Shown in pieces: positions 1 through 64,000 of a stretch of 64,000 nt of DNA (the first letter of the stretch is position 1; each line of letters begins with the position of its first letter). Made by a program: the position numbers and the translations under genes. Source of the DNA: Mya arenaria (Eukaryota > Mollusca > Bivalvia > Myida > Myidae); NCBI RefSeq assembly GCF_026914265.1, contig NC_069135.1, positions 16,918,406 through 16,982,405 of the forward strand. Direction: 5' to 3'. The notes beneath the pieces are model-generated. The model was given only the letters and a program-made list of their open reading frames with translations. It searched no databases and was not told the origin of the DNA.

Positions 1-62
1 GACTACTTACACACACACAAAAACAAACAACCTATGCTAATATGCTGGAACGCTGTGAATGT

Positions 63-901
63 TTATCCGTCAATGGTGCCCAAGGCAGTTGGTGATTTCA
101 TGAAGTCAGACGTCAGTTTGTCTTTATGGAATTGGAAGGTTTTGATTGCAGTCCATTTATTCATACTGGCAAGACTTAATTGCAGCTGTGGTAGTTGGTG
201 TTTGGATTGTTGTGCTGTAGTGAACAACTGGTTCATGTTCCTTTCCTGTGATTTCATCTTTGATTTCATACTGTCCAGCTTGGTCTTTACATCATAGCAT
301 TGTTTCTTGCAAGTATGAAGAATGTCTTCATTAGCTTTCTTGATTCCATTAATTATTGTGACCAGTTCTTTCTCTCTTTTGTCAAAGTATGCTATCAGCT
401 CATCTCTAGCTTGCCTAATTTTCTTAATCTCTTCTGCTGCTTCATCAGAAATTATCTTTAAAGCATTTTCAATGCCTTTCTGAAAGCCTTCTATTGGCCT
501 TGCTTGAAGTCTTGAGCAATGTCTGGAATGTAGTCAATCTTGCAGTTTCTGTGGTTAAGTACGACACAGTCTCCACAGTTTAAAGCATCATGTACTGGAC
601 AGAAGAACTTGATGACTTTACTGGAGTGATGGGGACAAGGCTCTGTACATCCTTGATCCTCATGCTTTGTGGTTGGGTAGAAGGAGGGCATCTTGTCGTT
701 GCCAAGCACCACATGGTTTTGTGTGATACCCAGTTTCCTGTGGACTCTGATGCAGCTTGAGCATAGATACTCTTTGCAGTTGTTACAGAAACCATTTGTG
801 TGAATGTGGCTCCCATCCCTGGTGCATGGTATGCAGTAAATTGTAGCATCAGCTGATGAAATGTCTACATCCTTTGGCCTTTTTCTGCCAGAGACCTCCA
901 T
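63..901 (-). pseudogene. TRIM-like two-B-box, coiled-coil protein, frameshifted
   Basis: The reading frame starts at 901 (first residues MEVSGRKRPKDVD) and runs without introns. Residues about 20-66 form a B-box-1-like zinc module (YCIPC, then CNNC, CSSC and two His). Residues about 88-125 form a B-box 2 (CPHH, CPVH, CGDC, then His/Cys). The frame closes near 491, but the following sequence in another frame (about 490 to 63) continues as a charged coiled coil with Glu/Lys-rich heptads, as expected after B-boxes. One frameshift near 500 therefore separates two plausible halves. The second half stops at 63-65, and no NHL or RING domain is seen. Proteins of this plan (B-box, B-box, coiled coil) form a very large family in bivalves; their partners are mostly unknown. 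It could be a decayed retrocopy, because it is intronless, or a live gene with a sequencing error. It lies outside the duplicated block. Confidence 0.6.
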
Positions 902-1445
902 TATGACTGAAATTAAATAGGGCTGAAGTTTGCTGAGAGCATTTGTGGAAGTTTCATTCGTAGTGATAAATAATATGTATATTTAGAATTAGATACCTGT
1001 GAAATCAAAAGCACATGATCAAGTGTGACTAATATCAATAAAAAGAATTGAATACCCTATTTGTTTATGCCCTTTTTATAAAGATAAGGGGCATATATGT
1101 TTGCAGATGTCTCTGGGTTGGTGGGTCTGTCAGTATGTCGGTCAGTATGTCTGTCAGAAGATCTAAGTTTGTCCACACAATACCTCAAGAATGGTTTGAT
1201 CTAAGACCATGAAACATCACTGGTAAGTTGCCTGTGACCAGTAGACGACCTTATTGTTTTTAAGAACAGTAAGCCAAATTTCACAATCACAGTCAACAGT
1301 CTCATGAAAACTTTGTCGCAGTGGCAATAAATTATGAAAGGTTTGACCTAGCTCTATCAAATTTCAGTGGTAGGTTGCCCTTCAAGAATAGTTCAAACCT
1401 CAGTGGTAAGTTGCCTTTGACCGGCATATACTAGTAACCCCTAAT
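902..1445. other. Non-coding flank with a degenerate dispersed molluscan repeat
   Basis: This is the 5' flank of the TRIM-like frame. At about 1070-1250 it holds a piece of the bivalve repeat family whose end reads 'gcccctttttataaag', followed by GTCTGTCAGTATGTCGG-like runs. The same kind of edge is seen at 5585-5650. No exon was recognised. Confidence 0.4.
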
Positions 1446-1454
1446 TTGAATACA

Positions 1455-2060
1455 GTAGGTCAAGGACCTGGTCAACAGTTAATGAAAACTGTGTCTGGAC
1501 AACAGTTTATGAAAACTGTGTGTGGTCAACAGTTAATGAAAACTGTGTCTGGTCAACAGTTAATGAAAAATGTGTCTGGTCCACAGTTAATGAAAACTGT
1601 GTCTGGTCAACAGTTAATGAAAACTGTGACTGGTCAACAGTTAATGAAAACTGTGTCTGGTCAACAGTTAATGAAAACTGTGTCTGCTGGTCAACAGTTA
1701 ATGAAAACTGTGTCTGATCAACAGTAATGAAAACTGTGTATGCTGGTCAATAGTTAATGAAAACAGTATCTGCTGGTCAACAGTTAATGAAAACTGTGTC
1801 TGCTGGTCAACAGTTAATGAAAACTGTGTATGTTGGTCAATAGTTAATGAAAACTGTGTCTGCTGGTCAACAGTTAATGAAAACTGTGTCTGCTGGTCAA
1901 CAGTTAATGAAAACTGTGTCTGCTGGTCAACAGTTAATGAAAACTGTGTCTGCTGGTCAACAGTTAATGAAAACTGTGTCTGATGGTCAACAGTTAATGA
2001 AAACTATGTCTGCTGGTCAACAGTTAATGAAAACTGTGTATGCTGGTCAACAGTTAAATA
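1455..2060. repeat. 27/30-bp minisatellite
   Basis: About 21 tandem copies of a unit containing ggtcaacagttaatgaaaac. The units are 27 bp in the left part (to about 1685). They become 30 bp further right because most carry an extra codon-sized insert (gct in 'tctgctggtcaac'). Both lengths are multiples of three, so short spurious reading frames appear (for example repeated GQQLMKTVS). The array lies in the left flank, outside the large duplication. Confidence 0.9.
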
Positions 2061-4773
2061 CTCAGTCATGAAGATTGCAATGTTGGTTACACATTACCAA
2101 TACAATACATTCAGTTTGAGTGATATTTCGTATACAAAAATCATTGTTGATTTATTGTTTAAGAAATGACAAACAATTTGTTAATATTCTTCTTTATTAA
2201 AATAATATAAAACAAAATGACAGCGCTTGTATGCATTCGGAAAATAGCACAGATTGTTTGGTAGCGGGTCGCGTAAGCAATGCAGCAATCGAATCTGATG
2301 AGAGACATTTTCGAATGGTATTGAGGATGTGTAAACCAGCAATTATATAAACACCCAAATGAATTGCTCATTTTCTGACATCAATGTTTGTTACATACAC
2401 ATTCTCAATGACATTCTTTAACATTTTAGCGCTAATTGTGCTCCATTGTCACCTAAAGCCGATGCCCGAGTGCATTTGAAGTATGGTGTGAAAAACTATG
2501 GCATGATCACAAGTTCGAAATAAGAATTGATAAATAGGTGCAAAATACCAAATCGGGACCGTAATTAATAGGAATGGCCAATGATTTCGGACTAGCCATT
2601 TCAGACAAAAGATTAAAAATTTAGTTAAACAAAGAAGTAAAATCGGGATCGATTTTTCTTTTCGAAATAGGGATAATTTCGGATAAACGGTGTTCAGAAT
2701 AGCGGTGTTCAAAAGTGAAGAAATACAAAAGAAAAGGTTATTGAACGTAGGTGTGAAGTTGTTTTATCTGTATTTCTGATAATTATTTGGATTTTGACTT
2801 ATTCCAAGTAAGAAAGCTATTGTTGACAATCAACCAAATTAAAAAAAAGCTTTAAATAGTTGATTAATTTAATATAGCAATTTACCATGAAATTTTTCTC
2901 CATCCAAACAAAAGAGGTCACATTAACAGTGGGGGATTTCCTGGATGTCAGGTGATATTTTTTATTCTCAATTTACATCATTGTTCTCATTAGTTACTCG
3001 TGATCTTGATTTAACCTACTTATTAAATAAGATAGGGTTAGGTCTATTAGATTAAAGCTATATTAACTAAGTAAGACCACACCAATTTTATTTATTTTTC
3101 TATAGATTCTGCGAGTTGTTTTTTAAGTGAGTGAGCATTTAAAAAAAAGAATATTTTTTTATAACCTAAAAAAGTAAAGCAAGCTTTTCATTTTATAATC
3201 AATATAAAGATGACAGTTTTAACCCATTTGAACACAATCTTGCACTATTAGACAATGAAAAAATTAAATGTTCCAATACTTGCTATTCACTTAATAGTTT
3301 TGTAAGAGTATGAAAAGAAGGTCAACCAAAGTTCTAAGATGATAATGACAGATTTTAAGAAAACTAACTCATTTTAATCAAAATAGTTTTAATCCTGCTG
3401 TCAGGAATGTGTTTGAAACAACTTATCTACCCAAATAACTTGATACTCATTTGCAATTTTATTTATACAATTAAGTTATGTATTTATTTTGGAAATTTAA
3501 AAAAAGAAGAAAGGTTAGTTGTGTGTTTTTGCATTTTTTAATATGTTCATTTCTTTCAGCAGCAAGCTATCAGTGCATGTGTTTACAAAGGCAGCATAAA
3601 AGAAAATTAGGATATATATATTCTTGAATTCATCGTGACAGAAGAGCGCAATACATAAACATGCACTTGTATTGTAATGAGAAAGTATAGTAGAGCAAGC
3701 ATAAGAAATACATACTATGATACACAAAATAAAGAAACTACATTGTAAATCAGCTTTTTGATTTATATCGTTTGAAATCACTCTAAAGGCAATGACATGT
3801 TCTTACCAAAAATGAACAGTTTATTAAGAATTTTGCTATGGTCAGGGAGTTGTTTATTTCCTCTACCTATTTTTCAGTCTTTCAGATCCAGTTTTCCTTT
3901 CTATACTGATTGCTTTTTATGACAGATATTTATACGAAATTGTTGTTTTTGTCAGTATTTTGTAAAAAAGCAACACGCTCAGGCAGCATTTTAGACTAAA
4001 CAGTGAAACACATTCCTTTTGGCTTAAAGGGACTATACACCAGATTGGCACCAAACCATTTTTTTTTTTCGCTATTGTTAATTTAGATTCCAGATCGATA
4101 ATCACTTGTCACTTTGGGTGTCAATTGCTCTTGCGGATTAAACAAACATTCAGATCATGCATTGAGGCTCCCTTCAGGTGATACCGACCCTCACACTGAA
4201 ATTCTCTCGGGTCAAAACTGAAGCATACTACAAATTTATGATGCGTCTATTTTGGGTCATTTACGATTTCTGTGCGTCAAAACCCGGGAGCTGGGGTGAC
4301 TTGAAAGCCCTGACTGTATAGCCCCATTAAGGCTTTTACATCATCGCGGTCATCAGGTAGAATTCTAGCTGTGATTATTATGACTATGATCATATAATAA
4401 CCTATTCAGCAAAAAATTCTCAGTCTAATGATAGGTACATTATTTTAAATAACTGTTGAAATATTTCTTGAAGTTTGATTCCCATTGAAGTGGATCAAGT
4501 GAAATATGTTTTCCGGAGGCTGCCATTTACCTTTACAAAAAGTGTAAATCAAGCAAACATCCTGTTTAAAACGCTACATTTCACAGCATGTTATTTCTAC
4601 CCAAGCTCAGGACAACAACCGGACAAAAAGTAGTGTAAATCACCGCTATTTAAAACGCTTTATTTCACAGCATGTTATTTAAACCCAAGGTCAAGATAAG
4701 AACTTGACACACAGTAGTGTTAATCACCCCTGTTTAAATCTCACCATCTCACAGCTTGTTATTCCTACCCTAG
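2061..4773. other. Left breakpoint and MAEL intron sequence
   Basis: Homology with the second copy begins near 2313 ('atggtattgaggatgtg', matched by 'atggtattcaggatgtg' near 32659). Everything from there to 4773 is AT-rich sequence repeated at about 32660-35136. I found no exon for the missing upstream part of MAEL (HMG box and start of the MAEL domain). This stretch is best read as part of the intron before the exon at 4774. Segments such as 2530-2715 (gataaacggtgttcagaata) look like old dispersed repeat, but no ends could be defined. Confidence 0.5.
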
Positions 4774-7700
4774 GTGATGACACCCACCAGATTCCTGTGG
4801 AAAATTTTGAGCAGGCAGATGGAAACTACACCGGCCTGTGGATCCACATTGAGAACTTTATCAACCCGAATGGAGAACTGTCCGAACACCCACCCCTCTA
4901 CTGTCTGGTAATACCATTAGGGCCTTGGTAGAATTGAAGATGAAAAAACAAAAACAGAAATTCTTTGCAGTTTTAATTATGCCCCCCCCCCCACCAGCTC
5001 CCCCACAAGCTTGTCCGAGTGATAACCCAACAATTCCTGGACCTATGTTCATCGAACTTGATTTGAAGGTTGGACCTGATCGGTAGATGACCCATATTGA
5101 TTCTAGGAGTCATTGGGTCAAAGTTCAAGGTCACATTGACCTTTAACACGAAAAGGTTGTCTAAGCTAGAGCGAATGATAACTCAACAAGGCCTGGACCT
5201 ATGGACATCAAACTTTACATGGGATTGGGCCTGATCAGTAGATGACCCCCTTTGATTTAAGTGGTTATCACAACAAAGATCAAGGTCACAGTGACCTTGA
5301 ACTTGAACACAAAAACCTTGTTTGTGTGATAACCTGACCATGCCTGCGCCCATGGCCCTCAAACTTAACATTAAGGTTGGAGGGGTGACCAGTAAATGAT
5401 CCCTGTTGATTTTGAGGTAATAGAGTAAAAGGTCAAGGTCACAATTCATATTTGTCATTAAAATTTACATCATATTTACTTATTCCCTGCTGCTAAAAGA
5501 ATACATGTTTATATGCAAATATCAGTCATCATCTGCACATGATTAAAACCTGTACCTACTATCCTCACACTTTGAATGGTCATTATTATGCCCCCCTTCG
5601 ATGAAGAGGGGTATATTGCTTTGCACATGTCGGTCGGTCGGTCCGTGGGTAGACCAAAGCTTGTCCAAGTACTAACTCAACAATCCCTGGACATATGGTG
5701 ATCAAACTTGAGGTTGGGCCTGACCAGGAGATGACCCCTATTGAATTTCAGGCTCATCGGGTCAAGGTCACAGTGACCTTTGATGGTAAAAGGATTTTAA
5801 AGCTTGTCCGAGTGATAACTCAACAATGCCTAGACCTATGGTCATCAAACTGATATGGAAGTTGGGCCTGACCAGTTGTAAAGTTATCACTTGGACAACC
5901 TTTTACCATTCAAGGTCACTGTGACCTTGATCTTTAGCCCAATGACCCCCAACAACCATAGGGGTCAGCAGGCTAAAGGTCAAGGTCACAGTGACATTGA
6001 ATTGTAAAACGTTGTCCGAGTGATAACTCGACAATGAATGCATCCATAGCCCTCAAACTGGACTTGGGGTTGCGCCTGTCCTGTAGATGACCCCTTATGA
6101 TTTTAGGGTTCATCGGGTCAAAGGTCAAGATCACAGTGACCTTGAACAAAAAAAGCTTGTCTAAGTGATAACTTGACAATGCCTGCACCCATGGCCCTCA
6201 AACTTTCCTCACACTTTGAATGGTCATAATCTTAAAACTGCCTCAACATCATCCAATGTCAGTGACAAATCAGTTGTCATTTCGGTCCATGCATATTTCA
6301 TTCAATCGTCCATATAATCCTGACAACAAGGTGCTCAGAGGGGGCATAATGTTTGACAAACTGTAAATCATCTCTTGTTTTAAAAGGAATCCAATATCAA
6401 TGACAAATCAGCTGTCATTTGGGTCCATGCATTATTTCATTCAATTGTCCAAATATTCCTGACAACATGGCGCTCAAGGGGAAAAATGTTTGACAAACAT
6501 CTCTTGTTATGAGTAAGTTTGCTGGTTTCTTACAAGTTAAGCTCATCTGAATGTACATCTATCAAGCCAAGTTTCATACTTATTGTCAGGGGGCGGGTAA
6601 ATAAATCAGACATTTACTGGAATGTACATGTTATGGATGTATGTCTACCCCCTCTTATTAGGGAGCGGGTGAAAACTATGATGCAGTTGAGCGGTGCCTG
6701 GAATGGATCCATGGAAAGGCAAGACTTGGTGCGCCTAATCGCATACGGAAGGTGTACGAGATTGAGGGCCTTTTCCAGGAGCTGCATGCCCACGTGGGCA
6801 ATCAGGTGTCCAAGGCCTTGTTGATCCAGTCCCTCACATCCTCCGACTGGGACTATGAGCCAAACACCAAGTAAGAGGCATTTAACATTATGGACATTAA
6901 GGTGCTATCTCTGATGGTGAGTAGGACTATTTGCTAAACATCATGGGTATTTAAGTGCTATCTTAGATGGTGAATAGAACTTTGGCATCAAACACCAGTA
7001 ATGGGCATTCAACATCATGGACATTTAAGTGCTATCTTACGATGGTGAATAGAACTTTGGCATCAAACACCAGTAATGGGCATTCAACATCATGGACATT
7101 TAGGTGCTATCTTAGATGGTGAACAGAACTTTGGCATCAAACACCAGTAATGGGCATTCAACATCATGGACATTTAGGTGCTATCTTAGATGGTGAATAG
7201 AACTTTGGCATCAAACACCAGTAATGGGCATTCAACATCAAGGACATTCAGGTGCTATCTTAGATGGTGAATAGAACTTTGGCATCAAACACCAGTAATG
7301 GGCATTCAACATCATGGACATTTAGGTGCTATCTTAGATGGGGAATAGAACTTTGGCATCAAACACCAGTAATGGGCATTCAACATCATGGACATTTAGG
7401 TGCTATCTTAGATGGGGAATAGAACTTTGGCATCAAACACCAGTAATGGGCATTCAACATCATGGACATTCAGGTGCTATCTTAGATGGTGAATAGAACT
7501 TTGGCATCAAACACCAGTAATGGGCATTCAACATCATGGACATTTAGGTGCTATCTTAGATGGGGAATAGAACTTTGGCATCAAACACCAGTAATGGGCA
7601 TTCAACATCATGGACATTTAGGTGCTATCTTAGATGGGGAATATAACTTTGGCATCAAACACCAGTAATGGGCATTCAACATCATGGACATTTAGGTGCT

Positions 7701-10700
7701 ATCTTAGATGGGGAATAGAACTGCCAGCCAAACACCAAGTTAAATTTAGGTCTTAGATGGTGACCGAGCGGGCTTTTGAGTCTTACACCACATAAGCGGC
7801 ATTCTACATAATGGAAGATTAAGGGGCATTCTTAGGTCAGACCTGACTGGGACTATGAATATTATTTTGGGATTATGGTGCTACCCTGAATCAGAACTTA
7901 TTTTGTCTTATGTCTGTAGTGAGTGTTTATGATATATGAAGAGTTATTTCAGTTTCATACATCAACATACTTCAGACTTAATTTATGAGCAAATGTACTA
8001 GCACTTCTATAGGCATGAACCGTTTGGTTCGTTTAGAAATATTGATAAATTGTACGTACATTCTATTGTTCAATATCAATGAACGCAATGCATACTTATA
8101 TCAAGTTGTTTTGTACAGTCTCAGTTAATCAATGGTTTCAGGTGTAAGTACCATGATGAGAAGGAAGTGAAAGACTGCTCCCTGGGAATAGTGAAGAGAT
8201 ATGTGTAAGAATTACTGTTTTTGTTGCCTTGTTATATGGCATTTGATCCAGATCCATTAAATCAGATGTGGATGGGGGGGGTTTAAGTTTATAAACAAAG
8301 ATATGTAAATACAGCGGATGCAAACGAATGGCAAATTGATATTCGGGTAATCGTTTCAATCGAATATTTGAATACCAAAATGTATATTTAAGAAGTTGTA
8401 GTAAAATACTTTTATTCGCTTTTGTAATGCCCAGGATCTTTTTACCCCTCGTTGTTGCCATGACTTGCAATGGACTCAATTTTTCCCAGATCCTCTGTAC
8501 TTCCCCATTTAGATCCCAACAAATAGCAATACATTTTCAATGAGCAAAAAACAGGATTGAATTATTTCAATTCCACAGTGATTATATTTGTAAAATATGG
8601 GAATTAAGATCAGAGAAGGTTGTAACTTCCTGGTGAAATGACGTTACACCAACGTAAGGTTGTTCATGGGACTTGCAGCCTCGTTCTGGGACTGACCTTT
8701 ACTAAATATAATTATGAATAACAAAAACATTGATTTTGATTCATCTATTGTACAACAATATAGGAACTTTATCCTTAAACTTTTAACAATACAGTTACAT
8801 TTCAAAGCACAATATATAAAAACATGGAAAACAGTATATAGCACATAACTAGCAGATGTCATTTATATCATCAAGGCAATTTGAGAAATATTGCCTAGTT
8901 CAATTGGCAGTCAAGGCAACACATTGGTGGAAGGATGAGTCCTTAAACCCTTAATTTACACTGTCATTTAGATGCACAGAAAATAATTAAAATTTGATTG
9001 ATTTTACTTGTTTCATAGCCAGTGATGGTAAAGTTACGGGGACTGGTAAAAGTTCCTGACGATATGTGACATATGACGCTATACTGTTATTATATTCACG
9101 CCTCTGGTATTAGGGGACAATCATTGTAAAACCTAGACAAACAAACAATATACACAACAACACAGTTGTAGGCAAAAGGTTTATTATTTTATTTTTTCAA
9201 CAAAAAACATTGAATATTCAAATTTTTGATTTTGACATTCGAAAAACCAATCTTTCAATCAAATATTCATTTGCATTCAATTAAATATTCATTTGCATCC
9301 CTAGTAAATACAAATTTAGTATATGGGTCTCTCTTAAATAATTGTGTGTCACATGGCAAATAGAATCCAAGTGTCCTTATTTGAAGTAAATAAAGATGTA
9401 TCTCTGCTAAGTTTGCCTTTACTCGTATAAATATTTTTTATATCACAATAATATCAATATCACTGAGTGTATTCTATGACATGATGTTACTGAAATCTGT
9501 CTGACTCTTTCTGCCAATTCCTTATTTTATGTGGGCCCTTGAAGCATGGTAGTCACATAAGAGATTATGTTGTCACGTGTCTTTCAATAAGTTTTAAATG
9601 ACTTGTTATAGACTTGTTACAGAGTCTTTAAACATGAAATACACATTGATCATGGCCACTCAAAAGGCCTCTATTGATTTTTGGGCCAAAATGTCAAAGG
9701 TAAAGTTCATGGTGACCTTTAACGCCACCTGCAGGCCACACATCTGATTCCCTGAGTTGCTTATACTCCTTTTTATCTACATCTATATTCTCCAGGTATG
9801 CCATTTCTGACTCACTGTGTAAGGATTATGACGTTCAGCTGACAAGGGCACACATACCTGCACGTGAGGACACAGGCCGTGTTACAGTCCTGTCCCCCTC
9901 CAGCATGCCTGTGTGCAATAAACAGGAGGCTAGACTTGCACCAAAGAATGACACCATCTTCGTTGCCAAAGTATGTAGATAGTGGTAGAATATGACTTAT
10001 CTTCAGCTTTCCACTTTGATGTCAAAAAGTAATATTTTGATCTGTGTCACCATAAATTTGTTTTCACTTACAAGTGCGAAATAACCTTAATTTTATCTTG
10101 AAACATACTATAAATCATGGTAATGGTATAAAATCATAAAATATCAAACCTGTCATAGAGTTTATTGGTTTTAGAGGATGAGGTTTGCCCCTCAAAAGGG
10201 ACACCAGTAGAGGCTGCTACCCAGGAGGTTGACTTGAGAGTGATTTATACCTGTAGCCATCTTTACAATCCAGCTAAAGTAACCTAGTATAGACTTTTGG
10301 CTAAAGCAATGAACATTTGCAAAAGATTGGTGAAACATAATGTCATGTGATTATAAAAAATATAAGTGTGCTCAAGATTTAACATTTGATTACAGAAGCA
10401 GATTCCTGAAACACAGGACTATACAGCGCTCCGTAGACCAAATAATCCTCAAGGTACATTTGTAGGATGAAAAATGGTTTTGAATTTGACTTTTCAAAGT
10501 AAAAGGAGAGCTATACTACTCACCCTAGCGTCACACCTTGGTTGGGGTTTTATATGTAAGCACCTCTAAGTCATTATTTCAGCAAATACATCATGTATTG
10601 CATTGAAATGTTTGAATTGTATTCCCAACTATCCAACCCACTTAGTTTATGAAGTAAAATAACACTTATTTGAATAAAATGCTAATTATAGACCTTTGTT

Positions 10701-13700
10701 GTTTGTCTTAGAAATTTTGGTAAAGGTTTTGCATTACTTGATGTATTACATTGAGACTTTATACAATGGTACTCAACCATTCAGCCTACCTACAACCACA
10801 TTTAAGTCAATATCTCAACACATTTATTGCATTAAACTTGAGACATTTGTTCCCAACTATCCAACTGATTTAATTAATCAAGTTAGATTACTCTATCTTG
10901 CATAAAATGCAAATATTTGTCATTTATTGTTTGACATAGAATTTCTGGCTAAGGTTTTAGTTAATATATCAGAAACTGATTGATGTATTGCATTGAGACT
11001 TTATACAACGGTACTCAACCACCCAACCTACTTGAATAACCAAGTGAGATAACTATATTTGGCAAATAATGGCCCTGTATTATTGGACAAAGAAATTCTG
11101 CTTAAAGTTTTGCATGTCACCACATTTAAGTCAGCAAATACAGCATGTATTGCATTGAAACAACTTTAGACACAGGTTCCCAACCATTCAACCTTCTTAA
11201 TTAATACATTTAAATAACTATATCTTGCATATAATTTAAATTCTGCCCCTTTATTTTTCGACTTTGAAATTCTGTTTAAAGATTTGCACATAAGCGCATA
11301 TAAATCAATAACTCACAACTATATTGTGTATTGCATTGAACTTTTTCACAATCAAGTATGGTGACTCTATCTTGCATATGATGCAAAGTTCCCCCTTTAA
11401 TTTTTTACTTAGAAATTCCAGTTAATCTAATTTTACAGTGATCCATGCAAGTTTCACTTTCACTTTGCAATCCTTAAACTCAAAAGAAGCAGAACAGTTG
11501 ACTGGGCTGAGCTTGTATTTATATTTTCCAATTAGCCCTGATTTAGTAGTGGCAAACACTTTTAATGGTAGGCTAGAGGGGATATAAATAAATAATTCCA
11601 GTATGATCTGCTCCAGCATAAGATTAAGTAGACACTTTTTGTGTCACGAGAACAGAGTGAAGCAATTTAAAGTATGCAGCAATATATTTAATTTAATAAT
11701 AGTATCATTGATGTATTGTAGATTCTATGTTTTTTTACAGATCACGAAAATGTGTCCTTTTGCAATTGTCTCTTATGAATTATTGTATGTGTATACTTAA
11801 TGTTTACAGCTTCCAATTTTCTCATGGGGAATAGTATACAGGAGGACTATGCTCCCAGGGGCAGGGGACTCACTGTTGGAATGCGTGGTGAGAAACTACC
11901 CTTTTTTACTTAATGGGATTCTACTTAAAAGAGCCATTGTGTATATTATCTGTACTTTTGGTTCAATGCTCACTGTTGGAATGCGTGGTGAGAAACTACC
12001 CTTTTTTACTTAATGGGATTCTACTTAAAAGAGCCATTGTGTATATTATCTGTACTTTTGGTTCAATGCTTTTATTATGCTTTTATTATTAGGTAATGAC
12101 CCTTTTATTTCTAAATAGTGTGGTGTATGTCCACTTTTTCTGAGCAACTGCCTACTTGAATTCAATGTGACCTAACTTAAAGTGGAGATGCGCATATTAT
12201 CAGCACATTCCACTTTGATGATTTTTATGGACGCTTTTTAATTTCTATATAATGTGTTATAATAATAGCTTCTTTTGTATTCATTCTATTTCCTTGTAAC
12301 TTGAATTCAATGAAACTGTTTGGAAAGCTCTGCTTCATAAAATTGAAACTTTGAATTAGTTGAAGAAAAACTAGAAGTATTTCTTTATCATTCTGTACTT
12401 TCCGTTAAAATATAAACCCTGTGGGGGAGCATCCATCGTTTACAACGATCACTTTGTTTTTTAGCAACAATTGTCTGTAGACATAACCTTAATATATCTC
12501 AATCATCCTATATGTAGTATCTACAATAATGCTCTATTCCAGACATGAGCCTCCAGGAGCCAAGGCCTGTAGGAAGAGGGGCTGCACCTTCTTGTCACGT
12601 TGCTGCCCCTCCTACCATACTTCAGGTAGGCCTGGGCTTGCTGTAGGATTACGATATGTGTAAATGTGTGTTTAAATGTGCAGTATATTAGTATCATAGT
12701 ATCATGAATATGATTCACAATTTTGCCAAAATCATCAATCACATTGATAAGGATGTAAGGTACTGTCAAGCAGGGTGTCAACTGTAGAAAAAATGTTACT
12801 GGTAATCATATAAGGTTCCATGTCATCAACCATCAAAGTCTTACCAAAGCCTGTACCCTTCTGACAACTGCTAGTAATGGACGCAAAGATTAAAATTTTA
12901 CGGACAGGAGTATATGGAACTGATGCTTATGCTTCAAATCTTTGCTATTTCAATGTAAGAGGCCAAGTTCCAATACAGCTTTTATCTCTATGGGTATATT
13001 TGTTTTCAGGGTAACCCAGGCCTACCAATACAGCAGCCCCTTGGTCTTGGGCGGGGAATGATAGCCTGCCCTTCGCTGTCTCAGAGGATGTCACAACCCC
13101 CAGGAATGCCGGCTCACCAGTATTATGGTGATGATGGTGATGATGGTGATGATGATGATGATGATGTTGATGATATGCCCCAAGTAGCTCCTGTCAAGCT
13201 TCCCTCACGGATAATACCTGCCGTTGCCATCCCAGCCAATCAAACCTCTAAACCCATTTCCCAGAATTCCAACCCTGGCAATGTGCCACGTCAGTCAGCA
13301 GTAAATGGTGCAGGGGATGATCCATTCTTTGGAGGTTAGTTAATAGCTTGGAGTTCAGGAAAAGGTCCACAAAAAAACATTTGAATAATGAATATATTTA
13401 TTGAATTGTTCCGTTTTTAGTTCATGTACTTCACGATAGGTGATAAAAACATTTCTTTAAAAAACATTAACGATTACCTGTTTATTTAGATATGAAAAAT
13501 ATATAAGTAACAATTGTCTAACTGTATATTTTCTTCAACAGCTGTGGGAGTCGGAAGACGAGGGATTCTGGAATTGTTGATGACGCAGGGGAGAAGGGCA
13601 GGGGTGCCTGTGGGACGGGGGTATGCCCCTCCTGACTGGGGTAGGTTTGACAAGGATTTTGACTGAGGGATCGGATAATAAATTCAGTTTGAGTAAAGAA

Positions 13701-13877
13701 GAAATGATTTCAACAAAAATATCAAGAAAATACTTACTTTTTAAAAAAAAGTTGAAAAAAAGTTGAAACCTGGCTAAGTGCCTAAAGACATGGTGAAGAA
13801 ATGAGATTACAATGTTCAATTTTGTGTTTTCAGTTGATGATGGCAGCCTTGGTCCCATCCGGAGACCTGACATCTGA
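4774..13877 (+). CDS. MAEL: Maelstrom, C-terminal ten exons (copy 1)
   Basis: Ten exons join in phase: 4774-4907, 6662-6870, 8142-8204, 9796-9970, 10396-10453, 11810-11887, 12543-12625, 13010-13334, 13542-13640, 13834-13877 (stop TGA), about 420 residues. The first five encode most of the MAEL domain, an RNase H-like fold. Anchors from the family are the conserved His of DDTHQIP, Cys of PPLYC, and His and Cys of KYHDEKEVKDC, plus SDWDYEPNTK and YAISDSLCKDYDVQLTRAHIP. These align by eye with vertebrate MAEL (for example WDYSSNTRCKWHEE and QLTEAHVP). The C-terminal part is Gly/Arg/Pro-rich with RGRG and RGILELL motifs and an Asp-rich run in the 13010 exon. Maelstrom is a germline factor of piRNA-guided transposon silencing. 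The N-terminal HMG box and first part of the MAEL domain are not in the window; they should lie to the left. All ten exons are open. The exon ending at 11887 has a duplicated donor 100 bp downstream. Confidence 0.88.
4978..6508. repeat. Nested dispersed molluscan repeats with 'ttatgcccc' ends (copy 1)
   Basis: This intronic block has left edges 'ttatgccccc' at about 4978 and again at about 5587. It has two related tails, 'gggggcataatgtttgac' near 6340 and 'aaaaatgtttgacaaac' near 6485, each ending in atctcttgtt. The inverted edges (ttatgccccc / gggggcataa) suggest one non-autonomous element inserted in a related one. The interior is a pile of modules with 'gtccgagtgataactcaac' and palindromic aaggtcacagtgacctt. 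No coding capacity was seen. The superfamily was not determined. Confidence 0.65.
5283..5297. promoter_or_regulatory. Perfect inverted AGGTCA site, 3-bp spacer
   Basis: AGGTCACAGTGACCT matches the consensus oestrogen-response-type palindrome (IR3) exactly. Two more perfect sites lie in the same repeat block at 5765-5779 (same sequence) and 5913-5927 (spacer CTG). Near matches occur at about 5983 and 6126. The sites are part of a dispersed repeat inside a MAEL intron. Regulatory use is an inference. Confidence 0.45.
6860..7735. repeat. 74-bp minisatellite seeded on a MAEL splice donor (copy 1)
   Basis: About eleven units of 74 bp, each with 'gcatcaaacaccagtaatgg', 'gcattcaacatcatggac' and 'ggtgctatcttagatgg'. 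The first, more diverged unit includes the last ten bases of the MAEL exon and its donor (caaacaccaa|gtaagaggca), followed by ttaacattatggacatt. So the array looks amplified from the exon/intron boundary itself. Each unit carries a donor-like CA|GTAATG. A final unit near 7724 (gccaaacaccaagttaa) is again closer to the exon. Copy 2 has about two fewer units. Confidence 0.9.
7736..9795. other. MAEL intron sequence around the exon at 8142
   Basis: Apart from the 63-bp exon at 8142-8204 this is AT-rich intron. A possible element spans about 8315-9301: its left edge ggatgcaaacgaat and the inverse of its right edge (attcatttgcatccctag) resemble each other, and AATATTC-rich arms follow. No target duplication could be fixed, so this remains tentative. 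No other exon was seen. Confidence 0.3.
10454..11809. repeat. Degenerate tandem sequence in a MAEL intron (copy 1)
   Basis: Loosely repeated blocks of about 190-240 bp share 'tgtattgcattgaaa', 'cccaactatccaac', 'taactatatcttgcat' and 'gacatagaaattctg'. They recur at about 10590, 10750, 10850, 10990, 11150 and 11330. They look like an old, diverged tandem array rather than coding sequence. In copy 2 the array is interrupted by the insertion at 40922-42278. Confidence 0.6.
11869..12068. repeat. 100-bp direct duplication over an exon end and donor (copy 1 only)
   Basis: Positions 11869-11968 and 11969-12068 are essentially identical. The unit begins inside the MAEL exon (ctcactgttggaatgcgtg) and includes its donor (gtgaga) and 80 bp of intron. 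Copy 2 has a single unit at 43461-43560. Use of the second donor would add 100 nt and shift the frame. Confidence 0.9.
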
Positions 13878-16380
13878 TCTGAGAATGTTCACCGTTGGTT
13901 TTCTGACAAAGTGGAATGGTTGATACCGCTACAAGTTATAAAAGCAGTGGTCGTCCTCATTGGACAATTGTTTTTTGTTTTTCTTTCAATTAAGATCTAA
14001 TTACTATTCATACAAGTGACTTTCAGTATTAGATGGGACATTTATTTTGGTTTCATTAGTTTGATGAGTCCATGGTGATTTGAATCAATCAAACTGGAAC
14101 ACTGTTCTAGAGAGATTACAAGTATATGTTTTGATTTTTAAATGTGAAATGGTGAAAAGTGTTTTATGGATCAGTTGTATCACAAGTAAAGGAAGCCTAT
14201 GTGAATACTTTTGTCTGCTCTTACTCAATTGGTCTCTTGGTATTGGAAAACCTGATTGGCCAGTGTAGTCAAAACATTATGCTTTATGTACCTTGTGATT
14301 TGGGCGAACCATGTTTAATAAGGTGAAATATAGCACTGATTTTGAACAAAAAAAATTCAATCAAAGTTTTATGAATAGATCGTGCGATTCCTGTAAGCAT
14401 AGTTATTGGTGTCTTGATTTCGATGGATGATAAAAGTTAGAAGTTGTCAGTTAGTTGTATGAAAATCACACAACTTAGTCGAATCTATTAGATTAAGAAT
14501 ATTCATTACAACAAAAATATGTTGTCTCTGAGGGAATATGAACCACTGGAGCTGATGGTGTGTATATGCAAGGATTATTAAACCATGGGTAGGATATCCT
14601 TTGGTTTCATAACAACAGTCTTATTAAATTGATTTTTTCCCATAAAGTCTATTAAAAAGCAGTCAGACTTCGAAGTAATGTGAGATATTCATAACATTTT
14701 ACCTAAGTTTTGATTTGGAGATGGGGACTCTTTGCTTAAGATATACTTTTTTGTGGGATAACATGATATGCAAGACTGGGATGGATAAAGTTACAAAATC
14801 TGACAGTGCCATGTTTTAAAGCGTATTCATATATTTTGTTATTGTTTGTTTTATTTTGTTATTAGTAAACTATAAATCAAGGTATGATTAGTTTGATGTT
14901 TGTTGTTACAAAAATAAACGTAGTCAACGTCCTGTTTATTTCAACATTTTCATACAATGTTATTTGCAAAAGTGTTTTTTCTACTTTTGTCAAAAATTGT
15001 GTAGTTTGTAACACTTTTAAGAATATGCATGTCTTAAAACTAATAGATACACACATACTCATAACATCATGTATATCTCCTGTAGATGTTTCTGCATTTA
15101 TTGATTAATTTGGACTTAAAAATATTTGAAAGGATTTCAACCTGCAGCCATACTCTTTATTACTTCACTGGACAATCTTTTCCAATGATGTACATGCATT
15201 TAAGTGCTAAATAAGCAGTAAATATTTGGTACACAAACTTACCACTATATGTACCGGTAAATAGCTCATGTTGTTGATATTATTTTTACATACTTTCAAT
15301 TAATAAAACGCAAAATCTTATTTTTCTTCATGTTTATTTACGACACCAAAAATAGATGTATTTGTTTAATCCTAGAGAAGAGTTTAGTTGAGACAGTGGA
15401 GTAATTACTTTGTTAAATTATTTTTACATCTAAAAATATATGTAACGAACTAGAAGTAGAATTGTATAATAATTATTTGATCAGAAGTTATTAATCTGGA
15501 AATGGGAAATCCTAAGGTGCTTGTAGAAGACAATGCAGTTAAAGACCTTGACCATCTCACCCAATCAGCAATTACGCACCTAAATCAGGCACCTGAGTAA
15601 AAAAATCTTATATTTGCAATTTATTGAAAAATATTTTTCAAAATTCTGCTATAAACAATTTGTGAAAGTAGCGTTTCTGCTGTGATGGATTCCTAACCAG
15701 TTGAAACCATTTGAAATCTTACTGCTATTCCTTCAGTTAAGTGACAGCACATGTCAAAATAAAGAGAGTGGATTAAAAAAGTCATCAATTTATGCTAATT
15801 TTCATATTGAAAATATTCGGAAAATTGTACACAGCTACATTTTGCAGTGCATTTCTATTAAAAAAATATGTACATGTAAAAAAAAGTATGTTCAAAGGTC
15901 AAGATCAACCCCAAAGATATTCAAAATTGTTGCAGGTACGGTAAAGTTATGTATGTGTTCTTTACTGTAGCAAGACAGTATGTCAAATGGTCATAACTAT
16001 GGTAATCTAAGGAGAATATTACCATTGCTAGAAAACTAAGGATTTTGATTAGTCCAAAATTAAATGCTATTGCTTTAAAAGAACATCAGATAATAATGGT
16101 ATATGTCGTCGAAGGAGACTATTGGTTTGCAAAACTGTACAAATGGTTCAAATTTAGTTTCAAATGTAAGAAAGTTTGTCATCAACATATCATGTGATGA
16201 TTGTCCAACCAACAAAACTAAACAGTAAGTCAATTTTGTATTTTAGTATTACCCTTTTTCCTGCAGAATTTAAGATTGTTTTTTCAAGTTTCTTTCAACA
16301 ACCAAAGTTTTAGAAGCTTCATTCAATTTTGTCATGCTGTTAACATGTCATTTAGCTTAAGCAAGTCTTGCTCAGCTGAA
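13878..16380. other. MAEL 3' region and intergenic sequence (copy 1)
   Basis: The sequence after the MAEL stop contains a possible polyadenylation signal AATAAA at 14913-14918, about 1.04 kb downstream, in a T-rich context; this would be the 3' untranslated region. The rest is AT-rich and non-coding. No convincing exon was found. Copy 2 carries the 4.6-kb insertion about 450 bp downstream of the stop, inside this presumed untranslated region. Confidence 0.4.
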
Positions 16381-16389
16381 ATATGGGTG

Positions 16390-16735
16390 ACTTATTGGTC
16401 AATAGTTTTTACAATTGGTCAGCTGCAGCGAGTTTTGCTCAGGTCAGCTAAAATAAGGTTGATTTATTGGTCAAGATTGATTATAATGGCTCAGCTTCAG
16501 CCAGTCATGGTTGGAAGGTTGTGCTTATAATTCAAGTGGTGAAAGCGAAACGGTTCTATCTTCTTCTTTATTGAATGTCACTTAGAAACTTTTCGCATTC
16601 ACCCCTCGAATTGCTGTTTAACAAGTGATAGCACTGAAAAATGGTGTTCCTAGACAAGCACAAAACCGGTCGTAAGTCTGTCTCCAACTTGAGACGCCTA
16701 CCAGTGGCTGCTCGAAATTATTTTGTGTCAGAGGT
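16390..16735 (+). promoter_or_regulatory. Candidate promoter with CCAAT boxes and a short first exon (copy 1)
   Basis: Three inverted CCAAT boxes (ATTGGTC at about 16394, 16414 and 16467) lie upstream of an ATG at 16641. That ATG opens a 31-codon frame (begins MVFLDKHKTGRKS, then RRLPVAARNYFVSE) ending at a good donor, CAGAG|GTAACT, near 16734. From 16641 to the donor the two copies look identical, while the flanks differ, which is compatible with constraint. No downstream exon was identified and the protein is not recognised. It could be the start of an unknown plus-strand gene or lncRNA, or chance. Confidence 0.25.
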
Positions 16736-17029
16736 AACTTTGGGCTGCAACATTAGATATGTGCCCTAGCGCTCAGAACCTATTGGTTATGATTTTATTG
16801 TGACAAGAGTGGACTTCTGACGCCATACACTTATTGACTTATAAAAACAACAAGCAAATTCGTTGAATTGATATCCCCCGCCTGATTGGGCTAAGTCAAG
16901 GAATGGAAATCAATTGTTGATGAAATATATATATGAGTTTGAGATTGATTGCAACTGTTTGAATTAAAAAGAAAAATTGTATATAATGTAACAATTAGAA
17001 TTGACCAAGAAACCTAGTTTATGACTCAA

Positions 17030-18065
17030 TGTTACCCAGTTCTGAACTAATCTAAGATTTCATCAAGGCAAACATTCTGATAAAGTTTCATGAAGATTGA
17101 TCCAGATATATTGCAAAAAATATAGCCTCTAGAGTGTCCACAAGGTTTTTTTTTAAGATTTGACCCAGTGACCTCATTTTTGACCCCACATGACCTACTA
17201 GTTTCAAACTATTCCAAGATTTCATCGAGGCATTCTGATTAAGTTTCTTGGAAATTAAAGCAGATGTATTGCCTCTAGAGTGTTCCCAAGATTTCTGTAA
17301 GATATAACCTAGTGACCTAGTTTTTGACCCATATGACCCACTTTTAAAATGCAGTCAAAATTTAACCCAAGAGAACATCTGACCATGTTTGAACATAATA
17401 TGACCAATCACCACCATAAAATAGTTTTGGACAAAATTTTTGAAATATTTGACCTAGTGACATAATTTCTTATCACATGTGACCCAGTTTAAAACATGTC
17501 AAAGAGTTCATCAAGTTTCATGAATATAAGACCATACATATTGCCTCAAATGTGTTTCAAAGATTTTTCTAAGATTTGACCTAGTGACCTAATTTTTGAC
17601 CCCATGTGCCCCACTTTTACAAGCGGTCCATATTTCAACAAGGGGTACATCATGACCAAGTTTGAACATAATCGGACCAATCATTTCCATTCTGGCCAAA
17701 AAAATTCTAAGATTTGACCTTGTGACCTAATTTTCGATTATGTGACGCAGTTTTAAATAAGTCCAAGAATTCATCAAGGAAAACATTCTGATTAAGTTTT
17801 ATGAATATTTGACCATGTATAATGCCTCTGGTATGTTCCAAAGATTTTTCTAAGATTAGACCTAGTGACCTAGTTTTTGACACCATGTGACCCAATTTTA
17901 AAAGTTGTCGAGATTTGATCAAGGGGAACATTCTGATCAAGTTTGAACAGTTTCTGATCAATGCCTACCAAGATATGGTACCGGACAGACGGACAGAAGG
18001 ACAGAATGACGGAGAGACAACGCCAAAACAATTTTGGTTTGGACCATCCATGAGAGACGGACCTT
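17030..18065. repeat. Dispersed 'gacctagtgacc' molluscan repeat block (copy 1)
   Basis: Several diverged modules each contain 'aagatttgacctagtgac', 'tttttgaccccatgtgaccc', 'tcatcaaggggtacatc' and 'gatatggtaccggacaga'. The block ends in the hairpin cctattttcttgtgaaatagg. It is non-coding and lies between the two convergent genes. Copy 2 carries about 245 bp more, equal to one extra module at about 53880-54125. Confidence 0.7.
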
Positions 18066-21000
18066 GAACCTATTTTCTTGTGAAATAGGGTTATCATTCT
18101 TTGGCTAAAAACAGTTGACCTGGGGTGAAAATATTGTGCCAAGAATTACCCATGCAAGCACACAAGGCTTAAGGCATTTTTTTGCATGGTTGTACCTATT
18201 GTTTGATACATCATTGCTGACAAGTTTCTTCTTGTTTAGGGACACCACACTTTTGATAAAAACACTTGTTTGGCTATGATGTAGTGCTGTTAAATCTAAT
18301 GTGGTATGGACCAAACATTATTATTGATCGAGAATTCTAGGGTATGTTGTCAAATAACCTACAAGTACTCATGTTTAGAAGGATGTGCTAAAACCTGGTA
18401 CCCAGTATTGCCCTGTATCATGTATCAACATCAGATTTTGATATCAGGCCTCAGGCATTATTGGGTTATGTGAGGCTGTCATATTATCAGATGAAGAAAC
18501 TTCCAGTATCACATGATATGTATCGCTTATTGAGAAATACACAAGTAATTATTCCTATGTTCTATTATTTTCTATAAGAAACCCATTTTTAAGATACAAA
18601 AACATACAACAATACTCATTTGAGGTCATTTAATTCAAAAAGAGTTGAGTTGAAAACATAATGCACATATAATGAGCAGTATGTGAAATTGATGTGTATA
18701 TAGTTGTGAAATAGTTATTCAAAAGATCCTTGCACAGTAACTACAACTACTAACTGTCCATGTTTAAGCACTAATATAAAATAAGCCAATGCATAGAGCA
18801 GAAGGGACAGATTGGAACAGAACATAAAGCATTGCAATGATGCACTTCAAGCAAAAACGCAGTAAATCTTATTCTATTGTAAAAATGAATTTGCTCAGAA
18901 TGATTGACTATTGCACATTTATTGTGTGCGTGTACAAATTGAATTGTCAGCTTATACCATAACATAAACAAGAAATTGAATTGATATTAGCTTATACCAT
19001 AACTTGTAGACAAGTGTCAACTCTGCAGAAAACTGAGAAATTAAATTGGCCATAATTGCCATGCTTTCTGTAAGATACTCAACAATTATGTCAACTTACA
19101 GCATGCACATGTACAGTTTATTGTGTTTAACACAAGTGTCACATAAAATTATGTCCCCTAACATAAGCAGGAATGGATTTTTTTCTAAAAGGAAGACTGT
19201 AGCTGTAAAAAAGAAAACAATGAAATATATAATATTCATAATACATTATACATATATACAATTTCTTCAGGTTTTGTGATACCAAAATGATGGTGTGCTT
19301 AATGAATGAATGATTTAGTACTATACATGGTAAATATACTATTCATTAAATATACTAAATTTCTAAGTTGCCTGAGATTCAACACATATTCTCAAGATGG
19401 AATGACAAATCTACAAGTTCATTATTAATTGACAAGCTTGAATGAGAACACATTGTGCAAGTAGATATAGTACTGGCAAGACACTTTTGGTGGCCAATAA
19501 AAGATAAATTTATCAATTTAATTCCTTCATATTTCAAGTTCAGCATTTCAACTCATTGAGTTCTAGGTTTGAGATCAAACATTTTATGTGGTTATGTTCA
19601 TTTCAAAACTATTACTAGTCCCTGTTTAATATAACAAAAGCAATGCCTATAATTGTCTGTTGTTGTTTTTTCAGTAAGAAGGGGTTTGACTTAACAATTA
19701 TTAAAGCCAAAATTAAGGACGCTGCTACCACAAGTGCATATAGTTTCTGGCACCATGTGTTCTAAGTTGCATCCCAATATCTTAAATGGTTGATGGACAA
19801 GGTTTAATGTCACCGACTTAGAAAAGTGTGTGCCCAGACTGGGGATCAAAACCATGTCCCTCTGCTTACAAGCCAGGTGCTCTACCAACTGAGCTTACCC
19901 GCCTGCATTTCTCACATACTCTCTGATGTGTGGGAGTCAGAACTTTGACAAAGCTTTTGTAGACAGATAATGCAACACCAATACCATCCAAATACTATGA
20001 CTACTATTTTTCAAAAACAGATGAGCAATATTTGAAAATTGTGTGTGTGACAATATGAGGTCATGTAACAAACTGCATGAAACAGGTTTTTAGGACAACC
20101 TTCATTTTGAACTTAGTCAGCAAAGTACATTAGTAGCATTTAGTGAATTTATGACTAGGAATATGACATGGAATCAGAGTTTTTAAACACACTTACAAAC
20201 TATTTCCAAAAAATTGTTTGTAAAACTAAAATAAAAATCTAGATGTCCCTAAACATACATGTATTTATAAACTATTGTATTGTTGCATGACAGTCATATA
20301 GTCAGTACATTATTCTTTTGGCAAAATCATTCAAATTCTTAAACAAAGTTTAAATCTCTACTCTTACTAGGATTTGTACAACACGCTGTTAACACATAAA
20401 TAGATTCATAAATATTCTGCCCCCATTTCATGGAATTTATACATAGTTGATGAAAACATGTACTTACAGTGGTGTGAAGTTTTACATGTCAATTAAAACT
20501 AAAGGAAATTGCAGGAGTTCATTCTTTACAAACTTCTGTGTTAAGTATTATTAAACACATTATAGAAATAAATATATTAAATGCAAGTAGTATTAAAGTA
20601 AAATGAGGAATTAAAGTGACATCAAAGTCATAGCACTGGAACAATAGACATTTGTAGAGAGGGGATTCAACAGACATTGTTATTATGCAGGTTAAATAGT
20701 ACACTGTATATGCACATTCAATATGGTGGGGATGGCACACATCAGTGGAAGTGTTCAATGTGCAAATGACACCAGTGTATCATGTTTAAACAATTCAGGA
20801 ATAAATGAAATTAATAAGCTAAGAAGTTTTAAACAAATCGGAGAATCTAATCTAATAAACTACACAATGAAACTACTGATGGATTCTAATTAATAACAAT
20901 ATATGTGAATGCTTAATGCATAGTAAGTGTGAGTGGTGAATATATTGCAGTGCAAGTTGCCTTGAGGTATGGAGACATTATACGTTTAATATGTACATCT

Positions 21001-21448
21001 ATATGTTTGTAAGAAGTTTATGAACATAAATGAATACATTCAAAATATTTGTCATAAATGATAACATATCTATGAAATAAATGTTTAACAGTGCAAGCAA
21101 GACCTCAATTCATTATCCACATAACAATATAACTGTTCTCTCCAAATGTAAATAAACAACTTACAAAATAATGTAACACATTATATAACATGATATGTAT
21201 TTTAATGACAAAATGGAATCCTTTAAACTGTTTGATTGATATTATAAAACCTTAATGTATATAATGAACATCGCATACATTTACAATTCTTACTAACAAT
21301 ATGATATTTACAATATAAAAATAGTTAACTATACTACATTAAATGTAAGTACATGGCTTCATAGTTAACAATATGGAATGTAGCATTCTGAAATGATGAC
21401 ATATAAAATCGTACAGTATTCATTTGCCCTTAGCATTGAGGTGGTTAT
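18066..21448. other. AT-rich intergenic or receptor 3'-untranslated sequence (copy 1)
   Basis: This lies downstream (on the minus strand) of the receptor stop at 21449. It has no exon-like reading frame and no clear gene boundary. It contains the tRNA-like short element at 19683-19905. Part of it is probably the receptor's 3' untranslated region, but no polyadenylation signal could be assigned with confidence. Copy 2 (54366-57788) is closely similar and has one extra 41-bp tandem unit near 55255-55330. Confidence 0.4.
19683..19905 (-). repeat. tRNA-derived SINE-like element (copy 1)
   Basis: On the minus strand from about 19899 the sequence reads as a tRNA head: gcgggtaagctcagttgg, then tagagcacctggcttgtaag, then a B-box-like ggttttgatcccc. 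The A and B box spacing fits a tRNA-type RNA polymerase III promoter. The anticodon stem pairs poorly and a non-tRNA body follows, so this is a SINE-like element rather than a tRNA gene. The same copy occurs at 56016-56238. Confidence 0.6.
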
Positions 21449-24400
21449 TTATAGATCAGTGACAGATCGAGGTTTATAAAGTGGTCTAGGGGCCGGGACC
21501 GGGGCACCACTTTTGTCGAACTTTGAGCGCTCATCATTGTATTCCCCGTACCCTTTCCTGTCATCATGGAAACTTTGGTCGTCTGGCTCGTCATAATTGG
21601 TCGCTCCTCGACCTTGATCATCATATTTGTCATCATATCTAATAAAGAAGTAAAAAAACATGTGATTTATTATTTGCATATTTCTATAAAAAATGTTTGA
21701 AAAAAATATCAACACATAATTTTTTTTAATTAAGCTCTATGTTTTTATCATATGATTTTGCTTATCTAATCTTTCTGTCTCAACAATTCATACCTTTCTT
21801 TAGAAAAATAGCGTAAATGTTTAAAGCAAAGAATTTTGGTTAAGACTTTCAAAAACAGGTCAGATGATAATATACATAATACTGCAAGCAAACTGCCTCG
21901 TACCTATCTCTGTCTTTCCTAGCATAACCTCTGTCATCATAGTCGTCATGACGATCATCATCATGATCATCTCGGTAAGAGTCCCTGTCATTATCATCTC
22001 GGTATGAATCACGATCATTGTCACGATAATAGTCTCTATCATTATCCCGATTATAATCGTCCCTATATGAGTCTCTGTTGTAATCCGAATTCCTGTAATC
22101 GTCATATTTTCCATCTCTGTCCGCATCATCGCGAAGGTATTCCCTTTCTTTTTCATCACCATAGTCATCATAGCTGAAATAAAAACATATAAGGGTATTG
22201 AGAACATATTTTTCACTGAATTAATCATTAGCTTTGCCTTAGCTTTTAACAGCTTGCTTGCAAATTATGAGTTTGGTTCCTGTTAAAATAAAAATTTTCT
22301 TCTATATTTTTATTTGTAAAACAAAAGAATGTTATTTTTTTACAAAAGAATTTATCTTCTATAATACTTGTGTGCTCATGGACTTTTACATGTATGAATA
22401 TTTACAATTTTTAAATAAATGTGTTTTGATACATATTTACATAAGAGTGTTAGTAAACAAAGAAAACAGAATATGAATGGAACACTTACTGATCTTCCTT
22501 GTATCTTTTTCTAAAAAAGAAATAAAAGTTGTTTGAAATAAGAGTGTTGGATAAATTTACATGAATTTTAATGACATGCTTTACTCAAAATAGATCACTC
22601 TAACATCATGAGAGTCCACGGTAAATACCTCATGAACAACTGAAGGTTGGTCTCAACATGAATTCTATTATTGGAAGAGCTCTATAAACCTTATTTCTGG
22701 ACATTCTTTCCTTTAATTAAGATTCCTGTAGCATGTTTTACGTTGTTTGTTTTATTGTGATGGTTTAAAGTGATTTTCACGTTATTAGGGCAATAATACT
22801 AAAAAAAGGATGTGTGAAATGTGAACCAAATGTTTGTAACTGATAAAACAGCAATAGTTTTAGTTAGGCCATATAGTTAATAATTATAAAAAAAATATAA
22901 GAGAAAATGCTCTATTTTTCCATGATATAGTCATATGGCCTTTGACCTCTAAGCATGACCTTGACCTTGAACCAATCTGATTGCAACATGCACTCTAAAA
23001 ATCTTCTCAATATGGGATATACATTTCTGGGATTTTGATCTCTTTTTGTGACCTTAAACTTGAACCAAGGGTGGCAACATAAAATCTGTGGTGAAGTCCC
23101 TTTAATTATTGTGATAATTCACAAATGATTAAAATAAATAATGATGTCACAATCTGAACCTTGGGAAACTGGCAAATATATAAAAATTATAAAAAAAAGA
23201 ACGTTGCGATATTAAAACAATCTACAGCATCCAAGTCATATCATATATTGCTGAATTGGTAGGTGAATGTCACAAAGATAATCTACAGCATCCAAGTCAA
23301 ATCAGATATTGTTGAATTGGTAGGTGAATTTCACAAAGATAATCTACAGCATCCAAGTCATATCAGATATTGCTGAATTGGTAGGTGAATTTCACAAAGA
23401 TAATCTACAGCATCCAAGTCAAATCAGATATTGTTGAATTGGTAGGTGAATTTCACAAAGATAATCTACAGCATCCAAGTCAAATCAGATATTGTTGAAT
23501 TGGTAGGTGAATTTCACAAAGATAATCTACAGCATCCAAGTCATATCATATATTGCTGAATTGGTAGGTGAATTTCACAAAGATAATCTACAGCATCCAA
23601 GTCAAATCAGATATTGTTGAATTGGTAGGTGAATTTCACAAAGATAATCTACAGCATCCAAGTCATATCAGATATTGCTGAATTGGTAGGTGAATTTCAC
23701 AAAGATAATCTACAGCATCCAAGTCAAATCAGATATTGTTGAATTGGTAGGTGAATTTCACAAAGATAATCTACAGCATCCAAGTCAAATCAGATATTGT
23801 TGAATTGGTAGTTGAATTTCACAAAGATAATCTACAGCATCCAAGTCAAATCAGATATTGTTGAATTGGTAGGTGAATTTCACAAAGATAATCTACAGCA
23901 TCCAAGTCATATCATATATTGTTGAATTGGTAGGTGAATTTCACAAAAATAATCTCCAGCATCCAAGTCATATCATATATTATTAAATTGGTTGGTGACT
24001 ATTACATGGACACTCTACAGCATTGAAGTAATATCAGATATTGTTGAATTAGTAGGTGACTTTCATATCAACAATCTTACCTATCAAAATCCTCATCGCT
24101 ATCACGGTACATTTTTTCATGCTCAGACTTCTTGGCTAGAAATAGAAATTGAAAATGTATATAATACAAGATAGACAAAATAAGCTTATAAACACATTGC
24201 AATAAGTTTATAAACACAACGCTGAATAAGAAAAAAATGTTTTACATAATAGTAGTTCAGTTATATTATTGCCAACAGTAAATGAACAATAAGAAAAATC
24301 ATATTTTTTTATTCTATTTACTATTTATTACCAGATACCGTAAAATGCATAACTTTGAGCTTGGAAAAGAAATGTAAGAACACTGGAGATTGCTTCTATC

Positions 24401-27400
24401 ATGGTTATTTAGAAAAGGTCAGTGGTACAGCAGCTCTTTAAGTGCATATGCATGGAAATAAGCCTCATATGTAAGGAAAGTGGTGTCATATGAAAGGATA
24501 ATGGTCTCATATGTATAGATAGTGGTGTCATATGTATGGAAAGTGGTCTCATATGTATATATAGTGACCTCATATGTATGGAAAGTGGTCTCATATGTAT
24601 AAATAGTGGTCTCATATGTATAGATAGTGGTCTCATATGTATGGAAAGTGGTCTCATATGCATTGATAGTGGTCTCATATGTATGGATAGTGGTCTCATA
24701 TGCATTGATAGTGGTCTCATATGTATGGAAAGTGGTCTCATATGCATTGATAGTGGTCTCATATGTATGGAAAGTGGTCTCATATGCATTGATAGTGGTC
24801 TCATATGTATGGAAAGTGGTCTCATATGTATGGCTAGTGGTCTCATATGTATAGAAAGTGGTCTCATATGTATAGATAGTGATCTCATATGCATTGATAG
24901 TGGTCTCATATGTATGGAAAGTGGTCTCATATGCATTGATAGTGGTCTCATATGTATGGCTAGTGGTCTCATATGTATGGAAAGTGGTCTCATATGCATT
25001 GATAGTGGTCTCATATGTATAGAAAGTGGTCTCATATGTATGGAAAGTGGTCTCATATGTATGGCTAGTGGTCTCATATGTATAGATAGTGATCTCATAT
25101 GCATTGATAGTGGTCTCATATGTATAGAAAGTGGTCTCATATGTATGGAAAGTGGTCTCATATGCATTGATAGTGGTCTCATATGTATGGAAAGTGGTCT
25201 CATATGCATTGATAGTGGTCTCATATGCATTGATAGTGGTCTCATATGTATGGAAAGTGGTCTCATATGCATTGTTAGTGGTCTCATATGTATGGAAAGT
25301 GGTCTCATATGTATAGATAGTGATCTCATATGCATTGATAGTGGTCTCATATGTATAGAAAGTGGTCTCATATGTATGGAAAGTGGTCTCATATGCATTG
25401 ATAGTGGTCTCATATGCATTGTTAGTGGTCTCATATGTATGGAAAGTGGTCTCATATGCATTGTTAGTGGTCTCATATGTATGGAAAGTGGTCTCATATG
25501 TATAGATAGTGATCTCATATGCATTGATAGTGGTCTCATATGTATAGAAAGTGGTCTCATATGTATGGAAAGTGGTCTCATATGTATGGCTAGTGGTCTC
25601 ATATGTATGGCTAGTGGTCTCATATGTATAGAAAGTGGTCTCATATGTATAGATAGTGGTCTCATATGCATTGATAGTGGTCTCATATGTATGGAAAGTT
25701 GTCTTGTATGCATTGATAGTGGTCTCATATGTATGGAAAGTGGTCTCATATGCATTGATAGTGGTCTCATATGTATGGAAAGTGGTCTCATATGCATGGA
25801 TAGTGGTCTCATATGCATTGTTAGTGGTCTCATATGTATGGAAAGTGGTCTCATATGCATTGATAGTGGTCTCATATGTATGGAAAGTGGTCTCATATAC
25901 ATTGATAGTGGTCTCATATGTATGGAAAGTGGTCTCATATGCATGGATAGTGGTCTCATATGCATTGTTAGTGGTCTCATATGTATGGAAAGTGGTCTCA
26001 TATGCATTGATAGTGATCTCATATGTATGGAAAGTGGTCTCATATGTATAGATAGTGATCTCATATGCATTGATAGTGGTCTCATATGTATAGAAAGTGG
26101 TCTCATATGTATGGAAAGTGGTCTCATATGTATGGATAGTGGTCTCATATGCATTGTTAGTGGTCTCATATGTATGGAAAGTGGTCTCATATGCATTGTT
26201 AGTGGTCTCATATGTATGGAAAGTGGTCTCATATGTATAGATAGTGATCTCATATGCATTGATAGTGGTCTCATATGTATAGAAAGTGGTCTCATATGTA
26301 TGGAAAGTGGTCTCATATGTATGGCTAGTGGTCTCATATGTATAGATAGTGATCTCATATGCATTGATAGTGGTCTCATATGTATAGATAGTGGTCTCAT
26401 ATGTATGGAAAGTGGTCTCATATGCATTGATAGTGGTCTCATATGCATTGTTAGTGGTCTCATATGTATGGAAAGTGGTCTCATATGCATTGTTAGTGGT
26501 CTCATATGTATGGAAAGTGGTCTCATATGTATAGATAGTGATCTCATATGCATTGATAGTGGTCTCATATGTATAGAAAGTGGTCTCATATGTATGGAAA
26601 GTGGTCTCATATGTATGGAAAGTGGTCTCATAATATGCATTGATAGTGGTCTCATATGTATGGAAAGTGGTCTCATATGCATTGATAGTGGTCTCATATG
26701 TATGGAAAGTGGTCTTCCTCTTACCTTTTGCATCCCTTGGAGTTTTGGGTTTCTCTTGCACCCGCGGGTCCTGTTTTCTCCAGCGATGCATAAGGTAGAT
26801 CCACACAGCTGCTCCAATTAACAGCACTCCAGCCACCAGTATGCCAATAAACCAACCATAATTGGACCCAATGGCCCGGGCAGCAGCTGAAAGGGTAATA
26901 TCACAATGAATGTACGGCTAGATATCTTTAGATATTTTTTCATCTTATATATTAACAGTTTTATTATACTGTAATCAACACACTTTATTAAACCTGACTG
27001 TATAACTTTCCAACAATCTAAGTACACTTAATTGAACCTGACTTTGTTAATATCCTAAAGCTTAAAGCTGCACTCTCACAGATATCATTTTTACAACTTT
27101 TTTTTATTTTTTGTCTTGGAAAAAGCAATTTTTTGCGTAAATATCTGCAAACCAATGATATTAAATTGCTGACAAAAAATCAGATCGTAGATTTTCATAT
27201 TTCCGTTCGATGGCTTAAACTGTTACTAACGGTTTAAGAAAAATGCATAAAACATCCATTTTTGAACTTAAATATAAAAATCTGCGAACTATTTTTTGTC
27301 AGCAGTCTTATATAACTGGTTTCCATGGATTTTCGCAAAAATTGGCTCGTTCCAAGACAAAAAAAAAAGTTGTCAAAATGTTCAATCTGTGAGAGTGCAG

Positions 27401-30400
27401 CTTTAAGTACCGTACCCTTAATTGAACCTGACTGTACAATTATACTAAAACCTAAGTACATGTAATTGAACCGGACTATTATTATCCTAGAACCGAAGTA
27501 AACTTAATTGAACCTGATTGTATAACTATCCAAGAACCGAAGAACACTTAATTGAACCTGATTGTATAACTATCCAAGAACCGAAGAACACTTAATTGAA
27601 CCTGATTGTATAACTATCCAAGAACCGAAGAACACTTAATTGAACCTGATTGTATAACTATCCAAGAACCGAAGAACACTTAATTGAACCTGATTGTATA
27701 ACTATCCAAGAACCGAAGAACACTTAATTGAACCTGATTGTATAACTATCCAAGAACCGAAGAACACTTAATTGAACCTGATTGTATAACTATCCAAGAA
27801 CAGAAGTACACTTAAGTGAACCTAACAGTACAACTATCCTAGAGCCTTGGGATATCCATTTTAAAATCATACAACTATGGAACAGAAATCGTAACAGAAA
27901 ATGTCATAATAATTTCTGAAGTTATTTAGGTTCCAATACATAGTTGATGTTTTAATTTATTGAACAAAAACTTCATAAATCAGTATAAGAAAGTTGTAAT
28001 GATAAAATGAAAACTACAGGGACATGCCTAGTAGCCCAAACATGATTTTATGATTTAAAAGGCACAAAGCAAAGGCCCAGCAGACACTAATCTAAATCAT
28101 TACCAAAGCCTACAGTTCCAACGTTCTGAACCTCGCTGCTGGCCCTGTACAAGCCATCATAAGCTGTGACCCTGACCTCGTAGTATGTGCCCCGTTCAAG
28201 TCCATTAATGGCCTTGTAGTTGTTGATGATCTCATCTGTAGACCTCTGCCAGTCAGAATGCCCTGAAAAAACACAGGTAACTTCTGTAAAAGTTGTTAGA
28301 GTAGGGTAGGTCACCAAAAAAGACCAACAGGTAAATAAGGTTGGAGAAATAGGGTAAGTCAAATAAGTAAAAGTTGGTAGGTAAACATAGAGCTTAAAAA
28401 TTGGTGATGAAATTTTAGAATTTTAGCTAATATTATAAATTTATGACTCTAACAACATGAAATAACATAAAATGTAGTTGTTATATAGATTGATATATGA
28501 TTGATATATAGTCTGGATTAATTAGAGATCATCTAATCATCTGAGGACATGTTTTCTCGCAAAATGTTGCCACAAACGTGTAATACATGTAGCCAAATAT
28601 CTTAGATATTTGGATTGAATAAACAGACATTACCAAACCAAAAGTAGTTTACTTAGCTTTATCCTAAAAAAATGACTTAAATATGTTCCAGAAAATAGGG
28701 CTGGTTAATATGCTGTCCTTAATAACTTTGTACTGGTTTTCATGACTACTATGACTTGTTTTACCTTCCTTCCTGTACTCCACGTAGTGCACAATGTGTT
28801 TGCCAAAGTAGGCATCTGGGACCCAGGTCACATTGAAACTGTTCTCATGTACATTGTAGATCTCAAACTTGGGCGTGCCAATAGCTGAAGCATGTAAAAA
28901 ATATAATGATGTAGATAAAAAACTAAATGGTCAGTCGCAGGCTTTCACTTCCGCCTACCGTCAAGATGAAGGGTAATTGTAGTCAATATTTGATATGTAT
29001 GACTATACTGATCATTTTGAAGACACTTAAAAAAAAGTTTGATAGATGGGGAAAAATTATTACTTAATATGCAGGGTTTCCAAAAAGATGTGTACCTGGT
29101 GCATCCAATAGGACATTTAATGTATTATACATTTTAATGTATATAAACAGAATAAAATGGTCATCTTGCCACCTGTTTTAAAGGACACCCCCCCCCCCCC
29201 CCCCTAACCTGTCATTTATATGATATATAAATGTCATAAAAATGTCTTATATCATAAATCATATTTCGTCAGCATGAAATAATGTCATTAAATATTTTTG
29301 ATAAATAACTCATGTAATAACTTTTGCTCCGACGTCATAACTGAAAAGCGTCAAAAGTGAGTGTTGTTTACATGTTTATGTATTTAGCACTGTAAATAAT
29401 CAAATAAGTATCTTTGATATGAATAGAAACTTTTGTTGTCATTCATTACAAAATTTATTGACTTACTTATTTTAGTTTTAAAAGTTCGCTAGGCATATTT
29501 TTTTATTTTTGAATATTTAATCAGTTTTTGTATTTGAATGATTATAAGTACTCCTGTAATATTTTATAGAGATATATTCTCAATATCAAAGAAACATCTA
29601 ACTTAAACACGGCTGCGGACTCTTATCTTTGATATCAGGGAGCCATTCTGGCACACTGTAACAGCCTCAGTTGAAATTCAGCACACATTTCCTGACTCTT
29701 GACATCTACTCCATTATAGTGTCTAATTTTAGAACACTAGTTTTCCAACACTTAACTCTCTACTTGTTCAACCAGTGACCAACAAAAATCTACTGAAAAG
29801 CTTGATATCATAAGAAATTTTGGTAAACCAATAAAAAAACTGAATGGTTTACATTTAATCTAATTTATTAAAAATGTTTTACTAATATGATTCAATGACT
29901 TAAAAGTAAAATAAGTTCATGCTTATATGAGTAGGTAGGTTAATAATGGCTGTATACCCATGACACATGTCCATTTCTTTAGAATTACAATTTACTTCTC
30001 TGCTTGCAAGACAAAATTTATCATGATTTCAGATTATTAACTCATATGTAGGTGTCATAAAATATATGCATACACTATAGATCATATCTAAAAGAAAAAA
30101 AAAATCTGGATCAAATTATCACCTTATCGAAACGTCTGTTTTTTTACAAAAGATAAACATAAAGGACACTCAGTTGGGTTACACTTTCACACCAACCAGC
30201 CACCCATCTGGCAGACAAAACCTTGATTAAGAGGACAACTGTCATATGTTGCATTATTGTTGCTTCTCAGAGAATCCTGTTTAAAACAGGTAAGACAGTA
30301 GTATGGACCATACTTGTGACACAAAGTGAATATGTTAGATCTGATGATAATCCTGATAAAAAAAACTTTATAGAACATCAATCATATTCAAACATTTACA

Positions 30401-32101
30401 AAGAATATTTGGCATGAATATGTTGAACTCACCAGCCTTTTCAGTTGTTGAAGCCTCAATAAATGATCCCTCTCCACGTCCAAACTGTGTGCGTGCATAC
30501 ACGTGTATCCGATACTTCATGTTGGGCAAGAGACCACTCAGCACCGCACTCACAGAATTGGGGTCATTTATCTGTTCACTGCGGTCATGTAGGGAGCCAA
30601 GGGCTAGGCCATCAACTAGAAGAAAGATAGACCATAGTGTTCATTATTGAAAAGAACCTTATTACGTCAATTTAATGTATGCTTTACTTGTAATTAATAC
30701 ATTGATTTTCTGATCCTTATGCCAAATCTAACCAGTCTGGTAGGCGATGTCATATCCCCTGATGATGCCATTTCTGTCTTCATTTAGGGGAGGCAACCAC
30801 ACCAGGGTGAAAGAGTTACTGCTCCGGATTCTCGCCTCCAGCATGTTCACTGGGCCAGGCACTGAAAAATCATACATACAAAGTAATTCCTATATAAGAC
30901 ACTCATTTGACTTTGAAAACTTTTAGCACTTTATGTATTAGATAGTCAATAACCAAGGCCTAAATACGATAATGTCATATGCCGTAACAACACAACACAA
31001 ACCTCCTTCATAAGTTGTAAAAGTTATCGGATCTGAAGGTCGGCCAACATAGAAGTTGTTGGTAACACAGATCTGGAGGCTGATGGCTGCATTCTGGGGC
31101 AAGTTACGCATAATGTAGCTGGACTTTATGGACTGACTCCCCGCAGGGACTTCCTTGGGCAGGACCTCAACCCATGATACCTCTCTCTCCTGGAACGTGC
31201 TCATTTTCTCGTCTACTCGCCAAAACTGAACCTGGTTACAGTGAGTAAAAAGACTTGGTAGCTGAGAGTATCGAATCAGTTTGAAAGATTTTTCAGTTAG
31301 AAAAGCCTTTTAAATAGGACTTTTGTGAATGTATGATCTTGGAATGACAATTGCTAAAAGTATTGCTTTATATGTATCAAAGCATTGCATATTCATTTAA
31401 ATATAAAAGTAAATTTAATAAAATGACCATTAAAGCCACCAAAAGGCAATGAGCAGTTATCTCGATCCCCTTACCTTGAAAGCCCTGAACTCTCCATGTA
31501 TCTGTGCGATGGCTCCGGATTCCTCAAGCCAGATTTTGTCCCAGGTCCAGGTCAGCTTGACTGTCGATGCAGAGATATCGGACACCTCCACATTCTTCAC
31601 TATCGCTCCAGGTACTTAACAACATAGATGCAGTGTTAAGGTAAGGTATCACTAAAAGTCTCAACACTACCATGTAAATAAGTGCATTGTAATATATAGA
31701 TATACTCTTAACAATGATATTGCAAAACCTAACTTCATTTACATTCCAAGTTTACTTTTGGTTTAAAAAGTTAAAATTTTCAAGAAGTACCTATAATAAT
31801 TTCAACAATGCAGCTAGTAGATGGATCAAGTGCCCATAGATCCAAACATAAAGTGGCAAAACTTACCATCTTCATAAGAATACAGAGTCTTTTCCTGTGC
31901 CTCTGTGGTGGAATCTCCAATGCTGTTTTTAGCCTGGACCCTTACTGCATACGGGAAGTAAGGGTCTGTTGCCATGTGTTCCAGTGTGTTGTTCATCCAG
32001 TTATCCACATTATAGGTGGTTCCCTGCGCAATGCTGCCACGTTGTCGTACGGTCACCTGGTACTTGAAGCCGGGGCCATTGTGTTCTAGAAGGTTCATTG
32101 G
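21449..32101 (-). CDS. L1CAM/neuroglian-like adhesion receptor, C-terminal twelve exons (copy 1)
   Basis: Twelve exons (given high to low) join in phase: 32101-31867, 31614-31475, 31231-31003, 30861-30733, 30615-30433, 28884-28765, 28262-28104, 26886-26725, 24135-24081, 22510-22490, 22173-21904, 21638-21449 (stop TAA), about 630 residues. The first seven encode three complete fibronectin III domains and the end of a fourth; EHNGPGFKYQVTVRQ, VNMLEARIRSSNSF and KYRIHVYARTQFGRG are typical of the L1/neuroglian family. Exon 26886 gives GWFIG, a hydrophobic segment of about 20 residues, then basic HRWRKQ: a single-pass type I membrane protein. The cytoplasmic tail is very rich in Asp, Arg and Tyr, lacks the FIGQY ankyrin-binding motif of classical L1 proteins, and ends in VTDL, a class I PDZ-ligand pattern. 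Ig domains and signal peptide are absent because the copy is cut near 32660. Without its promoter this copy is probably not expressed normally. Confidence 0.8.
22511..23216. other. Receptor intron sequence (copy 1)
   Basis: AT-rich intron between the 21-nt exon (22490-22510) and the 61-bp array. It contains a short gaccttgaccttgaacc stretch near 22950-23060 related to the dispersed repeats. Copy 2 lacks about 35 bp near 22630-22665. No exon was seen. Confidence 0.4.
23217..24079. repeat. 61-bp minisatellite beginning at a receptor splice donor (copy 1)
   Basis: About fourteen units of 61 bp (core: ataatctacagcatccaagt, then tgttgaattggtaggtga). On the gene's strand the array begins directly after the donor of exon 24135-24081 (GATAG|GTAAGATTG); the first unit is the most diverged. 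Two main variants alternate (cagcatccaagtcaaatcag and cagcatccaagtcatatca). Copy 2 has one more unit. Confidence 0.92.
24136..24474. other. Receptor intron sequence between exon 24135-24081 and the 21-bp array
   Basis: Short AT-rich segment holding the acceptor side of this intron (tttctag|CCAAG at 24135) and a polypyrimidine stretch on the minus strand. Nothing else was recognised. Confidence 0.4.
24475..26715. repeat. 21-bp minisatellite in a receptor intron, open in the exon frame (copy 1)
   Basis: About 107 tandem units of 21 bp. The plus-strand consensus is gtatggaaagtggtctcata. The conserved half is agtggtctcatatg; the variable half takes a small set of states. On the gene's strand the array starts about ten bases after the donor of the transmembrane exon (AAAAG|GTAAGAGGAAGACC). 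Because 21 is divisible by three and the unit lacks stops in those frames, two minus frames stay open for about 800 codons (repeats ETTFHTY and MRPLSIH) and one plus frame for about 760 codons (MESGLIC). The ETTFHTY frame is continuous with the transmembrane exon. A 9-unit higher-order block (189 bp) recurs. I call it a repeat because splicing of this intron gives a phase-consistent receptor tail. Confidence 0.92.
26985..27840. repeat. 44-bp minisatellite interrupted by a foldback element (copy 1)
   Basis: Units of 44 bp contain cttaattgaacctgattgta and ctatccaagaaccgaagaac. The right part (27480-27800) is nearly homogeneous; the left part (26985-27060 and 27403-27480) is diverged. A 337-bp inverted-repeat element sits inside the array at 27066-27402. 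It lies in the receptor intron upstream of the transmembrane exon. Confidence 0.85.
27066..27402. mobile_element. Foldback MITE with TTAA flanks (copy 1)
   Basis: Ends are perfect inverted repeats (agctgcactctcacag / ctgtgagagtgcagct). Inverted similarity extends inward over most of the element (ttgtcttgga / tccaagacaa, cagcaat-type blocks). TTAA directly flanks both ends (27062-27065 and 27403-27406). TTAA targets are characteristic of piggyBac elements, so a piggyBac-derived MITE is likely. The surrounding 44-bp repeat contains TTAA, which would supply the target. Confidence 0.8.
28263..30432. other. Receptor introns (copy 1)
   Basis: AT-rich introns flanking the exon at 28884-28765. A run of 18-20 cytosines lies near 29188-29206. 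No other exon, repeat array or element with definable ends was found. Confidence 0.4.
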
Positions 32102-32660
32102 CTAGGGGAATAGAAATTGCATGAAATCTCTAGTTTATCAATTATACCTGCAATGTGAATTTTTTTTCCTCATGAAGTGTAACTTCATTGTATTGAATAA
32201 TTCAACAAGACATAAAATTGTTCTACAAATAAACTCTGCAATATTTTACACACAAAAAAAATATACTGATATGACAATTCTTATTACGTCTTCTTATTTA
32301 CAAGAACTTCATTTCAAACCATATTTATAACCCATACCCTCAAAAAATGTTTAAAAATCTTAATGTTACATATTTTTTATCTTAAACCAACAGGAATGTC
32401 ATTGGTGCAAATGATGGTTAAACAATGAATAACACTTTTATTAGAGTACCATCCTTTAAAACCCACTTTACAAGACATATACAATCTTCAGAAATCATAA
32501 CTAGAACTCCGCGAGTCAGATGTGTAGCCTGACAAATTATTTACTGTCGACATTATAGCTGTTAGACTGGCATTTTATTCATTTATAGACAATGATGTTG
32601 CCATTTAACTTTCAAGTGTAGGTGGCATTTGACAGTGCGGACTGAATTGGGAAAGATATC
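32102..32660. other. End of copy 1 and novel duplication junction
   Basis: AT-rich sequence upstream (on the minus strand) of the last visible receptor exon. Homology to the start of the repeated block begins near 32659 (atggtattcaggatgtg). The sequence just left of it does not resemble the left flank of copy 1, which marks this point as the junction between the copies. Only about 8 bp of shared sequence (atggtatt) is seen at the edge. Confidence 0.65.
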
Positions 32661-35136
32661 CATGGTATTCAGGATGTGTAAACCAGCAGTTATATACACA
32701 CCCAAATGAATTGCTCATTTTCTGACATCAATGTTTGTTACATACACATTCTCAATGACATTCTTTAACATTTTAGCGCTAATTGTGCTCCTTTGTCACC
32801 TAAAGCCGATGCCCGAGTGCATTTGAAGTATGGTGTGAAAAACTATGGCATGATCACAAGTTCGAAATAAGAATTGATAAATTAAATAGGTGCGAAATAC
32901 CAAATCGGGACCGTAATTAATAGGAATGGCCAATGATTTCGGACTAGCCATTTCAGACAAAAGATTAAAAATTTAGTTAAACAAAGGAGTAAAATCGGGA
33001 TCGATTTTTCTTTTGGAAATAGGGATAATTTCGGATAAACGGTGTTCAGAATAGCGGTGTTCAACTGTATATGAAAAGTGAAGAAACACAAAAGAAAAGG
33101 TTATTGAATGTAGGTGTGAAGTTGTTTTGTCTGTATTTCTGATAATTATTTGGATTTTGACTTATTCCAAGTAAGAAAGCTATTGTTGACAATCAACCAA
33201 ATTAAAAAAAAGCTTTAAATAGTTGATTAATTTAATATAGCAATTTACCATGAAATTTTTGTCCATCCAAACAAAAGAGGTCACATTAACAGTGGGCGAT
33301 TTCCTGGATGTCAGGTGATATTTTTTATTCTCAATTTACATCATTGTTCTCATTAGTTACCCGTGATCTTGATTTAACCTACTTATTAAATAAGATAGGG
33401 TTAGGTCTGTTAGATTAAAGCTATATTAACAAAGTAAGACCACACCAATTTTATTTATTTTTCTATAGATTCTGTGAGTTGTTTTTTAAGTGAGTGAGCA
33501 TTTAAAAAAAAGAATATTTTTTTATAACCTAAAAAAGTAAAGCAAGCTTTTCATTTTATAATCAATATAAAGATGACAGTTTTAACCCATTTGAACACAA
33601 TCTTGCACTATTAGACAATGAAAAAATTAAATGTTCCAATACTTGCTATTCACTTAATAGTTTTGTAAGAGTATGAAAAGAAGGTCAACCAAAGTTCTAA
33701 GATGATAATGACAGATTTTAAGAAAACTAACTCATTTTAATCAAAATAGTTTTAATCCTGCTGTCAGAAATTTGTTTGAAACAACTTATCTACCCAAATA
33801 ACTTGATAATCATTTGCAATTTTATTTATACAATTAAGTTATGTATCTATTTTGGAAATTTAAAAAAAGAAGAAAGGTTAGTTGTGTGTTTTTGCATTTT
33901 TTAATATGTTCATTTCTTTCAGCAGCAAGCTATCAGTGCATGTGTTTACAAAGGCAGCATAAAAGAAAATTAGGATATATATATTCTTGAATTCATCGTG
34001 ACAGAAGAGCGCAATACATAAACATGCACTTGTATTGTAATGAGAAAGTATAGTAGAGCAAGCATAAGAAATACATACTATGATACACAAAATAAAGAAA
34101 CTACATTGTAAATCAGCTTTTTGATTTATATCGTTTGAAATCACTCTAAAGGCAATGACATGTTCTTACCAAAAATGAACAGTTTATTAAGAATTTTGCT
34201 ATGGTCAGGGAGTTGTTTATTTCCTCTACCTATTTTTCAGTCTTTCAGATCCAGTTTTCCTTTCTATACTGATTGCTTTTTATGACAGATATTTATACGA
34301 AATTGTTGTTTTTGTCAGTATTTTGTAAAAAAGCAACACGCTCAGGCAGCATTTTAGACTAAACAGTGAAACACATTCCTTTTGGCTTAAAGGGACTATA
34401 CACCAGATTGGCACCAAACCATTTTTTTTTTTCGCTATTGTTAATTTAGATTCCAGATCGATAATCACTTGTCACTTTGGGTGTCAATTGCTCTTGCGGA
34501 TTAAACAAACATTCAGATCATGCATTGAGGCTCCCTTCAGGTGATACCGACCCTCACACTGAAATTCTCTCGGGTCAAAACTGAAGCATACTACAAATTT
34601 ATGATGCGTCTATTTTGGGTCATTTACGATTTCTGTGCGTCAAAACCCGGGAGCTGGGGTGACTTGGAAGCCCTGACTGTATAGCCCCATTAAGGCTTTT
34701 ACATCATCGCGGTCATCAGGTAGAATTCTAGCTGTGATTATTATGACTATGATCATATAATAACCTATTCAGCAAAAAATTCTCAGTCTAATGATAGGTA
34801 CATTATTTTAAATAACTGTTGAAATATTTCTTGAAGTTTGATTCCCATTGAAGTGGATCAAGTGAAATATGTTTTCCGGAGGCTGCCATTTACCTTTACA
34901 AAAAGTGTAAATCAAGCAAACATCCTGTTCAAAACGCTACATTTCACAGCATGTTATTTCTACCCAAGCTCAGGACAACAACCGGACAAAAAGTAGTGTA
35001 AATCACCGCTATTTAAAACGCTTTATTTCACAGCATGATATTTAAACCCACGGTCAAGATAAGAACTTGACACACAGTAGTGTTAATCACCCCTGTTTAA
35101 ATCTCACCATCTCACAGCTTGTTATTCCTACCCTAG
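32660..35136. repeat. Start of copy 2 of the large duplication (MAEL intron part)
   Basis: Near-identical to 2313-4773, with scattered substitutions and small indels (for example four extra bases aaat near 32881). It holds no exon. It shows that the repeated block begins inside MAEL, upstream of the exon at 35137. Confidence 0.85.
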
Positions 35137-38100
35137 GTGATGACACCCACCAGATTCCTGTGGAAAATTTTGAGCAGGCAGATGGAAACTACACCGGCCT
35201 GTGGATCCACATTGAGAACTTTATCAACCCGAATGGAGAACTGTCCGAACACCCACCCCTCTACTGTCTGGTAATACCATTAGGGCCTTGGTAGAATTGA
35301 AGATGAAAAAACAAAAACAGAAATTCTTTGCAGTTTTAATTATGCCCCCCCCCCCCCACCAGCTCCCCCACAAGCTTGTCCGAGTGATAACCCAACAATT
35401 CCTGGACCTATGTTCATCGAACTTGATTTGAAGGTTGGACCTGATCGGTAGATGACCCATATTGATTCTAGGAGTCATTGGGTCAAAGTTCAAGGTCACA
35501 TTGACCTTTAACACGAAAAGGTTGTCTAAGCTAGAGCGAATGATAACTCAACAAGGCCTGGACCTATGGACATCAAACTTTACATGGGATTGGGCCTGAT
35601 CAGTAGATGACCCCCTTTGATTTAAGTGGTTATCACAACAAAGATCAAGGTCACAGTGACCTTGAACTTGAACACAAAAACCTTGTTTGTGTGATAACCT
35701 GACCATGCCTGCGCCCATGGCCCTCAAACTTAACATTTAGGTTGGAGGGGTGACCAGTAAATGATCCCTGTTGATTTTGAGGTAATAGAGTAAAAGGTCA
35801 AGGTCACAATTCATATTTGTCATTAAAATTTACATCATATTTACTTATTCCCTGCTGCTAAAAGAATACATGCAAATATCAGTCATCATCTGCACATGAT
35901 TAAAACCTGTACCTACTATCCTCACACTTTGAATGGTCATTATTATGCCCCCATTCGAAGAAGAGGGGTATATTGCTTTGCACATGTCGTTCGGTCGGTC
36001 CGTGGGTAGACCAAAGCTTGTCCAAGTACTAACTCAACAATCCCTGGACATATGGTGATCAAACTTGAGGTTGGGCCTGACCAGGAGATGACCCCTATTG
36101 AATTTCAGGCTCATCGGCTCAAAGGTCAAGGTCACAGTGACCTTTGATGGTAAAAGGATTTTAAAGCTTGTCCGAGTGATAACTCAACAATGCCTAGACC
36201 TATGGTCATCAAACTGATATGGAAGTTGGGCCTGACCAGTTGTAAAGTTATCACTTGGACAACCTTTTACCATTCAAGGTCACTGTGACCTTGATCTTTA
36301 GCCCAATGACCCCCAACAACCATAGGGGTCAGCAGGCTAAAGGTCAAGGTCACAGTGACATTGAATTGTAAAACGTTGTCCGAGTGATAACTCGACAATG
36401 CCTGCATCCATAGCCCTCAAACTGGACTTGGGGTTGCGCCTGTCCTGTAGATGACCCCTTATGATTTTAGGGTTCATCGGGTCAAAGGTCAAGATCACAG
36501 TGACCTTGAACAAAAAAAGCTTGTCTAAGTGATAACTTGACAATGCCTGCACCCATGGCCCTCAAACTTTCCTCACACTTTGAATGGTCATAATCTTAAA
36601 ACTGCCTCAACATCATCCAATGTCAGTGACAAATCAGTTGTCATTTCGGTCCATGCATATTTCATTCAATCGTCCATATAATCCTGACAACAAGGTGCTC
36701 AGAGGGGGCATAATGTTTGACAAACTGTAAATCATCTCTTGTTTTAAAAGGAATCCAATATCAATGACAAATCAGCTGTCATTTGGGTCCATGCATTATT
36801 TCATTCAATTGTCCAAATATTCCTGACAACATGGCGCTCAAGGGGAAAAATGTTTGACAAACATCTCTTGTTATGAGTAAGTTTGCTGGTTTCTTACAAG
36901 TTAAGCTCATCTGAATGTACATCTATCAAGCCAAGTTTCATACTTATTGTCAGGGGGCGGGTAAATAAATCAGACATTTACTGGAATGTACATGTTATGG
37001 ATGTATGTCTACCCCCTCTTATTAGGGAGCGGGTGAAAACTATGATGCAGTTGAGCGGTGCCTGGAATGGATCCATGGAAAGGCAAGACTTGGTGCGCCT
37101 AATCGCATACGGAAGGTGTACGAGATTGAGGGCCTTTTCCAGGAGCTGCATGCCCACGTGGGCAATCAGGTGTCCAAGGCCTTGTTGATCCAGTCCCTCA
37201 CATCCTCCGACTGGGACTATGAGCCAAACACCAAGTAAGAGGCATTTAACATTATGGACATTAAGGTGCTATCTCCGATGGTGAGTAGGACTATTTGCTA
37301 AACATCATGGGTATTTAAGTGCTATCTTAGATGGTGAATAGAACTTTGACATCAAACACCAGTAATGGGCATTCAACATCATGGACATTTAAGTGCTATC
37401 TTAGATGGTGAATAGAACTTTGGCATCAAACACCAGTAATGGGCATTCAACATCATGGACATTTAGGTGCTATCTTAGATGGTGAATAGAACTTTGGCAT
37501 CAAACACCAGTAATGGGCATTCAACATCATGGACATTTAGGTGCTATCTTAGATGGTGAATAGAACTTTGGCATCAAACACCAGTAATGGGCATTCAACA
37601 TCATGGACATTCAGGTGCTATCTTAGATGGTGAATAGAACTTTGGCATCAAACACCAGTAATGGGCATTCAACATCATGGACATTTAGGTGCTATCTTAG
37701 ATGGGGAATAGAACTTTGGCATCAAACACCAGTAATGGGAATTCAACATCATGGACATTCAGGTGCTATCTTAGATGGGGAATAGAACTTTGGCATCAAA
37801 CACCAGTAATGGGCATTCAACATCATGGACATTTAGGTGCTATCTTAGATGGGGAATAGAACTTTGGCATCAAACACCAGTAATGGGCATTCAACATCAT
37901 GGACATTTAGGTGCTATCTTAGATGGGGAATAGAACTGCCAGCCAAACACCAAGTTAAATTTAGGTCTTAGATGGTGACCGAGCGGGCTTTTGAGTCTTA
38001 CACCACATAAGCTGCATTTTACATAATGGAAGATTAAGGGGCATTCTTAGGTCAGACCTGTCCGGGACTATGAATGTTATTTTGGGATTATGGTGCTACC

Positions 38101-41100
38101 CTGAATCAGAACTTATTTTGTCTTATGTCTGTAGTGAGTGTTTATGATATATGAAGAGTTATTTCAGTTTCATACATCAACATACTTCAGACTTAATTTA
38201 TGAGCAAATGTACTAGCACTTCTCTAGGCATGAACCGTTTGGTTCGTTTAGAAATATTGATAACAATTGTACATACATTCTATTGTTCAATATTTAATTC
38301 TAATGGTATTAAAAGTTTGTATTCAAGTTTGAACACAATGCATACTTATATCAAGTTGTTTTGTACAGTCTCAGTTAATCAATGGTTTCAGGTGTAAGTA
38401 CCATGATGAGAAGGAAGTGAAAGACTGCTCCCTGGGAATAGTGAAGAGATATGCGTAAGAATTACTGTTTTTGTTGCCTTGTTATATGGCATTTGATCCA
38501 GATCCATTAAATCACATGTGGATTGGGGGGGGGGGTGTAGTTTAAGTTTATAAACAAAGATATGTAAATACAGCGGATGCAAACAAATGGCAAATTGATA
38601 TTCGGGTAATTGTTTCAATCGAATATTTGAATACCAAAATGTATATTTAAGAAGTTGTAGTAAAATACTTTTATTCGCTTTTGTAATGCCCAGGATCTTT
38701 TTACCCTTCGTTGTTGCCATGACTTGCAATGGATCCCAATTTTCCCCAGATCCTCTGTACTTCCCCATTTAGATCCCAACAAATAGCAATACATTTTGAA
38801 TGAGCAAAAAACAGGATTGAATTATTTCAATTCCACAGTAATCATATTTTTATAATATGCGAATTAAGATCAGAGAAGGTTGTAACTTCCTGGTAAAATG
38901 ACGTTACACCAACGTAAGGTTGTTCATGGGACTTGCAGCCTCGTTCTAGGACTGACCTTTACTAAATATAATTATGAAAAACAAAAACATTGATTTTGAT
39001 TCATCTATTGTACAACAATATAGGAACTATATCCTTAAACTTTTAACAATACAGTTACATTTCAAAGCACAATATATAAAAACATGGAAAACAGTATATA
39101 GCACATAACTAGCAGATGTCATTTATATCATCAATGCAATTTGAGAAATATTGCCTAGTTCAATTGGTGGAAGGATGAGTCCTTAAACCCTTAATTTGCA
39201 CTGTCATTTAGATGCACAGAAAATAATTAAAATTTGATTGATTTTACTTGTTTCATAGCCAGTGATGGTTATGTTACGGGGACTGGTAAAAGTTCCTGAC
39301 GATATGTGACATATGACGCTATACTGTTATTATATTCACGCCTCTGGTATTAGGGGACAATCGTTGTAAAACCTAGACAAATGAACGATATACACAACAA
39401 CACAGTTGTAGGCAAAAGGTTTATTATTTTATTTTTTCAACAAAAAACATTGAATATTCAAATTTTTGATTTTGACATTTGAAAAACCAATCTTTCAATC
39501 AAATATTCATTTGCATTCAATTAAATATTCATTTGCATCCCTAGTAAATACTAAATACAAATTAAGTATATGGGTCTCTCTTAAATAATTGTGTGTCACA
39601 TGGCAAATAGAATCCAAGTGTCCTTATTTGAAGTAAATAAAGATGTATCTCTCCTAAGTTTGCCTTTACTCGTATAAATATTTTTTATGTCACAATAATA
39701 TCAATATCACTGTGTGTATTCTATGACATGATGTTACTGAAATCTGTCGGACTCTTTCTGCCAATTCCTTATTTTATGTGTCCCCTGGAAGCATGGTAGT
39801 CACATCGAGATTATGTTGTCACGTGTCTTTCAATAAGTTTTAAATGACTTGTTATAGACTTGTTACAGAGTCTTTAAACATGATATACACATTGGTCATG
39901 GTCACTCAAGGGCCTCTATTGATTTTTGGGCCAATGTCATGGTGACCTTTAGCGCCACCTGCAGGCCACACATCTGATTCCCTGAGTTGCTTATACTCCT
40001 TTTTATCTACATCTATATTCTCCAGGTATGCCATTTCTGACTCACTGTGTAAGGATTACGACGTTCAGCTGACAAGGGCACACATACCTGCACGTGAGGA
40101 CACAGGCCGAGTTACAGTCCTGTCCCCCTCCAGCATGCCTGTGTGCAATAAACAGGAGGCTAGACTTGCACCAAAGAATGACACCATCTTCGTTGCCAAA
40201 GTATGTAGATAGTGGTAGAATATGACTTATCTTCAGCTTTCCACTTTGATGTCAAAAAGTAATATTTTGATCTGTGTCACCATAAATTTGTTTTCACTTA
40301 CAAGTGCGAAATAACCTTAATTTTATCTTGAAACATACTATAAATCATGGTAATGGTATAAAATCATAAAATATCAAACCTGTCATAGAGTTTATTGGTT
40401 TTAGAGGATGAGAGGTTTGCCCCTCAAAAAGGGACACCAGTAGAGGCTGCTACCCAGGAGGTTGACTTGAGAGTGATTTATACCTGTAGCCATCTTTACA
40501 ATCCAGCTAAAGTAACCTAGTATAGACTTTTGGCTAAAGCAATGAACATTTGCGAAAGATTGGTGAAACATAATGTCATGTGATTATAAAAAATATAAGT
40601 GTGCTCAAGATTTAACATTTGATTACAGAAGCAGATTCCAGAAACACAGGACTATACAGCGCTCCGTAGACCAAATAATCCTCAAGGTACATTTGTAGGA
40701 TGAAAAATGGTTTTGAATTTGACTTTTTAAAGTAAAAGGAGAGCTATACTACTCACCCTAGCGTCACACCTTGGTTGGGGTTTTATATGTAAGCACCTCT
40801 AAGTCATTATTTCAGCAAATACATCATGTATTGCATTGAAATGTTTGAATTGTATTCCCAACTATCCAACCCACTTAGTTTATGAAGTAAAATAACACTT
40901 ATTTGAATAAAATGCTAATTACCGTAAATGACTGGGTATAAGACGATAGGGGGTATTAGACGCAGGGAAAAAAATCTGTGAAAAATCCGAGAAAAAAACT
41001 TTTAATCTATGTTTTTGGTTAAAAGACGCATAGAAAAAATGTCAAAATCGTCCGGCATTTTCAGCCACCATGTTTGTCGACAGTGACAAAAATTATTTTT

Positions 41101-44100
41101 TTCGTGAAAATGGCGATGGTTGTCTTTAAAACCATACTGTCGAGAATGAAAAGTTATGTTATGCAAAAAATATTTTGACAGTGCCCAACTTTGCTTTTTT
41201 ATATGTAAGTTTGATTATTGTTTAATTCAATTTATTATTCAAAATAATTTTGAATACCGTAATTCACAAGAGTTCGGACACCATAAATTAATTATTTTTT
41301 TCGCTCTCCGAATACATAGAAAATTATCATTTTTACATTTTATTTACATGTTTGTTTAACCTGCCTTTTTTCTTCATGTTTGCTTTTTACCACTTTATCC
41401 GTAGTAATCAATGGTCATAAACTTATTTATTACGCCTATAAGTGTAAATCCTTCATGAAGTTAATTAAAACACCATTTTATACATGCACTGAACTGAATA
41501 AACACATTCTATCGGCTTCAGATCAAAGAGTCACACTGTGTGACGTCACACAACTTACAGTTATACCCACGAGGATCTCGTGGAGAGCATGGACATTGCT
41601 ATGCAGGATTAATGTATAACTGTACGATTATTGCTTCATATAGTCTATAAGTGTGGTACAAGTTTGAAAGCTTATTGGCAGATCGTTTTACAAACATGTC
41701 ATGTCGATGTTTTCTTAATCCCTTGATTGCCCTTGTTGTTTGTTTAATCCTCAAATAAATATATCACACTTCCTTTTCAACAGGCAATAAATCGTTTAGG
41801 ATGGGTAGTAACTAATTAAATTGTCACAGTGGTGTATACGGTTAGGTAATCTAGCCAGGCATTGTAAAGATAAAAATCAATAATCTTCGTCTGTGAAACT
41901 TGGTAACTATGAAAGTTATGATTGATGTCCTTTGGGTGTCCGAAAATTAGGTACGCAAAATAAATTATTTTGGGAAATAATTATGGGTGTCCAAATATTT
42001 AGAGTGTCCGAACTGAATTACGGTAACTTTAATCAAAAAATATTTTTGTTGAAATTATAAACGTCTTACGATATACCGTATCCCGATCTTCAACTGCCGT
42101 TTTAACCCGTATATACTCGATCAATATGACGCGAGTAACATCCCTTTCTACATAAGTCTAAACAAACTCTCGGCTTGAAATTGACCTCAGAAAAAAAGTT
42201 ACTGGGTATTATACGCAGGCATTTTTTTGCATCAAAATCTGAGGGAAAAAAGTGCGTCTAATACCCAGTCATTTACGGTATAGACCTTTGATGTTTGTCT
42301 TAGAAATTTTGGTAAAGGTTTTGCATTACTTGATGTATTGCATTGAGACTTTATACAATGGTACTCAACCATTCAGCCTACCTAAAACCACATTTAAGTC
42401 AATATCTCAACACATTTATTGCATTAAACTTGAGACATTTGTTCCCAACTATCCAACTGATTTAGTTAATCAAGTTAGATTACTCTATCTTGCATAAAAT
42501 GCAAATATTTGTCATTTATTGTTTGACATAGAATTTCTGGCTAAGGTTTTAGTTTATATATCAGAAACTGATTGATGTATTGCATTGAGACTTTATACAA
42601 CGGTACTCAACCACCCAACCTACTTGAATAACCAAGCGAGATAACTATATTTGGCAAATAATGGCCCTGTATTATTGGACAAAGAAATTCTGCTTAAAGT
42701 TTTGCATGTCACCACATTTAAGTCAGCAAATACAGCATGTATTGCATTGAAACAACATTAGACACAGGTTCCCAACCATTCAACCTTCTTAATTAATACA
42801 TTTAAATAACTATATCTTGCATATAATTTAAATTCTGCCCATTTATTTTTCGACTTTGAAATTCTGTTTAAAGATTTGCACATAAGCTCATATAAATCAA
42901 TAACTCACAACTATATTGTGTATTGCATTGAACTTTTTCACAATCAAGTATGGTGACTCTATCTTGCATATGATGCAAATTTCCCCCTTTAATTTTTTAC
43001 TTAGAAATTCCAGTTAATCTAATTTTACAGTGATCCATGCAAGTTTCACTATCACTTTGCAATCCTTAAACTCAAAAGAAGCAGAACAGTTGACTGGGCT
43101 GAGCTTGTATTTATATTTTCCAATTAGCCCTGATTTAGTAGTGGCAAACACTTTTAATGGTAGGCTAGAGGGGATATAAATAAATAATTCCAGTATGATC
43201 TGCTCCAGCATAAGATTAAGTAGACACTTTTTGTGTCACGAGAACAGAGTGAAGCAATTTAAAGTATGCAGCAATATATTTAATTTAATAATAGTATCAT
43301 TGATGTATTGTAGATTCTATGTTTTTTACAGATCACGAAAATGTGTCCTTTTGCAATTGCCTCTTATGAATTATTGTATGTGTATACTTAATGTTTACAG
43401 CTTCCAATTTTCTCATGGGGAATAGTATACAGGAGGACTATGCTCCCAGGGGCAGGGGACTCACTGTTGGAATGCGTGGTGAGAAACTACCCTTTTTTAC
43501 TTGATGGGATTCTACTTAAAAGAGCCATTGTGTATATTATCTGTACTTTTGGTTCAATGCTTTTATTATGCTTTTATTATTAGGTAATGACCCTTTTATT
43601 TCTAAATAGTGTGGTGTATGTCCACTTTTTCTGAGCAACTGCCTACTTGAATTCAATGTGACCTAACTTAAAGTGGAGATGCGCATATTATCAGCACATT
43701 CCACTTTGATGATTTTTATGGATGCTTTTTAATTTCTATATAATGTGTTATAATAATAGCTTCTTTTGTATTCATTCTATTTCCTTGTAACTTGAATTCA
43801 ATGAAACTGTTTGGAAAGCTCTACTTCATAAAATTGAAACTTTGAATTAGTTGAAGAAAAACTAAAAGTATTTCTTTATCATTCTGTACTTTCCGTTAAA
43901 ATATAAACCCTGTGGGGGAGCATCCGTCGTTTACAACGATCACTTCGGTTTTTAGCAACAATTGTCTGTAGACATAACCTTAATATATCTCAATCATCCT
44001 ATATGTAGTATCTACAATAATGCTCTATTCCAGACATGAGCCTCCAGGAGCCAAGGCCTGTAGGAAGAGGGGCTGCACCTTCTTGTCACATTGCTGCCCC

Positions 44101-45356
44101 TCCTACCATATTTCAGGTAGGCCTGGGCTTGCTGTAGGATTACGATATATGTGTAAATGTGTGTTTAAATGTGCAGTATATTAGTATCATAGTATCATGA
44201 ATATGATTCACAATTTTGCCAAAATCATCAATCACATTGATAAGGATGTAAGGTACTGTCAAGCAGGGTGTCAACTGTAGAAAAAATGTTACTGGTAATC
44301 ATATAAGGTTCCATGTCATCAACCATCAAAGTCTTACCAGAGCCTGTACCCTTCTGACAACTGCTAGTAATGGACGCAAAGATTAAAATTTTACGGACAG
44401 GAGTATATGGAACTGATGCTTATGCTTCAAATCTTTGCTATTTCAATGTAAGAGGCCAAGTTCCAATACAGCTTTTATCTCTATGGGTATATTTGTTTTC
44501 AGGGTAACCCAGGCCTACCAATACAGCAGCCCCTTGGTCTTGGGCGGGGAATGATAGCCTGCCCTTCGCTGTCTCAGAGGATGTCACAACCCCCAGGAAT
44601 GCCGGCTCACCAGTATTATGGTGATGATGATGATGATGTTGATGATATGCCCCAAGTAGCTCCTGTCAAGCTTCCCTCACGGATAATACCTGCCGTTGCC
44701 ATCCCAGCCAATCAAACCTCTAAACCCATTTCCCAGAATTCCAACCCTGGCAATGTGCCACGTCAGTCAGCAGTAAATGGTGCAGGGGATGATCCATTCT
44801 TTGGAGGTTAGTTAATAGCTTGGAGTTCAGGAAAAGGTCTCCAAAAAAACATTTGAATTATGAATATATTTATTGAATTGTTCCGTTTTTAGTTCATGTA
44901 CTTCACGATAGGTGATAAAAACATTTCTTTAAAAAACATTAACGATTACCTGTTTATTTAGATATGAAAAATATAAGTAACAATTGTCTAACTGTATATT
45001 TTCTTCAACAGCTGTGGGAGTCGGAAGACGAGGGATTCTGGAATTGTTGATGACGCAGGGGAGAAGGGCAGGGGTGCCTGTGGGACGGGGGTATGCCCCT
45101 CCTGACTGGGGTAGGTTTGACAAGGATTTTGACTGAGGGATCGGATAATAAATTCAGTTTGAGTAAATATACGGTAGAAGAAATGATTTCAACAAAAATA
45201 TCAAGAAAATACTTACTTTTTAAAAAAAAGTTGAAAAAAAGTTGAAACCTGGCTAAGTGCCTAAAGACATGGTGAAGAAATGAGATTACAATGTTCAATT
45301 TTGTGTTTTCAGTTGATGATGGCAGCCTTGGTCCCATCCGGAGACCTGACATCTGA
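35137..45356 (+). CDS. MAEL: Maelstrom, C-terminal ten exons (copy 2, 5'-truncated)
   Basis: The same ten exons as copy 1: 35137-35270, 37026-37234, 38392-38454, 40026-40200, 40629-40686, 43401-43478, 44034-44116, 44503-44806, 45012-45110, 45313-45356. All junctions, donors, acceptors and phases are kept and no stop interrupts the frame. Differences from copy 1 are few: Val to Ala at the 38454/40026 junction (TATGC|G), two changes in the 44034 exon (Val to Ile, Leu to Phe), several synonymous sites, and seven fewer codons in the Asp-rich run of the 44503 exon. The HMG box and first MAEL-domain exons cannot precede it, because the sequence left of 32660 belongs to the receptor. As assembled it lacks its own start and promoter. 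The nested insertion at 40922-42278 lies in its intron and the piggyBac-like insertion lies 455 bp past its stop. Confidence 0.85.
35340..36872. repeat. Nested dispersed molluscan repeats (copy 2)
   Basis: Counterpart of 4978-6508, with the same nested 'ttatgcccc' edges and tails. Perfect AGGTCAnnnTGACCT palindromes lie at 35648-35662, 36129-36143 and 36277-36291. A poly-C run at the left edge is longer than in copy 1. Confidence 0.65.
37224..37935. repeat. 74-bp minisatellite at a MAEL splice donor (copy 2)
   Basis: Same array as 6860-7735 but with about nine units. It again begins over the exon end and donor (ccaa|gtaaga at 37234/37235). Confidence 0.9.
40922..42278. mobile_element. TA-flanked inverted-repeat DNA element, copy 2 only
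   Basis: It is absent from copy 1, where the empty site reads aatgctaattatagacc (near 10680). Termini are inverted repeats, ccgtaaatgactgggtat / atacccagtcatttacgg, followed by ataagacg-type inner matches. TA is duplicated on both sides (40920-40921, 42279-42280). No transposase frame was seen, so it is non-autonomous. The TA target fits Tc1/mariner-like elements, but the superfamily is not certain. A second element is nested at 41257-42023. Confidence 0.85.
41257..42023. mobile_element. Inner TA-flanked inverted-repeat element nested in the outer one
   Basis: Ends are inverted repeats: ccgtaattcacaagagttcg with cggacacc on the left, and gtgtccgaactgaattacgg on the right. TA flanks both sides (41255-41256, 42024-42025). 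Removing it joins gaata to actttaatc inside the outer element. It is about 767 bp with no recognised protein, and it inserted after the outer element existed. Confidence 0.75.
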
Positions 45357-45810
45357 TCTGAGAATGTTCACCGTTGGTTTTCTGACAAAGTGGAATGGTT
45401 GATACCGCTACAAGTTATAAAAGCAGTGGTCGTCCTCATTGGACAATTGTTTTTTGTTTTTCTTTCAATTAAGATCTAATTACTATTCATACAAGTGACT
45501 TTCAGTATTAGATGGGACATTTATTTTGGTTTCATTAGTTTGATGAGTCCATGGTGATTTGAATCAATCAAACTGGAACACTGTTCTAGAGAGATTACAA
45601 GTATATGTTTTGATTTTTAAATGTGAAATGGTGAAAAGTGTTTTATGGATCAGTTGTATCACAAGTAAAGGAAGCCTATGTGAATACTTTTGTCTGCTCT
45701 TACTCAATTGGTCTCTTGGTATTGGAAAACCTGATTGGCCAGTGTAGTCAAAACGTTATGCTTTATGTACCTTGTGATTTGGGCGAACCATGTTTAATAA
45801 GGTGAAATAT

Positions 45811-48800
45811 CCTTTCGAATACCGCTACCGTACATCGACGCGCTACCGTAGCCGCCTAATGCAGACCAATTTTTCAAGGGTGCTGGTTACCGCTACTGTT
45901 TTACTGTAGGAATACTGTAGACGACTGAAACGTACCGAAAAAGTAGGTACGTCCAGTTCCACAGCCGCAAAATGCACATTTTCCACAAATTTGTGGTACG
46001 TTTTTCATTGAAATAAGAAGGATTGTGAATTTTTAAAACAGCATTAATACCCTATGGTACTTTGTCTTAGAAACAGTTACTACACTACGGTATTTCTTTC
46101 AAATATAATAACCATGCAAAAATAAGCAACGGTATTTCTATAAAAATCGCCATTCAACATTATTCGCCTCTGGCTTTTGTAAATTTGCTTTAATAAAACA
46201 GCATGCTTAAGCTTTTCCTCTTGTATCAGAAGTATGCTGTGGTATCACTGTTAAATTTAAGAAATGAGCAAAACTGCGCAATGGTATTACTGTGATATTT
46301 GTGTGTTAACTTCGATAAGGTAGACATTTCATGTTACTAAATCAGTCACTTAAGTCCACTTTGGTAGCGTTCTTGAATCTAGAAGTATGCAAAACTACGC
46401 AACGGTATTTCCTGTATAAACATAATACGTAATCAACATAACACAACCCATTTCAAAGGCGACGTTGCCTTTGAAGGTCATTTAACACTAGTTACGCTTC
46501 CTTTTAAAACTGTTGAATATATGCTATAACTTTCTTATAAATCCAACCGGATATCTATTACGTGATCGCTATAAAGTTATCATGGAAACCAATAGTGACT
46601 GCAAATATATCAATATATCAACAGAACATCCATTAAAAAATAGCTGTCACAGTTGCCATGAAAACCACTGCAATAGACAATAAACCAACCGGACAAATAT
46701 CACAAGGTCGCATCAAGGTTACATTGGAACCACAGTGACCCCTGTTATGAAAGTTGTATGGGAAAGGAGCATGACTTAATACAACGTGCATCAATACATA
46801 TCTGTCGATGAAGCAATGATCAAATGTCACGGTCACCATTCAAGAATCGTTGGTGCTCCGTGTGTCATGGGGTATCTCAGGAATTGCCAGGCGTACTTAA
46901 GTCGAAAGATAAAAGTAAGGTTGACTCAAACAGTTGTAGAGAACTGAAGAGAAAACATCACAGGATGATCATGTTGTATTTGCCGACAAGTTTAAAACAT
47001 CAGTTCCTCTGGCGTTTGGAAAAACAATCTATACAGTCGTGTCACGCATTAAACACCGGAAGAACATATCAATTGGTCAATCGCAAAATCAGTCCACGAA
47101 AAGAGATGGCAAAGTTAGGATGCTCAGCAGAGGGGAACACATGGCATGAAATATTTCGGACCGGAAGCTTATGCCCACTGCATGGGAATAATCAAAACAT
47201 GTGTGCATCCCGATGACATGTTTCAATCCTATACTATAATAAATAGCCGACAGAACAAGGTTTGACCGAAGAAGTAAATACAAAAGGAAAGTGGGAAAAA
47301 AACATGCATCAAAGTTATATTTTAATTCAAAAAGGGCATGGGTGTTGTAGACAGTCAACATTTACAGTGTACCAACACAAAGTGCTTATTTGTGGACCTA
47401 CTGTGTGTGGTTTGCCGTGGACATCCGGCTTGTGATTCATCATGTATAAAGCGTCAACCCTCCGGCTACCTATAAGCTGTTTGAGAGAATGGTAATACTT
47501 TTTTACAGTATATTACAAATATGCTGTAGAATGTTAAATAGTAACCATAATCAGGTTTAATAACATATTGATCGTTGCATGTACCACCAAAATGAAACAT
47601 GAACAACATCTTTTAAAATCAATCAGCTGTTTAATGTTTTATGTTTCTGTTTTTAGGTTGCAGAACAACTTATCGGCGGGAATAGCACACGTATAAGGAA
47701 ATCCAAACAAACAAGTGACATTTTTTAACCTGACCTCTTTGGCGATGTGCAGTGCAGAGTCAGCTTGCACAAGTATAATTCTAATGTTTATAAAATAAAA
47801 CTCAAATGAAATGTTATTTTATTGAAGGGAATGTTTTATTTCGTATCGTGGCATTACCTCTAGCAAAGGCCGAATTGAGGTCAAGTCCAACAAGACTATG
47901 GCTCCAGAAACACAGAGGAACGGAAAACAACAACTCATGTATGTAAAACATTTTCAATAATATATGTTTTTTATATAATTGCATTTTGAAATGACCCTTA
48001 AATCGAAACAATGAACGGCCTCTGAAGTTCATGAAAATGCATACATTAAATTATTTCTACTGTTTAATGGCACATCTTGAATTTCAGAGTCTAGTACAAG
48101 AAAGCGCCGTTTAGATAATTGTTTCGATCATGTATTAAAATAAATATTCAATATAGTATTGATGAAATAATCATAACAAAATGTTGTTCAGGTTTTAACA
48201 TTTTGTTCCTGAGGGGACGAATAATGTTTGTTTTAATGTTTTTTACAGAATTAAACATTTCATGCTTAAAATGAGGACATATATTTCGAAATTACACATA
48301 TACAATGCAATTGTCGCTAACAATGTGTCTTTATAACAAATATTCATCAATATGTGATTTCTTTTTACAGACCGATGCTATTGCATTGCACCAGAAACTC
48401 CACTAGACTCTGTTGCCTTTTCATAAATCGCATGCTGTGATTGTGTTGTTTCCCGTGACAAATCTTGCGATATTTTTAGCCATATAATAGTTACAGTCAA
48501 ATATTTTGATTTATGTTTTGGTCTATGTTTTTCTATTATATAATTATGTACATGTGTTCTTTGTTGATAGGAGAAAAATTATTATCATTATTGATTTTCG
48601 TCATGTTTGATTTTATCCCTATGTTTTCCTGAAGTTCCTATGATGTAAATAAATGATCTATACATTGTATAAACTTGATATATAAATGAATTATGAATCG
48701 TATTTGGATTTTAGTCCTATAAGTATACATTTATATAGGAAATGAATGAACATGTGTGTAAAATATCATGATAGAGAATTGTTATTTTAATTCCTTTCTG

Positions 48801-50384
48801 ATTTATTTGATAAAAAACATATTGCTTTTTAATCGCTCTGTGCATGTGTAAAAACTAAAATAAACAAAAATATGTATAATATAATGAAAACTGCAGGGAC
48901 AAGCCCATTAGTCGAACAGTAAAAAATAGGCCCTGTTAAGGGGTACACGTCAAGGACCCAAACAACAATGAACTAGAGACACAAACATTGTTACACCACT
49001 TCTTAAATCATAAGTTTCACTTTTTGTTTTATTACTGAATTTTACATAGAATGACACTTGCCTGGAAAACTGTGATAATGTGATGTCTGCATTAAAATTA
49101 AGCACGGCTAAAATAGCGTATTTATACATACATAGTTTAGTCGCACATGACATTCCAGAGAGTGTTTATGTGGATTTTTTCAATTTACTCCAATTCAAGT
49201 ACACACATGCATGATATGATTGAAATAATAAAAACATTTCGCAACGTTGCCTTACAAACATCTTTTTAAGCATTATACTTTTGAAATATTTTGGAAAACC
49301 TTTTTCTACTAAGAACTGTAGTACAAAATTGCTGTTTTAGAAATATCAAATACAAGCCGTAGCGTATTTATGAGGAAAACAACAGACATAAAAATCGAGT
49401 TACTACAAAAGTTAAAACTGCCATAGTGTATCTATGCATGCACACGTGGTATAATTCAAAGATTGATCATAACATTAAACGTCTCCGGCAATTTTGAAAT
49501 ACATATACCTGAAATGTTTGTGCTAGAACTACCAGAGTGTATTAATGCATAATATTATCCTTTATGTACTTAACAAATTGTTCAAAGAAGTAATTCCTAT
49601 CTACAAAACTCGCCTATAGTAGTTTTATAAACATTAAAAAAGTAGCCAATACCGAAGATGAAAATTACCACAACCTCCATATCACAGGATTACCATTGCG
49701 CTGTTTTGCATGTGCGTTTACCTACTGATGATTGTCTTAAATCAATTTACTACAACACACGTCTACGGTTTTTCCTACATATGTTCAAAATTCATCATAT
49801 CCGTAGTGTATTAATGAGAGTTTTGTATTTTTCCGAAGTCAACCAGAGCGTAGTTATGCCGATATGTCATATTTATTAATAAGTAAATATTTTAATTGCC
49901 GTTACATAATAAAACAAATAAAATGCATTTTATTGTATCAATGTGTCTATTAAAGGGTTTAAGTAAAAGGAAAAATGTACATTTTCACTAGAACATTACC
50001 TTATTAGGGATAATGTATATGTCACTAATTCGTGAAATGCAAACTTGATTAATAAGGGTGTTATGTTATATAATTTTATGTACTATATAATGTTTGTAAT
50101 TAATTTCTTTAATTGTGTTATAAATTTGTACTGTTTCAAAATTGATAAACATTTTTACCTAATTGCGAACGCATTTTAATCGGGAGATTTAAGTCTCTGC
50201 TTTTAACAAAACATGTACAAGATTATAAAAATAAGCGGTATTCCCACGCTGTACGATAGCGGTAATCAGAAGCCGAATATTTGAGTACGGTTTACACTGC
50301 TGTGGTAGTTCGCCGGTGAATGATAGAGGTAATGGGGACACCCGAATTTAGGGTCTGCATTAGGCGGCTATGGTAGCGGAAAGG
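45811..50384. mobile_element. Decayed piggyBac-like DNA transposon, copy 2 only
   Basis: The empty site in copy 1 (gtgaaatatagcactg near 14325) shows that 45811-50384 is an insertion. Ends are inverted repeats with a small gap: cctttcgaataccgctaccg continuing to gccgcctaatgcagacc on the left; ggtctgcattaggcggct then ggaaagg on the right. ATAT flanks both sides (45807-45810, 50385-50388), which reads as a 4-bp target duplication. The flank is palindromic, so TA with one extra terminal base is also possible. Inside, about 46790-46850 reads HQYISVDEAMIKCHGHHSRI, close to the conserved piggyBac block around a catalytic Asp (SVDEAMIKFKGR-type). A second stretch near 47360-47470 has spaced Cys pairs and CVVCRGHPAC, like a piggyBac C-terminal Cys-rich domain. 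The frames are broken between them. Most of the right half is AT-rich filler. Confidence 0.6.
46824..47216 (+). pseudogene. piggyBac-like transposase remnant
   Basis: A 130-codon open stretch, beginning just after the ISVDEAMIK block in a different frame, contains ELPGVLKSKDKSKVDSN and CRELKRKH. These resemble the spacer between the second and third catalytic Asp of piggyBac transposases. The match is by eye only, and the frames are shifted relative to each other. I do not regard it as a functional gene. Confidence 0.4.
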
Positions 50385-50388
50385 ATAT

Positions 50389-52430
50389 AGCACTGATTTT
50401 GAACAAAAAAAATTCAATCAAAGTTTTATGAATAGATCGTGCGACTCCTTTAAGCATAGTTATTGGTGTCTTGATTTCGATGGATGATAAAAGTTAGAAG
50501 TTGTCAGTTAGTTGTATGAAAATCACACAACTTAGTCGAACCTATTAGATTAAGAATATTCATTACAACAAAATGTTGTCTCTGAGGGAATATGAACCAC
50601 TGGAGCTGATGGTGTGTATATGCAAGGATTATTAAACCATGGGTAGGATATCCTTTGGTTTCATGACAACAGTCTTATTAAATTGATTTTTTCCCATAAA
50701 GTCTATTAAAAAGCAGTCAGACTTCGAAGTAATGTGAGATATTCATAACATTTTACCTAAGTTTTGATTTGGAGATGGGGACTCTTTGCTTAAGATATAC
50801 TTTTTTGTGGGATAACATGATATGCAAGACTGGGATGGATAAAGTTACAAAATCTGATAGTGCCATGTTTTAAAGCGTGGTCATATATTTTGTTATTGTT
50901 TGTTTTATTTTGTTATTAGTAAACTGTAAATCAAGGTATGATTAGATTGATGTTTGTTGTTACAAAAATAAACGTAGTCAACGTCCTGTTTATTTCAACA
51001 TTTTCATACAATGTTATTTGCAAAAGTGTTTTTTCTACTTTTGTCAAAAAATGTGTAGTTTGTAACACTTTTAAGAATATGCATGTCTTAAAACTAATAG
51101 ATACACACATACTCATAACATCATGTATATCTCCTGTAGATGTTTCTGCATTTATTGATTAATTTGGACTTATAAATATTTGAAAGGATTTCAACCTGCA
51201 GCCATACTCTTGATTACTTCACTGGTGACAATCTTTTCCAATGATGTACATGCATTTAAGTGCTAAAGAAGCAGTAAATATTTGGTACACAAACTTACCA
51301 CTATATGTACCGGTAAATAGCTCATGTTGTTGATATTATTTTTACATACTTTCAATTAATAAAACGCAAAATCTTATTTTTCTTCATGTTTATTTACGAC
51401 ACCAAAAATAGATGTATTTGTTTAATCCTAGAGAAGAGTTTAGTTGAGACAGTGGAGTAATTACTTTGTTAATTATTTTTACATCTAAAAATATATGTAA
51501 CAAACTAGAAGTAGAATTGTATGATAATTATTTGATCAGAAGTTATTAATCTGGAAATGGGAAATCCTAAGGTGCTTGTAGAAGACAATGCAGTTAAAGA
51601 CCTTGACCATCTCACCCGATCAGCAATTACGCACCTAAATCAGGCACCTGAGTAAAAAAAAATTATATTTGCAATTTATTGAAAAATATTTTTCAAAATT
51701 CTGCTATAAACAATTTGTGAAAGTAGCGCTTCTGCTGTGATGGATTCCTAACCAGTTGAAACCAATTGAAATCTTACTGCTATTCCTTCGGTTAAGTGAC
51801 AGCACATGTCAAAATAAAGAGAGTGGTTTAAAAAGTCATCAATGCTAATTTTCATATTAAAAATATTCGGAAAATTGTACACAGCGTCATTTTGCAGTGC
51901 ATTTCTTTAAAAAAAATATGTACATGTAAGTATGTTCAAAGGTCAAGATCAACCCCAAAGATATTCAAAATTGTTTGCCAAGCTGCAGGTACGGTAAAGT
52001 TTTGTATGTGTTCTTTACTGTAGCAAGACAGTATCTCAAATGGTCATAACTATGGTAATCTAAGGAGAATATTACCAATTGCTAGAAAACTAAGGATTTT
52101 GATTAGTCCAAAATTAAATGCTATTGCTTTAAAAGAACATCAGATAATAATGGTATATGTCGTCGAAGGAGACTATTGGTTTGCAAAACTGTACAAATGG
52201 TTCAAATTTAGTTTCAAATGTAAGAAAGTTTGTCATCAACATATCATGTGATGATCGTCCAACCAACAAAACTAAACAGTAAGTCAATTTTGTATTTTAG
52301 TATTACCCTTTTTCCTGTAGAATTTAAGATTGTTTTTCAAGTTTCTTTCAACAACCAAAGTTTTAGAAGCTTCATTCAATTTTGTCATGCTGTTAACATG
52401 TCATTTAGCTTAAGCAAGTCTTGCTCAGCT
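50389..52430. other. MAEL 3' region and intergenic sequence continued (copy 2)
   Basis: Homologous to 14330-16380. The candidate polyadenylation signal AATAAA is at 50967-50972, about 5.6 kb past the MAEL stop because of the insertion. No exon was seen. Confidence 0.4.
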
Positions 52431-52439
52431 GAAATATGG

Positions 52440-52790
52440 GTGACTTATTGGTCAATAGTTTTTACAATTGGTCAGCTGCAGCGAGTTTTGCTCAGGTCAG
52501 CTAAAATAAGGTCGATTTATTGGTCAAGAGTGATTATAATGGCTCAGCTTCAGCCAGTCATGGTTGGAAGGTTGTGCTTATAATTCAAGTGGTGAAAGCG
52601 AAACGGTTCTATCTTCTTCTTTATTTAATGACACTTAGAACCTTTTCGCATTCACCCCTCGAATTGCTGTTTAACAAGCGATAGCACTGAAAAATGGTGT
52701 TCCTAGACAAGCACAAAACCGGTCGTAAGTCTGTCTCCAACTTGAGACGCCTACCAGTGGCTGCTCGAAATTATTTTGTGTCAGAGGTAA
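52440..52790 (+). promoter_or_regulatory. Candidate promoter with CCAAT boxes and a short first exon (copy 2)
   Basis: Counterpart of 16390-16735. ATTGGTC boxes lie near 52446, 52467 and 52519, and the ATG is near 52694. The 31-codon frame and the CAGAG|GTAACT donor are unchanged, while surrounding positions differ between the copies. Confidence 0.25.
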
Positions 52791-53084
52791 CTTTGGGCTG
52801 CAACACTAGATGTGTGTCCCAGCGCTCAGAACCTATTGGTTATGATTTTATTGTGACAAGAGTGGACTTCTGACGCCATACACTTATTGACTTATAAAAA
52901 CAACAAGCAAATTCGTTGAATTGATATCCCCCGCCTGATTGGGCTAAGACAAGGAATGGAAATCAATTGTTGATGAAATATATATACCAGTATGAGATTG
53001 ATTGCAACTGTTTGAATTAAAAAGAAAAATTGTATATAATGTAACAATTAGAATTGACCAAGAAACCTAGTTTATGACTCAATG

Positions 53085-54365
53085 TTACCCAGTTCTGAAC
53101 TAATCTAAGATTTCATCAAGGCAAACATTCTGATCAAGTTTCATGAAGATTGATCCAGATATATTGCAAAAAATATAGCCTCTAGAGTGTCCACAAGGTT
53201 TTTTTAAGATTTGACCCAGTGACTCATTTTTGACCCCACATGACCTACTAGTTTCAAACTATTCCAAGATTTCATCAAGGCATTCTGATTAAGTTTCATG
53301 GAAATTAAAGCAGATGTATTGCCTCTAGTGTTCCCAAGATTTTTGTAAGATATGACCTAGTGACCTAGTTTTTGACCCATATGACCCACTTTTAAAATGC
53401 AGTCAAAATTTAACCCAAGAGAACATCTGACCATGTTTGAACATAATCTGACCAATCACCACCATAAAATAGTTTTGGACAAGATTTTTGAAATATTTGA
53501 CCTAGTGACATAATTTCTTATCACATGTGACCCAGTTTAAAACATGTCAAAGAGTTCATCAAGTTTCATGAATATAATACCATACATATTGCCTCAAATG
53601 TGTTTCAAAGATTTTTCTAAGATTTGACCTAGTGACATAATTTTTGACCCCATGTGCCCCACTTTTACAAGCGGTCCATATTTCATCAAGGGGTACATCA
53701 TGACCAAGTTTGAACATAATCCGACCAATCATTTCCATTTTGGCCAAAAAAATTCTAAGATTTGACCTTGTCACCTAATTTTCGATTATGTGACCCAGTT
53801 TTAAATAAGTCCAAGAATTCATCAAGGAAAACATTCTGATTAAGTTTATGAATATTTGACCATGTATAATGCCTCTGGTATGTCCCAAAGATTTTTCTTA
53901 GGTTTGACTTACTGACCTAGTTTTTGACCCCATGTGACCCACTATTTTAAGTGGACCATATTTCATCAAGGGGTACATCATGACCAATTTTGAACATAAC
54001 TTGACCAATTATTACCATGATATGGTTCCAGACAAGACTTTTCTAAGATTTGACCTAGTGACCTAATTTTCAATCATGGAAAACATTTGATTAAGCTTCA
54101 TGAATATTTGACCATGTATAATGCCTCTAGTATGTTCCAAAGATTTTTCTAAGATTAGACCTAGTGACCTAGTTTTTGACACCATGTGACCCACTTTTAA
54201 ACGTTGTCGAGATTTGATCAAGGGGAACATTCTGATCAAGTTTGAACAGTTTCTGATCAATGCCTACCAAGATATGGTACCGGACGGACGGACAGAAGGA
54301 CAGAATGACGGACAGACAACGCCAAAACAATTTTGGTTTGGACCATCCATGAGAGACAGACCTTG
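53085..54365. repeat. Dispersed 'gacctagtgacc' molluscan repeat block (copy 2)
   Basis: Counterpart of 17030-18065 with one extra module of about 245 bp (near 53880-54125). It ends in the same ggacggacagaagg run and hairpin. Confidence 0.7.
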
Positions 54366-57300
54366 AACCTATTTTCTTGTGAAATAGGGTTATCATTCTT
54401 TGGCTAAAAACAGTTGACCTGGGGTGAAAATATTGTGCCAAGAATTACCCATGCAAGCACACAAGGCTTAAGGCATTTTTTTGCATGGTTGTACCTATTG
54501 TTTGATACATCGTTCCTGACGAGTTTCTTCTTGTTTAGGGACACCACACTTTTGATAAAAACACTTGTTCGGCTATGATGTAGTGCTGTTAAATCTAATG
54601 TGATATGGACCAAACATTATTATTGATTAAGAATTCTAGGGTATGTTGTCAAATAACCTACAAGTACTCATGTTTAGAAGGATGTGCTAAAACCTGGTAC
54701 CCAGTATTGCCCTGTATCATGTATCAACATCTGATATCAGGCCTCAGGCATTATTGGGTTATGTGAGGCTGTGATATTATCAGATGAAGAAACATCCAGT
54801 ATCACATGATATGTATTGCTTATTGAGAAATACACAAGTAATAATTCCTATGTTCTATTATTTTCAATAAGAAACCCATTTTTAAGATACAAAGACATAC
54901 AACAATACTCATTTGAGGTCATTTAATTCAAAAAGAGTTGAGTAGAAAACATAATGCACATATAATGAGCAGTATGTGAAATTGATGTGTATATAGTTGT
55001 GAAATAGTTATTCAAAAGATCCTTGCACAGTAACTACAACTACTAACTGTCCATGTTTAAGCACTAATATAAAATAAGCCAATGCATAGAGCAGAAGGGA
55101 CAGATTGGAACAGAACATAAAGCATTGCAATGATGCACTTCAAGCAAAAACGCAGTAAATCTTATTCTATTGTACAAATGAATTTGCTCAGAATGATTGA
55201 CTATTGCACATTTATTGTGTGCGTTTACAAATTGAATTGTCAGCTTATACCATAACATAAACAAGTAATTGAATTGATATTAGCTTATACCATAACATAA
55301 ACAAGTAATTGAATTGATATTAGCTTATACCATAACTTGTAGACAAGTGTCAACTCTGCAGAAAACTGAGAAATTAAATTGGCCATAATTGCCATGCTTT
55401 CTGTAAGATACTCAACAATTATGTCAACTTACAGCATGCACATGTACAGTTTATTGTGTTTAACACAAGTGTCACATAAAATTATGTCCCCTAACATAAG
55501 CAGGAATGGATTTTTTTCTAAAAGGAAGACTGTAGCTGTAAAAAAGAAAACAATGAAATATATAATATTCATAATACATTATACATATATACAATTTCTT
55601 CAGGTTTTGTGATACCAAAATGATGGTGTGCTTAATGAATGAATGATTTAGTACTATACATGGTAAATATACTATTCATTAAATATACTAAATTTCTAAG
55701 TTGCCTGAGATTCAACACATATTCTCAAGATGGAATGACAAATCTACAAGTTCATTATTAATTGACAAGCTTGAATGAGAACACATTGTGCAAGTAGATA
55801 TAGTACTGGCAAGACACTTTTGGTGGCCAATAAAAGATAAATTTATCAATTTAATTCCTCCATATTTCAAGTTCAGCATTTCAACTCATTGAGTTCTAGG
55901 TTTGAGATCAAACATTTTATGTGGTTATGTTCATTTCAAAACTATTACTAGTCCCTGTTTAATATAACAAAAGCAATGCCTATAATTGTCTGTTGTTGTT
56001 TTTTCAGTAAGAAGGGGTTTGACTTAACAATTATTAAAGCCAAAATTAAGGACGCTGCTACCACAAGTGCATATAGTTTCTGGCACCATGTGTTCTAAGT
56101 TGCATCCCAATATCTTAAATGGTTGATGGACAAGGTTTAATGTCACCGACTTAGAAAAGTGTGTGCCCAGACTGGGGATCAAAACCATGTCCCTCTGCTT
56201 ACAAGCCAGGTGCTCTACCAACTGAGCTTACCCGCCTGCATTTCTCACATACTCTCTGATGTGTGGGAGTCAGAACTTTGACAAAGCTTTTGTAGACAGA
56301 TAATGCAACACCAATACCATCCAAATACTATGACTACTATTTTTCAAAAACAGATGAGCAATATTTGAAAATTGTGTGTGTGACAATATGAGGTCATGTA
56401 ACAAACTGCATGAAACAGGTTTTTAGGACAACCTTCATTTTGAACTTAGTCAGCAAAGTACATTAGTAGCATTTAGTGAATTTATGACTAGGAATATGAC
56501 ATGGAATCAGAGTTTTTAAACACACTTACAAACTATTTCCAAAAAATTGTTTGTAAAACTAAAATAAAAATCTAGATGTCCCTAAACATACATGTATTTA
56601 TAAACTATTGTATTGTTGCATGACAGTCATATAGTCAGTACATTATTCTTTTGGCAAAATCATTCAAATTCTTAAACAAAGTTTAAATCTCTACTCTTAC
56701 TAGGATTTTTACAACACGCTGTTAACACATAAATAGATTCATAAATATTCTGCCCCCATTTCATGGAATTTATACATAGTTGATAAATACTTAAAACATG
56801 TACTTACAGTGGTGTGAAGTTTTACATGTCAATTAAAACTAAAGGAAATTGCAGGAGTTCATTCTTTACAAACTTCTGTGTTAAGTATTATTAAACACAT
56901 TATAGAAATAAATATATTAAATGCAAGTAGTATTAAAGTAAAATGAGGAATTAAAGTGACATCAAAGTCATAGCACTGGAACAATAGACATTTGTAGAGA
57001 GGGGATTCAACAGACATTGTTATTATGCAGGTTAAATAGTACACTGTATATGCACATTCAATATGGTGGGGATGGCACACATCAGTGGAAGTGTTCAATG
57101 TGCAAATGACACCAGTGTATCATGTTTAAACAATTCAGGAATAAATGAAATTAATAAGCTAAGAAGTTTTAAACAAATCGGAGAATCTAATCTAAGAAAC
57201 TACACAATGAAACTACTGATGGATTCTAATTAATAACAATATATGTGAATGCTTAATGCATAGTAAGTGTGAGTGGTGAATATATTGCAGTGCAAGTTGC

Positions 57301-57788
57301 CTTGAGGTATGGAGACATTATACGTTTAATATGTACATCTATATGTTTGTAAGAAGTTTATGAACATAAATGAATACATTCAAAATATTTGTCATAAATG
57401 ATAACATATCTATGAAATAAATGTTTAACAGTGCAAGCAAGACCTCAATTCATTATCCACATAACAATATAACTGTTCTCTCCAAATGTAAATAAACAAC
57501 TTACAAAATAATGTAACACATTATATAACATGATATGTATTTTAATGACAAAATGGAATCCTTTAAACTGTTTGATTGATATTATAAAACCTTAATGTAT
57601 ATAATGAACATCGCATACATTTACAATTCTTACTAACAATATGATATTTACAATATAAAAATAGTTAACTATACTACATTAAATGTAAGTACATGGCTTC
57701 ATAGTTAACAATATGGAATGTAGCATTCTGAAATGATGACATATAAAATCGTACAGTATTCATTTGCCCTTAGCATTGAGGTGGTTAT
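54366..57788. other. AT-rich intergenic or receptor 3'-untranslated sequence (copy 2)
   Basis: Counterpart of 18066-21448. It contains the SINE-like element (56016-56238) and a 41-bp tandem unit (agcttataccataacataaa) duplicated relative to copy 1. No gene was recognised. Confidence 0.4.
56016..56238 (-). repeat. tRNA-derived SINE-like element (copy 2)
   Basis: Same element as 19683-19905, with a tRNA-like head (gcgggtaagctcagttgg) on the minus strand. It was carried along by the large duplication, so it is older than that event. Confidence 0.6.
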
Positions 57789-60700
57789 TTATAGATCAGT
57801 GACAGATCGAGGTTTATAAAGTGGTCTAGGGGCCGGGACCGGGGCACCACTTTTGTCGAACTTTGAGCGCTCATCATTGTATTCCCCGTACCCTTTCCTG
57901 TCATCATGGAAACTTTGGTCGTCTGGCTCGTCATAATTGGTCGCTCCTCGACCTTGATCATCATATTTGTCATCATATCTAATAAAGAAGTAAAAAAACA
58001 TGTGATTTATTATTTGCATATTTCTATAAAAAATGTTTGAAAAAAATGTCAACACATAATTTTTTTTAATTAAGCTCTATGTTTTTATCATATGAATTTG
58101 CTTATCTAATCTTTCTGTCTCAACAATTCATACCTTTCTTTAGAAAAATAGCGTAAATGTTTAAAGCAAAGAATTTTGGTTAAGACTTTCAAAAACAGGT
58201 CAGATGATAATATACATAATACTGCAAGCAAACTGCCTCGTACCTATCTCTGTCTTTCCTAGCATAACCTCTGTCATCATAGTCGTCATGACGATCATCA
58301 TCATGATCATCTCGGTAAGAGTCCCTGTCATTATCATCTTGGTATGAATCACGATCATTGTCACGATAATAGTCTCTATCATTATCCCGATTATAATCGT
58401 CCCTATATGAGTCTCTGTTGTAATCCGAATTCCTGTAATCGTCATATTTTCCATCTCTGTCCGCATCATCGCGAAGGTATTCCCTTTCTTTTTCATCACC
58501 ATAGTCATCATAGCTGAAATAAAAACATATAAGGGTATTGAGAACATATTTTTCACTGAATTAATCATTAGCTTTGCCTTAGCTTTTAACAGCTTGTTTG
58601 CAAATTATGAGTTTGGTTCCTGTTAAAATAAAAATTTTCTTCTATATTTTTATTTGTAAAACAAAAGAATGTTATTTTTTTACAAAAGAATTTATCTTCT
58701 ATAATACTTGTGTGCTCATGGACTTTTACATGTATGAATATTTACAATTTTTAAATAAATGTGTTTTGATACATATTTACATAAGAGTGTTAGTAAACAA
58801 AGAAAACAGAATATGAATGGAACACTTACTGATCTTCCTTGTATCTTTTTCTAAAAAAGAAATAAAAGTTGTTTGAAATAAGAGTGTTGGATAAATTTAC
58901 ATGAATTTTAATGACATGCTTTACTCAAAATAGATCACTCTAACATCATGAGAGTCCACGGTAAATTCTATTATTGGAAGAGCTCTATAAACCTTATTTC
59001 TGGACATTCTTTCCTTTAATTAAGATTCCTGTAGCATGTTTTATGTTGTTTGTTTTATTGTGATGGTTTAAAGTGATTTTCACGTTATTAGGGCAATAAT
59101 ACTAAAAAAAGGATGTGTGAAATGTGAACCAAATGTTTGTAACTGATAAAACAGCAATAGTTTTAGTTAGGCCATATAGTTAATAATTATAAAAAAATAT
59201 AAGAGAAAATGCTCTATTTTTCCATGATATAGTCATATGGCCTTTGACCTCTAAGCATGACCTTGACCTTGAACCAATCTGATTGCAACATGCACTCTAA
59301 AAATCTTCTCAATATGGGATATACATTTCTGGGATTTTGATCTCTTTTTGTGACCTTAAACTTGAACCAAGGGTGGCAACATAAAATCTGTGGTGAAGTC
59401 CCTTTAATTATTGTGATAATTCACAAATGATTAAAATAAATAATGATGTCACAATCTGAACCTTGGGAAACTGGCAAATATATAAAAATTATAAAAAAAG
59501 AACGTTGCGATATTAAAACAATCTACCGCATCCAAGTCATATCATATATTGCTGAATTGGTAGGTGAATGTCACAAAGATAATCTACAGCATCCAAGTCA
59601 AATCAGATATTGTTGAATTGGTAGGTGAATTTCACAAAGATAATCTACAGCATCCAAGTCATATCAGATATTGCTGAATTGGTAGGTGAATTTCACAAAG
59701 ATAATCTACAGCATCCAAGTCAAATCAGATATTGTTGAATTGGTAGGTGAATTTCACAAAGATAATCTACAGCATCCAAGTCAAATCAGATATTGTTGAA
59801 TTGGTAGGTGAATTTCACAAAGATAATCTACAGCATCCAAGTCATATCATATATTGCTGAATTGGTAGGTGAATTTCACAAAGATAATCTACAGCATCCA
59901 AGTCAAATCAGATATTGTTGAATTGGTAGGTGAATTTCACAAAGATAATCTACAGCATCCAAGTCATATCAGATATTGCTGAATTGGTAGGTGAATTTCA
60001 CAAAGATAATCTACAGCATCCAAGTCAAATCAGATATTGTTGAATTGGTAGGTGAATTTCACAAAGATAATCTACAGCATCCAAGTCAAATAAGATATTG
60101 TTGAATTGGTAGTTGAATTTCACAAAGATAATCTACAGCATCCAAGTCAAATCAGATATTGTTGAATTGGTAGGTGAATTTCACAAAGATAATCTACAGC
60201 ATCCAAGTCAAATAAGATATTGTTGAATTGGTAGTTGAATTTCACAAAGATAATCTACAGCATCCAAGTCAAATCAGATATTGTTGAATTGGTAGGTGAA
60301 TTTCACAAAGATAATCTACAGCATCCAAGTCATATCATATATTGTTGAATTGGTAGGTGACTATCACATGGACACTCTACAGCATTGAAGTAATATCAGA
60401 TATTGTTGAATTAGTAGGTGACTTTCATATCAACAATCTTACCTATCATAATCCTCATCGCTATCAGGGTACATTTTTTCATGCTCAGACTTCTTGGCTA
60501 GAAATAGAAATTGAAAATGTATATAATACAAGATAGACAAAATAAGCTTATAAACACATTGCAATAAGTTTATAAACACAACGCTGAATAAGAAAAAAAT
60601 GTTTTACATAATAGTAGTTCAGTTATATTATTGCCAACAGTAAATGAACAATAAGAAAAATCATATTTTTTTATTCTATTTACTATTTATTACCAGATAC

Positions 60701-63353
60701 CGTAAAATGCATAACTTTGAGCTTGGAAAAGAAATGTAAGAACACTGGAGATTGCTTCTATCATGGTTATTTAGAAAAGGTCAGTGGTACAGCAGCTCTT
60801 TAAGTGCATATGCATGGAAATAAGCCTCATATGTAAGGAAAGTGGTGTCATATGAAAGGATAATGGTCTCATATGTATAGATAGTGGTGTCATATGTATG
60901 GAAAGTGGTCTCATATGTATATATAGTGATCTCATATGTATGGAAAGTGGTCTCATATGTATAAATAGTGGTCTCATATGTATAGATAGTGGTCTCATAT
61001 GTATGGAAAGTGGTCTCATATGCATTGATAGTGGTCTCATATGTATGGATAGTGGTATCATATGCATTGATAGTGGTCTCATATGTATGGATAGTGGTCT
61101 CATATGCATTGATAGTGGTCTCATATGTATGGAAAGTGGTCTCATATGCATTGATAGTGGTCTCATATGTATGGAAAGTGGTCTCATATGTATGGCTAGT
61201 GGTCTCATATGTATAGAAAGTGGTCTCATATGAATAGATAGTGATCTCATATGCATTGATAGTGGTCTCATATGTATGGAAAGTGGTCTCATATGCACTG
61301 ATAGTGGTCTCATATGTATGGCTAGTGGTCTCATATGTATGGAAAGTGGTCTCATATGCATTGATAGTGGTCTCATATGTATAGAAAGTGGTCTCATATG
61401 TATGGAAAGTGGTCTCATATGTATGGCTAGTGGTCTCATATGTATAGATAGTGATCTCATATGCATTGATAGTGGTCTCATATGTATAGAAAGTGGTCTC
61501 ATATGTATGGAAAGTGGTCTCATTTGCATTGATAGTGGTCTCAAATGTATGGAAAGTGGTCTCATATGCATTGATAGTGGTCTCATATGCATTGTTAGTG
61601 GTCTCATATGTATGGAAAGTGGTCTCATATGCATTGTTAGTGGTCTCATATGTATGGAAAGTGGTCTCATATGTATAGATAGTGATCTCATATGCATTGA
61701 TAGTGGTCTCATATGTATAGAAAGTGGTCTCATATGTATGGAAAGTGGTCTCATATGCATTGATAGTGGTCTCATATGCATTGTTAGTGGTCTCATATGT
61801 ATGGAAAGTGGTCTCATATGCATTGTTAGTGGTCTCATATGTATGGAAAGTGGTCTCATATGTATAGATAGTGATCTCATATGCATTGATAGTGGTCTCA
61901 TATGTATAGAAAGTGGTCTCATATGTATGGAAAGTGGTCTCATATGTATGGCTAGTGGTCTCATATGTATGGCTAGTGGTCTCATATGTATAGAAAGTGG
62001 TCTCATATGTATAGATAGTGGTCTCATATGCATTGATAGTGGTCTCATATGTATGGAAAGTGGTCTCATATGCATTGATAGTGGTCTCATATGTATGGCT
62101 AGTGGTCTCATATGTATGGAAAGTGGTCTCATATGCATTGATAGTGGTCTCATATGTATGGAAAGTTGTCTTGTATGCATTGATAGTGGTCTCATATGTA
62201 TGGAAAGTGGTCTCATATGCATTGATAGTGGTCTCATATGTATGGAAAGTGGTCTCATATGCATTGATAGTGGTCTCATATGCATTGTTAGTGGTCTCAT
62301 ATGTATGGAAAGTGGTCTCATATGCATTGATAGTGGTCTCATATGTATGGAAAGTGGTCTCATATGCATTGATAGTGGTCTCATATGTATGGAAAGTGGT
62401 CTCATATGCATGGATAGTGGTCTCATATGCATTGTTAGTGGTCTCATATGTATGGAAAGTGGTCTCATATGCATTGATAGTGATCTCATATGTATGGAAA
62501 GTGGTCTCATATGTATAGAAAGTGGTCTCATATGCATGGATAGTGGTCTCATATGTATAGAAAGTGGTCTCATATGTATGGAAAGTGGTCTCATATGTAT
62601 GGATAGTGGTCTCATATGCATTGTTAGTGGTCTCATATGTATGGAAAGTGGTCTCATATGCATTGTTAGTGGTCTCATATGTATGGAAAGTGGTCTCATA
62701 TGCATTGATAGTGATCTCATATGCATTGATAGTGGTCTCATATGTATAGAAAGTGGTCTCATATGTATGGAAAGTGGTCTCATATGTATGGCTAGTGGTC
62801 TCATATGTATAGATAGTGATCTCATATGCATTGATAGTGGTCTCATATGTATAGAAAGTGGTCTCATATGTATGGAAAGTGGTCTCATATGCATTGATAG
62901 TGGTCTCATATGCATTGTTAGTGGTCTCATATGTATGGAAAGTGGTCTCATATGCATTGTTAGTGGTCTCATATGTATGGAAAGTGGTCTCATATGTATA
63001 GATAGTGATCTCATATGCATTGATAGTGGTCTCATATGTATAGAAAGTGGTCTCATATGTATGGAAAGTGGTCTCATATGTATGGAAAGTGGTCTCATAA
63101 TATGCATTGATAGTGGTCTCATATGTATGGAAAGTGGTCTCATATGCATTGATAGTGGTCTCATATGTATGGAAAGTGGTCTTCCTCTTACCTTTTGCAT
63201 CCCTTGGAGTTTTGGGTTTCTCTTGCACCCGCGGGTCCTGTTTTCTCCAGCGATGCATAAGGTAGATCCACACAGCTGCTCCAATTAACAGCACTCCAGC
63301 CACCAGTATGCCAATAAACCAACCATAATTGGACCCAATGGCCCGGGCAGCAG
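57789..63353 (-). CDS. L1CAM/neuroglian-like receptor, transmembrane and cytoplasmic exons (copy 2)
   Basis: The last five exons (high to low) are 63353-63192 (GWFIG, transmembrane segment, HRWRKQ), 60497-60443, 58850-58830, 58513-58244 and 57978-57789 (stop TAA). All are in phase and match copy 1. Changes in the 60497 exon are Arg to Pro (MYPD) and Phe to Tyr (DYDR); the 58513 exon has one Arg to Gln-type change. The tail is Asp/Arg/Tyr-rich and ends in the VTDL PDZ-ligand pattern. Upstream fibronectin III exons would lie right of the window. If the duplication is real, this is the copy able to keep the original 5' part. Confidence 0.78.
58851..59516. other. Receptor intron sequence (copy 2)
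   Basis: Counterpart of 22511-23216, shorter by a deletion of about 35 bp near 58965. No exon was seen. Confidence 0.4.
59517..60441. repeat. 61-bp minisatellite beginning at a receptor splice donor (copy 2)
   Basis: About fifteen units, one more than copy 1. The array starts at the donor of the exon ending at 60443. A variant unit (caagtcaaataagatattg with tagttgaa) occurs twice here, consistent with recent local unit gain. Confidence 0.92.
60838..63182. repeat. 21-bp minisatellite in a receptor intron, open in the exon frame (copy 2)
   Basis: About 112 units, five more than copy 1 (105 bp). The ETTFHTY and MRPLSIH frames remain open across the whole array. One plus-strand frame is interrupted once (near 61233), unlike copy 1. 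The 3-bp 'aat' insertion near the donor side (cataatatgcattg) is shared by both copies. Confidence 0.92.
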
Positions 63354-63449
63354 CTGAAAGGGTAATATCACAATGAATGTACGGCTAGATATCTTTAGAT
63401 ATTTTTTCATCTTATATATTAACAGTTTTATTATACTGTAATCAACACA

Positions 63450-64000
63450 CTTTATTAAACCTGACTGTATAACTTTCCAACAATCTAAGTACACTTAATT
63501 GAACCTGACTCTGTAAATATCCTAAAGCTTAAAGCTGCACTCTCACAGATATCATTTTTACAACTTTTTTTTATTTTTTGTCTTGGAAAAAGCAATTTTT
63601 TGCGTAAATATCTGCAAACCAATGATATTAAATTGCTGACAAAAAATCAGATCGTAGATTTTCATATTTCCGTTCGATGGCTTAAACTGTTACTAACGGT
63701 TTAAGAAAAATGCATAAAACATCCATTTTTGAACTTAAATATAAAAATCTGCGAACTATTTTTTGTCAGCAGTCTTATATAACTGGTTTCCATGGATTTT
63801 CGCAAAAATTGGCTCGTTCCAAGACAAAAAAAAAAGTTGTCAAAATGTTCAATCTGTGAGAGTGCAGCTTTAAGTACCGTACCCTTAATTGAACCTGACT
63901 GTACAATTATACTAAAACCTAAGTACATGTAATTGAACCGGACTATTATTATCCTAGAACCGAAGTAAACTTAATTGAACCTGATTGTATAACTATCCAA
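63450..64000. repeat. 44-bp minisatellite with foldback MITE (copy 2, cut by window end)
   Basis: Counterpart of 26985-27533. The MITE lies at 63533-63869 with TTAA on both sides. The window ends inside the homogeneous part of the array, so the right limit of copy 2 cannot be seen. Confidence 0.85.

Follow-up and report, generated by a model that had tools for sequence, protein, structure and literature searches.

Why do so many tandem arrays in one stretch of a clam genome appear to begin at 5′ splice sites? The window, a stretch of 64,000 nucleotides from Mya arenaria (C14:16918406-16982405, in a genome of 1.216 Gb and 18 contigs), carries parts of two genes in which an original prediction placed four arrays at splice donors and proposed a mechanism tied to the donors themselves. 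We examined these arrays and their exon borders, and compared them with arrays elsewhere in the genome.

Results

Two genes in a duplicated locus

In block A of the window (~2.3-32 kb) the 3′ parts of two genes lie tail to tail, MAEL on the plus strand and an fn3 receptor gene on the minus strand. The joined exons of the two genes match Maelstrom (1.9e-14) and fn3 (7.5e-14), and a MAEL domain exon has one match upstream of the window, at C14:16905355, and another at C14:17091316. A second copy of block A, with main pieces that are ~95-99% identical, makes up block B (32.7-64 kb). Because of this duplication, we counted the arrays as four rather than eight and did not treat block B as independent evidence. 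The blocks are paralogous copies or haplotypes rather than individuals, and the comparisons of unit number given below rest on them. Tandem arrays are plentiful here, and at a cutoff of ≥10 for the period and ≥80 for the score the 64 kb hold 21 of them; the tally over loci fetched elsewhere does not give a density, since those loci overlap.

Four arrays near splice donors

All four named arrays are real, and each starts at most ~20 bp from a 5′ splice site. Counted from the first base of the intron, the 74-bp and 100-bp repeats of MAEL start at -10 and -19, and the 21-bp and 61-bp arrays of the receptor gene at +9 and +15. The arrays are of two kinds, MAEL units that contain the exon tail and the donor, and receptor arrays that start inside the intron. 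The claim that random placement would rarely give such contacts held up in a randomization based on the 16 introns that we read in block A, with exon borders read by eye. Four of the six intronic arrays (TRF score ≥80) lie ≤30 bp from a donor, and when six arrays were placed in the 16 introns, with an exon overlap of ≤20 bp allowed, four or more fell near a donor in 0.03% of trials (P = 0.0003; a post hoc value, because the locus, the distance and the score cutoff were chosen with the data in view). The arrays at 1468, 4561 and 5016, where introns had no reading, were excluded. A 44-bp array in a receptor intron (27417-27843, minus strand) is a counter-example at 261 bp from the donor, and a 22-bp array of two units, also in the introns read here, lies 1049 bp from one. 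Both were absent from the original list.

The MAEL repeats copy an exon tail together with its donor

The 74-bp array adjoins a MAEL exon at 6662-6870 (plus strand), which we recognized by its open frame, its splice consensus and the Maelstrom domain of the joined exons, and whose donor GTAAGA begins at 6871. TRF reports the array at 6937-7722, and together with a diverged first unit that starts in the exon tail it occupies 6861-7722 on the plus strand. In a gapped alignment, similarity to the unit extends over the last 10 nt of the exon, and at an exact shift of 74 bp 16/21 exon bases match. Later units repeat the exon tail together with a weak donor, GTAATG. Two exon-end relics, both exact matches, lie behind the array (7726-7858, plus strand): AGCCAAACACCAAGT at 7726-7740, with 15 bases of exon tail plus GT behind the last full unit, and GACTGGGACTATGA at 7845, with 14 bases.

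The second MAEL repeat is an exact duplication of 100 bp (two copies, 11869-12070, plus strand) at an exon in 11810-11887 (plus strand), with its donor GTGAGA from 11888. Its unit begins 19 nt inside the exon and comprises 19 nt of exon with the donor and 81 nt of intron; 19/19 exon bases match. The sequence is single-copy in block B (~43459), and the states before and after the duplication are both present in the window. Both breakpoints show CT when the sequences of blocks A and B are read together, and use of the next donor would bring in a stop codon in the frame assigned to this exon. Between blocks A and B, both MAEL repeats have a variable number of units, with 10.6 and 8.6 for the 74-bp array (block B copy at 37301-37937, plus strand) and two and one for the 100-bp repeat.

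A fifth, degenerate array that had been described as starting soon after a donor in MAEL intron 4 (10454-11809) was not borne out, as TRF has no entry there and we found no consistent period across the intron. Identity across the intron is 33% at the best single period (327 bp), with one 100-bp block of 71% that starts 400 bp past the donor.

Receptor arrays adjoin donors without exon copies

The 61-bp array (23219-24065, minus strand) starts 15 nt after a donor by local alignment, the donor being the GTAAGA from 24080 of a receptor exon at 24081-24136 (minus strand). The 21-bp array (24464-26715, minus strand) starts 9 nt after the GTAAGA from 26724 that follows the exon with the transmembrane segment (26725-26886, minus strand). 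No copy of the exon end was found in either array, and the junction-copy scores of the 21- and 61-bp arrays were 5 and 7, compared with shuffled means of 8.4 and 8.2. Neither has units with an exon tail and/or the real donor, and on sequence grounds we regard both as arrays adjoining a donor and nothing more. They may either have arisen just inside the intron or have lost an exon part. Their unit numbers also differ between the blocks, with 14.9 units in the block B copy of the 61-bp array (59520-60427, minus strand) against 13.9 in block A, and 56.0 double units in that of the 21-bp array (60826-63182, minus strand) against 53.5. Open frames of 800 aa over the 21-bp array were not taken as coding; several frames are open across it because 21 is a multiple of 3.

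Arrays at exon edges recur elsewhere in the genome

We searched the genome for pairs of the donor word AGGTAAGT separated by 40-70 bases and examined the sequence 5′ of the tandem clusters, calling the exons of fetched loci by eye from an open frame and splice consensus. The matches listed, which run to C1:46.5 Mb, gave 11 clusters, of which three were dropped by eye as non-tandem (C1:1983833, 22467103 and 46412668). The other eight, together with the 92-bp array L072 from the single-word list, form the sample, and among these matches listed three of the nine arrays begin at the donor of a coding exon. At L072 the exon is BRCA1-like and of the BRCT type (7.8e-8 for the best match in the PDB, with Pfam BRCT at just 0.009), and 82/90 exon bases match in its 92-bp period. 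L077 has a 63-codon open exon, a 52-bp period and 39/43 matching exon bases, and at L078 an array of ~16-bp period behind a short exon starts with the donor itself; neither of these two exons had a trustworthy family match. Among the others, the L071 array is part of a peptidase S51 gene (9e-19) and follows a putative donor at a distance of some hundreds of bases, and L074 begins ~150 bp behind a donor; no exon was visible in the 5′ flanks of four further AGGTAAGT arrays. L043, fetched for its fn3 match only, carries a 31-bp array of six units in which 19/19 exon bases match. Units with an exon tail and/or the donor, as in human factor VII, were thus found at both MAEL repeats and at L043, L072, L077 and L078. 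The first extra unit brings an in-frame stop codon in L072 and L077 and a frame shift in L043, and these copies therefore cannot be ordinary coding sequence.

Acceptors can be copied as well. Among the matches listed for an acceptor word (C1, C2, and C3 to 19.2 Mb), ~7 arrays stood among many non-tandem pairs. Six were fetched, the end of one (L101) was not reached, and in one of the five readable arrays, L102, the repeat runs across the acceptor of a RAI1/DXO-like exon (RAI1 1.8e-6). With a period of 50 bp and 18/23 matching bases of the exon head, it is the mirror case of the donor-spanning arrays, which means that both exon edges can be copied and not donors alone. The searched acceptor word itself falls in the exon-derived part of the L102 unit, not at the acceptor. 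No AGGTAAGT array among the matches listed ends at an acceptor, the end of L090 lying outside view; where the next exon is visible, for four of them, the gap is ~100-315 bp by eye. At the fn3 locus L062 the array ends 47 bp before the acceptor. Kinase genes made a poor exon sample, their best matches being mostly long single open frames with many near-identical copies.

A process confined to donors is contradicted by L102. The arrays sampled elsewhere mostly start away from donors. Among the matches listed, this is the case for 6/9 arrays of AGGTAAGT, 2/2 readable arrays of a second donor word, AGGTGAGT, and 6/6 arrays of the reversed control word TGAATGGA, for which 10/12 ends were readable (the far end of L081 and one end of L087 lie outside view). 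The AGGTGAGT sample (to C1:29.9 Mb) held three arrays, with the end of L099 not reached. From the TGAATGGA rows (C1, and C2 to 6.07 Mb) we dropped a 4-bp microsatellite, the duplicate loci C1:12798644 and C2:3800095, and four non-tandem pairs. L081 was rejected as a control-word array at a donor and treated as a coding repeat, with 274 aa open in one exon frame and a 15-bp period.

Donor bias and competing explanations

The original prediction suggested a mechanism tied to splice donors (R-loops, replication slippage near the exon edge or selection against arrays near acceptors). As a competing explanation we considered a mutational process of this kind, in which R-loops, or slippage favored by GTAAGT-like sequence, make arrays start there. 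Such a process would fit the four of six window arrays near donors, and it gains from the counts of donor words. A near copy accompanies 7.6% of AGGTAAGT words (2773/36574) and 3.4% of TGAATGGA words (1946/57093), percentages that are dominated by long arrays. Counted as distinct arrays among the matches listed, there are 8 per 1398 donor words and 6 per 3260 control words (~threefold, p = 0.04), and the 3/9 donor-word arrays at coding donors compare with 0/6 for the control word (p = 0.23). However, once the two arrays at coding donors are removed, the word difference becomes 6 vs 6 (p = 0.20, among the matches listed), and arrays picked by a donor word are favored to be found at donors in the first place. 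The second donor word behaves much like its reversed control, with 1531 pairs vs 1498 (pair counts, not rates per single word), and an acceptor-spanning array exists in L102. While the recurrence of units with a coding donor in other genes stands (L043, L072, L077 and L078), these data do not support the donor-tied causes that were proposed for it, and we consider such a process unlikely.

In the window and the fn3 loci, which no splice word had selected, arrays touch donors five times and acceptors never (p = 0.06), a count in which the window itself had been picked for its donor arrays. A junction-copy test over 41 exons was positive at 3/41 donors and 0/41 acceptors (p = 0.24), and all three positives were known beforehand. 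The fn3 sample began with 30 loci. Six were passed over because their splice sites were weakly predicted, and the script removed one more. Not one of the 23 script-derived fn3 exons gave a positive result, and the exons L043b and L062b were added by hand with their arrays already known. A script that read both strands for exons near array edges (L071-L105) found the L072 donor and no further trusted case, with cutoffs so strict that it missed L077, L078 and L102 and thus lends weak support to absence. Its candidate for an exon on the other strand at L074 was weak and was not trusted. A donor bias of the arrays is possible.

It is less probable still that the four contacts are independent arrays that happen, by luck, to cluster in an array-rich locus, one window among very many. 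The 21 arrays of the window, the two arrays that share nothing with an exon and the selection of this finding for its oddness are all in keeping with chance, but it leaves the exon tail and donor inside the units at MAEL, L043, L072 and L077 unexplained. Finally, it is very improbable that donor ladders are kept by selection as splicing regulators (extra U1 sites, decoys or alternative isoforms): the visible copies in L043, L072 and L077 do keep full-strength donors, which at L043 was not a selection criterion, but L072 and L077 were found through intact donor words, so that intactness is built in, the MAEL 74-bp units carry only GTAATG, block B lacks the 100-bp duplication, and the number of units drifts.

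Discussion

Our preferred explanation is that these are probably intronic minisatellites of an ordinary kind, that a tandem duplication across an exon-intron junction seeded some of them, and that the exon sets their border. Tandem duplications would arise in many places, and those across an exon edge would persist where the exon-nearest donor remains in use. After such an event the original, exon-nearest donor would still be usable, the extra copies of exon tail and donor would become intron, free to expand, decay and be homogenized, and the exon itself would have to stay unchanged. Since the exon has to remain single-copy, an array close to a donor would stop sharply at the exon edge and seem to start at the donor, with no special process needed. 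Selection would then set the border of the array, and the upstream donor would presumably be the only one used in these genes. At an acceptor the arrangement would be mirrored, and splicing would have to pick the last of several acceptors, which may be less tolerated.

In favor of this explanation we count the junction-spanning units at MAEL (twice), L043, L072 and L077, the L078 array that starts with the donor itself, the MAEL relics, the single-copy state in block B, the changes in unit number, L102, the copies with a stop codon or frame shift, and the use of donors in factor VII. Against it we count the receptor arrays, half of the four named, which have no exon copy and would have to be explained by chance or by a loss of sequence. 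The donor contacts in the window also exceed random placement (P = 0.0003, post hoc), and the excess of arrays at the donor word (p = 0.04) and the five contacts with donors against none with acceptors (p = 0.06) point the same way.

A bolder reading, which we offer tentatively, is that exon-intron junctions, and donors above all, recurrently seed minisatellites. Perhaps 1 intron in 100, a guess from few cases, would then carry beside its exon a ladder of several identical full-strength donors, and the bias of donors over acceptors would be real because extra downstream donors are tolerated and extra upstream acceptors are not.

What is said of donor use in factor VII reportedly goes back to Borensztajn et al. 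2006. In the relevant passages of a review, intron 7 of human factor VII (F7) has 37-bp repeats of variable number at its 5′ splice site, with the real donor in the first repeat and copies downstream, and the most upstream donor alone is normally used (PMC6627357). The Mya arrays resemble F7 in having donor-containing tandem units at a 5′ splice site, as far as that account describes it. They differ in that F7 is one human gene with splicing data, whereas here at least six donors are involved, with periods of 16-100 bp, and are known from DNA alone. In potato RdRp, according to the passages on this gene, a tandem duplication crosses an intron-exon boundary and inherits the splice signals (PMC4974935). 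An existing splice junction is likewise crossed here, L102 being the closest case, but the potato duplication as described there crossed an acceptor and made a new intron, whereas ours mostly cross a donor, in many copies and inside an existing intron. Novel introns in Drosophila are described, in the parts of the report that bear on this, as arising through tandem duplication of coding sequence (PMC2891723). Duplicated coding sequence near splice sites is turned into intron in both cases; the intron positions in that account are new, whereas our arrays lie in introns that we read as existing. The model of intron gain by tandem duplication (AGGT), in which an exonic segment is duplicated and a new intron forms within an exon, does not describe our units, which hold intron sequence plus an exon tail. 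A repeat of ~150 bp at the 5′ end of intron 1 in sea bream MSTN-2 is length-polymorphic in the passages on that intron (PMC3045353). Like the Mya arrays it sits at the donor end of an intron and varies in length, but it has one or two copies, and those passages do not describe the repeat as including the exon end.

Human factor VII already provides an example of this rarely described kind of repeat, and potato RdRp one of junction-crossing duplication. By title and opening of abstract, we found no genome-wide survey of tandem arrays against splice donors in the literature, although one may still exist. What may be new here is how often such arrays recur in one genome. If donor ladders are rare, they are neat but ordinary minisatellites. 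If they are common, they would offer a simple route for the lengthening of introns and for the passage of exon-derived sequence into introns, and RNA reads from one species could test whether the exon-nearest of equal 5′ splice sites is the one chosen, a rule that the review states, in the passages concerned, for one human gene (PMC6627357). Should the more tentative reading be true, the ladders of Mya arenaria would amount to a large natural experiment in how 5′ splice sites are chosen.

Two copies of the MAEL and receptor block

Positions 2315-64000 of the window hold the MAEL and receptor block in two copies, which represent either a true duplication or unmerged haplotypes. A MAEL exon match lies on the same contig at C14:16905355, and a further one at C14:17091316, approximately 186 kb away. 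Within the window, a MAEL exon carries a GAT run that encodes poly-Asp (13010-13334), and the cytoplasmic exon of the receptor contains a coding repeat with a 27-bp period, whose product is rich in Arg, Asp and Tyr (21903-22173). Open reading frames on the minus strand at 63-982 resemble a B-box/TRIM-type protein.

Arrays beyond the splice donor

Our acceptor-word search recovered a locus (L102, C2:17683900-17684850) where a RAI1/DXO-like exon has its acceptor inside a 50-bp array, and this arrangement is the mirror image of the arrays at donors. We also identified two different arrays, of 30 bp and 42 bp, in a single intron of an fn3 locus (L062, C16:7506137-7509364), the second of which stops 47 bp 5' of the acceptor.

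Among the control-word arrays, a 15-bp repeat at L081 (C1:11274893) contains GGTAAG in every unit. Its frame is open for at least 274 aa with the peptide NGKTV/NGKTE, and we regard it as probably a coding repeat; a duplicate of this locus lies at C1:12798644.

A kinase-domain frame with a common array pair

An open frame with a PF00069 kinase domain, extending up to approximately 920 aa, is found at 15 loci (L019, L020, L022-L028, L030-L033, L035 and L038). Each carries a 60-bp array and a two-copy 23-bp array at identical spacing, and these loci are perhaps copies of a multi-copy mobile element bearing a kinase-like gene.
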